Shown here piece after piece: positions 1 to 41,431 of a stretch of DNA of 41,431 bases. The DNA is from an uncultured SAR116 cluster alpha proteobacterium (lineage in GTDB: Bacteria; Pseudomonadota; Alphaproteobacteria; Puniceispirillales; Marisalimonadaceae): assembly GCA_902528415.1 (NCBI GenBank), contig CABZSR010000013.1:1-41431 (forward strand). The letters are read 5' to 3'. A program made the position numbers and the translations under genes. The notes under the pieces are model-generated. The model saw only the letters and a list, made by a program, of their open reading frames with translations, did not search any database and was not told where the DNA came from. Each line of letters opens with the position of its first letter. Position 1 is the stretch's first letter.

Positions 1-1
1 T

Positions 2-310
2 AATGACATAGAAGCTCTTAAAATTGGAGTAACAACAAGAACGTTAAAAGAGAGATATGGTAAATATTTGAAAGAAATATATTTTCATAAAAAGTTATAT
101 GAAGTTTATGCATATAAAATTGAAAAAGATTTACTAGAGCATTTTAGAAATAATATAGACACTAGAATATTTCTTTCCGGATTAAGAAATAAAAAAAGAT
201 TCAAAGGGGATACTGAAATGTTATGTTGGTCCCAATTTGATAAATTAAAAAGTTACCTTTATGAGCAGATAAAGAATTTAGATATTGAAGAAATAAATGC
301 TACTAAATAA
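2..310 (+). CDS. GIY-YIG-like (T5orf172/MUG113-type) protein, C-terminal part, cut by window edge
   Basis: The reading frame is open from base 2, so the start lies left of the window. The first visible residues contain a LKIGVT segment followed by an arginine-rich ERYGKY stretch, then a helix with E-K-DLLEHF, then G-D-TEML. This order (KIG.T, R, E..., G.TE) is what GIY-YIG-like proteins of the T5orf172/MUG113 group show, and many of those are phage-borne nucleases or phage accessory proteins. The actual GIY core would be just upstream and cannot be seen, so nuclease activity is inferred. It sits at the distal end of the integrase/AlpA element, and faces the leftward genes tail to tail. Confidence 0.45.
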   Translation, partial: NDIEALKIGVTTRTLKERYGKYLKEIYFHKKLYEVYAYKIEKDLLEHFRNNIDTRIFLSGLRNKKRFKGDTEMLCWSQFDKLKSYLYEQIKNLDIEEINATK

Positions 311-348
311 TTTTTACATATGCTTTTCTTGGTTCTTTAACTAATCTC

Positions 349-708
349 TTAAAGAGTATGTTTAAATAGATTATCCGATGATTTTTGCATAATATCCTCT
401 TTACCTTTTAATAGACTTAAATACCTAATTGCTAGATTAGCTTTTTTAAATAAATCCAATTCTACATTATTTAGAGCTTCATTTATTACGTTTTGAGAAC
501 TAATTAATAGATTTTTATGTGTCTCATCAATTTCTCTTAAAATAGCTTCTGTTGCATCCTCTAATGCCTTTTTAAATTCATCAATTTGCCTCCAACGTGA
601 TAATGTTTCTTCTCTTAAATCAAGCTCTTTAGCAATAATTGAGGCTTTAACGCCAGAGGCAAGTAAATGAACTGCAATAAGTTGATTTTTATTGAGTTTT
701 GTTGACAT
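349..708 (-). CDS. Helix-turn-helix protein, terminase-small-subunit-like
   Basis: A 119-residue protein. Residues 5-45 form a helix-turn-helix of the kind in phBC6A51-type and terminase-small-subunit proteins: LNKNQLIAVHLLASG, then ASIIAKELDLREETLSRW. The rest is a long charged helix (KALEDATEAILREI) ending in a KGKEDI tail. In phages such proteins recognise packaging sites; in satellites and islands they can be repressors or DNA-binding accessory factors. The start codon lies inside the end of the AlpA gene in another frame (20-base overlap), so the two are probably cotranslated. Its place beside AlpA and an integrase fits a phage-satellite-like element. The precise role is not known. Confidence 0.55.
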   Translation of the reverse strand: MSTKLNKNQLIAVHLLASGVKASIIAKELDLREETLSRWRQIDEFKKALEDATEAILREIDETHKNLLISSQNVINEALNNVELDLFKKANLAIRYLSLLKGKEDIMQKSSDNLFKHTL

Positions 709-925
709 TTTTTATATGAGGTTTATGCCCTAAAAAACCTCTTATTTTTTTTTGGTCATTAATATACTTATTGATTTCATCCATGTCCCACATAACTTTA
801 TTGGGACCTAACAGGAAGGGTTTCGGAAAATTATCTATATTCTTTGACCACCTAAATACTGTAGATGAACTAATATTTAATATTCTTGAAACTTCTTTCT
901 TAGAGATAAACCTATTTTTGAACAT
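689..925 (-). CDS. AlpA-family transcriptional regulator/excisionase-like protein
   Basis: A 78-residue winged helix-turn-helix protein. The N-terminus (RFISKKEVSRILNISSSTVF, then RW) is the MerR/AlpA-type DNA-binding helix pair. It is followed by a FPKPF...W-D-MDEINKYI segment, the usual AlpA wing and last helix. AlpA proteins activate integrase/excision genes in P4-like islands. It is transcribed in the same direction as the integrase at 1036-2208, downstream of it, and overlaps the next gene. A 14-base perfect palindrome lies about 18 bases before its start codon and is a good operator candidate. A GAGG ribosome site sits about 9 bases before the ATG. Confidence 0.8.
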   Translation of the reverse strand: MFKNRFISKKEVSRILNISSSTVFRWSKNIDNFPKPFLLGPNKVMWDMDEINKYINDQKKIRGFLGHKPHIKNVNKTQ

Positions 926-942
926 GATAAAAACCTCAAAAT

Positions 943-956
943 TCCTCAGCTGAGGA
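943..956. promoter_or_regulatory. Perfect 14-bp palindrome upstream of AlpA (candidate operator)
   Basis: The bases TCCTCAGCTGAGGA read the same on both strands with no loop. The site lies between the integrase and the AlpA gene, just upstream of the AlpA ribosome site. A gapless dyad in this place is typical of a dimeric repressor or activator site. The stem has no T-run, so a terminator is unlikely. Which protein binds is unknown; AlpA itself or a repressor outside the window are the obvious candidates. Confidence 0.4.
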
Positions 957-1035
957 GTTAACGTTTTACGCCCATGATCTCCAATTTTTGTATCTATATA
1001 TTAGCACATTTTAACACTTAAAAAAACATGTTTCG

Positions 1036-2208
1036 TCAATTGATCACATACTTTTCCCAATCTTTTAAAATTACTGTTCTTTGTTCAATCAAATTTGATC
1101 TTAAGTATGCTTCTTCAACTTTGTTGGGTAGCTCGTGTGCTAAACAAAACTCTATTGCATGATGCGAGTAATTGCCTGTTTCTTCTGCCCAGGTTCTAAA
1201 CGTTGCTCTAAATCCGTGAACAGTTATTTTTAAATGAGGAAATTTTTTTTTTATAAATACAAGCATAACTCCATTAGATATATGTCTCCCAGTAGCAGGG
1301 TTTGTAAATACATAGTCGTGGTTATGTTTTTTTCTCATTAATTCGATAATAGATATGACCTCATTCGATAAAGGAACTGTGTGCTCCTTTCTTCCTTTCA
1401 TATTATAATAAGGCAAAGTCCAAATCTTTTTATCTAAATCAAATTGTTCAAACTTTGATTTAATAACCTCACTTGTTCTTGTTATAGTTAAGATTAATAA
1501 CCTTAATGCATAAGTTGAAAGTAAATTTAATTCACATAATTCAATATAAAATCTACTAATATTGTCATGAATTAAATAGGGATGATGCTTGACCTTTCTG
1601 ATTTTAAAGGGGTTTGGAAGAATATGGTAAAGATGTTCATGCCAAGAGGCAGGATTTTCTTTTAAGTACCATTTCTTTACTTTGGCAAAAGTTATTATTC
1701 GGAATAATCGTTGTTGAAGACGTCTTGCAGTCTCTGTTTTAGTAGTCCAAATAGGTAATAAAACCTCAACAATGTCGTCATTATTTATATCAATAAATGG
1801 TTTCTTATCTAAAACAGGGGAGGCGTAGGTAGCAATTGTATTTCGCCATTGTTGTTCACTTTTAGGATTAGTCCATTCATCTTTCTTTTTTGTTGAAATA
1901 TAGATATCTGCAATATCTGAGAATTTCTTATTTTGCTGTTGCCTAAGTATTTGGGCTCTATTCTTTTCATCTATAGGGTCAATCTTTTTACCTAGTAATT
2001 GCTTATTGCTTAGTGCATGTTGTCTAGCTTGAAAAAGCGATACATCTGGGAAGCCTCCTAAACCCATTTCTCTTGATTTTTTGTTAATTGTATAGCGAAA
2101 ACTCCATTTGCCTCTTCCAGGGCTATTAATTGAAAGATAAAGCCCATTTCCATCATGATATTTGCCTATTGGTAAAGCTAATATTTGTTTTGCATTTAAT
2201 CTTTTCAT
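1036..2208 (-). CDS. P4-type tyrosine integrase (complete)
   Basis: A 390-residue site-specific recombinase of the P4 family. The N-terminal DUF4102-like domain (residues 1-85) contains DGNGLYLSI, then KWSFRYTI, then LGGFPDVSL. A SAM-like core-binding domain follows, and the catalytic domain starts near residue 205. Active-site residues are visible: Arg in TITRTSEV, His and Arg in HGFRATFR, the second His in LAHELPN and the Tyr in EEAYLRSN. Length is normal for the family, so it may be functional. Its 5' end points at the 16-base copy of the tRNA-Ser 3' end at 2350-2365, about 140 bases away, as expected for an integrase next to its attachment site. It lies outside the 2350-22077 interval, so it most likely belongs to a separate, more distal element. 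Confidence 0.92.
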   Translation of the reverse strand: MKRLNAKQILALPIGKYHDGNGLYLSINSPGRGKWSFRYTINKKSREMGLGGFPDVSLFQARQHALSNKQLLGKKIDPIDEKNRAQILRQQQNKKFSDIADIYISTKKKDEWTNPKSEQQWRNTIATYASPVLDKKPFIDINNDDIVEVLLPIWTTKTETARRLQQRLFRIITFAKVKKWYLKENPASWHEHLYHILPNPFKIRKVKHHPYLIHDNISRFYIELCELNLLSTYALRLLILTITRTSEVIKSKFEQFDLDKKIWTLPYYNMKGRKEHTVPLSNEVISIIELMRKKHNHDYVFTNPATGRHISNGVMLVFIKKKFPHLKITVHGFRATFRTWAEETGNYSHHAIEFCLAHELPNKVEEAYLRSNLIEQRTVILKDWEKYVIN

Positions 2209-2609
2209 GTCATCTCCAGTCTACAACTTGGCCCACAAGTTGGGTTGATTAAAGATGATTTATAATGAAATAGTATGAAGAGCCTTCGTCAACAACTTCC
2301 CGTGTTTCCTTAGGTTTATGACATAGTATGACATAAGGAAGTTATCTTAATGGCGGAGGGAGGGGATGTCAATTATCTTACTAAGTTACTGATTATTTTA
2401 AATAATTTGAAATAATGACTTCCTATTCCCCGCTCTAATCCCCTAATATGGATCACAATTATTTTCTGATCTTTAAATCAAACCAGAGAACCTCCTCCTC
2501 GTTATATCATTTTAATCATTTTATCAATCTTATGTTTTGGGGTATTTGATAAATAGACATACCAAGCATTAAGGACGCAACTTACCAACGACCTTTAAAG
2601 GTATATTTG
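2209..2609. other. Non-coding junction region with attachment-site repeat
   Basis: About 400 bases without a convincing gene. It contains short direct repeats of TATGACATA near 2320-2337 and an AACTTCC/GGAAGTT inverted pair around them. The copy of the tRNA-Ser 3' end follows at 2350-2365. The rest up to 2609 is plain AT-rich sequence with a small ACCTTTAAAGGT palindrome near 2590. The TATGACATA repeats lie between the integrase and the attachment copy, so they may be integrase arm-type sites; that is inference. Confidence 0.5.
2350..2365. repeat. Distal attachment-site copy of the tRNA-Ser 3' end
   Basis: Sixteen bases, ATGGCGGAGGGAGGGG, identical to 22062-22077. There they form the CCA, the discriminator, the whole 3' acceptor strand and part of the T-stem of tRNA-Ser(GCT). 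Tyrosine integrases commonly use tRNA 3' ends and leave such a copy at the far end of the element. No tRNA body is attached to this copy, so it is a scar and not a second gene. It marks a boundary between two elements or the far end of the 19.7-kb island. Confidence 0.8.
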
Positions 2610-3323
2610 TCACCCCATAACAGGTTTAAAATCTTTACCATTTCCTAAAAAGCATCTAATCCATTCTATAATAGGTTTGTGTTTATTTTGATTTATCGCA
2701 AATCTAGAGAGATGAGGAAGCATTATTAAATTTTTTCTTTTTCCCTTCAGAAGTCCAGATGATTGTTTACAAGTCCAACCTTGTCCATGATCAATCTTAA
2801 ATTGCTTTATATTTGACAAATCAGTCATTTGGCTACAAACAAATTCAAAACACTTATTTCCTAATACTATTATTAAATTAGGGTTAATTTTTTCAATTAA
2901 ATATGAATGAACAGGCCAACATTTAGTTGCTAAGTGATTATAGTTTTGAATATTACTTTCTGAGTGAAATCTTGCAAAAATTAAATTGGTTGAAAAAGCA
3001 TTCCTTGGATTAACCATTAATGAAGATAATAAATACTGCACTCTTTTTTGAAGAGGACTTTGTCCAATTGGATTTGGTTTACCTCTTGGACTCCAGGAGC
3101 CGTCATAATATTCATTAAATCCTGGATTTTTTAACATAAAATTTAAATGTTCAATTATAGTTTGTTTTTCTTTAAAAGGGTTTCCACCTGGACTTGAGCC
3201 CAAAAAATAAATAGGAGACTTAGTACTATTTTCAAATGAGGAGTAATTAAAAGAACCAGATGTATTAGCTATACCCAAATCTTTTAACAATATTTTCAAA
3301 TTTAATATTTCTTTTTTGTTCAT
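2610..3323 (-). CDS. Uracil-DNA-glycosylase-fold protein
   Basis: A 237-residue protein with the layout of the uracil-DNA glycosylase superfamily. There is an N-terminal strand and loop PIYFLGSSPGGNP (about residue 37, the GxxPG-type motif). A central TNLIFARF strand follows, then CWPVHSYLIEKINPNLIIVL (typical cysteine and NP-strand of families 4 and 6), and then a C-terminal LPHLSRF loop in the place of the HPS motif. These enzymes cut uracil or other damaged bases out of DNA. Substrate cannot be told from sequence; several mobile-element members have unknown targets. It is the first gene inside the distal attachment copy and is divergent from the gene at 3441. Confidence 0.6.
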   Translation of the reverse strand: MNKKEILNLKILLKDLGIANTSGSFNYSSFENSTKSPIYFLGSSPGGNPFKEKQTIIEHLNFMLKNPGFNEYYDGSWSPRGKPNPIGQSPLQKRVQYLLSSLMVNPRNAFSTNLIFARFHSESNIQNYNHLATKCWPVHSYLIEKINPNLIIVLGNKCFEFVCSQMTDLSNIKQFKIDHGQGWTCKQSSGLLKGKRKNLIMLPHLSRFAINQNKHKPIIEWIRCFLGNGKDFKPVMG

Positions 3324-3440
3324 AATTTATCCTTTCTTAATAAATATCTTATTTAAAGTTAGAAATAAATTAAGATAAGTCAATTTATTTATTGTAATAT
3401 TTTTAATATTATTATATTTTCTTAATTTAAAGGAGATAAA

Positions 3441-4145
3441 ATGGGAATAGAGATTTCTGATGAAGAACTACTTTCTATGGATCCTGACTTATTTTTAAAA
3501 TTACAAAAATATCTCAGAGAATATAGACATAATAAAAGTACTACTTTATCAGAGGGAATAAAAAAGACTGATCAAATAACATTGTATGATTATGAAACTC
3601 GCACTTCAAATCATTGGTATTTTAGGGAGTTAAATACAGTTTTTGAAGAAGTAGAAGACAAACAAGGAAAATATTTAGGTATTAAAATAACACAGAATGA
3701 TAAAACATACATTGCTAGAAACTGGAGGATTAACGAACAAATAAAAAGTATCGTTAATCTAGCTTCATCTTGTAATTTAAAATGTCTTTGGAGACATGGT
3801 CATCCATTAGATAAATATTTTTTAAATGAAAAGGAAAATGATTTTTTAAAAGGCAGTCACCATATTGGCTTTTCTGAAAATCATGCTTATCCGTGGGTAT
3901 TTGTTTTAGGTTCAGAGTCCTTAAGGCGAAGACAAGGTGGTCAATTAATAAAATCCATAACATTCAACAAGAAATATTTGAATAGAATTAATAAATTCTT
4001 AATTAAAACTAAAAACACTGGTTCTCTTCCAAGTAAAGGTGAATATTGTTTACAAAAATTTGGAGGTAAAGATATTTCAATTTTGCCAGACGATTTGGAA
4101 AACTTATTGAAAAAACTTTCAAAAGAACCATGGTTAAAAAATTAG
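3441..4145 (+). CDS. Protein of unknown function (234 aa)
   Basis: I do not recognise this protein. The start is firm, with AAAGGAG seven bases before the ATG. It is soluble, with no signal peptide or membrane segment. The C-terminal half has a W-x-FVLGSES stretch, then a basic RRRQGG, and a SHHIGF motif near residue 140. These could be nucleic-acid contacts, but no catalytic signature is clear. It is divergent from the UDG-fold gene and shares the 117-base intergenic region with it, so the two may be co-regulated. The AT-rich codon use matches the neighbours. Confidence 0.6.
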   Translation: MGIEISDEELLSMDPDLFLKLQKYLREYRHNKSTTLSEGIKKTDQITLYDYETRTSNHWYFRELNTVFEEVEDKQGKYLGIKITQNDKTYIARNWRINEQIKSIVNLASSCNLKCLWRHGHPLDKYFLNEKENDFLKGSHHIGFSENHAYPWVFVLGSESLRRRQGGQLIKSITFNKKYLNRINKFLIKTKNTGSLPSKGEYCLQKFGGKDISILPDDLENLLKKLSKEPWLKN

Positions 4146-4268
4146 TTGTAGGAATATATTTAGTTACTATTGAAATCATAATTTAAATATCTTACGTATA
4201 TAAAAGGCATTTAATTACCAACTTGTACGCCTTGGCATCCCGCCTAAAGTACTAAAGCGGAGGCTTCA

Positions 4269-4520
4269 ATGAAAAAAATAATTTGGAAAGAACTTAAGGA
4301 AGATGATCCTGTCTTTAAGCAGGGCTTCAGAATATCTACTAACAATAAAACTCGACAAGATTATATTAAGCATCGAGAAAAAACTGAAAATAAGAAAAAT
4401 CTTTTTCTAGAACCAGTTGGAGATAGCAATTCATCGAGAGAGGAAATAGTTCAAAAACTTATTAAAGTTTTGATAAAAAATGGCTGGAAAATTACTGGAG
4501 ACAAAAATGACAGTAATTAA
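4269..4520 (+). CDS. Small charged protein of unknown function (83 aa)
   Basis: The start has a good ribosome site (GGAGG, six bases before the ATG). The protein is highly charged with no cysteine or membrane segment. The first half is rich in K, E and D; the last 25 residues look like an amphipathic helix (EEIVQKLIKVLIKNGW). No family is recognised. Its last 14 bases overlap the start of the next gene, which indicates translational coupling. The leader just upstream (4237-4262) carries a short CCGC/GCGG inverted pair that could fold and affect translation. Confidence 0.5.
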   Translation: MKKIIWKELKEDDPVFKQGFRISTNNKTRQDYIKHREKTENKKNLFLEPVGDSNSSREEIVQKLIKVLIKNGWKITGDKNDSN

Positions 4521-4884
4521 ACTTCCAAGAAATATTTGTATTCTTCTAAAATATGTAGATCCTTCACCTAGACAACGCGTTTTTTACCTAGGGGTAGTTT
4601 ATACTGGTCCTCAACTTTGCCAGGATGTTACAGAACTCTTTTTAAAACGTCACGGTATAATCGGCGGGGTAAGAATGTGGTCGTTAATAACATATGATAA
4701 ATATGATATTGATGATTCACGTCGCTACTCTATTGAGTTAGATAAATGTGTCGAAGATGATGTGCCTGATATGTTGTGCCAATATTTTATTGGGAAACAT
4801 ATAACCTTTAATGATCTAAGAAAATTTGGATGGAATGGAAATGTTATCAACAATGCCAAAATAATAGATTTTAAGAAAGATTAA
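4507..4884 (+). CDS. Protein of unknown function (125 aa), coupled to upstream gene
   Basis: The ATG at 4507 has GGAG six bases upstream and is preferred over an ATG at 4480, which has no such site. It gives a 125-residue soluble protein beginning MTVIKLPRNI. There is no recognisable motif; it contains RHGIIGGVRMWS and ends in FGWNGNVINN plus a basic tail. The overlap of 14 bases with the 83-aa gene suggests that the two products work together. Its end meets the leftward gene 4881-5069 tail to tail with a 4-base overlap. Confidence 0.55.
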   Translation: MTVIKLPRNICILLKYVDPSPRQRVFYLGVVYTGPQLCQDVTELFLKRHGIIGGVRMWSLITYDKYDIDDSRRYSIELDKCVEDDVPDMLCQYFIGKHITFNDLRKFGWNGNVINNAKIIDFKKD

Positions 4885-5069
4885 CTGTTGTCTTGGTATA
4901 ATTTTTTAACTTCAGATCTAAATACGTCATTAACTGTAAAATAATGACCGTTTTCCTCATGAAGGGATGTGCCTGATGAATGGTATTCTATAATATGTTG
5001 ATAAAAAGAAGAGATGTCTTTGATTATATAATCATTACCGTTATTATCTTTTATTTTATATACACTCAT
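4881..5069 (-). CDS. Small protein of unknown function (62 aa)
   Basis: The ATG at 5069 is preceded by AAAGGA at seven bases and starts MSVYKIKDNNGNDYIIKDI. An in-frame ATG at 5084 lacks a good site. The product is small, acidic and soluble, with several tyrosines and histidines (FYQHIIEYHSSGTSL). No family is recognised. It could be an antitoxin-like or anti-restriction small protein, but nothing visible supports either. It lies upstream of the ADP-ribosylglycohydrolase-like gene on the opposite side, with about 40 bases between stop and start. Confidence 0.45.
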   Translation of the reverse strand: MSVYKIKDNNGNDYIIKDISSFYQHIIEYHSSGTSLHEENGHYFTVNDVFRSEVKKLYQDNS

Positions 5070-5110
5070 CAGGTGTCCTTTCATGAGAATTTTAATATAT
5101 CAATAAATAG

Positions 5111-5791
5111 TTAATTCGCTGCCATACAATTTGTTACTACTCCATAAATTATAGAACAGTAATTAGCTTTTCCTGAAAATTTTATTGCATCTTCAAGTGA
5201 TTTATTTTCTTTTATAAAGTGAAGTGCAGAAAAGATAACATTATATACATACCCATCTGACTTTAACTTGGCATTTTGTAATTTTGTCCAACTTTCTTTT
5301 AAGTCTTTGTTGTTAGAAATAAGATTTTCAGCATCGTCAAAACTTTTACCTTCCAGCAAGTATCTACAAAGCATAATTACAATAGCAGATCCATTTCCTG
5401 CATCATCATCAAAATGTGTAATTTTGGCTTCCAGTTTTGCCAAGGTTATAAGTTTATTGGTCGGTATAGCTAACATACCAGCTAAAGGTGTTGCCCTGTG
5501 AGCTGGGCCACATCCAGCTGTATTAAAGCCAAACTCTTCATGTACTTTTTTTACAGCTAATTTAGGATCCATCCCTTTATCAATTTTGTTAAAAACACTT
5601 GCATATGTTGGGCCCGTATCAAATGCATCACTTTGCCACCAATTTAAATATCTTAGTCTTAAGTCATCTTCGTTAAATTGTTTATTTGCAGTAAGGCTGT
5701 CAGTTAATATTTTAGCTAACTCAGACGGACCTCCAATTTGGTCGCCTATCTTTATGCCTTCTATAATTAGATTTGTATAATCATTCATCAT
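5111..5791 (-). CDS. Divergent ADP-ribosylglycohydrolase (DraG/ARH) family protein
   Basis: A 226-residue alpha-helical protein. The N-terminus has the family GIKIGDQIGGPSEL motif. The middle has RYLNWWQSDAFDTGPTY, corresponding to the W...FDIG.T segment, then AGCGPAHRATPLA in place of SNGALMR-APL, then HFDDDAG in place of the T-H-x-D helix. The last helix, where DraG enzymes carry GGDTDT that binds Mg, reads FSGKANYCSIIYGV, so the second metal aspartates are absent. It is also shorter than the usual 300 or so residues. Enzymatic removal of ADP-ribose is therefore doubtful; it may bind ADP-ribose or a related ligand. A second, broken DraG homolog lies at 13071-13715. The start codon is uncertain by one Met. 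Confidence 0.7.
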   Translation of the reverse strand: MMNDYTNLIIEGIKIGDQIGGPSELAKILTDSLTANKQFNEDDLRLRYLNWWQSDAFDTGPTYASVFNKIDKGMDPKLAVKKVHEEFGFNTAGCGPAHRATPLAGMLAIPTNKLITLAKLEAKITHFDDDAGNGSAIVIMLCRYLLEGKSFDDAENLISNNKDLKESWTKLQNAKLKSDGYVYNVIFSALHFIKENKSLEDAIKFSGKANYCSIIYGVVTNCMAAN

Positions 5792-5897
5792 TTCATATGA
5801 TTATATTCATAGACTTAGTAAATCAAAATGCTTTAATGAAAACAGTTATCTAAACATTCATTTTATAGACGTTTAAGTTACTCAAGGAGATAGATTT

Positions 5898-6566
5898 ATG
5901 AAAAATTATGATGAAGAAAGATCAGAAAAATTACTTAATTTATATTCTGGTGCTATTACTGATATAATGGATGCACTTAGTCCTGATTACAGGAACCAAA
6001 CTCTGCCAAGTGATTTACGCCCTCTTACCCCAGATATGAAGATAGCAGGACCTGTATATACAGTTCGCGGTAACAAAAGATTCTATGATGACGGAGAAGA
6101 TCCGAGGTATAAACAAATGGATATGTTGGACGGAATTTTTCCTGGAAGCATAATAGTAATGGACTCTGGAGATGAAAAATCTGCTGCGCATTGGGGCGAA
6201 TTAATGAGTAAAACTTCAATGGAAAAAGGTGCTAAAGGCGCATTAATTCATGGAGGCATAAGAGATACTGACGAAATAATTAAACATAAATTTCCAGTTT
6301 TTGCTTGCTACTACTCTCCTCTAACTGCTGTGTATAGATATAATATAATAGATTTCAACAAACCTATTACAATTGGTGAGGTTAAAATTAATCCAGGAGA
6401 CTATGTATTTGGAGACATTGATGGAGTTGTATGTGTTCCTAAAGAAATTATAGATGAAGTGATAAATGAAGCAGAGATAGTAAAGGGTAAAGAAGATATT
6501 GTAAGAGATGAACTTTCTGCAGGAAAAAATATTAGAGACTTGTTTGAAAAATATAAGGTGTTTTAA
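5898..6566 (+). CDS. RraA-like family protein (HMG/oxaloacetate aldolase type)
   Basis: A 222-residue member of the RraA/demethylmenaquinone-methyltransferase-like fold. Members cleave 4-hydroxy-4-methyl-2-oxoglutarate or decarboxylate oxaloacetate with Mg, and E. coli RraA instead inhibits RNase E. The key segment is visible: WGELMS (Glu of the G-E-L loop) about residue 99, then ALIHGGIRDTDEI with the catalytic Arg-Asp pair near residues 122-123. The C-terminus has PGDYVFGDIDGVVCVPKE, the family dimer strand. With R-D and E present it is likely an aldolase or decarboxylase. The start has AGGAGA nine bases before the ATG. It lies in the island beside a DraG-type gene and a MORN gene, and is transcribed with the latter. 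Confidence 0.8.
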   Translation: MKNYDEERSEKLLNLYSGAITDIMDALSPDYRNQTLPSDLRPLTPDMKIAGPVYTVRGNKRFYDDGEDPRYKQMDMLDGIFPGSIIVMDSGDEKSAAHWGELMSKTSMEKGAKGALIHGGIRDTDEIIKHKFPVFACYYSPLTAVYRYNIIDFNKPITIGEVKINPGDYVFGDIDGVVCVPKEIIDEVINEAEIVKGKEDIVRDELSAGKNIRDLFEKYKVF

Positions 6567-6576
6567 GTTTAAAAAG

Positions 6577-7050
6577 ATGATTAACGACAATGAGTATAAA
6601 GAAGGCTTTAACGACTTCCTTGATGATGGATATGGTACATATATTCATTCTAATGGAGACAGGTACGTTGGCGAATTTAAAAATTACAAGAAGTGTGGAC
6701 ATGGTATCTCTCAATATTTAAGTGGAGATCAATATGTAGGTTCATTTAAAAATGACACCAGACACGGCCAAGGAACTTATACATGGGCAAACGGAGATCA
6801 ATATACAGGTGAATACATCAATGGTGAAATGAGTGGGCAAGGTATTTTTACTTGGTCAGATGGAGATATGTACGAGGGTGAATTTAAGAATGATATTTTC
6901 AATGGCAAAGGTATTTACACGTTTACTTATGGTGATAAGTATGAGGGTGGATTTAAAGATGGTTTACGTTTTGGTGAAGGTACTTACACTTACTCAGATG
7001 GAAGTATAAAAAAAGGGTTCTGGATGGGTGATTTACGAATTGTTACCTAA
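6577..7050 (+). CDS. MORN-repeat protein
   Basis: Six MORN repeats of 23 residues, each of the form GxGxYxxxxGDxYxGEFKN, fill about residues 15-157 (for example GQGTYTWANGDQYTGEY). The repeats form a beta-hairpin rod; in bacteria they occur in lipid-binding, cell-envelope or unknown proteins. There is no signal peptide and no fused enzyme domain. The ATG at 6577 is chosen because the frame upstream of it only reads through the end of the RraA gene and adds no repeat. Only 10 bases separate it from that gene, so the two probably share a transcript. The target is unknown. Confidence 0.75.
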   Translation: MINDNEYKEGFNDFLDDGYGTYIHSNGDRYVGEFKNYKKCGHGISQYLSGDQYVGSFKNDTRHGQGTYTWANGDQYTGEYINGEMSGQGIFTWSDGDMYEGEFKNDIFNGKGIYTFTYGDKYEGGFKDGLRFGEGTYTYSDGSIKKGFWMGDLRIVT

Positions 7051-7074
7051 ATTCAGTTAAGAATTTTAAGTAAT

Positions 7075-7422
7075 TTAAAATCTAAAGCTAAGTTGATTAG
7101 ATGATCTAATTTTTCTCGATGAAAAATGTCTGTAGAAAATTCGAAAATAAAAAACTACTAGAATGTAGTCTGGGAAAGTTGAGTTGCTTTCAAGTTTGTT
7201 GAATAGAAACAACAAATATTTTGTTATATATTTAATTTCAGATCTTAGACCTGTCGGCCCGTATTTTTTATATACTCTGTCAACAAGTTTATAGATGTAA
7301 CCATTGTAATAACCAAAGTAATGATCTGCTTCATATAAACTTAAATTCAGTTCACGATATAAATTCTGATTTAGTTCATTGATTAGTTGTTCTTTAATTT
7401 TATTTTGAAGATGATTTATCAT
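7075..7422 (-). CDS. Protein of unknown function (115 aa)
   Basis: The ATG at 7422 has AGGA six bases upstream and is preferred over the one at 7428. The product starts with an amphipathic helix rich in Asn, Gln and Glu, then YYNGYIYKLVDRVYKKYGPTGL, then hydrophobic and aromatic stretches (YLLFLF, YILVVFYFRIFY) and a basic tail. The aromatic stretches could be one or two membrane segments, but their charge pattern does not settle it. No family is recognised. It shares a promoter region with the divergent gene at 7572, where two copies of TGTATAATT resemble -10 elements. Confidence 0.4.
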   Translation of the reverse strand: MINHLQNKIKEQLINELNQNLYRELNLSLYEADHYFGYYNGYIYKLVDRVYKKYGPTGLRSEIKYITKYLLFLFNKLESNSTFPDYILVVFYFRIFYRHFSSRKIRSSNQLSFRF

Positions 7423-7571
7423 ATTCATTCCTAATCAAGGTCATTCTATTTTAAATTATTCAGTTGCTTTGATTTGTCATCTGAAAGTTAAATTAATTAT
7501 GTATAATTAATTGTATAATTTGTACTATATTTTTTCTAGCAACTTATTATCTTAGTTTAAGGTTAACTATA

Positions 7572-7766
7572 ATGAAAAAAGATGATGAAATTGAAAAACT
7601 TCTAAATGAAAATCTTAATTCAATTATTGAATACACCAAGGGTTATAAAAATTTAGAGGAGGCAAAACAAAATCTAAGAAAATCAGGTTTTGATGATAAA
7701 GCAATAGAAACTGTTTTAAAAGATATTGAAAGAAAGAACATCATTGAATTTCCTAAGAAAAGGTAG
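7572..7766 (+). CDS. Small helical protein (64 aa), unknown function
   Basis: The product is almost entirely charged helix: KKDDEIEKLLNENLNSIIEY, then YKNLEEAKQNLRKSGFDDKA, then a basic end FPKKR. The LEEAKQNLRKSGFDDKAIETVL unit resembles a short UBA- or RecX-like three-helix bundle, which suggests protein contact, but this is a shape similarity and not a family assignment. AAGG lies nine bases before the ATG. No partner gene is adjacent downstream; the next 450 bases hold only tiny frames. Confidence 0.45.
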   Translation: MKKDDEIEKLLNENLNSIIEYTKGYKNLEEAKQNLRKSGFDDKAIETVLKDIERKNIIEFPKKR

Positions 7767-7862
7767 TTTTTCTCAAACTATTTCACCTCTAATATATTCA
7801 TGAACTTGCATAAATTTTCTAAAATATTATTCTAAAAAAGGTCACCAGAGATTACTTTTTTA

Positions 7863-7994
7863 TTAATCTCCAAAAATTAAAATCAAAGAAAAGAATATCA
7901 AGCTCATAAAAGCAAAATCTAATATCATTCCAACTGTCATGAATATTAATAACATTTTGTACCAACCAAGTTTAAAGGAATTGGTGTTCATCAT
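7863..7994 (-). CDS. Possible small membrane protein (43 aa)
   Basis: This frame is too short for usual gene calls. It encodes MMNTNSFKLGWYKM and then two hydrophobic runs (LLIFMTVGMILDFAFM and SLIFFSLILIF), consistent with one or two membrane helices after a short positive N-terminus. The ribosome site is weak, which lowers confidence. The remaining interval 7767-8220 also holds a 43-codon frame at 8076-8207 on the plus strand with a TTG start, rich in K, Y and F, which I regard as unproven. Confidence 0.3.
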   Translation of the reverse strand: MMNTNSFKLGWYKMLLIFMTVGMILDFAFMSLIFFSLILIFGD

Positions 7995-8220
7995 TTTTGA
8001 TTTTCAATATTTTTTATACTATTATCAAAATTAAATTGACTTTATGAGTTAGACAACCCCAGAGGATGGTAAACTTTGAATTTTTTATCAAAAATAAATT
8101 TTAGATGGCAAAACTTTATCGAAGAAATGTTTGGTATGGGAAATTTTTCTTGTCCTTCGTATCAGAAAGAAATTACAAAATACAAAAATCGTTACAAAAA
8201 GTTATAAGTGATTTTATTTT

Positions 8221-8625
8221 ATGAGAAGCCTTTTTGAAAGTTTATTTACTACCAAAGACATAGTTAGAGCTAAGTATCCAAACGGTTGGGTAGGGTGGCT
8301 TAATGACGAAATGTCTGACGATGATGACGGCAGGCTTACTAGGTTCAGCACAATGGATGGTAGGTACATGTATATTATTGTTGAGCAATTGATTGAGTAT
8401 GGTTTCAGACCACCAGAGTTAGTCAATGACACAATTCATTTTCATGACTTTTATTTAAAGACTTATGAATATCAAGATTATTCCAAATTTGATTTCTCAA
8501 AGTATAACATAAAATTACCTGACTGGCTTAATATACAATTACAATCTAAAAAAAACATTCAAGGTATTGAAGCATTTGAGTTAGATAATTCAAATTTTAG
8601 TGGATTTGATTATTCATTTAACTAA
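8221..8625 (+). CDS. Protein of unknown function (134 aa)
   Basis: An acidic, aromatic, soluble protein. Visible features are an NGWVGWLNDEMSDDDDG acidic loop near residue 20, EYGFRPPEL near residue 60 and DLY-rich strands afterwards. No family is recognised. The start has only a weak ribosome site, and an alternative start upstream is blocked by a stop. It converges on the Zn-ribbon/GIY-YIG gene with a 28-base gap. Confidence 0.45.
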   Translation: MRSLFESLFTTKDIVRAKYPNGWVGWLNDEMSDDDDGRLTRFSTMDGRYMYIIVEQLIEYGFRPPELVNDTIHFHDFYLKTYEYQDYSKFDFSKYNIKLPDWLNIQLQSKKNIQGIEAFELDNSNFSGFDYSFN

Positions 8626-8653
8626 TTGCTTAGAAAAATTGGGATTAACTTTC

Positions 8654-9163
8654 TTATAAGTCTGGTGTTTTGTTACTTTTTATATTCATTTCTTCATTTT
8701 CTCTGGGTCCTATGACTTTAAACCCTTTTTCTTCCTCTTCTTTACCCCATGCTGGCTCTCTTAATTTAGAAGTTTCTAATTTCATAGGTCCTTCAAATTC
8801 AATCATTGCGGTTCCATAATTTTTTGCATGTTTGCTGGAATACTTCCCCAACAAGTGGTTTAAGTATCTTTCATATGGATGCAAACCTGTTCTACCTATA
8901 TAAAAGTCGTTATCTAATTTATATTTTTTTTGTTTTCTCAATCTAATCTTATAACAATAATTTCCTTGAGATTTCGGAACTTTAGCTTCTGAAAGAATTT
9001 GTTTTTTTAGAGTTTTAAATTCTTCACTATCTTTTTTTAATTTACTAAAAGATTTTTTTATCTTCCATTTATCCCAGTGTACTGCTGTACATTGGGAACA
9101 TTTGAATAGCAAACCATCAAAATAACCTTCAGAACTACATACACGGCAAACAGTTTCAGTCAT
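8654..9163 (-). CDS. Zn-ribbon/GIY-YIG-like nuclease-fold protein
   Basis: From the ATG at 9163 (169 residues), a treble-clef or zinc ribbon comes first: CRVC at residues 6-9 and CSQC near 23-26. After a basic helical linker the GIY-YIG-like part follows: NDFYIGRTGLHPYERYLNHL. It has the Tyr-x-Gly, the Arg-x2-Tyr and the His helix, then KNYGTAMIEFEG, and a REPAWGKEEEEKGFKVIG end in place of the A...E...G helix. Some GIY-YIG catalytic residues are therefore in place. The start codon overlaps the stop of the RecD2-like helicase by 8 bases, which is strong evidence of coupling. A longer start at 9190 is possible but would add only a basic leader. Confidence 0.6.
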   Translation of the reverse strand: MTETVCRVCSSEGYFDGLLFKCSQCTAVHWDKWKIKKSFSKLKKDSEEFKTLKKQILSEAKVPKSQGNYCYKIRLRKQKKYKLDNDFYIGRTGLHPYERYLNHLLGKYSSKHAKNYGTAMIEFEGPMKLETSKLREPAWGKEEEEKGFKVIGPRENEEMNIKSNKTPDL

Positions 9164-11327
9164 CCTTAATCTCTGTTTGAAGTGTTTCAATTAAGTTTGT
9201 ATATCTTAAATCAGGTAATTTTTGTATTCCCTCATTTAACGAACTTTCTTCTCCAACTAAAAGGGCCTTATCTTTCGCCCTTGTAAGAGCTGTATAAATT
9301 AAATTTCTCCTAAGCATAAATTTATGTTCACTTGAACATGTAATTATTACCCCTTTGTAGTCAGAACCTTGGCTTAGGTGTATGGTAATTGCGTATGCAA
9401 GTTGTAAATCAAACGCGTCCTTAGTTGAAAAATCTATTTCTTTCGAATTAAATTCCGTTACTATTAGGTTACCGCTTTTTCTTAATACTCTTCCTATGTC
9501 ACCGTTAACCAAACCAAGTTCTTTAACTTTATTTTTTCTCATAATAACTTTGTCACCCGAATAAAAGTTCATCTCAAATTCACCACCTTTACCTTTTATT
9601 TTGTTGGTGAATACTGGGTTACGTCCAGCAGTTGTTCTTTGTTGGATTAACCTATTGAGATTATAAAGACCAACTTCACCTTCTCTCTGGGGTGTTAGGA
9701 TTTGGATGTCATCTTGCTTAATGCCAGATTTTGGTAACGTATCAAAATAGAGTTCCAATACTTTATCTGCCTGTCTTCCTCGTGGAACATCATTTAAAAC
9801 AATGTCATTTCTAAAATCATTATCCAAAGTTGGAATTTTACCTCGTACGATTTCGCGTGCCGCTTTTGCTATACCACTCATCGATGCTTGTCTGTAGTTA
9901 CCAGTTAACTTTGAAACTTTAATTTTATTGGATCTAATTAAATCTTTAAAAACTTGTCCTGGACCTACAGGAGGTAGTTGATCTGCGTCACCTATGAAAA
10001 CGACTGACGCTTTGTCTGGTATTGAATTAAGGAGAGAACTCATCAAGTCTATGTCAATCATTGAAGATTCATCTACAATCATTATGTCAAATTTATCTTC
10101 AGACTTTGGTTCATTTGCCCCAAGATATGAATGTATAGTTCCAGGATTATATTTTTTCAGACCCTCTGTTGATATACGTGTGGCTGCCTTGCCAGTTGGT
10201 GCGGTCAATTTTAATTTTAATTTTAAATCTGATACAGCACTCACCAAGGCTTTAACCATTGTAGTTTTTCCTGCGCCAGGACCACCTGTAATAATAGAAA
10301 TAGGGCTACTAACAGCTGTGTTGACAGCTTCTATTTGTTCATCAGACAAATCTACAGTTTTTTGTGTTTTTAATTCTGATTTGGTAAATGATTTTTTATT
10401 TTCTCCTCGTTCAAATTTACTTATTATTCTATTTATCTCTTGGGTTATTTTCTTGTCTCTAAGTTCCGAGGCTTCTGATTGGATGATCTCCTTGTCATTT
10501 TTTTTGGTGAACTTAAATTCCGAATTAGATTTTTTAATAACTTCTGAAACAAAATCTTTCTCAAATTCTTCAAGCTTGATCACCTCATCTAAGACACGGT
10601 CAAAAGGGTAACATGTGTGTCCGTTGGTTGTTTCTTTTTTCTTAATCACATGGTTGGTTGCAGCAATTATAATTTGTTCATCTGAAATTTTAAAATCTAA
10701 TCTTTTACAAACTTTCTTTATTTCGTCCAACGACAAATAAGGAATTGTTCCAAGCAGAGAAATAGGGTTTGTAATAAGTTTGTGAAGAATAGACAGTCCA
10801 TAATCTTCACGAAGATGTTTTTTTTGAACATTTGTGAAGCCAAGCTCGTTAAGTAAAATATCGTAGTGAGCTAAATCATTAGTCTTTGCCCAACCATTAT
10901 TTATACTCTTAGCTTGGTCTTCAGTAATATCAAACTTTTCTTGTATGTGTGATGATGACCCTTTGATAGTTCTAAGGGTGTTCATATTGCCACGGTTAAC
11001 AATTTTATCAGCTAAAACTTCGCCAACACCTCTAAAATGCCAACCTGAAAGAAATAGTTTAAGGCCTTTCAAGGGAGCATTTCCTAAATATAGAAGGTTA
11101 GCATCTTGCGTAACTACTTTTTTTATTACTTGCTTAGCGTCTACAGCATACCAACCACTCTTAAATTTTTTATTTTTAGGGAAATCTATTTTTCCATATA
11201 AAACACTTTGACCAAGATTCTTTTCTTTGTCGATTACGCCAACAAAATCTATTTTTAGATCAGGAACATCTTCTTTTTTTGAAGGTTTCTTGTAAAAATT
11301 AAATTTGGGATTATATTTTTTTTTCAT
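9156..11327 (-). CDS. RecD2-like superfamily 1B DNA helicase
   Basis: A 723-residue helicase. The N-terminal 230 residues have an OB-like strand set, a helix-hairpin-helix (GVGEVLADKIVNRG near residue 100) and the linker typical of RecD2. The motor follows: Walker A GGPGAGKTT near 350, APTGKAATRIS, motif II MIVDESSMID, GDADQLPPVGPG, the NYRQ motif, LTPQREGEVG and a C-terminal NGDIGRV SH3 part. Motif V/VI are AITIHLSQGSDYKGVII and YTALTRAKD. It is expected to unwind DNA 5' to 3' and does not need RecBC. The frame is intact. It follows the 156-aa gene by 12 bases and overlaps the GIY-YIG gene, so the three form one operon. Confidence 0.9.
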   Translation of the reverse strand: MKKKYNPKFNFYKKPSKKEDVPDLKIDFVGVIDKEKNLGQSVLYGKIDFPKNKKFKSGWYAVDAKQVIKKVVTQDANLLYLGNAPLKGLKLFLSGWHFRGVGEVLADKIVNRGNMNTLRTIKGSSSHIQEKFDITEDQAKSINNGWAKTNDLAHYDILLNELGFTNVQKKHLREDYGLSILHKLITNPISLLGTIPYLSLDEIKKVCKRLDFKISDEQIIIAATNHVIKKKETTNGHTCYPFDRVLDEVIKLEEFEKDFVSEVIKKSNSEFKFTKKNDKEIIQSEASELRDKKITQEINRIISKFERGENKKSFTKSELKTQKTVDLSDEQIEAVNTAVSSPISIITGGPGAGKTTMVKALVSAVSDLKLKLKLTAPTGKAATRISTEGLKKYNPGTIHSYLGANEPKSEDKFDIMIVDESSMIDIDLMSSLLNSIPDKASVVFIGDADQLPPVGPGQVFKDLIRSNKIKVSKLTGNYRQASMSGIAKAAREIVRGKIPTLDNDFRNDIVLNDVPRGRQADKVLELYFDTLPKSGIKQDDIQILTPQREGEVGLYNLNRLIQQRTTAGRNPVFTNKIKGKGGEFEMNFYSGDKVIMRKNKVKELGLVNGDIGRVLRKSGNLIVTEFNSKEIDFSTKDAFDLQLAYAITIHLSQGSDYKGVIITCSSEHKFMLRRNLIYTALTRAKDKALLVGEESSLNEGIQKLPDLRYTNLIETLQTEIKDD

Positions 11328-11339
11328 AAATCTTATCCC

Positions 11340-11810
11340 CTAATTAGTTAAATTTTGTTTGTCTTCGTCATCTAAGTTTAGAAAAGCTAACGTAGACGGG
11401 TCAATGTTTTTATTAAATAGCTTAGTCCAGTAAGTTTTATTTTCTTTCCACTCACCTTCATATTCTTTTACTTGATCTTGGTAACGCGAAAATGAATTTA
11501 TGGATTTATCTTTAAATTCGACATGTGGTTCCAGATAATATTCCTCCATAACATCTCGTATAGCCCTTAATTCAAACCACAGATCTCTTACTTCATTTAC
11601 TAACTCATCATTGTCGGAACAAGTATTAATCTCAGTTATAAGTAAAGTGATTTTTATATTTATGTATTTGTTAAACCAAACTTGTTTTTCATTTCCATCA
11701 TCTGGTGTCCATATTTCAACAAGTTCAAATTTTGACTTTGAAAGTAATGATTGGATGCTGTTTAGGTTTGATAAAGAAACTTTGATTTGATTTTTAAAAT
11801 TATTTTTCAT
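11340..11810 (-). CDS. Protein of unknown function (156 aa), first gene of helicase operon
   Basis: Mostly helical and acidic, with an LSNLNSIQSLLSKSKFELVE start and a NDELVNEVRDLWFELRAIRD helix in the middle. No catalytic motif or membrane segment is visible. The start has AAGGAG five bases before the ATG and sits directly beside a perfect 23-bp inverted repeat, one arm of which ends in the first bases of that ribosome site. This arrangement could control translation of the operon. It is transcribed with the RecD2-like helicase and the Zn-ribbon/GIY-YIG gene. It does not resemble known RecD2 partners that I can name. Confidence 0.55.
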   Translation of the reverse strand: MKNNFKNQIKVSLSNLNSIQSLLSKSKFELVEIWTPDDGNEKQVWFNKYINIKITLLITEINTCSDNDELVNEVRDLWFELRAIRDVMEEYYLEPHVEFKDKSINSFSRYQDQVKEYEGEWKENKTYWTKLFNKNIDPSTLAFLNLDDEDKQNLTN

Positions 11811-11818
11811 AATTACTC

Positions 11819-11876
11819 CTTAATTTTTTTAATTTTTTCTCTCGCAAATTCATGAGAAAAAATTAAAAAAATTAAG
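11819..11876. repeat. Perfect 23-bp inverted repeat with 12-base loop
   Basis: The arms are 11819-11841 and 11854-11876. Each arm has the shape CTT-AA-T7-AA-T6-CTC and pairs with no mismatch; the loop between them is 12 bases (11842-11853). The structure abuts the ribosome site of the leftward 156-aa gene. The stem is almost purely A-T with a GAG/CTC cap at the loop, so it could act as an attenuator or mRNA stabiliser, or be a binding site. A rho-independent terminator lies just beyond it. Confidence 0.75.
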
Positions 11877-11888
11877 AAGTGTTTTTTC

Positions 11889-11915
11889 AAAAAAAAAGCT
11901 AGAAAAACCTCTAGC
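11889..11915 (-). terminator. Rho-independent terminator for the small membrane-protein gene
   Basis: Read leftward, the sequence forms GCTAGA-(six-base loop)-TCTAGC, a 6-bp stem, followed by nine T. It lies 65 bases after the stop of the 65-aa gene at 11980-12177 and before the helicase operon. It therefore separates the two transcription units. Confidence 0.7.
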
Positions 11916-11979
11916 GAATTTAAAAATAGCAATTTTTATCTAATTAGTCAAATTTGTGTTAAATCAGACACAAGATATA

Positions 11980-12177
11980 TTAATTTCTGTATGTTAATTT
12001 AAGTCTTAGCCTGATTACTTCTGCAAATAAAATCAAACTTGCGATAGGCCAAATTACACAAAATACCCAGACGTTAATTTCTTCGTAAGTTATACCAAGA
12101 ATATTTGCTAAGTCGTACAGAAGATAAACACAAAAATTGAAAGTTTGATCTATCCAGTATATACCGCTGTTAGCCAT
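11980..12177 (-). CDS. Small single- or double-pass membrane protein (65 aa)
   Basis: A strong ribosome site (AAGGAGA) lies seven bases before the ATG. The protein has a hydrophobic stretch NFCVYLLYDLANILGI and a clear C-terminal membrane helix (VWVFCVIWPIASLILFAEVI), then a basic RLRLKLTYRN tail, which places the tail in the cytoplasm. Function is unknown. It has its own terminator at 11889-11915, so it is a separate unit lying between the helicase operon and the divergent nuclease gene. Small membrane proteins are common effectors in defence or toxin systems, but no toxin family is recognised here. Confidence 0.6.
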   Translation of the reverse strand: MANSGIYWIDQTFNFCVYLLYDLANILGITYEEINVWVFCVIWPIASLILFAEVIRLRLKLTYRN

Positions 12178-12314
12178 GATAATTCTCCTTCAATTATCTT
12201 TAATAACATTGAATTAAGACATGAAATAGTCAACTATATGTTCTTAAAAAGATTATTTATGTGAAATCTCATCAAATATTTTAATTTGTAGATTTGATAG
12301 TGAGGATAAATTTT

Positions 12315-13016
12315 ATGTTAAAATTAAGTAGATCGGCTGTAGAACAATACCTAAACTGTAAACGTTGTTTTGTTTTAGTATATAAACATAAAGTAAGACC
12401 GAACATGTTGCCATTTACATTAAATATTGCTGTCGACAATTTATGTAAAAATGAATTTGATTACTACAGAGAGAGACAAGAACCACATCCCTTATTTTTG
12501 AAGCACAACATAGACGCTGTTCCATTTAAGCATCCTGAAATGAATAGATGGCGAAATAATTTTCAAGGTATTTCATATATTGATGAAAATCTTGGGTTGA
12601 ATTTTTATGGCGCAGTTGATGACGTGTGGATTAAACCTGATGGCGAATTGATTATCTCAGACGTCAAAAGTACTGCAAAAAAAGTTTTTGATTGGGATGA
12701 TACATGGAGCAGATATGAATATCCTAAAGGATATCGAAGACAGCTTGAAATGTATCAATGGATATTTAGAAAAAATGGATTTAACGTATCTGATACAGGT
12801 TACCTGGTTTATTACAACGGTCTAAAAGATGAGCCAATGTTTAACCAAGTTTTAAAATTTGATCTTCACCTTGTAGAACTTAAATGTGATGACAGGTGGG
12901 TAGATGAAACTCTAGTCAAAGCTAAAGCCCTTCTTGAAAGCGACGAATATCCTCAGGGCTCTAAGACGTGTGACACATGTCAGTATTTAAAAAAGAGGTG
13001 GGAAGTTACTAACTAA
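12315..13016 (+). CDS. PD-(D/E)XK nuclease superfamily protein (Cas4/RecB-like)
   Basis: A 233-residue nuclease fold. The N-terminal KLSRSAVEQYLNCKRCFVL is the Ser-x-Tyr-x2-Cys helix of RecB/Cas4 nucleases. The catalytic set follows: NFYGAVDDVW (first Asp), then ELIISDVKST (Asp-x-Lys) and YRRQLEMYQWI (Gln and Tyr helix). The C-terminus has CDTCQYL, resembling the Fe-S or zinc cysteines of Cas4, but with only three obvious cysteines in all, so the cluster is uncertain. Such proteins trim DNA ends. The ATG at 12315, preceded by GAGG, is preferred over a TTG at 12294. It is divergent from the small membrane gene and near the RecD2-like helicase, suggesting a shared DNA-processing task. No other Cas gene is present. 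Confidence 0.8.
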   Translation: MLKLSRSAVEQYLNCKRCFVLVYKHKVRPNMLPFTLNIAVDNLCKNEFDYYRERQEPHPLFLKHNIDAVPFKHPEMNRWRNNFQGISYIDENLGLNFYGAVDDVWIKPDGELIISDVKSTAKKVFDWDDTWSRYEYPKGYRRQLEMYQWIFRKNGFNVSDTGYLVYYNGLKDEPMFNQVLKFDLHLVELKCDDRWVDETLVKAKALLESDEYPQGSKTCDTCQYLKKRWEVTN

Positions 13017-13070
13017 TTTTTACCAAGGCAACATACTATAATTTAAGTTTATATAAATTGTTTAGATAAA

Positions 13071-13715
13071 TTAAAATGTTTTCACATTAGTATCTGATAA
13101 TTTCAAAGCATATTCGTAAATTTCGTCATACATCATTAGATTATTTTTGAAATAATCTGGTATACCTGACAAGCCGTAAAATCTACCAGCAATCATACCA
13201 GCTACAGCGCCAGTAGTGTCTGCGTCATGCCCTCTGTTAACAGCCTTTATTACACAATCTTCAAAATTGTTAGTTGTTGAAAAAGCCCACCAGGCTGCTT
13301 CATATGTTTCTTTTACAAATCCTCCAGACATTACATCTTCTCGTCTGATGTTATCTGGCAATTTATATGTGGAATATTTTGGTATAGCTTTCCCTAAAAA
13401 CAGTTCTTCAGCGAACATCACTGAATATTGAACACATAATTGGCTGCCATGTGTCAACAGAGTTTGCTGTAATGCTAACCTTATCGATTCATCTCTGTCT
13501 TTCGAAACAACCACAACAGGTGCCATCCGCATTAAGGCGCCATTTCCTGATGTGTTTTCAGCAATTCTCCCTCTGTAAGGCTGGTGAAGTTTATTGGTTT
13601 TTATGCTTTCGGAGTAACTACTTAATGCGTCATATACAGTGTTGCCAATATCAAAGCATTTACTTCGAGTACAAAATTTTCCTTCTTTGAACCACTGATA
13701 AAATTCTATCGAAGA
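13071..13715 (-). pseudogene. ADP-ribosylglycohydrolase (DraG family), 5'-truncated
   Basis: The frame is open on the minus strand from 13715 to the stop at 13071. Beginning at the truncation it reads SSIEFYQWFKEG, CFDIGNTVYDAL, PYRGRIAENTSGNGALMRMA and near the end GHDADTTGAVAGMIAG. These are the W-F-x-G, FDIGNT, SGNGALMR and GDADT motifs of DraG enzymes in the right order. What is missing is the N-terminus, including the first GD-x-G and the TDDT-type metal site. A stop codon lies just beyond the break. The only internal ATG (13532) would leave out the FDIGNT and SGNG motifs, so it is a remnant. It ends where the truncated integrase begins, and so marks a rearrangement scar. Confidence 0.85.
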
Positions 13716-14311
13716 CCGTCAAAGTGAAGCGGGTAAAGCACTTTTCTGCTCTACCCTACAACGACATTGGTGTTTTCTTACAAGAACTGCGTCAACTTAA
13801 AGGGTACTCTGCCTTGGCTTTAGAATTTCTTATCCTGACTGCAGCTCGTACCAGCGAAATTATTGGTGCAAAGTGGGCTGAGATTGATCTTGAAAAGAAA
13901 ATTTGGACGGTGCCTGCTGGTCGCATGAAAGTGGGAAAAGAACATCGAGTTCCCTTATGCATACGAGCAATCAAAATCCTCTCAAATATTACATCTAATA
14001 GAAATCCTGAAGAATATGTTTTCTCTGGGTGGAAACAAAACAAAGGTCTTAGCAATAACGCTTTACTAACCTTACTCAAGAAGATGGGTCGATCAAATAT
14101 AACAGTTCATGGATTTCGAAGTACTTTCAGAGATTGGGCAGCTGAGGAAGCCCACACATTCGCAAACGAAACAATTGAGTTAGCACTCGCCCATACAATC
14201 AAGAACAAAGCCGAAGCTGCCTATAGACGGGGAGATCAGTTAGAAAGACGTAGAGAACTAATGTCTGCTTGGGACTATTATACTAATCAGCATTCTCGAT
14301 CTAAGGATTAA
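13712..14311 (+). pseudogene. P4-type tyrosine integrase, N-terminal half missing
   Basis: Only the C-terminal catalytic domain remains (about 195 residues), starting at KTVKVKRVKHFSALPY, which matches residue 205 onward of full-length family members such as the integrase at 1036-2208. Active-site residues persist: Arg in TAARTSEI, HGFRSTFRDW, LAHTIKNK and the Tyr in EAAYRRGD. The N-terminal DUF4102 and core-binding domains are gone, replaced by the DraG remnant. A GTG at 13724 could start a short product, but without arm-binding and core-binding domains it should not integrate. The gene leads into the AlpA/primase/helicase genes with 4 bases to the next start. Codons are less AT-rich than to the left, consistent with a different origin. 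Confidence 0.85.
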
Positions 14312-14315
14312 GAAG

Positions 14316-14714
14316 ATGAGCGCTAGAAAAGGTCAAACTCGGCTAAAAGAAATAGCCAGTCAGATATCTCAAGACAAACAACTGAGCCCTGAAGATAAAG
14401 AATTCTTGGTTAAAGCGTTGATTGAAATCTCTGATGGTGAAGATGCAGAAACCGCTTTGGCTGTGAAATTTAAAAAAGGTGAGCGTAAAAGCCGCCAAAC
14501 AAGAGTCGCAAAAATCAATAAAGCGCTGGTGATGGTATTGCTTGCAACAGCTAAAGCACCAAAAAGTGAGGGCGGACTTGGGCTTACTTTGCAAGATGCA
14601 GTTGCAATGGTAAAAGCAGAGTGGGGTAAGCTTCCCTCGGAACAAACTCTACGACGTTATTGGAACGACGTAAAAAATACTCAAGAAAGAGATTTTGAAA
14701 TAAAAACGGATTAA
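14316..14714 (+). CDS. Protein of unknown function of P4-like element (132 aa)
   Basis: A basic helical protein. It has a short LSPEDKEFLVKAL helix, a DGEDAETALAVKF segment, and then KGERKSRQTRVAKINKALVM, rich in Lys and Arg. The C-terminal third has LPSEQTLRRYWNDV, which looks like a DNA-binding helix. No family name can be given. It is in an operon-like row of five genes on the plus strand, between the integrase remnant and AlpA. It may be a regulator or an accessory replication protein. Confidence 0.6.
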   Translation: MSARKGQTRLKEIASQISQDKQLSPEDKEFLVKALIEISDGEDAETALAVKFKKGERKSRQTRVAKINKALVMVLLATAKAPKSEGGLGLTLQDAVAMVKAEWGKLPSEQTLRRYWNDVKNTQERDFEIKTD

Positions 14715-14801
14715 AATCTTGATTTAAGTCCTTCGACCAACTTCTTGGTTATTGGTATCAATCTAATAATACCCATTAATTTATGATTGGAGTTGGTTAA
14801 A

Positions 14802-15023
14802 ATGGCAATAGAAATTAAAAGACAACGTATTCTACGTATGCAAGATTTACCTGATAGAATTGGGTTTCGACCTTCAACTATTTACGAGCTGATTGCTAAA
14901 GGCAAATTCCCACGGCCCTTTAAGCTAATGCCAGGGGGAAGAGCAGCTGGATGGCTTGAAGCTACGATCGATGATTGGATCGCGTCACGAAATGACGACA
15001 GCCAACACAACAGCACAAAGTAA
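14802..15023 (+). CDS. AlpA-family regulator (second copy in window)
   Basis: A 73-residue protein with RILRMQDLPDRIGFRPSTIY as the first helices and FPRPFKLMPGGRAAGWLEAT, then DDWI, as the wing. These are the classic AlpA features. The ATG at 14802 with GGAG nine bases upstream is preferred to a TTG at 14787. It differs in sequence from the AlpA at 689-925, so it comes from another element. A 12-bp inverted repeat overlaps its stop codon. In P4-like islands AlpA controls excision; here the cognate integrase is broken, so the element is probably stranded. Confidence 0.85.
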   Translation: MAIEIKRQRILRMQDLPDRIGFRPSTIYELIAKGKFPRPFKLMPGGRAAGWLEATIDDWIASRNDDSQHNSTK

Positions 15024-15055
15024 AACTCACGACGCGATGACCATGAGTTTTACTT
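15018..15055. repeat. 12-bp perfect inverted repeat between AlpA and primase
   Basis: The arms are 15018-15029 (AAGTAAAACTCA) and 15044-15055 (TGAGTTTTACTT) with a 14-base loop that is richer in GC (CGACGCGATGACCA). It lies at the stop of AlpA and 72 bases before the primase start. It may be a terminator without a T-run, or part of the replication origin that the primase/helicase pair acts on. Origins close to the primase gene are known in P4-type replicons; the role here is inferred. Confidence 0.5.
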
Positions 15056-15126
15056 AGCGTGCAATCTAAGATTTACCGTTAAATTATAACCGATTTGGTC
15101 ATGCGCAGCAAGCGTAAGGCATTAAA

Positions 15127-15684
15127 ATGAATAGCATTATAACACCAAGTCTCTCCACGGCTACAAATTTCCTTGATACTTTGGAACCACAAGGCGAATT
15201 CACTTTTCAAACTTTTGACGATGACCAAAGCCGCAACAACAAGAATTTAGTTCGTGTGCTTCACGGGACGTTAAACAAACATGCCACAACCTTAACAACT
15301 CTCAATCAGAAAGGAGCGGGAATATTTGTTACAGTGAACAAAACTAACTTAAAGGGTCGTAAAGCAACCGATATTGTTAGGGTTAGAGCCGTGTTTCTTG
15401 ATTTAGATAGCAGTCCATTAGAGCCAGTTTTAGATCATTCCTTGGAACCACATATAATCATAGAGTCATCATCTTCTCGTTGGCATGTATATTGGCTTTG
15501 CGAGTTGCCGTGCGAAGAGTTTTCGGCCGTCCAATTAGGTCTAGCAGAGAAGTTCAATGGGGATACCTCGGTTGATGACTTACCGAGGGTCATGCGACTT
15601 CCAGGGTTCTATCACTTAAAATGTGGTATTGGAAGAACTCTTAAACCTTTCCAAACACGCATCAAACAAATTCCGGGGTACTAA
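15127..15684 (+). CDS. RepB-type DNA primase (AEP fold)
   Basis: A 185-residue archaeo-eukaryotic-type primase domain. It shows VRAVFLDLDSSPLEP, with the DLD metal pair near residue 98, and IIESSSSRWHVYWLCE, with the Ser-x-His motif. It also has LPRVMRLPGFYHLK near the end, which resembles the R-L-P-G-x-x-K motif. It would make RNA or DNA primers on the element's own origin. It stops 2 bases before the start of the helicase gene; in many P4-like elements these are one fused protein, so here the fusion is split into two genes. AAGG lies eight bases before the ATG. Confidence 0.85.
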   Translation: MNSIITPSLSTATNFLDTLEPQGEFTFQTFDDDQSRNNKNLVRVLHGTLNKHATTLTTLNQKGAGIFVTVNKTNLKGRKATDIVRVRAVFLDLDSSPLEPVLDHSLEPHIIIESSSSRWHVYWLCELPCEEFSAVQLGLAEKFNGDTSVDDLPRVMRLPGFYHLKCGIGRTLKPFQTRIKQIPGY

Positions 15685-15686
15685 AG

Positions 15687-17396
15687 ATGGCAGTCCACAA
15701 ATATAACGCCGAAGAAGTTATCGCTGCTTTCAAAAAACCTTTACTGAGAAAAACAAGCGAAGAGCCTAAAGACTCCAAACATCTTGATATAAATGAAATT
15801 AAACGCGCATTAACTTATCTTGATCCCAGCAACCGCGAAGTATGGATAAATGTGGGACATGAAATGAAGTCTAAAGGAGAAAGTTTGCGAGAACCATATA
15901 TCGAATGGTCTCGTGGAGATTTAACTGGAATCACTCCAACCAGTTTCATAAGCGACGAAGATGTGTACTTAAAATGGGAAGAGTTTGATCCTAAAAGAAC
16001 CTCCATCAGTTTCCTCTTTAAAGCAGCAGAAAAAAACGGCTATGAACTACCGTGCGATAGCTATCTGCTCGAACGGGGTACAATAGTAGAGTGCGCCGAA
16101 TATCTTCTGTCCAAAATGTCCTTAAATGCCCCAGAGCCAGTTTTTTCTGAAGGAGCATTTTGGCAATATCAAGGGAATTGTTGGGTACAAATACCTAACC
16201 ATGACCTACGAAAATTAGGACACAAACTTGACGGAATAAAAGTCAAACAATCCAAAAAAGCTCTCAACGCAACCAGTAGTTTTATTGATGGTGTCCTAAA
16301 AGAGATGGCTGCGATGTGCGCAAACCCAGATTTTTTTAGTCAGGGACCATGTGGAGCGAATCTACAGAATGGATTTGTTCGGTTGAATGACGACGGCTCA
16401 CTTGTTTTGGAGGATCATTCTCCCCGGCATCTGCAGCGCAATGTAATAAAGTGCAATTGGCTACCCGACATTACAGAAGAGTTTACTGGATACACGCGAG
16501 TACTTTTGGACGGCTGTTTTGGGGAATCTGATATGGAATTACAAAACCTCCTTTTAGAGATAATCGGTGTTGCAATCCTTGGAGTATCAACACGCATGAA
16601 AGCACCCAAAGGAATTGTATTCTTTGGCGCAACAGCATCAAATGGCAAATCGACAATTTTAAGCCTTATAAGGTTGATTTTACCGCAGTCAGCAACCTGC
16701 AGTATCCCACCAAGTGACTTCGAGAGGGAACAAAGTTTAGCAATTTTAGTAGGAAAAACAGCAAACCTTACTGACGAAATCTCCAACCATAAGTCTATAG
16801 CTTCCGATAAAATGAAGTCGTTGATTACGGGCGATATTGTTGCAGCAAAAGTAATTTACCAGCCAGTTTTTAATTTCAAACCAATAGCAACTCACATTTT
16901 TGCTACCAACGAATTACCAAACTTCAAAGGTGGCGTAGACGCAGGTGTTGAAAGAAGGATGTTAGTGATCCCGTTCAACAAAACCATCCCAGAGGAAAAG
17001 CGAATAACAAATCTTGAAGAGCTGATAGCAGACAAGGAAGCTTCTTTACTTGTGAGCGCTGCTATTTCAATAGGTGGCAGGGCGTATCAACGAGGAACAT
17101 TTAACATTCCAGCTTCATGTAAAGATGCTACCCAGCAGTGGTTTAAGGATTCTGATCCAGTGCGTGAATGGTATGCCGAAGGCGAAATGGGACGTCACGT
17201 TGGTCGTAAGCCTAAACTTCTCAAAGAACTCTACAAGAATTTCTGTGAAGATATACGTGAATTTGAAGATGCTAACTATTTGCCGGGCAAACGGCGTTTT
17301 ATAGCACAAATCAAAGCCCTAGTTGAAACGGACATTGATTGGCGGATCGAACGGCACGCTAGTGGTCTAATAATTTGCAAGAATACTCTAGTGTAG
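15687..17396 (+). CDS. P4/D5-type replicative helicase with PriCT-2 domain
   Basis: A 569-residue protein. Residues 25-110 look like a PriCT-2 domain, which normally sits C-terminal to the primase (LDPSNREVWINVGHEMKSKG, then TSISFLFKAAEKNGY). The middle is a D5_N-like region with EGAFWQYQGNCW. The superfamily 3 helicase core follows, with Walker A GATASNGKSTILSLIRL near residue 314, Walker B and the B' motif KTANLTDEIS near 360, and HIFATNELPNF as the sensor. This is the ring helicase of P4-like and other autonomously replicating islands. No frameshift is visible, so replication may still be functional although integration is not. Confidence 0.9.
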   Translation: MAVHKYNAEEVIAAFKKPLLRKTSEEPKDSKHLDINEIKRALTYLDPSNREVWINVGHEMKSKGESLREPYIEWSRGDLTGITPTSFISDEDVYLKWEEFDPKRTSISFLFKAAEKNGYELPCDSYLLERGTIVECAEYLLSKMSLNAPEPVFSEGAFWQYQGNCWVQIPNHDLRKLGHKLDGIKVKQSKKALNATSSFIDGVLKEMAAMCANPDFFSQGPCGANLQNGFVRLNDDGSLVLEDHSPRHLQRNVIKCNWLPDITEEFTGYTRVLLDGCFGESDMELQNLLLEIIGVAILGVSTRMKAPKGIVFFGATASNGKSTILSLIRLILPQSATCSIPPSDFEREQSLAILVGKTANLTDEISNHKSIASDKMKSLITGDIVAAKVIYQPVFNFKPIATHIFATNELPNFKGGVDAGVERRMLVIPFNKTIPEEKRITNLEELIADKEASLLVSAAISIGGRAYQRGTFNIPASCKDATQQWFKDSDPVREWYAEGEMGRHVGRKPKLLKELYKNFCEDIREFEDANYLPGKRRFIAQIKALVETDIDWRIERHASGLIICKNTLV

Positions 17397-17656
17397 CTAG
17401 TGAACGAAAAAAGTTAAGCTTTCTTCATTAAATTAACTAATCAGTTATTAAATATAAATTTAAAATAATTTGTCATGTTTTTTGGTACACTACGTTCACT
17501 ACCCGTCATATTGTTAGATACAGGCCACTGCCTTTGAACAACAAGCAATCTGCCGCTACAGCATGAAGTTAGCCCCACGGTCTCGGCCCCTTACATAGGC
17601 TCTTACGTCATCTATTTATTTAGCCTGTCGTTTGCCCCACAGTAAGGTTTAACTAT
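17397..17656. other. Non-coding end of the P4-like module, with repeats
   Basis: No gene is apparent. An AT-rich part to 17490 contains TAGTGAACG at 17398-17406, whose inverted copy CGTTCACTA is at 17493-17501. From about 17500 the base composition becomes markedly GC-richer. Two copies of GT(T/A)GCCCCAC-like sequence lie at 17568-17578 and 17630-17640, 62 bases apart. A GGTTTA/TAAACC pair overlaps the stop of the next gene. The paired GCCCCAC copies may be binding sites, but nothing proves a function. Confidence 0.4.
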
Positions 17657-17962
17657 TTAAATAAACCCGTCAGCGCGCATCCGAGCCTCTACTGCTCGCA
17701 GATCCGCCCATATCTGCTTTCGGGTCTCAGTGAACGCCTTAGATCGACGCCCGTGCTTCCAATGCGCAGCCGCTATTCGCGCTTTGCCCTCAGGTGTTTT
17801 AGGGCCGGTAGATAGACCGCCGTGTAATCTGCAGCGGCTCTTGCCCTTAAGTGGAGGTTTCTGACAGGCGGTACCTTTGCGTGTGCGCGCCTCGCATCTT
17901 GGTCCGGGATAATTGGGTCCAAAACGCCAAGGTATACTTTTTAAGAGATTGTTTTTTGTCAT
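17657..17962 (-). CDS. HGG-motif (HGGxSTGPKTPEG) small basic protein
   Basis: A 101-residue protein with a Cys/His cluster near residues 23-48 (CEARTRKGTACQKPP, then CRLHGG) followed by STGPKTPEGKARIAAAHWKH. This arrangement is known from many small proteins of proteobacterial genomes and prophages. It is likely zinc-binding and DNA- or RNA-associated, but the role is unknown. The basic residues and base composition (GC-rich, unlike both flanks) suggest it came from a higher-GC alphaproteobacterium or phage. It is oriented against the primase/helicase genes. Confidence 0.75.
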   Translation of the reverse strand: MTKNNLLKSIPWRFGPNYPGPRCEARTRKGTACQKPPLKGKSRCRLHGGLSTGPKTPEGKARIAAAHWKHGRRSKAFTETRKQIWADLRAVEARMRADGFI

Positions 17963-18175
17963 TTTGTTTACCGATAGTAAAGTTTATCATACTATAAAAT
18001 AATACACTTATCACTAGAGTTTACTTAAAAACATTGCCAAGGTCGGTGGACCATGAACAATCCTTTCATTATCCTTTACCCATGGTACAAGAACCATAGA
18101 CCAATGTTCATCTGTGACCTTACTAAGGCTGGTGTAAAGTTGTATTTTATTAGGTTGAAATATTTTTTTTTATAC

Positions 18176-19333
18176 CTAAATAATTTCAGAATTTTTAAAT
18201 TTAGTAAAAGGATTGTCGTCAATATTAAAATGTTTCCTTAAAACAAATTCATATAGGGACCTATAATCAACTTTATAATTAATATTATTATTCCACAAAT
18301 TACTTAAATCGTCATACTGACCTGTGATACCTCCTTCAACACTTCCACCTAAAATAAAATGGGGAGCTGCCATACCATGGTCAGTACCTCTAGATCCATT
18401 TTCATTTGCTCTTCTTCCAAATTCAGAATAGGTCATAATAAGAGTATCTTTCCAAACTCCAATATCCCTGAGAGCATTTATTGTAGATGAAAGAGAGGTA
18501 TCTAAATCTCTTAATAAATTTCTATGAGTATTTGATTGATTATTATGCGTATCAAAACTACCAAGTGCTACTTTGTAAACAGGAATATATATATCAGAAG
18601 CAATTAAATTACATACATTGGTTAATTGTTTGCCTAACTGGCCACCTCCAAAAGAGTATTTGTTTTTAACTTTACTAAATTTATAAGTTAAGTTTTTTAA
18701 TAAACTTGAGTTTTCTTTTCTTTTTTTTATTATTTCATTTAATAATCCAAAGCTTTTTCTTGTATCTACTGGAACAACAGTGTCTCTAATCTCTATCTCT
18801 TCAGGCTCTAAACCTATAGCTGTTGGTCCCAAAAAGCCATTTTGTCCACCTCTGAAAATAGAATTAGAGTTATCCAAAAACATACCTTTTGCATCTGTTA
18901 TTAAATTATCACTATATTTGTTTAATGAGTCTACAAGCCAGCCATTACGATATTGCTTTTTGCCGTCTCCACCTGTTTCCCATATATCAATTGATCTAAA
19001 ATGTGACAAAACAGCATGAGGATATCCCAGATTTTGAACAATTTTTACATTTCCTTCTTCGTAATTTTTTGCGATATTTTTTAAACTATAGTGCAATCCA
19101 TTTTCTTTAGAAATTGTCAGTATTTTATTTTTTTTTATTCCTATATTTGGCCTTAATCGATAATAGTATTTCTGATTTAATGGAATCACTGTATTTAGCC
19201 CATCATTTGCTCCTTGAAGTTCCACTAAAATTAAAATTTTTCTATTTAATTTTGACCAAACAAGTGAAGGAAATCCTGAAAATATAAAAGTATAACCTGC
19301 TAGCGACAAAAACTCTCTTCTACCTTGAATCAT
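18176..19333 (-). CDS. DUF1501 family protein (Tat-type export candidate)
   Basis: A 385-residue protein of the DUF1501 family, an alkaline-phosphatase-like fold. The N-terminus RREFLSLAGYTFIFSG has the twin arginine and hydrophobic stretch of a Tat signal, suggesting a folded periplasmic protein. Family segments follow: ILVELQGANDGLNTVIPL, FGRRANENGSRGTDHG near residue 310 and HFILGGSVEGGITGQY. DUF1501 and DUF1800 genes occur together in many marine and environmental genomes, but the biochemical role is not settled. Its start overlaps the end of DUF1800 by ATGA, so the two are translated together. Confidence 0.85.
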   Translation of the reverse strand: MIQGRREFLSLAGYTFIFSGFPSLVWSKLNRKILILVELQGANDGLNTVIPLNQKYYYRLRPNIGIKKNKILTISKENGLHYSLKNIAKNYEEGNVKIVQNLGYPHAVLSHFRSIDIWETGGDGKKQYRNGWLVDSLNKYSDNLITDAKGMFLDNSNSIFRGGQNGFLGPTAIGLEPEEIEIRDTVVPVDTRKSFGLLNEIIKKRKENSSLLKNLTYKFSKVKNKYSFGGGQLGKQLTNVCNLIASDIYIPVYKVALGSFDTHNNQSNTHRNLLRDLDTSLSSTINALRDIGVWKDTLIMTYSEFGRRANENGSRGTDHGMAAPHFILGGSVEGGITGQYDDLSNLWNNNINYKVDYRSLYEFVLRKHFNIDDNPFTKFKNSEII

Positions 19334-21498
19334 TTTAATTGATATCCTTCGTGATTTAATACTTTTAAGTAATCTTCATTTTTAAAATCTAAATCTAAAT
19401 CAGGTAATAACATATCAGACAACTTTAAATTTATATCGTTAATTTTTTTATTATCAAAGTGAGTGTCGAATGTTTTAATTTTATGTATTTCATTATAATT
19501 TAACCCATATCTTTCAATTCCACACTTAAATCCGTTATCATTTTGAGATAAATTATAGGAATTAGCTGGATAAGAATATATTTTTGTAGTTTGTTTCTTT
19601 GAGTCGTAGTTTAGAATTTTTTTTACTTCGTTAACTCTTTCACTTAAAAAGGTTTTAGCTGAGGGATTTGTCTGTAATCTAGTATAATATTTATCTTTTT
19701 CTAAAACATGCTCCATTGACAAAAGAAGATGGTATAAAAGCTTCTGACTTTGATTACTCTGTTGCTGAAATCTATCTATTTTAGGGCCAGATGGGAAAGA
19801 GCTAGAAATACCTCTTGTTGCTCTATAATCTGAAAACCAACTTCTATTCCAATTAGTTATGATATTGGGATAACTGTAACCATCATAAAATGTAAATTTA
19901 TTTAGAGCTTTCCATTCACTTCTTCGGTTTTTATCTGTACCAAAACTTATATTAATACCTTTCCATTTTTTTCCCATAAATTTTACATTGTAGAAATATG
20001 TTTTTATGTAAGCATGTTCTCTTGTTGCAAAATCATTAGGAATATACCCCAATAAAATCGTTTCAACCGCAAACTGATCTTTGCTAGTTTTATCAAAAAA
20101 ATTCTTTAAATCATTATTATATTTATCACTTTGTTCATCTTCAAATAATTTTGTATCCATATCTTTTTTTTCTTTATTAAAAATATTTGAAAAAGAGTTT
20201 GATATAGAATTAATTCTTAAACTTAGCTTTTGTCCACTTAGCCAATCTTTACCGACTGGCCAGCCTGCGATATTTGGAGGGTTAAATAATTTTTGTCCAG
20301 TTGTTTCCATTAATTCAATTAAACTATAATGGCTTTTAACATCTTTTCCAGAAACGTTAAGTGTTCTTGCTGTTCCATAAAATAAATCAAGTGGCGATTT
20401 AACAAGTGACAATTTATTACTCCAAAAACTTTCAAGCATTAATACGCCTTTAAGCATTTCAGATATTTGAAAATCATGCTTTCTAAAATAAGATACTAAA
20501 AATGATAAATCTTGGGGCTTGGGTTTTTTTAAATCCACATATTCTTGGTAAAATTTTAAGGCAATGAACTCGCCAAAAGATGGATGGTTAATTAAAATTT
20601 TAAAAAACTCTTCATCATTTTTATATTTTTTTCCAAAGGCTGTATAAGTTTCAGTTGATTGTTTGTATCTGTATAATTTATACTGTTCAGTAATATGGTT
20701 TATTGAGTTTCCAGATAAATACCTTGCAAAATTTTTTATGTCGTTTTCAGTATAATTACCTTCGCCTAAACTAAATAATTCAAAAAATTCTCTGGCTAGA
20801 TTTTCATTTGGATTTTGAGCAATACTTTTTTCATTGTTCAAGTATACTATCATTGCTGGATCTTTAAGAATATTCTCTAGCAAACTTAAGAAGTTTTTAT
20901 TGCTATTATCTCTTATTATTTTTAAGTGTGTAAAAAAGGAGTGTTTTTGTTTATACATGTTAAAATTGACTGAAAAATGATTAAGCCAGAAAATAGCTAA
21001 TCTTTCATATTGAGGAGTTTTGCTGGATACTAGTTTTTCTAACCATGTTGTTTTAAGAGATAAAAGGAAGGATTGGTCGTCGCAATTAATTCGATGAGCT
21101 TTAATTGCACTTTGCATAAAACTTGTAGGAATTGCTTCCTTAGTCCATAAAGGCCATATAATATCATCCTTATATTTATTTAAGTTTAAAACAATATCAT
21201 TTATGGCTTGTCTTCTTGTTTTGCCCATATGTAATTTAATTCTATCAACTGGTGCTCCAATGCCAATTCTTCTCTCTAGCCTGATTGCCTCTTTTTTTGT
21301 TATAATTTTATCTAAGTGACTATCATCAAATTTGTTCAAATCAAAAATAAGGTCTTTTCTAATTTTAGGCTTTGAGGTTGGTAATGACTTACTACTAGTT
21401 ATTATACCACCTTTAAAAGTAGTTTTAGCAAAGACATAATTAATAGAGTAGATCGACGACTGGATGATTAATAACAAATAAAATAAAGTTTTAAGCAC
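19330..21498 (-). CDS. DUF1800 family protein with long internal extension
   Basis: A 722-residue protein starting with a signal peptide (MLKTLFYLLLIIQSSIYSIN, ending near FA-KTT). Family motifs are NPNENLAREFFELFSLGEG, then YTENDIKNFARYLSG, and NPPNIAGWPVGKDWLS near residue 400. Between this motif and the family's usual end (YLKVLNHEGYQLK) lie about 300 residues rich in N, K, Y and S, far more than in common members. The export signal places it in the periplasm with the Tat-dependent DUF1501 protein. Function is unknown; a role in handling polymers or surface structures has been suggested only by genomic context. Confidence 0.85.
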   Translation of the reverse strand: MLKTLFYLLLIIQSSIYSINYVFAKTTFKGGIITSSKSLPTSKPKIRKDLIFDLNKFDDSHLDKIITKKEAIRLERRIGIGAPVDRIKLHMGKTRRQAINDIVLNLNKYKDDIIWPLWTKEAIPTSFMQSAIKAHRINCDDQSFLLSLKTTWLEKLVSSKTPQYERLAIFWLNHFSVNFNMYKQKHSFFTHLKIIRDNSNKNFLSLLENILKDPAMIVYLNNEKSIAQNPNENLAREFFELFSLGEGNYTENDIKNFARYLSGNSINHITEQYKLYRYKQSTETYTAFGKKYKNDEEFFKILINHPSFGEFIALKFYQEYVDLKKPKPQDLSFLVSYFRKHDFQISEMLKGVLMLESFWSNKLSLVKSPLDLFYGTARTLNVSGKDVKSHYSLIELMETTGQKLFNPPNIAGWPVGKDWLSGQKLSLRINSISNSFSNIFNKEKKDMDTKLFEDEQSDKYNNDLKNFFDKTSKDQFAVETILLGYIPNDFATREHAYIKTYFYNVKFMGKKWKGINISFGTDKNRRSEWKALNKFTFYDGYSYPNIITNWNRSWFSDYRATRGISSSFPSGPKIDRFQQQSNQSQKLLYHLLLSMEHVLEKDKYYTRLQTNPSAKTFLSERVNEVKKILNYDSKKQTTKIYSYPANSYNLSQNDNGFKCGIERYGLNYNEIHKIKTFDTHFDNKKINDINLKLSDMLLPDLDLDFKNEDYLKVLNHEGYQLK

Positions 21499-22062
21499 AA
21501 ATTAAACCTCTAATATCTATATATAATATTTTCTTTAAGATTATTGTAAAGTTCTTTTAAATTATCCCTTTGAAGATAACAAAATAATATCTAATTCAAT
21601 TTATTAAGCAATCTTTGAACCCTGGTCTACGCTCCATTAATTTTTTTTTAAAAATAATAAAGTATTGAAATATATCTAACACAAAACGTTTTCCAAAAAC
21701 ATGGTCCAAGGCTAACGACATGCGAAGGGTTACTTGCAATGTGGAGAGCATTCAATACCAAACCAGATGAATTACTTCCAAATATGTCGGGCCCCTGAGA
21801 TATTTTAAGCTGCTAGGGTACAAACACATCAGCGGTAAGTATCCAATACGGTGAAGGCTAACACTGGAATTATTGGAGCTCAACTGTCGTCATAGATGCA
21901 AGAAAAGTAATCAGGGCTGAAACTAGCGTGACCAAAGGCATGTTTGAAAAATCTTGTTGATAAGATCTGTTTTGATCTGAGACTTTATGGTGGGTAGAAT
22001 GGTGGGTAAGTATATTTTGTAATTATTAATATTAATTAAATCAATATCTTATGAGAATATTA
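21499..22062. other. Decayed foreign sequence next to the tRNA, with paired 10-bp repeats
   Basis: No intact gene is present. From about 21690 to 21985 the sequence is less AT-rich than its flanks. In one frame a 44-codon stretch reads GPRLTTCEGLLAMWRAFNTK and then stops; another frame, near 21840-21955, reads TVVIDARKVIRAETSVTKGM and stops. These look like pieces of a dead gene I cannot name. At 21987-21996 and 21999-22008 the bases ATGGTGGGTA repeat at a 12-base interval, resembling arm-type sites found beside P4-type integrases. They lie about 55 bases from the attachment core. The original integrase of this end seems to have been lost. Confidence 0.45.
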
Positions 22063-22077
22063 TGGCGGAGGGAGGGG
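22062..22077. repeat. tRNA-proximal attachment copy (16 bp)
   Basis: The same ATGGCGGAGGGAGGGG as at 2350-2365, here as the 3' end of the intact tRNA-Ser gene on the minus strand. Together the two copies bracket about 19.7 kb. The overlap with a functional tRNA explains why insertion does not destroy the gene. Confidence 0.85.
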
Positions 22078-22154
22078 GATTCGAACCCCCGAAAGGGATT
22101 GCTCCCTTTAACGATTTAGCAAACCGGCGCCTTCAGCCACTCAGCCATCCCTCC
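22063..22154 (-). tRNA. tRNA-Ser (anticodon GCT)
   Basis: Read leftward, the acceptor arms GGAGGGA and TCCCTCC pair fully; the discriminator is G and a CCA is encoded. The anticodon loop is TTTGCTAAA, giving GCT, which reads AGC and AGU serine codons. There is a long variable arm (AAAGGGA...TCCCTTT), typical of serine tRNAs, and a T-loop TTCGAAT with a GGGGG/CCCCC stem. It is 92 bases with the CCA. It is the integration site of the island to the left. A plus-strand frame over it (22062-22244) is an artefact. Confidence 0.97.
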
Positions 22155-22304
22155 GCAGACTCGTTATATGTCTTAGATGTCCTAATTCACGCCGTATGCA
22201 ACTTCGTAATACGCAAATATGCCTATTATTTCAAGTTTTTTTAATGCAACCTACAAAAATAAAAATGATTATGTTATAAATAATTTTTATCTAAAAGGTG
22301 TTTG

Positions 22305-23249
22305 ATGGATTTAATATCTGGAATGAGAGTGTTTGTCTCAATTGCTGATAATGGTTCGCTCGCTAAAGCAGGAAAAGAGCTTGATTTATCTCCCTCAGTT
22401 GTCTCAAAAAATATATCAGCTTTAGAAGATAGGTTAGGTGCAAGATTATTAAATAGAACGACTAGGTCTGTATCACTTACAGAGGTTGGATTTGCATATT
22501 TAGATAGAGCAAGAAGAATTATTGGAGATGTTGATGAAGCTGAAGCAGCTATTTCAAGTGCTACGAATGCTCCCAGAGGGCACTTGCGAATTACAGCTCC
22601 TGGAACTTTTTCTTACAGACATATAGCACCACATCTCCCAAAATTTAGAGAGCGTTATCCTGAGGTAGAAATAGAAATGATTATTTCTGATGAAGTAGTA
22701 GACCTCATTGATAATAATATAGATCTAGGAATTAGGATTGCTGTTATGAAAGATTCATCTTTAATTGCACGAAAGCTTGCACAAAACCCAAGAACTTTAT
22801 TCGCCTCACCAGAATATATTAAAAAGCATGGAAAACCTAATCATCCTGACGAAATTCTAGATCATGAAATCATTTCTTTCCGAAATGGTAACCCTTATAA
22901 TGATTGGCATTTTCTTGTAGATGGTAAAATCAAATTAATTCATGCAAAAGGGAAATTACAATTAAATCATGGGGATGCAATTCTAAGGTCAGCAATCAAT
23001 GGTGGTGGACTTGCAATGTTATCAAGATTTGTTGTTGGAAGACATTTAGCTGCAGGAACTCTGGTATCAATTTTAGATGAGTATGTTCAAGAAGATGTTC
23101 CAATTTATGCTGTTTACCCAAGCGGCAAACATTTGTCTCCAAAAGTAAGAGCATTCCTTGATTTTTTAATTGAAATTTACGGACCAGTTCCATATTGGGA
23201 TGAAGCAGGTGACCATAATTCTGAAGCTGCTAAGAGGACCGTAATTTAA
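22305..23249 (+). CDS. LysR-family transcriptional regulator
   Basis: A 314-residue regulator. Residues 1-60 are the winged helix-turn-helix: MRVFVSIADNGSLAKAGKEL, then SPSVVSKNISALEDRLGARL. The effector domain begins near 88 (GHLRITAPGTFSYRHIAPHL) and has the two Rossmann-like lobes, with the INGGGLAMLSRFVV hinge near 230. The ATG at 22305 with AAGG about seven bases upstream is preferred to a TTG three bases earlier. The next gene converges on it with a one-base gap. It probably controls a distant or unlinked target, because no divergent gene is adjacent. Confidence 0.92.
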   Translation: MDLISGMRVFVSIADNGSLAKAGKELDLSPSVVSKNISALEDRLGARLLNRTTRSVSLTEVGFAYLDRARRIIGDVDEAEAAISSATNAPRGHLRITAPGTFSYRHIAPHLPKFRERYPEVEIEMIISDEVVDLIDNNIDLGIRIAVMKDSSLIARKLAQNPRTLFASPEYIKKHGKPNHPDEILDHEIISFRNGNPYNDWHFLVDGKIKLIHAKGKLQLNHGDAILRSAINGGGLAMLSRFVVGRHLAAGTLVSILDEYVQEDVPIYAVYPSGKHLSPKVRAFLDFLIEIYGPVPYWDEAGDHNSEAAKRTVI

Positions 23250-23250
23250 A

Positions 23251-24432
23251 TTATACGTTTTGACCTGCTAAAAAACCACTTGACCATGCCCATTGAAAAT
23301 TATGTCCACCCAAGTGACCTGTAACGTCTAAAACTTCTCCAATAAAATATAATCCAGAATGTTTTTTACATTCCATCGTAGAAGAAGATATTTCTTCGGT
23401 ATCAACACCTCCCAAAGTAACCTCAGCTGTTTTATAGCCTTCTGTACCGATTGGAACGACAGTCCATTGATTTACAAATTCAGAAATTTTTTTAATATTT
23501 TCATTCGAAGTGTCAGCAATCTTTATATTCATTTTAAGCTTATTGCAAATAGCCTCAGCTAATCTATTTGGCAGATAATCTGACAAAATTCTAGATATAT
23601 TTTGTTTAGGCGTTTCTAGCCTTCTTGTTTTTAATATTTGATCAAGATCATACTTAGGTAGAAAGTTGATTGTTACAGGTTTTGCATCTTTCCAAAAAGA
23701 AGATATTTGTAATATTGATGGACCACTAATACCTCTATGTGTGAAAATTAAACCTTCATCAAAGGCTGTTTTATTTATTTTAACTGATGCATTTACAGAG
23801 ACCCCAGCTAGTGATTTACAAAATTCTAATATTTCACTGTCAAAAATTAAAGGTACTAAGGCTGGATAGAGTTTAGTAACTTTCAAATTAAATTGTTTTG
23901 CAACTTTATAACCGAAGTCAGTAGCCCCAATTTTGGGTATAGATAAACCACCAGTTGCAATAACGATTGAAGAAGAAAATAAATTACCTGTGTTAGTTTT
24001 TATAACGTAACAATCCTTAGTCTTATTGAGGGTATTAATTTTAGTTTCAATTTTAATTTTTACTTTTTGTTTTTCACACTCAAAAATCAACATTTCTATT
24101 ATATCTTTTGCAGATTTATTACAGAATAATTGACCTAGCTTTTTTTCATGAAATTCTATGGAATGTTTTTTGACTAAATTGATGAAGTCGAGTTGAGTAT
24201 ATTGTGAGAATGCAGATTTACAAAAATGTCTATTTGCAGACAAAAAATTATTATCATCACTGTACAAGTTTGTAAAATTACACCTTCCACCCCCTGAGAT
24301 TCTAATTTTTTCAGCAATTTTCGAGGTGTGTTCTAGTAAACATACGTTTTTACCTCTTTTGCCAGCTTCTATTGAGCACATTAAGCCTGCAGCCCCAGCA
24401 CCAATTACTATTACATCATATTTATTATTCAT
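23251..24432 (-). CDS. HI0933/YhiN-type FAD-dependent oxidoreductase
   Basis: A 393-residue flavoprotein. The FAD-binding GxGxxG is VIVIGAGAAGLMCSIEAGKR; the family signature ISGGGRCNFTNL follows near residue 47. There is a second GG loop (IATGGLSIPKIGATDFG), a middle domain with THRGISGPSILQIS, and a C-terminal LGGVDTEEISSSTMECKKHS, then GLYFIGEVLDVTGHLGGHNF. This matches the HI0933 family of soluble flavoproteins whose substrate is not firmly known; some members oxidise aminoacetone or similar amines. It ends one base from the LysR stop (tail to tail). Confidence 0.9.
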   Translation of the reverse strand: MNNKYDVIVIGAGAAGLMCSIEAGKRGKNVCLLEHTSKIAEKIRISGGGRCNFTNLYSDDNNFLSANRHFCKSAFSQYTQLDFINLVKKHSIEFHEKKLGQLFCNKSAKDIIEMLIFECEKQKVKIKIETKINTLNKTKDCYVIKTNTGNLFSSSIVIATGGLSIPKIGATDFGYKVAKQFNLKVTKLYPALVPLIFDSEILEFCKSLAGVSVNASVKINKTAFDEGLIFTHRGISGPSILQISSFWKDAKPVTINFLPKYDLDQILKTRRLETPKQNISRILSDYLPNRLAEAICNKLKMNIKIADTSNENIKKISEFVNQWTVVPIGTEGYKTAEVTLGGVDTEEISSSTMECKKHSGLYFIGEVLDVTGHLGGHNFQWAWSSGFLAGQNV

Positions 24433-24606
24433 CTATTTACAGTCTTTGTTGTTTAAAGGACTTTTTTATTATTTCAACTAGAGAGCTCTAAAGCTTTACT
24501 TTATTGATATTGAAGACTAAAAGATCAGTCTAGTAGTTATTTATGTTAAGATTGAAATATTTTTTTAATTTCAAGATAAGCCTCTTTTTTAATTTGAAAG
24601 TTGAAA

Positions 24607-26580
24607 ATGTTAGAAGCATCAGGAATACCAGCACCTATCGTAAAGGCAATGTCAGACAAGGGATATGAAAATTTAACCCCTGTTCAAGAAGAAGTATTTA
24701 AAGATGACTACTCAGGGCTGGATTTGCTTGTATCGGCACAAACTGGCTCAGGTAAAACCATTGCTTTTGGATTAGCAATTGTAGAAAATATTCTTTCGGA
24801 TAATTCTTTTTTCAAAACTCCTAAGTCACCAGAGGCTCTAATTATTGTACCTACAAGAGAACTTGCCCTTCAAGTCAAAAACGAACTTAGTTGGCTTTTG
24901 GCATCATCTGAAGCAAAAATTACTTCATGTGTTGGTGGTATGGATATACGAACAGAAAAAAGAAATTTAGAGACAAAACCTAATATTGTAGTAGGAACTC
25001 CTGGTCGTTTAAAGGATCACATTGAAAGAAACCATTTTAATGTGTCAAATATTAAAACTGTTGTTCTTGACGAAGCAGATGAAATGTTGGACATGGGTTT
25101 TCGAGAAGATCTAGAGGCGATTTTAGATACAACTCCAGACGACAGACAAACTTTGATGTTTTCAGCAACTGTTCCAAAAAGTATTGCTAGTCTCGCTAAG
25201 CGTTATCAAAAAGATGCAGTTAGAATCTCTATTGGAAAGTCAAACTCACAACATGTTGATATTGAATATAGGGCTTTCAAAATTGTAATGAGTGATCAAG
25301 AAAATGCTATAATAAATACTCTAAGATATTACGAAGCAACTAACGCTATTATATTTTGTGCTACTAGAATTGCTGTTAATCATATGACTAGTCGTTTAAC
25401 AAACAGAGGTATATCTGCTGTAGCTCTTTCGGGTGAATTAAGTCAAAATGAAAGAAATATGGCTCTTCAAGCTATGAGAACTTCTAAGGCAAGAGTATGC
25501 GTGGCAACTGACGTTGCGGCAAGAGGTCTTGACTTACCTAATCTTGACTTAGTAATACATGCTGATATTCCAAGAACTTCTGATACATTGCTTCACAGAA
25601 GTGGAAGGACTGGTAGGGCAGGTAGAAAAGGTGTTTGTGCTGTACTGGTTCCTCAAAATAGATCAAGGATTGCAGAACGTCTGTTTGGACAGGCAAATGT
25701 AAAGCCCATTTGGGCTTCTCCTCCTTCTCGAGAAGAAATTCTAAAGGAAGACAAAAAAAGAATTGTTGAAAATAAAATTTTAGAAGATCCAATAACCAAT
25801 GAAGAACAAGAATTAGTTAATGAACTAATTTCAAAAAATTCAATAGAACAATTAGCCGCTGCCTATTACCGATTAATAGGTAAAGATTTATCTGCTCCAG
25901 AGGATTTGCGAAATCCATCAGATAAAAGTGAAGGGCGATCAAAAGGAAATGGTTTCCAAAATAGCATTTGGTTTGAACTTTCAGTTGGTAAAGAAGATAC
26001 AGCTGAACCTAGATGGTTAGTTGCTATGTTATGCAAGGCTGGCAATTTATCAAAGAGAGATATAGGTTCTATAAAAATTCAACCAAAAGTTACCTTTATC
26101 GAGATATCAGAAGAGACCTCTTCAACCCTCAAAGAATTGGCAGCTAACAAAAAACCTATAGAACGGCACATAATGGTTCGATTACTTGAAAAACCTCCTG
26201 AAAATTTTACTTCTAATAGAAGTATTCCCAATAGAAGTAGAAAAAGAGGAAGAAATCAAGATTTTAATAGACCAAAAGAGGAAAATACCCGTCATTTCAA
26301 AGGTAAACGGAAATCCGAACGGTGGAAAAAAACAGAAAAAAGAAAAACAAAATTTTCTCCATTTGCTGATAATTTTGTAGAAAAAGATTTTAGTGTTGAT
26401 AATTTAGTTTCTGTAAATAGTGAACCTCTAAGTAGACGAAAAAAGCAAAAGAAGAATTTTGCAAGCTTGGACACAAACTTTAAACACAAAAAGAAATCTG
26501 GTACTTTGAAAATTAAGAAAATACAAGAAACTAGCAAAAAAACTACAGTAAATAAACGAGTCAAGAAAAAGGAAAACTAA
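24607..26580 (+). CDS. DEAD-box RNA helicase (DbpA/CsdA-like) with basic tail
   Basis: A 657-residue helicase. Motifs in order: Q motif LTPVQEEVF, AQTGSGKTIAF, PTRELALQV, VGTPGRLKDH, VLDEADEMLDMGF, MFSATVPKS, IIFCATRIAV, VATDVAARGLDLP and HRSGRTGRAGRKG. After the motor (about residue 380) comes a DbpA-type RNA-binding domain near 440-520 (NSIWFELSVGKEDTAEPRWL, later FIEISEE). A very basic, low-complexity tail (RSRKRGRNQDF, KHKKKSGTLKIKKI) makes up the last 110 residues. It probably remodels ribosomal RNA or mRNA. The ATG at 24607 is the first Met inside the frame; a TTG two codons earlier is less likely. It ends in a 4-base tail overlap with the EamA gene. Confidence 0.92.
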   Translation: MLEASGIPAPIVKAMSDKGYENLTPVQEEVFKDDYSGLDLLVSAQTGSGKTIAFGLAIVENILSDNSFFKTPKSPEALIIVPTRELALQVKNELSWLLASSEAKITSCVGGMDIRTEKRNLETKPNIVVGTPGRLKDHIERNHFNVSNIKTVVLDEADEMLDMGFREDLEAILDTTPDDRQTLMFSATVPKSIASLAKRYQKDAVRISIGKSNSQHVDIEYRAFKIVMSDQENAIINTLRYYEATNAIIFCATRIAVNHMTSRLTNRGISAVALSGELSQNERNMALQAMRTSKARVCVATDVAARGLDLPNLDLVIHADIPRTSDTLLHRSGRTGRAGRKGVCAVLVPQNRSRIAERLFGQANVKPIWASPPSREEILKEDKKRIVENKILEDPITNEEQELVNELISKNSIEQLAAAYYRLIGKDLSAPEDLRNPSDKSEGRSKGNGFQNSIWFELSVGKEDTAEPRWLVAMLCKAGNLSKRDIGSIKIQPKVTFIEISEETSSTLKELAANKKPIERHIMVRLLEKPPENFTSNRSIPNRSRKRGRNQDFNRPKEENTRHFKGKRKSERWKKTEKRKTKFSPFADNFVEKDFSVDNLVSVNSEPLSRRKKQKKNFASLDTNFKHKKKSGTLKIKKIQETSKKTTVNKRVKKKEN

Positions 26581-27467
26581 ATTTTATTGGTTTTTTTATT
26601 AATAAGATAAATTCCCAGACATGTTAAAAATAATGATAAATAAATTTGTTCATTTATTATGTCATCCATGAGTAACCATCCGAATAAAACCCCAAAAATT
26701 GGCGTTAAGAATGCAAAAGAACTAGTACTACTTGCAGAGTATCTAGACATAACCCATAACCAACCTATGAACCCCATGCACATTATAATAATTACTTGAA
26801 ATGAAAAAATTAGTATCAACTGAGTATTTAAATCACGAATAAAGTCGTCTAAAAGTAACGATATAGGTAATAATATTATTCCAGATACTATAAGCTGATA
26901 TAGTAATTGTGTTTCTGGCGAAGATCTTGTTAGACGACTTGTTTTAAGCATTATAGCAATGATAGCCCAACAAAAACTTGCTAAAATTGAGTATATATCT
27001 CCATAAAATTGATTGAGACTATAGCTTGATATAGGTTGGTAAACTGCAAGTATTAACCCGGTTAAAGCAATTATTAAACCCAAAGATTTGTTCATGTTAA
27101 GTTTATCATCTTTTATTAAAAAATGTGCTCCAAGAGTTAGCCATACTGGCATTGTATAAAAGATTAGTGAAACACGAGTTACAGTGGAATAATCTAGAGC
27201 TGAAAATAAAAAAATAAATTCAATTGCAAATAAAATACCTGCAATTACACCAGGAAAAAAACTGCCGTCAAAAAAATCTATTTTCTTTTTTGTAACATAA
27301 CAATAAATTAAGATTGGTAAAATGGCTAATGTTGATCTCATAGCCACTTGAAAAACAGGATGCATTCCTACATTAACTAATTTTACTAACACCTGATTTA
27401 ATCCAAGTAAAACAGAGAATATTATTAGAAAAGTTGCAGCTAAACCATTGACAGATTTACTAGTCAT
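26577..27467 (-). CDS. EamA-type (DMT superfamily) transporter
   Basis: A 296-residue inner-membrane protein with two tandem EamA repeats and about ten hydrophobic segments (for example LAATFLIIFSVLLGLNQVLV at the start and the LTPIFGVLFGWLLMDDII region near the end). DMT proteins export or import small metabolites. The gene follows the SDR gene with 12 bases between, so the two probably share a transcript. Placement beside a putative sulfonate cluster makes it a possible organosulfonate or sulfolactate carrier, but there is no substrate evidence in the sequence. Confidence 0.85.
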   Translation of the reverse strand: MTSKSVNGLAATFLIIFSVLLGLNQVLVKLVNVGMHPVFQVAMRSTLAILPILIYCYVTKKKIDFFDGSFFPGVIAGILFAIEFIFLFSALDYSTVTRVSLIFYTMPVWLTLGAHFLIKDDKLNMNKSLGLIIALTGLILAVYQPISSYSLNQFYGDIYSILASFCWAIIAIMLKTSRLTRSSPETQLLYQLIVSGIILLPISLLLDDFIRDLNTQLILIFSFQVIIIMCMGFIGWLWVMSRYSASSTSSFAFLTPIFGVLFGWLLMDDIINEQIYLSLFLTCLGIYLINKKTNKI

Positions 27468-27479
27468 AAATGCATAATA

Positions 27480-28226
27480 TTATGGGAAATAACTACCACC
27501 ATTAACATGTATAGTTTGCCCTGTAATAAAGTCGGAATTTGGACCACATAAATTAGATATCATTGTTGCAACTTCTTCTGGATATCCCTTTCTACCGACA
27601 GGTGGGTTTGAATGCGAGGGATGAACTAAACTACTTCCAGCTGAAGCACCTCTAACAGTATCAATTAAACCAGGTACTACAGTATTAATTGTAATTCCTG
27701 TTTCTGCATACTCCATAGCTAATGCTCTTGTAAAACCAACTACTGCAGTTTTTGAAGTAATTACGTGCGCTCTACCAATTGCACTAATGTGAGCAGATAA
27801 GCCACCTAAGTTTACTATTCGTCCCCAGTTATTCTTTTTCATTTCAGGTAGAACTGCCTTACAAGTGTGAAATAATGCATCAAGATTTATCGACATAACA
27901 AATCTCCATTCATCGAATGTCATATCTTCAAATTTATTAAATTCTCTTTGAGATGCATTATTTACTAAAACAGAGATATCACCTAATTTTGATGCTTCAA
28001 ATATCAGTTCTTTAGATGTTTCTGGTTTTGTTAAATCACCTATAATTCGACTTGTTGAAATATTATTTTTTTGAATAATTTTAATTGTTTCATTAGCTCC
28101 ATCTTTATCAGAATTAGCGTGAACTAGTATATTATAACCTAATTTAGATAAACTATCACATGTTGCTCTACCAATATTTTTAGCTGCCCCAGTCACGATT
28201 GCGACTTTATTTTTATTTTCACTCAT
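27480..28226 (-). CDS. SDR-family oxidoreductase lacking the catalytic tyrosine
   Basis: A 248-residue short-chain dehydrogenase. The cofactor motif is VTGAAKNIGRA (TGxxxGxG type) and NNASQRE corresponds to NNAG. The Ser near residue 144 (GGLSAHISAI) is in place, but the YxxxK motif reads V-I-T-S-K at 155-159, so the usual Tyr is Val while Lys159 is kept. The end HVNGGSYFP is normal for the family. Similar HV-x-T-x-K variants occur in some proteobacterial SDRs, so this may be a real subfamily with altered chemistry. It is divergent from the ThDP-decarboxylase genes and is followed by the EamA permease. Its natural substrate is not known. Confidence 0.85.
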   Translation of the reverse strand: MSENKNKVAIVTGAAKNIGRATCDSLSKLGYNILVHANSDKDGANETIKIIQKNNISTSRIIGDLTKPETSKELIFEASKLGDISVLVNNASQREFNKFEDMTFDEWRFVMSINLDALFHTCKAVLPEMKKNNWGRIVNLGGLSAHISAIGRAHVITSKTAVVGFTRALAMEYAETGITINTVVPGLIDTVRGASAGSSLVHPSHSNPPVGRKGYPEEVATMISNLCGPNSDFITGQTIHVNGGSYFP

Positions 28227-28376
28227 TCAGTAAACCTTATCTAGAATTTCTGTTTTATTATGGTTTATAACTAATGAGTAATTAGCATATATGAAATAAG
28301 CAAATACTAATACTAAATTAATCTTCAAACTTGAAATATCTGAATTACAATTTAACATATGTAGTGTTAAAAACGA

Positions 28377-28916
28377 ATGGACAAAATCATGACAGGAATA
28401 AATAAAGATTGGCGCAATGATATTTATGCAGTTTTTAAAGATCTTAATATTACAATGGTATCTCATGTTCCAGACGCTGGTCATACTCCTCTTATTAATT
28501 TATGTGAAAAAGACAATGAGATTGATGTGGTTACTCTAACTACAGAACAGGACGGAGTTGGTTTATCTTGTGGAGCATATGCTGGTGGTAGAAAGAGTGC
28601 TTTATTAATGCAATCAAGCGGCGTTGGAAACTGTATTAATGCTCTTGCTTTACCAAATATCTGCAGAATACCTTTTCTAACGATAGTTTCCATGAGAGGT
28701 GAGTGGGGAGAATTTATTCCTTGGCAAGTTCCTATGGGTTTAGGCACTCCAAAAGTTTTGGAAGCAATGGATATTAAAGTATTTAGAGCAGATTATAAAG
28801 ATGAAGTTGGGTCAACTGTTGATGCAGCTGCTAGATTTGCTTTTAATACAAACCGCTCAGCAGCTGTTTTGTTATCTCAAAAAATGATTGGTGCTAAACA
28901 ATTTAAAAATGGATAA
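28377..28916 (+). CDS. Sulfopyruvate-decarboxylase-like alpha subunit (ThDP Pyr domain)
   Basis: A 179-residue ThDP-binding pyrimidine domain of the ComD type. The catalytic glutamate is in TLTTEQDGVGLSCGAYAGG (near residue 57). ALLMQSSGVGNCINALALPN and IVSMRGEWGEF are the family's G-N and RGEWGE signatures. Sulfopyruvate decarboxylase (comDE) converts sulfopyruvate to sulfoacetaldehyde and CO2; phosphonopyruvate decarboxylases are close relatives, so the substrate is not fixed by sequence. Size and the split into two subunits match comD/comE. It is followed after 6 bases by the beta subunit. Start may also be the ATG at 28389. Confidence 0.8.
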   Translation: MDKIMTGINKDWRNDIYAVFKDLNITMVSHVPDAGHTPLINLCEKDNEIDVVTLTTEQDGVGLSCGAYAGGRKSALLMQSSGVGNCINALALPNICRIPFLTIVSMRGEWGEFIPWQVPMGLGTPKVLEAMDIKVFRADYKDEVGSTVDAAARFAFNTNRSAAVLLSQKMIGAKQFKNG

Positions 28917-28922
28917 ATAATT

Positions 28923-29492
28923 ATGATTGATCGAAGACCTTTTGTACAAAAAATTTTGAAAAATAGGAAAGATAATCTTAGAGTTGTTAGTGGGATTGGA
29001 ACATCAACCTGGGATATAATGTCTGCAGGAGACAATAAAGGTAATTTTGGTTTTATTGGCGCTATGGGTCAGTCAATTCCGTTTGCATTAGGACTTGCAA
29101 AGTCACAACCAGATTTAAGAATATTATTATTTACTGGTGATGGCGACACATTGATGAGTTTAGGTTCTATGGCGACAGTTGCAAATCATCCCGTTAATAA
29201 TCTTACAATAGTTGTGCTAGATAATGAATCATATGTTGAAACAGGTAGCCAGCCAACGGCCACTGCTGGAAAGAGTGATTTAGAATTAATTGCTAAAGGT
29301 TCAGGAATTAGTAACTCTTATACTGTTACCAATGAAAATAATTATGAGAAAATAATGAATACAATTTATGATGAGGAAGGTCCTTCTTTAATAGTCGTTA
29401 AATGTCAAGCTAAGGCTACACCTCTAGTATTCCCTCATTCTTTTGATGGATCAGTTTCTATCAACAGGTTTATGAGTTCTATCAAATCATAA
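28923..29492 (+). CDS. Sulfopyruvate-decarboxylase-like beta subunit (ThDP PP domain)
   Basis: A 189-residue pyrophosphate-binding domain, the ComE counterpart. The ThDP/Mg motif is GDGD at residues 72-75 followed 27 residues after the GDG by Asn101 (VVLDNESYVETG). FIGAMGQSIPFALGLA is the conserved G-A-M-G stretch. The Pyr and PP subunits normally build the active site together, so these two adjacent genes form one enzyme. It overlaps the next gene's start by one base (TAATG), which couples the decarboxylase to the Gfo/Idh dehydrogenase. Confidence 0.82.
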   Translation: MIDRRPFVQKILKNRKDNLRVVSGIGTSTWDIMSAGDNKGNFGFIGAMGQSIPFALGLAKSQPDLRILLFTGDGDTLMSLGSMATVANHPVNNLTIVVLDNESYVETGSQPTATAGKSDLELIAKGSGISNSYTVTNENNYEKIMNTIYDEEGPSLIVVKCQAKATPLVFPHSFDGSVSINRFMSSIKS

Positions 29493-30535
29493 TGTTAGAA
29501 AAAAAGATAATTAATATTGCTGTTCACGGTGTTGGAACAATTGGTAAAAGACATCTAATGGCAATGAATGAAAATCAAAATGTAAATCTTAGTGGAATTA
29601 TAGATATAAGCAATGAGGCTAAACAATTTTGCGATAATAAGAATATACCTATATATGAAAACTTAATCGATCTAAGAAAAAAATCAGAAATAGATGGTGT
29701 TATTATATCCACTCCGACGATCCTTCATTATGAAAATACATTGGCCGCTCTAGAACTTGGTCTGGATGTTTTAATCGAAAAACCAATTTCTGCTGATGTA
29801 TTAGAGGCACGAACAATTGCTAAAGTTGCAGAAGAAAATAATTGTAAGGTCTTAGTAGGTCATCAAAGGAGATTTTATCCATTGGTAAGAAAGGCAAAAG
29901 AAATAGTTAAAAATGGGGAAATTGGAAAAATTATTGGTCTTTCAGGAGTTTGGGCATTAAGAAAAGATAATAACTATTTTGATCCTGATTGGAGGAAAAA
30001 GATTAGCGCTGGTCCGGTAATAACTAACCTAATTCATGATATTGATTACTTAAGATTTATTTTTGGAGAAATAGAAGCAGTTTCAGCCTTTTCTTCTAAT
30101 AATATAAATAATTTTGAAAAAGAAGATACACTTAGTGCTAACTTAAAATTTAAAAGTGGATTAATAGGAAATTTCCTAATAACTGATGGTGGGACATCTC
30201 CTTGGTCATGGGAGACTGGGACTGGTGAAAATATTCATTTGCCACATTTAAAAGAAAATAATTTGAGAATCATAGGCACTGAAGGGTCTTTAGAGTTTCC
30301 AAATCTTAAATTATGGAAATACAAAAATAAAGGTCAAAATTGGAAAGATGAAATAGAAGCAATTCAAATAGATTCAAATAAAATTGATGCTTATGCATTG
30401 CAAATTAGTCATTTTAAGGATGTCATTAACAGAGATGTCGAACCAATAACTGGAGCTTTAGACGCTGAACTTACTTTGAAAGTAGCATTATCTATACTAG
30501 AGTCTTCAAAAAGTGAACAAACTATTAAGATTTAG
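29492..30535 (+). CDS. Gfo/Idh/MocA-family dehydrogenase
   Basis: A 347-residue oxidoreductase. The N-terminal Rossmann domain has IAVHGVGTIGKRHLMAM, and DGVIISTPTILHYENTLAAL with the EKPI motif (LIEKPIS near residue 93). The C-terminal domain carries GGTSPWSWETGTGE, then a NNLRIIGTEGSLEF strand. This family oxidises or reduces sugars, inositol and related polyols using NAD(P). The start overlaps the stop of the decarboxylase beta subunit. In a sulfonate setting it might act on a sulfo-sugar or sulfo-polyol, but plain sugars are equally possible. Confidence 0.88.
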   Translation: MLEKKIINIAVHGVGTIGKRHLMAMNENQNVNLSGIIDISNEAKQFCDNKNIPIYENLIDLRKKSEIDGVIISTPTILHYENTLAALELGLDVLIEKPISADVLEARTIAKVAEENNCKVLVGHQRRFYPLVRKAKEIVKNGEIGKIIGLSGVWALRKDNNYFDPDWRKKISAGPVITNLIHDIDYLRFIFGEIEAVSAFSSNNINNFEKEDTLSANLKFKSGLIGNFLITDGGTSPWSWETGTGENIHLPHLKENNLRIIGTEGSLEFPNLKLWKYKNKGQNWKDEIEAIQIDSNKIDAYALQISHFKDVINRDVEPITGALDAELTLKVALSILESSKSEQTIKI

Positions 30536-30574
30536 ATAAGAGTTTGATTATTTACTATTAACAAGGAGCATAAA

Positions 30575-31348
30575 ATGTTTAATTTGGATTTGAAAGATAA
30601 AGTAATTCTCATAACAGGTGGCAGTGACGGGTTAGGTTATGCTTCAGCTGAATTATTATCTTCTGAGGGAGCAAAAGTAATAATCTGCGGAAGAAGAGGA
30701 GATTATTTGAATGAAAAGGCAAAAACAATTTCAGAAAACACTAATAATAATGTCTTAGCTATACAAGCTGATGTTAGTAAAGCAGAGGATTGCAAGAGAC
30801 TTGTCGAAGAGACCATTTCAAAATTTAAAAAAATTGATATTTTAGTTAACAACGCTGGAGCATCAGCCGCTGCTTTATTTGAGGATGTTTCAGATAAAAA
30901 CTGGGAAGATGATATCAATTTAAAATTAATGTCGACTATTAGAATGTGTAGATTAGTTATTCCTTATATGAAATCAAATGATAAGGGAGTTATAATTAAT
31001 GCTACAATTGGTGGAGGTAAAGCTCCTAACGCTGGTTCACTCCCTACGACAGTTACAAGAGCAGCTGGCATTAATTTAACAAAATCTCTAGCCAATGAAT
31101 ATGCCAAAGATAATATTAGAGTCAATACTATATGTATCGGATTAATCAAAAGTGCTCAATGGGACCGTAAGGTTGGTTCAGGAGATATAAATGATTTATA
31201 TAAGGAAATGTCTAAAAAGGTACCAATGGGTAAAGTTGGTGAAGAAATTGATTATGCAAATTTAGTTGCTTTTCTATCCTCTGATAGAAGTGGTTACATT
31301 ACAGGAACAGCTATAAATTTGGATGGAGGATTGTGTCCTGTAGTCTAA
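30575..31348 (+). CDS. SDR-family protein lacking both catalytic Tyr and Lys
   Basis: A 257-residue SDR. The cofactor loop is ITGGSDGLGYAS; NNAGASAA, the NEYAKDNIRVNTI helix and the TGTAINLDGG end are all normal. However, the YxxxK site reads T-T-V-T-R at 158-162, so neither the Tyr nor the Lys is present. The fold appears sound but classical catalysis is not expected. It could be a non-catalytic subunit, or use another mechanism. AAGGAG is nine bases before the ATG. It is the last gene of the four-gene plus-strand unit and converges on the YihU-like gene. Confidence 0.85.
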   Translation: MFNLDLKDKVILITGGSDGLGYASAELLSSEGAKVIICGRRGDYLNEKAKTISENTNNNVLAIQADVSKAEDCKRLVEETISKFKKIDILVNNAGASAAALFEDVSDKNWEDDINLKLMSTIRMCRLVIPYMKSNDKGVIINATIGGGKAPNAGSLPTTVTRAAGINLTKSLANEYAKDNIRVNTICIGLIKSAQWDRKVGSGDINDLYKEMSKKVPMGKVGEEIDYANLVAFLSSDRSGYITGTAINLDGGLCPVV

Positions 31349-31363
31349 TTTATGTTTTAATTA

Positions 31364-32272
31364 CTAACTTTTTTTAATTCTTGGTGGATTAACTTCCGCT
31401 AGTTCACAGGCATAGTCAAGTAGAGCACTGAAATCTTTTTTTGCAAATTTTCCTGATCTAGCCTGGCCATAAACAGCTTGAACTGAAGAACCTACAGGTA
31501 AGCCCACTCTGAAACTATTAGCAGTTTCAATAGCCAACCCCATATCTTTATGAGCAAGATCAATCGTAAAGCCAGGTTCTATGTCATTTTGAAGGACCTT
31601 AGATAAAAAATTAATATGAAATTGACCATTGTTAGCTGTTGTTCCTGCATTGACTTCTTTAAAAGTATTAAGATCCAAACCAATTTTCTGAGCTAGTGTT
31701 AATGCCTCAGCGGTAATTTGGGCTATGCTTAAAATCTGAAAGTTATTAACAACTTTAGCTCTTATCCCAGATCCAACTTTCCCACAACGTATTATAGTTG
31801 TGCCCATTGCGTTTAATAATGGCTCGACTTTTTTAAAAGCATCTTCATTATCACAACCAACCATAAAAAGTGAGTCACCTGAAATTGCATGGCTTACTAA
31901 TCTACCAACCGGGGCATCTATGAATGCCACATTTTTTTCCTTGCACTTTCTATAGACTTCGTCAGTACCAGTTGGAGCTATTGTGCTCATGTCTAAAATA
32001 ATAGTGTTAGGTTTAGCGAATGATAAGACACCTTCTGTGTCAGTTATAACTGATTTAACGTTCTCTGTTGAGGGTAACATTGTTATAACTATTTCTGCAT
32101 TTTTAATAGTATCTTTAAGAGAATTACCTGGTGTTCCGCCGACTTTTACCACAGGATCCATTTTCTCAGTTACTACATCATAAACTGACACTTTTGACCC
32201 TTTCCTTATTATGTTCTGAGCCATAGGCCCACCCATAGCTCCCAATCCAATAAAGGCAATTGATTCAGTCAT
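31364..32272 (-). CDS. Beta-hydroxyacid dehydrogenase, sulfolactaldehyde-reductase (YihU)-like
   Basis: A 302-residue NAD(P)-binding enzyme of the 3-hydroxyisobutyrate dehydrogenase group. The Rossmann loop is FIGLGAMGGPMA. In most members the substrate loop reads PVSGG; here it is DAPVGRLVSHAISGD (residues 119-133), the VGR form seen in YihU, the sulfolactaldehyde reductase of sulfoquinovose breakdown. The catalytic Lys173 (GIRAKVVNN), the DLAHKDMGLAIETAN helix and the YGQARSGK end also fit YihU. The comparison is from memory of that protein, so activity is inferred. The gene converges on the SDR, 15 bases apart, and is divergent from zwf. Confidence 0.75.
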   Translation of the reverse strand: MTESIAFIGLGAMGGPMAQNIIRKGSKVSVYDVVTEKMDPVVKVGGTPGNSLKDTIKNAEIVITMLPSTENVKSVITDTEGVLSFAKPNTIILDMSTIAPTGTDEVYRKCKEKNVAFIDAPVGRLVSHAISGDSLFMVGCDNEDAFKKVEPLLNAMGTTIIRCGKVGSGIRAKVVNNFQILSIAQITAEALTLAQKIGLDLNTFKEVNAGTTANNGQFHINFLSKVLQNDIEPGFTIDLAHKDMGLAIETANSFRVGLPVGSSVQAVYGQARSGKFAKKDFSALLDYACELAEVNPPRIKKS

Positions 32273-32396
32273 AAATATCCCCCAATAATATTGCTAAGAA
32301 TTTAATCAACATTAAACTTAAACTATAATAATTTACAATAATTTATGACAATAAGAGATATAATAAATTATTATTAAGAAATTAAAATGAGTTGTC

Positions 32397-33839
32397 ATGG
32401 TTCCTGAAAAATCAAATATTGTTCCAAGTGAGTTTATAATAGTTGGAGGAACTGGGAATCTTTCAAAGAGCAAGATATTACCTGCTCTATTTTGGAGATT
32501 TTTAGATAATCAAATAGATGCTCAATCAAACATAATATTGTGCGATAAATATATAAAATCTAAAAAAGACTTTTTTTTTGAGTTGCAATCTAATTGTAAT
32601 GAAGCAATCAAAAGTGAAGATAACAACTTAGAAAATTGGAATAATTTTATAAAGATTATAAAATTAGTAGAATTAGACGTTGTTTCTGGAAATGGACATT
32701 TAGATTTAGTTAAAATAATAAAAGAAAAATTTGATGAAAACAGACCTATAATTTTTTATTTGGCAATTGCTTCAAGTCTATTTGGTAATAGTTGCAAGTT
32801 TATTAGAGATTCAGGTTTAAATGTTCCACAAAGTAGACTTGTAATTGAAAAGCCTATTGGAAAAAACAAAAAAACTGCAATTGAAATTAATAACGAAATT
32901 TCAAGTGTTTTTAAAGAAAGTCAAATTTACAGAATTGATCATTATTTAGGAAAAGAAACTGTCCAAAATCTGATGGCTTTAAGGTTTGCTAACACATTTT
33001 TTGAAAATCAGTGGAATAATAATAATATTGATCATGTACAGATCACTGTTTCTGAAACAATAGGAGTTAAGGAAAGGATTTCCTATTATAATGAGTATGG
33101 TGCAATTAGAGATATGTTGCAAAATCATTTACTACAGTTAATTTGTTTAATAGCAATGGAACCTCCATCCTTTTATGAAGCAGATCAATTAAGAGACGAA
33201 AAATTAAGAGTTTTAAAAGCACTGAAACCAATAGCTGTAGATGAAGTGCAAACAGGACAATATCGAAGCTTTTCTGATGAATTAGGTAAAAATTCTAATA
33301 CTGAAACTTTTGTTTCACTTAAAGTTGTTATTAATAATTGGAGATGGGCAGGGGTTCCTTTTTATGTAAGGACAGGTAAAAAATTATCTAACAGAGCAAG
33401 TGAAATTATTATTACATTTAAAAATAAGCCTCATGACATTTTTTCAAAGTTTACTAAAGATGCTCAAGATAACCCAAACAGATTGATAATTAGAGTTCAG
33501 CCCGAAGAAGGTCTAAAATTAAAGCTAACTTCTAAAGCTCCTGGACCAGGTGGAATGCGGTTTTTCCCATCAGAACTAAATTTATCTTTTGGCGATACTT
33601 TTACTGACAGACTTCCAGATGCTTATGAACGTCTCCTTATGGATGTAGTAAGAGGTAACCAAACGCTTTTTATGAGATCTGATGAAGTCCTCGCAGCATG
33701 GGATTATATTGACCCAATAGTTGAAATTGCCAAAAATCAAGAACCTCAACTCTACAGGACAGGAACTATGGGTCCAGAGGACAAAATACTTTGTGCAGAT
33801 GAAAATAAATGGATTGATCCAAAAGATGATAGATCATGA
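32397..33839 (+). CDS. zwf: Glucose-6-phosphate 1-dehydrogenase
   Basis: A 480-residue enzyme making 6-phosphogluconolactone from glucose-6-phosphate with NADP or NAD. The cofactor loop is VGGTGNLSKSKILPAL, a variant of GASGDLxxRK. The active-site signature is YRIDHYLGKETVQNLMALRF (near 185), preceded by IEKPIGKN. FYVRTGKKL (near 320) belongs to the substrate-binding core and PDAYERLLMDV marks the C-terminal domain. It overlaps pgl by 4 bases (ATGA). With edd this gives the upper Entner-Doudoroff pathway, a common route in marine alphaproteobacteria. It is divergent from the YihU-like gene; the shared 120-base region likely carries promoters. Confidence 0.96.
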   Translation: MVPEKSNIVPSEFIIVGGTGNLSKSKILPALFWRFLDNQIDAQSNIILCDKYIKSKKDFFFELQSNCNEAIKSEDNNLENWNNFIKIIKLVELDVVSGNGHLDLVKIIKEKFDENRPIIFYLAIASSLFGNSCKFIRDSGLNVPQSRLVIEKPIGKNKKTAIEINNEISSVFKESQIYRIDHYLGKETVQNLMALRFANTFFENQWNNNNIDHVQITVSETIGVKERISYYNEYGAIRDMLQNHLLQLICLIAMEPPSFYEADQLRDEKLRVLKALKPIAVDEVQTGQYRSFSDELGKNSNTETFVSLKVVINNWRWAGVPFYVRTGKKLSNRASEIIITFKNKPHDIFSKFTKDAQDNPNRLIIRVQPEEGLKLKLTSKAPGPGGMRFFPSELNLSFGDTFTDRLPDAYERLLMDVVRGNQTLFMRSDEVLAAWDYIDPIVEIAKNQEPQLYRTGTMGPEDKILCADENKWIDPKDDRS

Positions 33840-34453
33840 ATGTTGCCACTTTAATTTCAGATAAACTAAAAGAATCTATAAACAAATTTGGAACCGCGAG
33901 TTTAGTCGTACCTGGTGGAAGCAGTCCAATTAAGATCTTTAAAGATTTATCTCAAATTGAACTTGCTTGGTCAAAAGTACAAATAACCCTGGTTGATGAT
34001 AGACTAGTTGATCCCCAAAATGAAAATAGTAATCAAAAACTTTTATCGGAGTATTTTTTTATAAACAAATCTAAAAATGCTAAATTTTTTCCTTTATCGG
34101 AGGACTTAATCTTTAATAAAAAGTTTAAAATCCCTTTTGATGTTACTTTAATTGGTATGGGTGAAGATGGTCATTTTGCCTCTTTATTCCCTAGCATGAT
34201 TGGGGATAAAGAGGGTTTTAGTATAGATGCAAATCACAAAATATTTAAAACATCACCACAGGGTGAACCTTTTCTTCCAAGAATAACAATGAATTTATCT
34301 TTGATAATGAGTAGTGAATTAATTATTCTATTAGTTAAAGGTAAGGCAAAACAAAACATTTTAGAACTTGCTAAAAATGATGAAACATATCCCATTCATT
34401 ATTTATTAAACAACAAACATAAAAATTTTATTATTGAGAAAATCAATGAGTAA
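33836..34453 (+). CDS. pgl: 6-phosphogluconolactonase
   Basis: A 205-residue lactonase of the SugarP/NagB fold. It has LVVPGGSSPIKIFKDL (the phosphate-binding GGSSP), VQITLVDDRLVDPQNENSNQ (DDR loop) and FDVTLIGMGEDGHFASLFP (the GMGxDGHxASLFP signature). It opens the lactone made by the G6P dehydrogenase. Its start overlaps zwf by 4 bases and its last 8 bases overlap edd, so the three are strongly coupled. Length is a little short for the family but no motif is lost. Confidence 0.93.
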   Translation: MNVATLISDKLKESINKFGTASLVVPGGSSPIKIFKDLSQIELAWSKVQITLVDDRLVDPQNENSNQKLLSEYFFINKSKNAKFFPLSEDLIFNKKFKIPFDVTLIGMGEDGHFASLFPSMIGDKEGFSIDANHKIFKTSPQGEPFLPRITMNLSLIMSSELIILLVKGKAKQNILELAKNDETYPIHYLLNNKHKNFIIEKINE

Positions 34454-36269
34454 ATTGCACCCAACAATAATTAATGTCACAAAAAGGATAATTGAAAGAA
34501 GCAAATTAACAAGACAAGACTATTTAAAGAATATTCAAGCTATGGAAAAAGATATTGATAACGATAGAAGTCAAGTTTCATGCTCTAATATGGCTCACGC
34601 TGCAGCTGCAGCTCCCATAGATGAACAGTCTTCAATACTAATGAATTCAAAGCCAAATATAGGTATTGTCTCTGCTTATAATGATATGCTTTCAGCTCAT
34701 AAACCACTAGAACATTTTCCTAAAATAATTAAAGCAGCTGCAAATAAATTTGGTGCTACTGCACAAATGGCAGGTGCCGTACCTGCAATGTGTGACGGGG
34801 TCACTCAAGGAAGACCAGGCATGGAGTTATCATTAATGTCAAGGGATGTTATTGCTATGTCCACTGCAGTAGCATTAAGTCACGGTGTATATGATGCTGC
34901 ACTATGTTTGGGTGTATGCGATAAGATTGTACCTGGACTAGTAATCGGATCTTTATCATTTGGTCATCTACCAATAATTTTTGTACCAGCCGGACCCATG
35001 TCTACTGGAATTCCAAATGAAGAAAAAAATCGAATAAGAAATGAATTTGCTAAAGGTAAGGCAACCAGAGAGGAATTACTAAAAGTTGAAATTGCTGCTT
35101 ATCACGGAGAAGGGACTTGTACATTTTATGGAACAGCCAACTCGAATCAAATGTTAATGGAAATTATGGGTTTACACCTCCCTGGGTCTGCGTTTGTTCA
35201 TCCTTATAGTGACTTGAGAAATGCCTATAATGTAGCTGCAACTCAACAAGCAATTTCAATATCAAGAAAAGGAAATGATATAAGGCCTATTGGAGAAATT
35301 ATTGATGAAAGAAGTTTTGTTAATGCGATTATTGGTTTACTTGCAACAGGAGGATCAACTAACCATACTTTACACTTGCCCGCAATGGCTGCTGCAGCTG
35401 GAATTAAATTATTATGGGAAGATTTTGCAGATTTGTCAGAAGTGATACCTTTGTTGGCTAGGGTGTATCCAAATGGCAGCGCGGATGTAAATCAATTTCA
35501 TGCTGCAGGTGGTATGAGCTTTATTATTGGAGAACTTTTAGATGCAGGTTTGTTAGATGGTACTGCTAAAACAGTGTGGGGGAAAAATATTTTTAATTAT
35601 GTTTCTGAAGCTTCTCTTAGAAAATCAGAATTACTTTGGAAAAAAACAAAATCAAAATCTTATGATAATAAAATTTTAAAATATGTAAAAAACCCACATC
35701 AAAAAAATGGTGGTTTGAAAATATTAAAAGGTAATATTGGTAAAGGGGTAATTAAAATTTCTGCTGTTGATTTTAAAAATCAAAAAATAAAAGCCCCGGC
35801 AATGGTTTTTAATAATCAAACTGATGTTAAGAAAGCATATGAAAAGGGTCTGTTAAACAAGGATGTTGTTGTTGTTGTTCGTTTTCAAGGTCCAAAAGCT
35901 AATGGAATGCCAGAACTCCATGCTTTAACTCCAATTTTATCAAATATTCAAGACATAGGTTTCAAAGTGGCCTTGTTAACCGATGGAAGGATGTCTGGGG
36001 CATCTGGTAAAGTTCCAGCAGCTATTCATGTTATTCCTGAAGCTTTAGATAATGGCATAATTGGAAAAATTTTAGATGGAGACATCATTGATATTGATGC
36101 CGTTTCTGGAAGAATTGAAGTTAATGAGACCGTTGCGAAAAGAGATATTAAAGTGCCTTCAAAATTTAATCAGAATAATACATTTGGAAGAAATTTATTT
36201 TCATTATTAAGACAAAATGCCAGTAGTGCTGAAAATGGAGCTGGCCTAGATATAATTAATAATTATTAA
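34446..36269 (+). CDS. edd: 6-phosphogluconate dehydratase
   Basis: A 607-residue member of the IlvD/Edd family of Fe-S dehydratases, making 2-keto-3-deoxy-6-phosphogluconate. SCSNMAHAAAAAP and IVSAYNDMLSAHKPL are near the N-terminus. AVPAMCDGVTQGRPGMELSL is the Edd signature, and LCLGVCDKIVPG and GEGTCTFYGTANSNQ carry conserved cysteines. LTDGRMSGASGKVPAA is the C-terminal GRxSG motif. The ATG at 34446, overlapping the pgl stop, is preferred to a TTG 12 bases earlier. The partner aldolase gene eda is not in the window. No sign of a sulfogluconate-specific variant is visible. Confidence 0.95.
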   Translation: MSKLHPTIINVTKRIIERSKLTRQDYLKNIQAMEKDIDNDRSQVSCSNMAHAAAAAPIDEQSSILMNSKPNIGIVSAYNDMLSAHKPLEHFPKIIKAAANKFGATAQMAGAVPAMCDGVTQGRPGMELSLMSRDVIAMSTAVALSHGVYDAALCLGVCDKIVPGLVIGSLSFGHLPIIFVPAGPMSTGIPNEEKNRIRNEFAKGKATREELLKVEIAAYHGEGTCTFYGTANSNQMLMEIMGLHLPGSAFVHPYSDLRNAYNVAATQQAISISRKGNDIRPIGEIIDERSFVNAIIGLLATGGSTNHTLHLPAMAAAAGIKLLWEDFADLSEVIPLLARVYPNGSADVNQFHAAGGMSFIIGELLDAGLLDGTAKTVWGKNIFNYVSEASLRKSELLWKKTKSKSYDNKILKYVKNPHQKNGGLKILKGNIGKGVIKISAVDFKNQKIKAPAMVFNNQTDVKKAYEKGLLNKDVVVVVRFQGPKANGMPELHALTPILSNIQDIGFKVALLTDGRMSGASGKVPAAIHVIPEALDNGIIGKILDGDIIDIDAVSGRIEVNETVAKRDIKVPSKFNQNNTFGRNLFSLLRQNASSAENGAGLDIINNY

Positions 36270-36275
36270 TAATTT

Positions 36276-37514
36276 TTAAGTTGCTGAAGCAATGGCGGCG
36301 TGAAGCATTACATTAGTGCTTGAAGCTGCCCATTCAGGTTTTATTTCTTCTGCTTCATTATGGCTTAATCCATCAACGCATGGACACATTATCATTGCTG
36401 ATGGAGCAACAGTATTTATCCAGCAAGCATCATGTCCTGCACCTGAAACAATATTCTTATAAGAATATCCAAACTTTTTAGCGCTATTACGAATATTATT
36501 AAGACACTCTTCGTCAAAAGCAACAGGATCAAATCCTCCAATTTGATCCATTTCAAATTCAATCTTATATTTTTTACATATATCAGTAGTCATTTGTTTT
36601 AATTCATTTTCCATTTTTACTAGTTTGTTAATATCTGGAGATCTTATATCAACTGTAAAAAGTGAATTGCCTGCAATAACATTTCGTGAATTAGGAGACA
36701 CTTCAATATGACCTACGCTACCAACAGCATTTGGTTGATTTTTATTTGCAATATGATTGACGGCTAAAATAATTTCCGACAATGCAAGTGATGTATCTTT
36801 TCTAACGTTCATTGGAGTAGTGCCAGTATGTTGCTCAACTCCAGAAAGTTTAACTTCCAACCATTTTAGACCTTGACCGTGCGTGACTACACCTATGTCA
36901 ACTTCTTCCGTTTCAAGAATAGGTCCTTGTTCTATATGCAGTTCATAGTAACAATGGAATTTTTGTGATCCAACAGTTTCAGAACCTTTCCATCCTATTT
37001 TATCAAGCTCATCTCCAAATATATTTCCTTCAGCATCTTTTGCTGAAAGAAGAGTATTAACCTCATATATTCCTGCATATCCTGCAGATGCCATCATTGC
37101 AGGAGGAAAACGGGAACCTTCTTCATTAGTCCAATTTACAACTAAGATTGGATGTTTTGTTTGAATATTTAAATCATTAAGAGTTCTAACAATTTCTAGT
37201 CCAGCTAAAACTCCGAGAACACCGTCATATTTCCCGCCTGTTGGTTGTGTGTCTAAATGGCTTCCAATGACAACTGGAAGTGCATTCTTATCTGTTCCTT
37301 TTCTTTTAAAAAACATTGATCCAAGCTCATCTACTTTCATTGTCATACCAGCATCTTCAGACCATTTTTGTAATAATTTTCTTGCTTCTCCATCTTCTAC
37401 AGTAACAGTTTGTCTATTATTACCTCCAGCAATTCCAGGCCCAATTTTAGCCATTGTCATTAAGCTATCCCATAGTCTGTCACTATTGATTGAAATATTT
37501 GTTTCTTTTACCAT
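36276..37514 (-). CDS. M20-family Zn amidohydrolase (N-carbamoyl-amino-acid hydrolase type)
   Basis: A 412-residue hydrolase of the Zn-dependent amidase/carbamoylase group, including allantoate amidohydrolase and beta-ureidopropionase. Metal ligands are visible: VIGSHLDTQPTGGKYDGVLG (His and Asp), NWTNEEGSRFPP (Glu pair), ELHIEQGPILE (His) and GLSHNEAEEI near the C-terminus. TGTTPMNVRKDTSLALSE is the dimerisation-lid motif with GVEQHTG. It cuts a carbamoyl group from an amino acid or ureide, releasing ammonia and CO2. The precise substrate is not resolved. AAAGGA precedes the start. It converges on edd with a 6-base gap. Confidence 0.88.
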   Translation of the reverse strand: MVKETNISINSDRLWDSLMTMAKIGPGIAGGNNRQTVTVEDGEARKLLQKWSEDAGMTMKVDELGSMFFKRKGTDKNALPVVIGSHLDTQPTGGKYDGVLGVLAGLEIVRTLNDLNIQTKHPILVVNWTNEEGSRFPPAMMASAGYAGIYEVNTLLSAKDAEGNIFGDELDKIGWKGSETVGSQKFHCYYELHIEQGPILETEEVDIGVVTHGQGLKWLEVKLSGVEQHTGTTPMNVRKDTSLALSEIILAVNHIANKNQPNAVGSVGHIEVSPNSRNVIAGNSLFTVDIRSPDINKLVKMENELKQMTTDICKKYKIEFEMDQIGGFDPVAFDEECLNNIRNSAKKFGYSYKNIVSGAGHDACWINTVAPSAMIMCPCVDGLSHNEAEEIKPEWAASSTNVMLHAAIASAT

Positions 37515-37597
37515 TAGAATATCCTTTATATTATAACTGTTAACTAGCTTGAAGATTATGACAATATAAAATTAGATTAAATCAATCGGAATTTGAA

Positions 37598-37996
37598 GTG
37601 TTTAAATTAGATAAGAGATTAGAAAGTGACACAATACTTGTAAAAGAATTAGAAAGTTTTCAGGTAAGACTTATGAATGCTAGAGAATTTTTTTGGATTG
37701 TTTTGATACCTAACAAACCAAATTTAACTGAATTAAGTGATTTAAATATCAATGAAAGGAATTACTTGATGAATTTTGCTATTGATTTAGGAAAGTTTAT
37801 CAAATCTGCAGAAAAATATGACAAAGTAAATATTGGAATGTTGGGTAATGTTGTCTCACAATTACATTTACACATTGTTTTAAGAAAAAAAAATGACGCT
37901 GCTTGGCCAGGACCTGTTTGGGGTAGCGACTTTAATAATCTTGATGAAAAAACAAAAGAATATAGATCTAAATTAATAAGTGAATTTTCAATTTGA
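37598..37996 (+). CDS. HIT-family nucleotide-binding protein
   Basis: A 132-residue member of the histidine-triad family. The triad is NVVSQLHLHIVLRKKNDAAW with three alternating His or Leu-His positions (QLHLH-V-L) near residue 90. FFWIVLIPNKPNL and the acidic tail fit the bacterial HIT branch. These are nucleotide hydrolases or transferases of AMP-linked compounds. The start is a GTG at 37598; a stop lies only 39 bases upstream in the frame and no ATG is available. It converges on the enoyl-CoA hydratase with a 4-base gap. Confidence 0.82.
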   Translation: MFKLDKRLESDTILVKELESFQVRLMNAREFFWIVLIPNKPNLTELSDLNINERNYLMNFAIDLGKFIKSAEKYDKVNIGMLGNVVSQLHLHIVLRKKNDAAWPGPVWGSDFNNLDEKTKEYRSKLISEFSI

Positions 37997-38000
37997 TTAT

Positions 38001-38849
38001 TTAATCAAACTTCTTCTTTTTTGACCAATCGTATAATCCTTGATCTCTTTCTCTCACCGCTTCTTTCCAGCCTTTTTCTTCTACTCTTTTTTGAAACTGA
38101 ATTCCTTCTGGAGAGTGTCTGGAAATACCATCAAATATTGTTGATAATCTTTGCATTTGAGTAATTCCACTTGTTTCCATGTATTGATTTATTACCATTT
38201 TCTGCATTGCAAGTTGATTTATGGGAACAGTTTTAATTCTATTGGCTAATTCTTCAACTCTTTCATCTAATTTCTCAGGTGAAACTGATTCAAGTACTAA
38301 ACCTATTTTTTCAGCTTCTTTTCCATTTATTTTATCTCCTGTAAACAGCATTTTCTTTGCTTTTTCTGGACCTATTCTATGTACCCACATTGCTGTTGTA
38401 GGAGTGCCCCAAACTCTGGATGGCATATAACCAATTTCAGCATTATCTGCCATTATTATCATATCTGAACAAAGGGCAATGTCTGACCCACCAGCAATTG
38501 CAAAACCATGAACTTTACAAATAACTGGCTTAAGCGATTTCCATATAGACATGAAGTGTTGTGTATCATTCCACATAGTTTGATAGTCTTTAATTGGATC
38601 CCAAGGCATTTTTTGGGTAAATTTATTCGATTCATTTCCTTGTGCGTATTCAGATAAATCGTATCCACTACAAAATGCTTTTCCATTTCCTGATAATATT
38701 ATTACACTTACATCTGGGTCGTCATTCGCAAGAGTTATTGCCTCTTCTAAATCTCTAGGCATGTTATCATTTATAGCATTTAATTTTTCAGGTCTATTCA
38801 GCGTAACCCTTCCAATCAGGCCATCTTTTTCATATAAAACTGTTTTCAT
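38001..38849 (-). CDS. Enoyl-CoA hydratase/isomerase family protein
   Basis: A 282-residue crotonase-fold enzyme. The oxyanion-hole segments are KAFCSGYDLSEY (near 58) and KVHGFAIAGGSDIALCSDMI (near 113). A catalytic-acid stretch follows (AEIGYMPSRVWGTPTTAMWV). Length and the C-terminal extension are normal for the family. Substrate is unknown; the neighbouring acyl-CoA ligase implies that both belong to a pathway activating and degrading an acid. GAGGAA precedes the ATG. It is the last gene of the leftward operon with the ligase and the EamA permease. Confidence 0.88.
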   Translation of the reverse strand: MKTVLYEKDGLIGRVTLNRPEKLNAINDNMPRDLEEAITLANDDPDVSVIILSGNGKAFCSGYDLSEYAQGNESNKFTQKMPWDPIKDYQTMWNDTQHFMSIWKSLKPVICKVHGFAIAGGSDIALCSDMIIMADNAEIGYMPSRVWGTPTTAMWVHRIGPEKAKKMLFTGDKINGKEAEKIGLVLESVSPEKLDERVEELANRIKTVPINQLAMQKMVINQYMETSGITQMQRLSTIFDGISRHSPEGIQFQKRVEEKGWKEAVRERDQGLYDWSKKKKFD

Positions 38850-38871
38850 TTTTTATTCCTCAAATTTTATA

Positions 38872-40494
38872 TTATTGTATTTCATTAAAATTATTTTTAT
38901 TTTTTAAATAATTATTTTTTAAAATAAATTTTTGTATTTTTCCTGATCCGGTTAGTGGAAACTTATCTACTGAAAACCACAAATTAGGTGTTTTTTGAGG
39001 TGACATTCTAGATCTAAAAAATTTAATCATCTCATCTTTATTAGCTTGAAAACTGTCTTCAAACTTTATGAAAGCTACTATTAATTCCCCCCATTTTTTG
39101 TCAGGTATACCAACAACTGCTACATCTGAAATATTTTTATGTTCTCTTAAAGCGTTCTCAATTTCTGCTGGAAAATGATTTTCTCCACCTCTAATAATCA
39201 TTTCTTTAATTCTACCTGTTATTGTTACATAACCTCTATTATCCATTCGACCAAGGTCACCTGTGTGGAGCCAATTATTTTTATCAATTGTTTTAGAAGT
39301 TGCTTCTTTATTTGCAAAATATTTAAGCATTGTACTTGGTCCTCGAACACATATCTCTCCAACAGTATTACTTGGGCAAATTTTGTTATTATTAATACTT
39401 CTTATAGACACTTCTGTATGTGAAATTGGTTGACCAATCGTATTGCATATATCCTCAATACTATCATTGTTATGATGTTGTGTTATCACTGGACAATATT
39501 CGGTTTGCCCATAAAGTGTTGAGAACTTACAATTGAATTCTTTCTGAACTCTTTTTACCATTTCAGGTGCTACATTGGATCCACCACAACTAACTAAATT
39601 CAAAGAATTAATTTTATGCTTTTGCTTTTCTTGTTGTTCTAAAATAGATAAAATCATAGTTGGGACACCTAAGATAATGTCTACATCAAAATCTTTTATA
39701 TGATTTAAAATTTTTTCTGGATCAAAAAAAGATGTTAATATCATCCTACATTTCGAAGTTAAACATCCTAGTGTAACCATGCCACATCCGCTAGTATGAA
39801 ATAATGGCATGATATTTATCCAAGAAGACTTCTGACTTACCTCACAACGATTTGAGTAAAAAAAGGCATTATTTATTAATCCGCAGTGAGTAAGAACTGC
39901 ACCCTTTGGAAATCCAGTTGTACCAGAGGTATATTGAATTTGAGCTGGATCGCTTGGATAAACAATTGGTAAATTATTATTACTATGATTTTTAAAGTAT
40001 AATTCACCTTCGTTTTCAAGATTTACTATTTTCTTGATTTTTTCATTACCTTCAATTGCATCTAAAACAATTTTTTTCATATTATTGCCTCTAAAACTGT
40101 TTACGTAAAAAACAGCTTCAGATTGTGACTGTTCAATTATATATTTAAGCTCTTTTTTTTGCAGCGAAGGGTTGGCTGTTACAATTATTATTCCTGATAG
40201 TGCTGCTGCATACTCTAATAATACCCATTCAGGACTATTTGGTGACCAGATTACTACTCGTGAACCTTTTTTAAACTGACCTGATAAAGCAATGGCTAAT
40301 TTTAAACTATTATTATAAAGTTCTTCATAGGTCCAATTTCTATTTGCTTTATTATTTTGGTCTATTTCAACTAAGGCTTGATTGTTAGGATTGGTAGTTG
40401 CAACTTCTTTTAAAAACTCACCTATTGTTTTTTTAATGAGTTTCATATCTTTTTGAGCCGCAAAATAGGAGTCTTTTATATTGACTTCATACAT
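38872..40494 (-). CDS. Acyl-CoA synthetase (AMP-forming, ANL superfamily)
   Basis: A 540-residue adenylating enzyme. The P-loop is IQYTSGTTGFPKGAVLTHCG (near 195); STLYGQTEYCPVI is the A5 motif; LHTGDLGRMDNRGYVTITGR and KEMIIRGGENHFPAEIENAL are A7 and A8. PLTGSGKIQKFILKNN carries the last catalytic Lys. It joins an acid to CoA using ATP. The family includes fatty-acid, benzoate and other ligases; substrate is not resolved. It is separated from the hydratase by 22 bases and from the EamA gene by 23, so they likely form an operon. Confidence 0.92.
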   Translation of the reverse strand: MYEVNIKDSYFAAQKDMKLIKKTIGEFLKEVATTNPNNQALVEIDQNNKANRNWTYEELYNNSLKLAIALSGQFKKGSRVVIWSPNSPEWVLLEYAAALSGIIIVTANPSLQKKELKYIIEQSQSEAVFYVNSFRGNNMKKIVLDAIEGNEKIKKIVNLENEGELYFKNHSNNNLPIVYPSDPAQIQYTSGTTGFPKGAVLTHCGLINNAFFYSNRCEVSQKSSWINIMPLFHTSGCGMVTLGCLTSKCRMILTSFFDPEKILNHIKDFDVDIILGVPTMILSILEQQEKQKHKINSLNLVSCGGSNVAPEMVKRVQKEFNCKFSTLYGQTEYCPVITQHHNNDSIEDICNTIGQPISHTEVSIRSINNNKICPSNTVGEICVRGPSTMLKYFANKEATSKTIDKNNWLHTGDLGRMDNRGYVTITGRIKEMIIRGGENHFPAEIENALREHKNISDVAVVGIPDKKWGELIVAFIKFEDSFQANKDEMIKFFRSRMSPQKTPNLWFSVDKFPLTGSGKIQKFILKNNYLKNKNNFNEIQ

Positions 40495-40517
40495 AACTTA
40501 ATCCAAAAATATAGTCA

Positions 40518-41431
40518 TTATTTTGGCAAAGAAATTTTTACTTGGTCAACTAAAATATACCAAGCAAGACTTAAAATTACGATAACTCCTCCAAAAATCA
40601 TAAAGATATTTGGCGTTTCATTTGTTCCTAACCATACCCAAAATGGCCCAAGAGCAGTTTCTAACAACATTAAAAGGCCAATATTTGAAGCTTGTGTGTA
40701 ACGTGTTGCAAAAGTCAAGCAAGCAAATGATATTGGTAGTATAATTAATCCAGACAATGAAATTGATAATATATCTCCTTGGAAAAGCAATCCAGGTGAT
40801 ACTATTAGTAAGCCAATAAAACCATTACCCAAAGCACTTATGCCTGTAACTGTCATAGCAGGAATTTTAGGCTTATACCTTAGTAGAACTAAGCTTAAAC
40901 CTAATGTTGCTGATGCTCCTACTCCGCATATAGTACCTACTAAAACACTACCTTGAGGAGCATTCAAAACATCATCACCGTTGGCAACAGAAATTCCTAC
41001 CCCTATTAGAGCAAAAAAAGCTGTAATCCATGTTGAATATGTTGTTTTTTCACCAAGGATAAATATTGAAAAAATAGAAGCAAAAATAGGAGAGGTTGCT
41101 AAACAAAATAGTATCAGAGAAACTGACGTTTCGGCTACACCATATGTAAAGAAAAAAGAGCTTACAATTTGACTGCAAATGATACCTATACCGACATTCG
41201 AATAGACATACTTAAAGTTTTGTCTATAAATTTTAAAACAACTTGAAAAAAAAACTAAGATGATACCCATCTCAATTCCCCTCCAAGCTAACATAGACCA
41301 AACATCCATTTCAGACCATCTCATGAAAAGAGTATCAGGTGATAAAATTAAAGCACCTATACTCGCTATTCCGATACCCTTGAAAAGATTTCCAGATATT
41401 GAGAAAGTCAAATTTATACCTAAAAAATTAC
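40518..41431 (-). CDS. EamA-type (DMT) transporter, 5' end probably outside window
   Basis: The frame codes for about 297 residues from a TTG at 41411, but it stays open to the right edge (NFLGINL precedes that TTG), so the true start is likely beyond the window. Two EamA repeats of hydrophobic helices are visible, such as GIGIASIGALIL near the start, VSLILFCLATSPIFASIFSI and SNIGLLMLLETALGPFWVWL. It may carry the acid used by the downstream ligase or an unrelated metabolite. It is the first gene of the leftward operon. Confidence 0.82.
   Translation of the reverse strand, partial: NFLGINLTFSISGNLFKGIGIASIGALILSPDTLFMRWSEMDVWSMLAWRGIEMGIILVFFSSCFKIYRQNFKYVYSNVGIGIICSQIVSSFFFTYGVAETSVSLILFCLATSPIFASIFSIFILGEKTTYSTWITAFFALIGVGISVANGDDVLNAPQGSVLVGTICGVGASATLGLSLVLLRYKPKIPAMTVTGISALGNGFIGLLIVSPGLLFQGDILSISLSGLIILPISFACLTFATRYTQASNIGLLMLLETALGPFWVWLGTNETPNIFMIFGGVIVILSLAWYILVDQVKISLPK

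Follow-up and report, generated by a model that had tools for sequence, protein, structure and literature searches.

Bacterial immune systems often combine a helicase with a nuclease, and in the systems known to us the type of helicase is fixed. Gabija, for example, consists of the nuclease GajA and the UvrD-like helicase GajB, and places an SF1 helicase and a nuclease in one defence operon. Hachiman pairs the effector nuclease HamA with the sensor helicase HamB, the helicase reportedly sensing genome integrity and releasing the nuclease (PMC12278908). In the UvrD-Cas4-like proteins of defence contexts, an SF1 helicase and a nuclease of the PF12705 family are reported to be associated in the vicinity of genes for type III restriction (PMC5704561). 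GIY-YIG nucleases occur in the anti-phage systems PD-T4-3 and PD-lambda-1; the passages on these two systems mention neither a helicase partner nor a partner of the kind described below (PMC10952713).

The locus compared here with these systems comes from a SAR116 (marine alphaproteobacterial) genome that is 73% complete. The window, by which we mean the whole stretch of DNA that was analysed, measures 41,431 nucleotides. Its core is a three-gene operon that encodes a 156-aa orphan protein (orf156), an SF1B helicase resembling RecD2, and a protein that combines a Zn-ribbon with GIY-YIG motifs. Judging from sequence comparisons, this operon is probably a mobile anti-phage helicase-nuclease defence cassette in which both the motor and the effector can be exchanged. 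The window contains the following features:

1036-2208, minus strand: integrase gene, near the attachment-site copy
2351..2365, plus strand: 15-base exact copy of the 3' end of tRNA-Ser(gct), upstream of the integrase gene, likely attachment site
8654..9163 (ORF 8654-9190), minus strand: Zn-ribbon and GIY-YIG-like protein recognised by its motifs, putative effector nuclease
9156..11327, minus strand: RecD2-like SF1B helicase, 723 aa, start 12 bases past orf156 (PF13604, HHH_RecD2, TIGR01448)
11340..11810, minus strand: orf156, orphan family, opens the operon; constant partner of an SF1 helicase
11898..11915, minus strand: terminator-like hairpin (stem of 7 pairs, then 9 T) separating orf156 from the membrane ORF
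11980..12177, minus strand: membrane ORF, 65 aa, conserved island passenger outside the core
12294..13016, plus strand: PD-(D/E)XK nuclease, Cas4/RecB-like, outside the operon, possible loose partner (PF12705, 8.5e-11)
22063..22154, minus strand: tRNA-Ser(gct), integration hotspot (from its recurrence)

An earlier note on this DNA had grouped five genes into one cluster. We found all five ORFs where it had placed them, and the terminator-like hairpin fits its statement that the membrane ORF is separately terminated. What stands of its reading is that a helicase operon is present, conserved and carried on mobile DNA; the core unit itself is smaller than five genes. For the third gene the ATG at 9163 is the more likely start (169 aa). 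With this start the overlap with the helicase gene is exactly 8 bases, as the note had given it, and the homologue in G046 also overlaps its own helicase by 8 bases. Conservation of gene order, which the note had proposed as a check, was found: another genus keeps the same three genes in the same order and spacing, at 62, 69 and 53% identity for orf156, helicase and third gene. Between the window and G010 the helicase genes differ by 25 synonymous and 2 nonsynonymous changes, and the GIY genes by 10 and 1. The operon is under purifying selection and conserved beyond chance. No Rfam family matched positions 7000-14500 at the gathering threshold.

The assignment of the helicase as RecD2-like was also confirmed. 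Its SF1 core matches PF13604 (9.4e-38; AAA_30, 130.3 bits), with Walker A at residue 348 and a DES motif at 419, and its HHH_RecD2 domain is found at 1.9e-7 (31.4 bits, cut-off 27). Helicase motifs and HHH domain are those of RecD2 (TIGR01448), but the protein remains just under the curated cut-off for that family (490.4 bits against 500), its SH3_13 match is weak (25.9 bits, cut-off 41), and it is bound to an island operon instead of standing alone. The earlier note had named a sole RecD2 with housekeeping distribution as one outcome that would count against it. No second RecD2-type match was detected in the window's 73%-complete genome, yet of 101 genomes only 3 contain copies at 69% identity or more, and the protein is therefore not a housekeeping helicase. 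The helicase search of the genome contigs returned one locus. No helicase relatives were found in viral contigs, and 1867 phage and 1423 plasmid records contained only distant matches, all below 60% identity; the best among the matches listed reaches about 30% over most of its length.

Of the order's 136 genomes, 15 contain orf156, the constant element of the cassette, and in 13 of these the gene that follows encodes an SF1 helicase, RecD2-like in three and UvrD-like in ten; the loci in G059 and G068 have no adjoining SF1 helicase. The gap between the two genes measures 11-14 bases in 11 of the 13 cases; the remaining two have -1 and 77. This linkage also holds in reverse: all three close RecD2 copies are accompanied by orf156, as is the UvrD family in all ten of the 136 genomes that contain it (51-100% identity). 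Best E values within this UvrD family are 7.5e-223 or lower, against 1.1e-48 for the best UvrD match in any other genome. These observations show a tight pairing of orf156 with SF1 helicases, of which the type, SF1B RecD2-like or SF1A UvrD-like, depends on the locus. Comparison by hhalign revealed no accessory domain common to both helicase types. The orf156 tree is mostly unresolved and was therefore rejected as proof of which way the helicases were swapped.

The orf156 family is almost restricted to one order. The copy in G046 is 62% identical to that of the window; a class-level search found orf156 in 2 of 385 genomes, namely the window's own and a weak partial match in G420, and a phylum sample in 1 of 398, again the window's own. 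The best database matches of the protein are weak (Pfam 0.029, PHROGs 0.028, PADLOC 0.026, PDB 0.094), and NCBIfam gave no match up to 0.1. Viral contigs contained no relatives, and a tblastn search of plasmids and phages with the G003 copy found no match.

The third slot of the cassette is variable and holds one of two GIY-YIG-like families or a HEPN-motif protein. The orf156-helicase DNA of G023 and G005 is 96.5% identical and is followed by different third genes, although these islands also differ in further genes. Three of the 13 cassettes lack a third gene, two of which end at a contig edge (G024, G043) and one of which does not (G027). The window protein carries CxxC...CxxC and a Y-x-Y, Y-I-G, R, H, E pattern, which we take to be the catalytic motif of a GIY-YIG nuclease. 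The presumed catalytic Y, Y-I-G, R, H and E are present in 3/3 aligned copies, with Y-V-G in G046. Support for the GIY-YIG call of the earlier note comes from these putative motifs and from profile evidence under threshold: PF01541 does not match the window protein, and a homologue in G059, encoded about 370 bases from orf156, reaches 5.7e-4 (20.6 bits), under the curated cut-off of 22.6. Profile comparison relates the two GIY families with a probability of 71% over 37 columns. Both the GIY-YIG and the HEPN assignment are sub-threshold and putative. Single-sequence structure predictions were of low confidence (pLDDT 46.3 and 51.8), and when the GIY model was searched against known folds nothing matched at 0.001; the top matches, to DNA polymerases, were taken as meaningless.

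Both GIY families accompany orf156. The window type is present in four genomes out of 136 and never lies more than about 2.2 kb from an orf156 gene, and the second lies on the orf156 contig within about 7 kb in 5 of 6 genomes. Neither family has detectable relatives in viral contigs; the window protein had no match in plasmids or phages, and the second family none in plasmids. In one lineage, unrelated putative effectors end in an identical C-terminal tail, an acidic stretch followed by DCIFPF.

The two remaining genes of the proposed five behave differently. The membrane peptide (83% identity in L037, L038 and L039; 69% in L044) adjoins orf156 only in the window and L044 and lies kilobases away on the same contig in five other loci. 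Within the genus it occurs in 16 of 40 genomes (7/9 with orf156 and 9/31 without). It is an island passenger outside the core, and its proposed membership of the unit is not supported. The PD-(D/E)XK nuclease had been correctly identified by its fold (PF12705). Its family is present in 29 of 136 genomes and adjoins orf156 in only three, with G010 as a probable fourth, which speaks against a fixed unit. It co-occurs with orf156 genome-wide (11/15 genomes with orf156 against 18/121 without; within the genus 6/9 against 1/31, a stronger association than that of the membrane ORF). This recount led us to reject the view of a mere passenger. Because of this co-occurrence the nuclease, mostly encoded elsewhere, may be a loose partner of orf156, and the earlier note was perhaps partly right; shared descent may also account for the association.

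None of the systems compared here coincides with this cassette. Four scanned UvrD-type relatives match a GajB model at 9e-83 to 1.5e-86 (best 25 PADLOC hits considered), whereas the RecD2-like window helicase scores only 0.0095, and the complete PADLOC hit lists of the window cassette contain no GajA. Matches to GajB models extend to a chromosomal UvrD located in one of the control regions. The best PADLOC match of the window helicase is RecD_0_IVD (2e-64); among the hits of 18 scanned window proteins we found no Csf protein of type IV-D CRISPR; these hits include weak Cas4 and Cas11a cross-hits. Hachiman offers a model of how the cassette might work, a sensing helicase that releases a nuclease, but the window cassette gave no PADLOC hit to HamA or HamB, and the Hachiman helicase belongs to a different superfamily. 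In the UvrD-Cas4-like system helicase and nuclease are reported as fused or as a gene pair; in the present case the PF12705 gene stands apart with a loose linkage, and it is orf156 that steadily accompanies the helicase. PD-T4-3 and PD-lambda-1 share with the cassette a GIY-YIG defence nuclease. The statement of the earlier note that the set matches no system it could name holds for orf156 and the GIY protein, with no PADLOC match better than 0.026. Its suggestion of a role in DNA uptake found no support.

The genomic setting is that of variable islands, several of which adjoin known defence systems. Of the 14 orf156 loci scanned, at least 5 have restriction, BREX or DISARM genes nearby, and of 12 controls none does, a small comparison (p = 0.030 with the window counted) in which not all rows are independent (L033 and L034 are related). 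The window is not among the positive loci, and its 18 scanned proteins include no known defence gene beyond the helicase, Cas4 and Cas11a cross-hits. The same tRNA-Ser(gct) with its flank lies on the cassette contigs of G023, G003 and G016. Two ADP-ribosylglycohydrolase pieces (5111-5791 and 13071-13532) were considered as the two halves of a single gene into which the cluster had inserted. This reading was rejected because the G010 DNA follows the window to exactly 13705 before it diverges, and because the 5111-5791 piece has relatives elsewhere of near its own full length.

Other explanations must be weighed against defence. The operon could be an accessory repair or recombination unit that processes ends or branched DNA for the host. 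Both RecD2 and UvrD families include repair members, a related RecD2 (37-39%) stands alone in G059 and G062, flanked by pgk and an aldehyde dehydrogenase gene, and adjoins the same dehydrogenase gene at a contig end in G065 (neighbours named by eye), and co-occurrence with a RecB/Cas4-like PD-(D/E)XK protein would suit end processing. The patchy distribution (15/136), the hotspot location and the defence neighbours argue against this explanation, and replacement of a likely DNase by an RNase-like HEPN-motif protein would be odd for a repair unit; we regard it as unlikely. Even less probable is a maintenance or transfer module, in which the helicase would aid replication or excision of the island and the nuclease would process its ends. 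Integrase genes do adjoin or lie near the cassettes in L037, L038, L039, L040, L041 and the window, and the window island has an attachment-site repeat (about 1e-6 chance matches expected for the 15-mer), but the position of the cassette relative to the integrase is shuffled between islands, and the third gene differs between islands with near-identical helicase DNA. Chance clustering in hypervariable islands, with the overlapping helicase and GIY genes as the sole unit, would suit the membrane peptide, which is also found in 9/31 genus members without orf156. For the cassette it is very improbable, given that orf156 and helicase are linked in both directions, in more than one genus and with either type of helicase (13/15 and 10/10).

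If the operon is a defence cassette, the helicase would load onto DNA in an abnormal state, for example at ends, gaps or the replication intermediates of phages, and orf156 would bind it as an adaptor or gate. Unwinding would then license cutting by the third protein, of DNA or, in the HEPN versions, of RNA, and this cutting would stop the invader or the infected cell. The PD-(D/E)XK nuclease may contribute, whether its gene lies nearby or elsewhere. More tentatively, orf156 might be a small adaptor that couples SF1A and SF1B helicases to interchangeable GIY-YIG (DNA) or HEPN (RNA) killers, with the DCIFPF tail as docking signal.

If this is true, a constant small protein that serves swapped SF1A or SF1B motors and likely DNases or RNases would mean that such systems are assembled from interchangeable parts, and the shared signal would become directly testable. 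The orf156 gene would also provide a signature for finding defence cassettes in SAR116, where PADLOC recognises only parts of the cassette loci.

The five ORFs that the earlier note had gathered into one cluster (an orphan of 156 residues, a RecD2-like helicase, a Zn-ribbon/GIY-YIG gene, a membrane peptide and a PD-(D/E)XK nuclease) were all found in the window, and the helicase is indeed RecD2-like. Three of them form an operon that starts with the orphan, here called orf156:

11340-11810, minus strand: orf156, first in the operon
9156-11327, minus strand: helicase, 12 bases after orf156
ATG at 9163, minus strand: Zn-ribbon/GIY gene, last in the operon
11898-11915: hairpin and T run between the membrane ORF and the operon
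11980-12177: membrane ORF, 65 aa, present in 16/40 genomes of the genus

With the ATG at 9163, the GIY gene overlaps the helicase by the claimed 8 bases. Only a motif and weak homology suggest the GIY-YIG identity proposed for its product. The T-run hairpin sets the membrane ORF apart, in agreement with the claim that it is separately terminated.

The order orf156-helicase-GIY, whose conservation the earlier note had left to be checked, is kept in a genome of the same family but another genus (G046), with identities of 62, 69 and 53% and the same spacing as in the window (12-base gap, 8-base overlap). The window DNA is also 98.3% identical to that of genome G010 across 7,245 bases, ending at the G010 contig end. 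Between these two copies, synonymous changes outnumber nonsynonymous ones by 25 to 2 in the helicase and by 10 to 1 in the GIY gene; both genes are under purifying selection.

A profile search recovered orf156, which belongs to no recognisable family, from 15/136 genomes of the order. The next gene encodes an SF1 helicase in 13 of these 15, at a distance of 11-14 bases in 11/13 (-1 and 77 in the remaining two). The type of this helicase is swapped between cassettes: RecD2-like in the window genome (G000), G010 and G046, UvrD-like in G027, G016, G024, G003, G023, G005, G004, G065, G043 and G108. Two loci are exceptions: in G059 a RecQ-like gene (by eye) lies upstream of orf156, close to which a small GIY protein is encoded; in G068 a DnaJ-like gene (by eye) comes after orf156. 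These orf156 genes without SF1 helicase adjoin a related small protein (L042:5892-6083, 63 aa; L043:6530-6808, 92 aa; L-numbers denote loci around orf156).

Searching the order with the UvrD-like helicase returned a family (51-100% identity, E <= 7.5e-223) in exactly the ten UvrD-type orf156 genomes; the best match in all other genomes had an E value of 1.1e-48, mostly at 29-34% identity with a few short pieces of up to 45%. Close RecD2 copies (>= 69% identity) occur in 3/101 genomes, every one with orf156, and remoter copies (37-39%) in G059, G062 and G065 stand solo in a chromosomal setting with no adjoining orf156. G420 belongs to another family of the class; its weak, partial match to orf156 (E 1.8e-4) has as neighbours a RecD2-like helicase and an ORF of PD-(D/E)XK-like look (by eye), an arrangement that is only suggestive. 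The UvrD-type helicases of L033, L036, L037, L038, L040 and L044 share a conserved C-terminal domain of ~90 residues past the UvrD core, for which hhalign gave no match in the RecD2 type.

The third gene is swapped as well. Three of the 13 cassettes have the Zn-ribbon GIY gene in this position, and another three (G005, G004, G108) have a member of a second GIY-YIG-like family directly there; the latter family lies farther down, past inserted genes, in two (G003, G016). Two cassettes have a protein with an RNxxxH motif, which we take to be a HEPN motif, directly after the helicase in G023 and upstream of orf156 in G065; Pfam HEPN-type matches are weak (0.019 and 0.044, G023 copy only). No third gene was seen in G024 and G043, which stop at a contig edge, or in G027, which has no such edge. 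The exchange is visible between G023 and G005, where orf156 and helicase are 96.5% identical over 2.9 kb and the effector-side flank 90-96% over 2.7 kb; the DNA between these stretches holds the HEPN-motif gene in G023, but the GIY gene along with three others in G005. The two islands differ elsewhere too, for example upstream of orf156. These two unrelated third proteins share a C-terminal end, DCIFPF after an acidic stretch, with three copies in the third slot (L037:5720-6667, L038:6675-7295, L039:2699-3319) and no other among 267 ORFs; the shared end may serve for docking or be a remnant of recombination. The window GIY family occurs in 4/136 genomes, near orf156 every time, and the second in 6/136, on the same contig as orf156 in five; the sixth copy, in G118, is broken, and no orf156 was seen along the stretch examined there. 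Full-length HEPN-motif proteins occur in two genomes, both carrying orf156, with partial matches in five more.

The PD-(D/E)XK nuclease and the membrane peptide do not belong to the operon. The nuclease family occurs in 29/136 genomes and adjoins orf156 in the window, G027, G024 and probably G010 as well; the gene is therefore not part of the operon. It (12294-13016 in the window) co-occurs with orf156 even where not adjacent. It is present in 11/15 genomes with orf156 against 18/121 lacking it (p = 5e-6); for the genus alone the counts are 6/9 and 1/31 (p = 1e-4), both p values being uncorrected for shared descent and genome incompleteness. The membrane ORF, our yardstick of island content, is found in 7/9 and 9/31; it moves independently of the operon. 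The nuclease may therefore be a partner encoded apart. The membrane ORF has a dN/dS of ~0.08 versus L037, with synonymous sites near saturation.

In the window (contig C13, 41,431 bases, of a 1.72 Mb genome at 73% completeness), the cassette lies to the left of a tRNA gene:

1036-2208: integrase gene, adjoining the tRNA-end copy
2351-2365: exact 15-base copy of the tRNA-Ser(gct) 3' end, likely attachment sequence
22063-22154: tRNA-Ser(gct)

Since this end is present twice (2351-2365 and 22063-22077, ~19.7 kb between copies), copies of this likely attachment sequence lie at both ends of the island. We infer that the left copy is part of a second, tandem element extending beyond the contig; two tRNA ends plus an integrase beyond the left copy have the look of tandem islands within one hotspot. 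Among the nine orf156 genomes of the genus, the tRNA-Ser(gct)-LysR flank is on the cassette contig in four, where the helicase is RecD2-like (G000) or UvrD-like (G023, G003, G016), on a different contig in two (G024, G027) and not found in three (G010, G005, G004). Fourteen bases of the tRNA end recur 1.8 kb from the G046 cassette. A P4-like remnant of higher GC (~40-44%) occupies 13706-17400 and comprises a tyrosine integrase reduced to its C-terminal part, an ORF that resembles AlpA by eye, a RepB-type primase and DUF5906. It adjoins an ADP-ribosylglycohydrolase gene truncated at 13705, exactly the position beyond which G010 diverges from the window.

Known defence genes accompany several cassettes: type I RM and DrmD in L033, a DrmD 84% identical to it in L034, BrxL and PglZ in L035, a type IIG-like gene in L040, and type IIG with an HKD-SNF2 protein in L013. 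The 18 window proteins scanned include no known defence gene beyond cross-hits. The resulting count, at least 5 of 14 scanned loci (L033-L044, L013 and the window; G010 left out), is a lower bound because large ORFs from the unnamed loci were pooled for scanning and judged on the best 25 of 68 matching families. The same genomes supplied twelve 18-kb controls, whose 74 ORFs >= 350 aa gave no RM, BREX or DISARM match at a threshold of 1e-30; one UvrD and two RtcR-type regulators did match. The difference between loci and controls has a one-sided Fisher p of 0.030 for 5/14, 0.024 for 5/13 with the window dropped, and 0.047 for 4/12. This co-location supports the defence reading but is not proof, because L033 and L034 are related. 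A 134-aa ORF at 8221-8625 with no good family matches is ~70% identical in the G023, G005 and G004 islands, and the MORN-repeat gene at 6508-7050 has relatives near cassettes in L034, L038 and L040. The literature matches listed for GIY-YIG with helicase or defence and for SAR116 with defence (mainly non-subscription) contain no description of this gene set; with PADLOC-DB in its 2023 version, our comparisons and survey may have missed a later one.

How might such a cassette work? The helicase would sense or open abnormal DNA, orf156 would couple it to the third protein, and the third protein would cut. Because orf156 stays with a helicase in 13/15 loci while the third protein changes, the simplest reading is that orf156 may act on the helicase as a specificity factor or gate.
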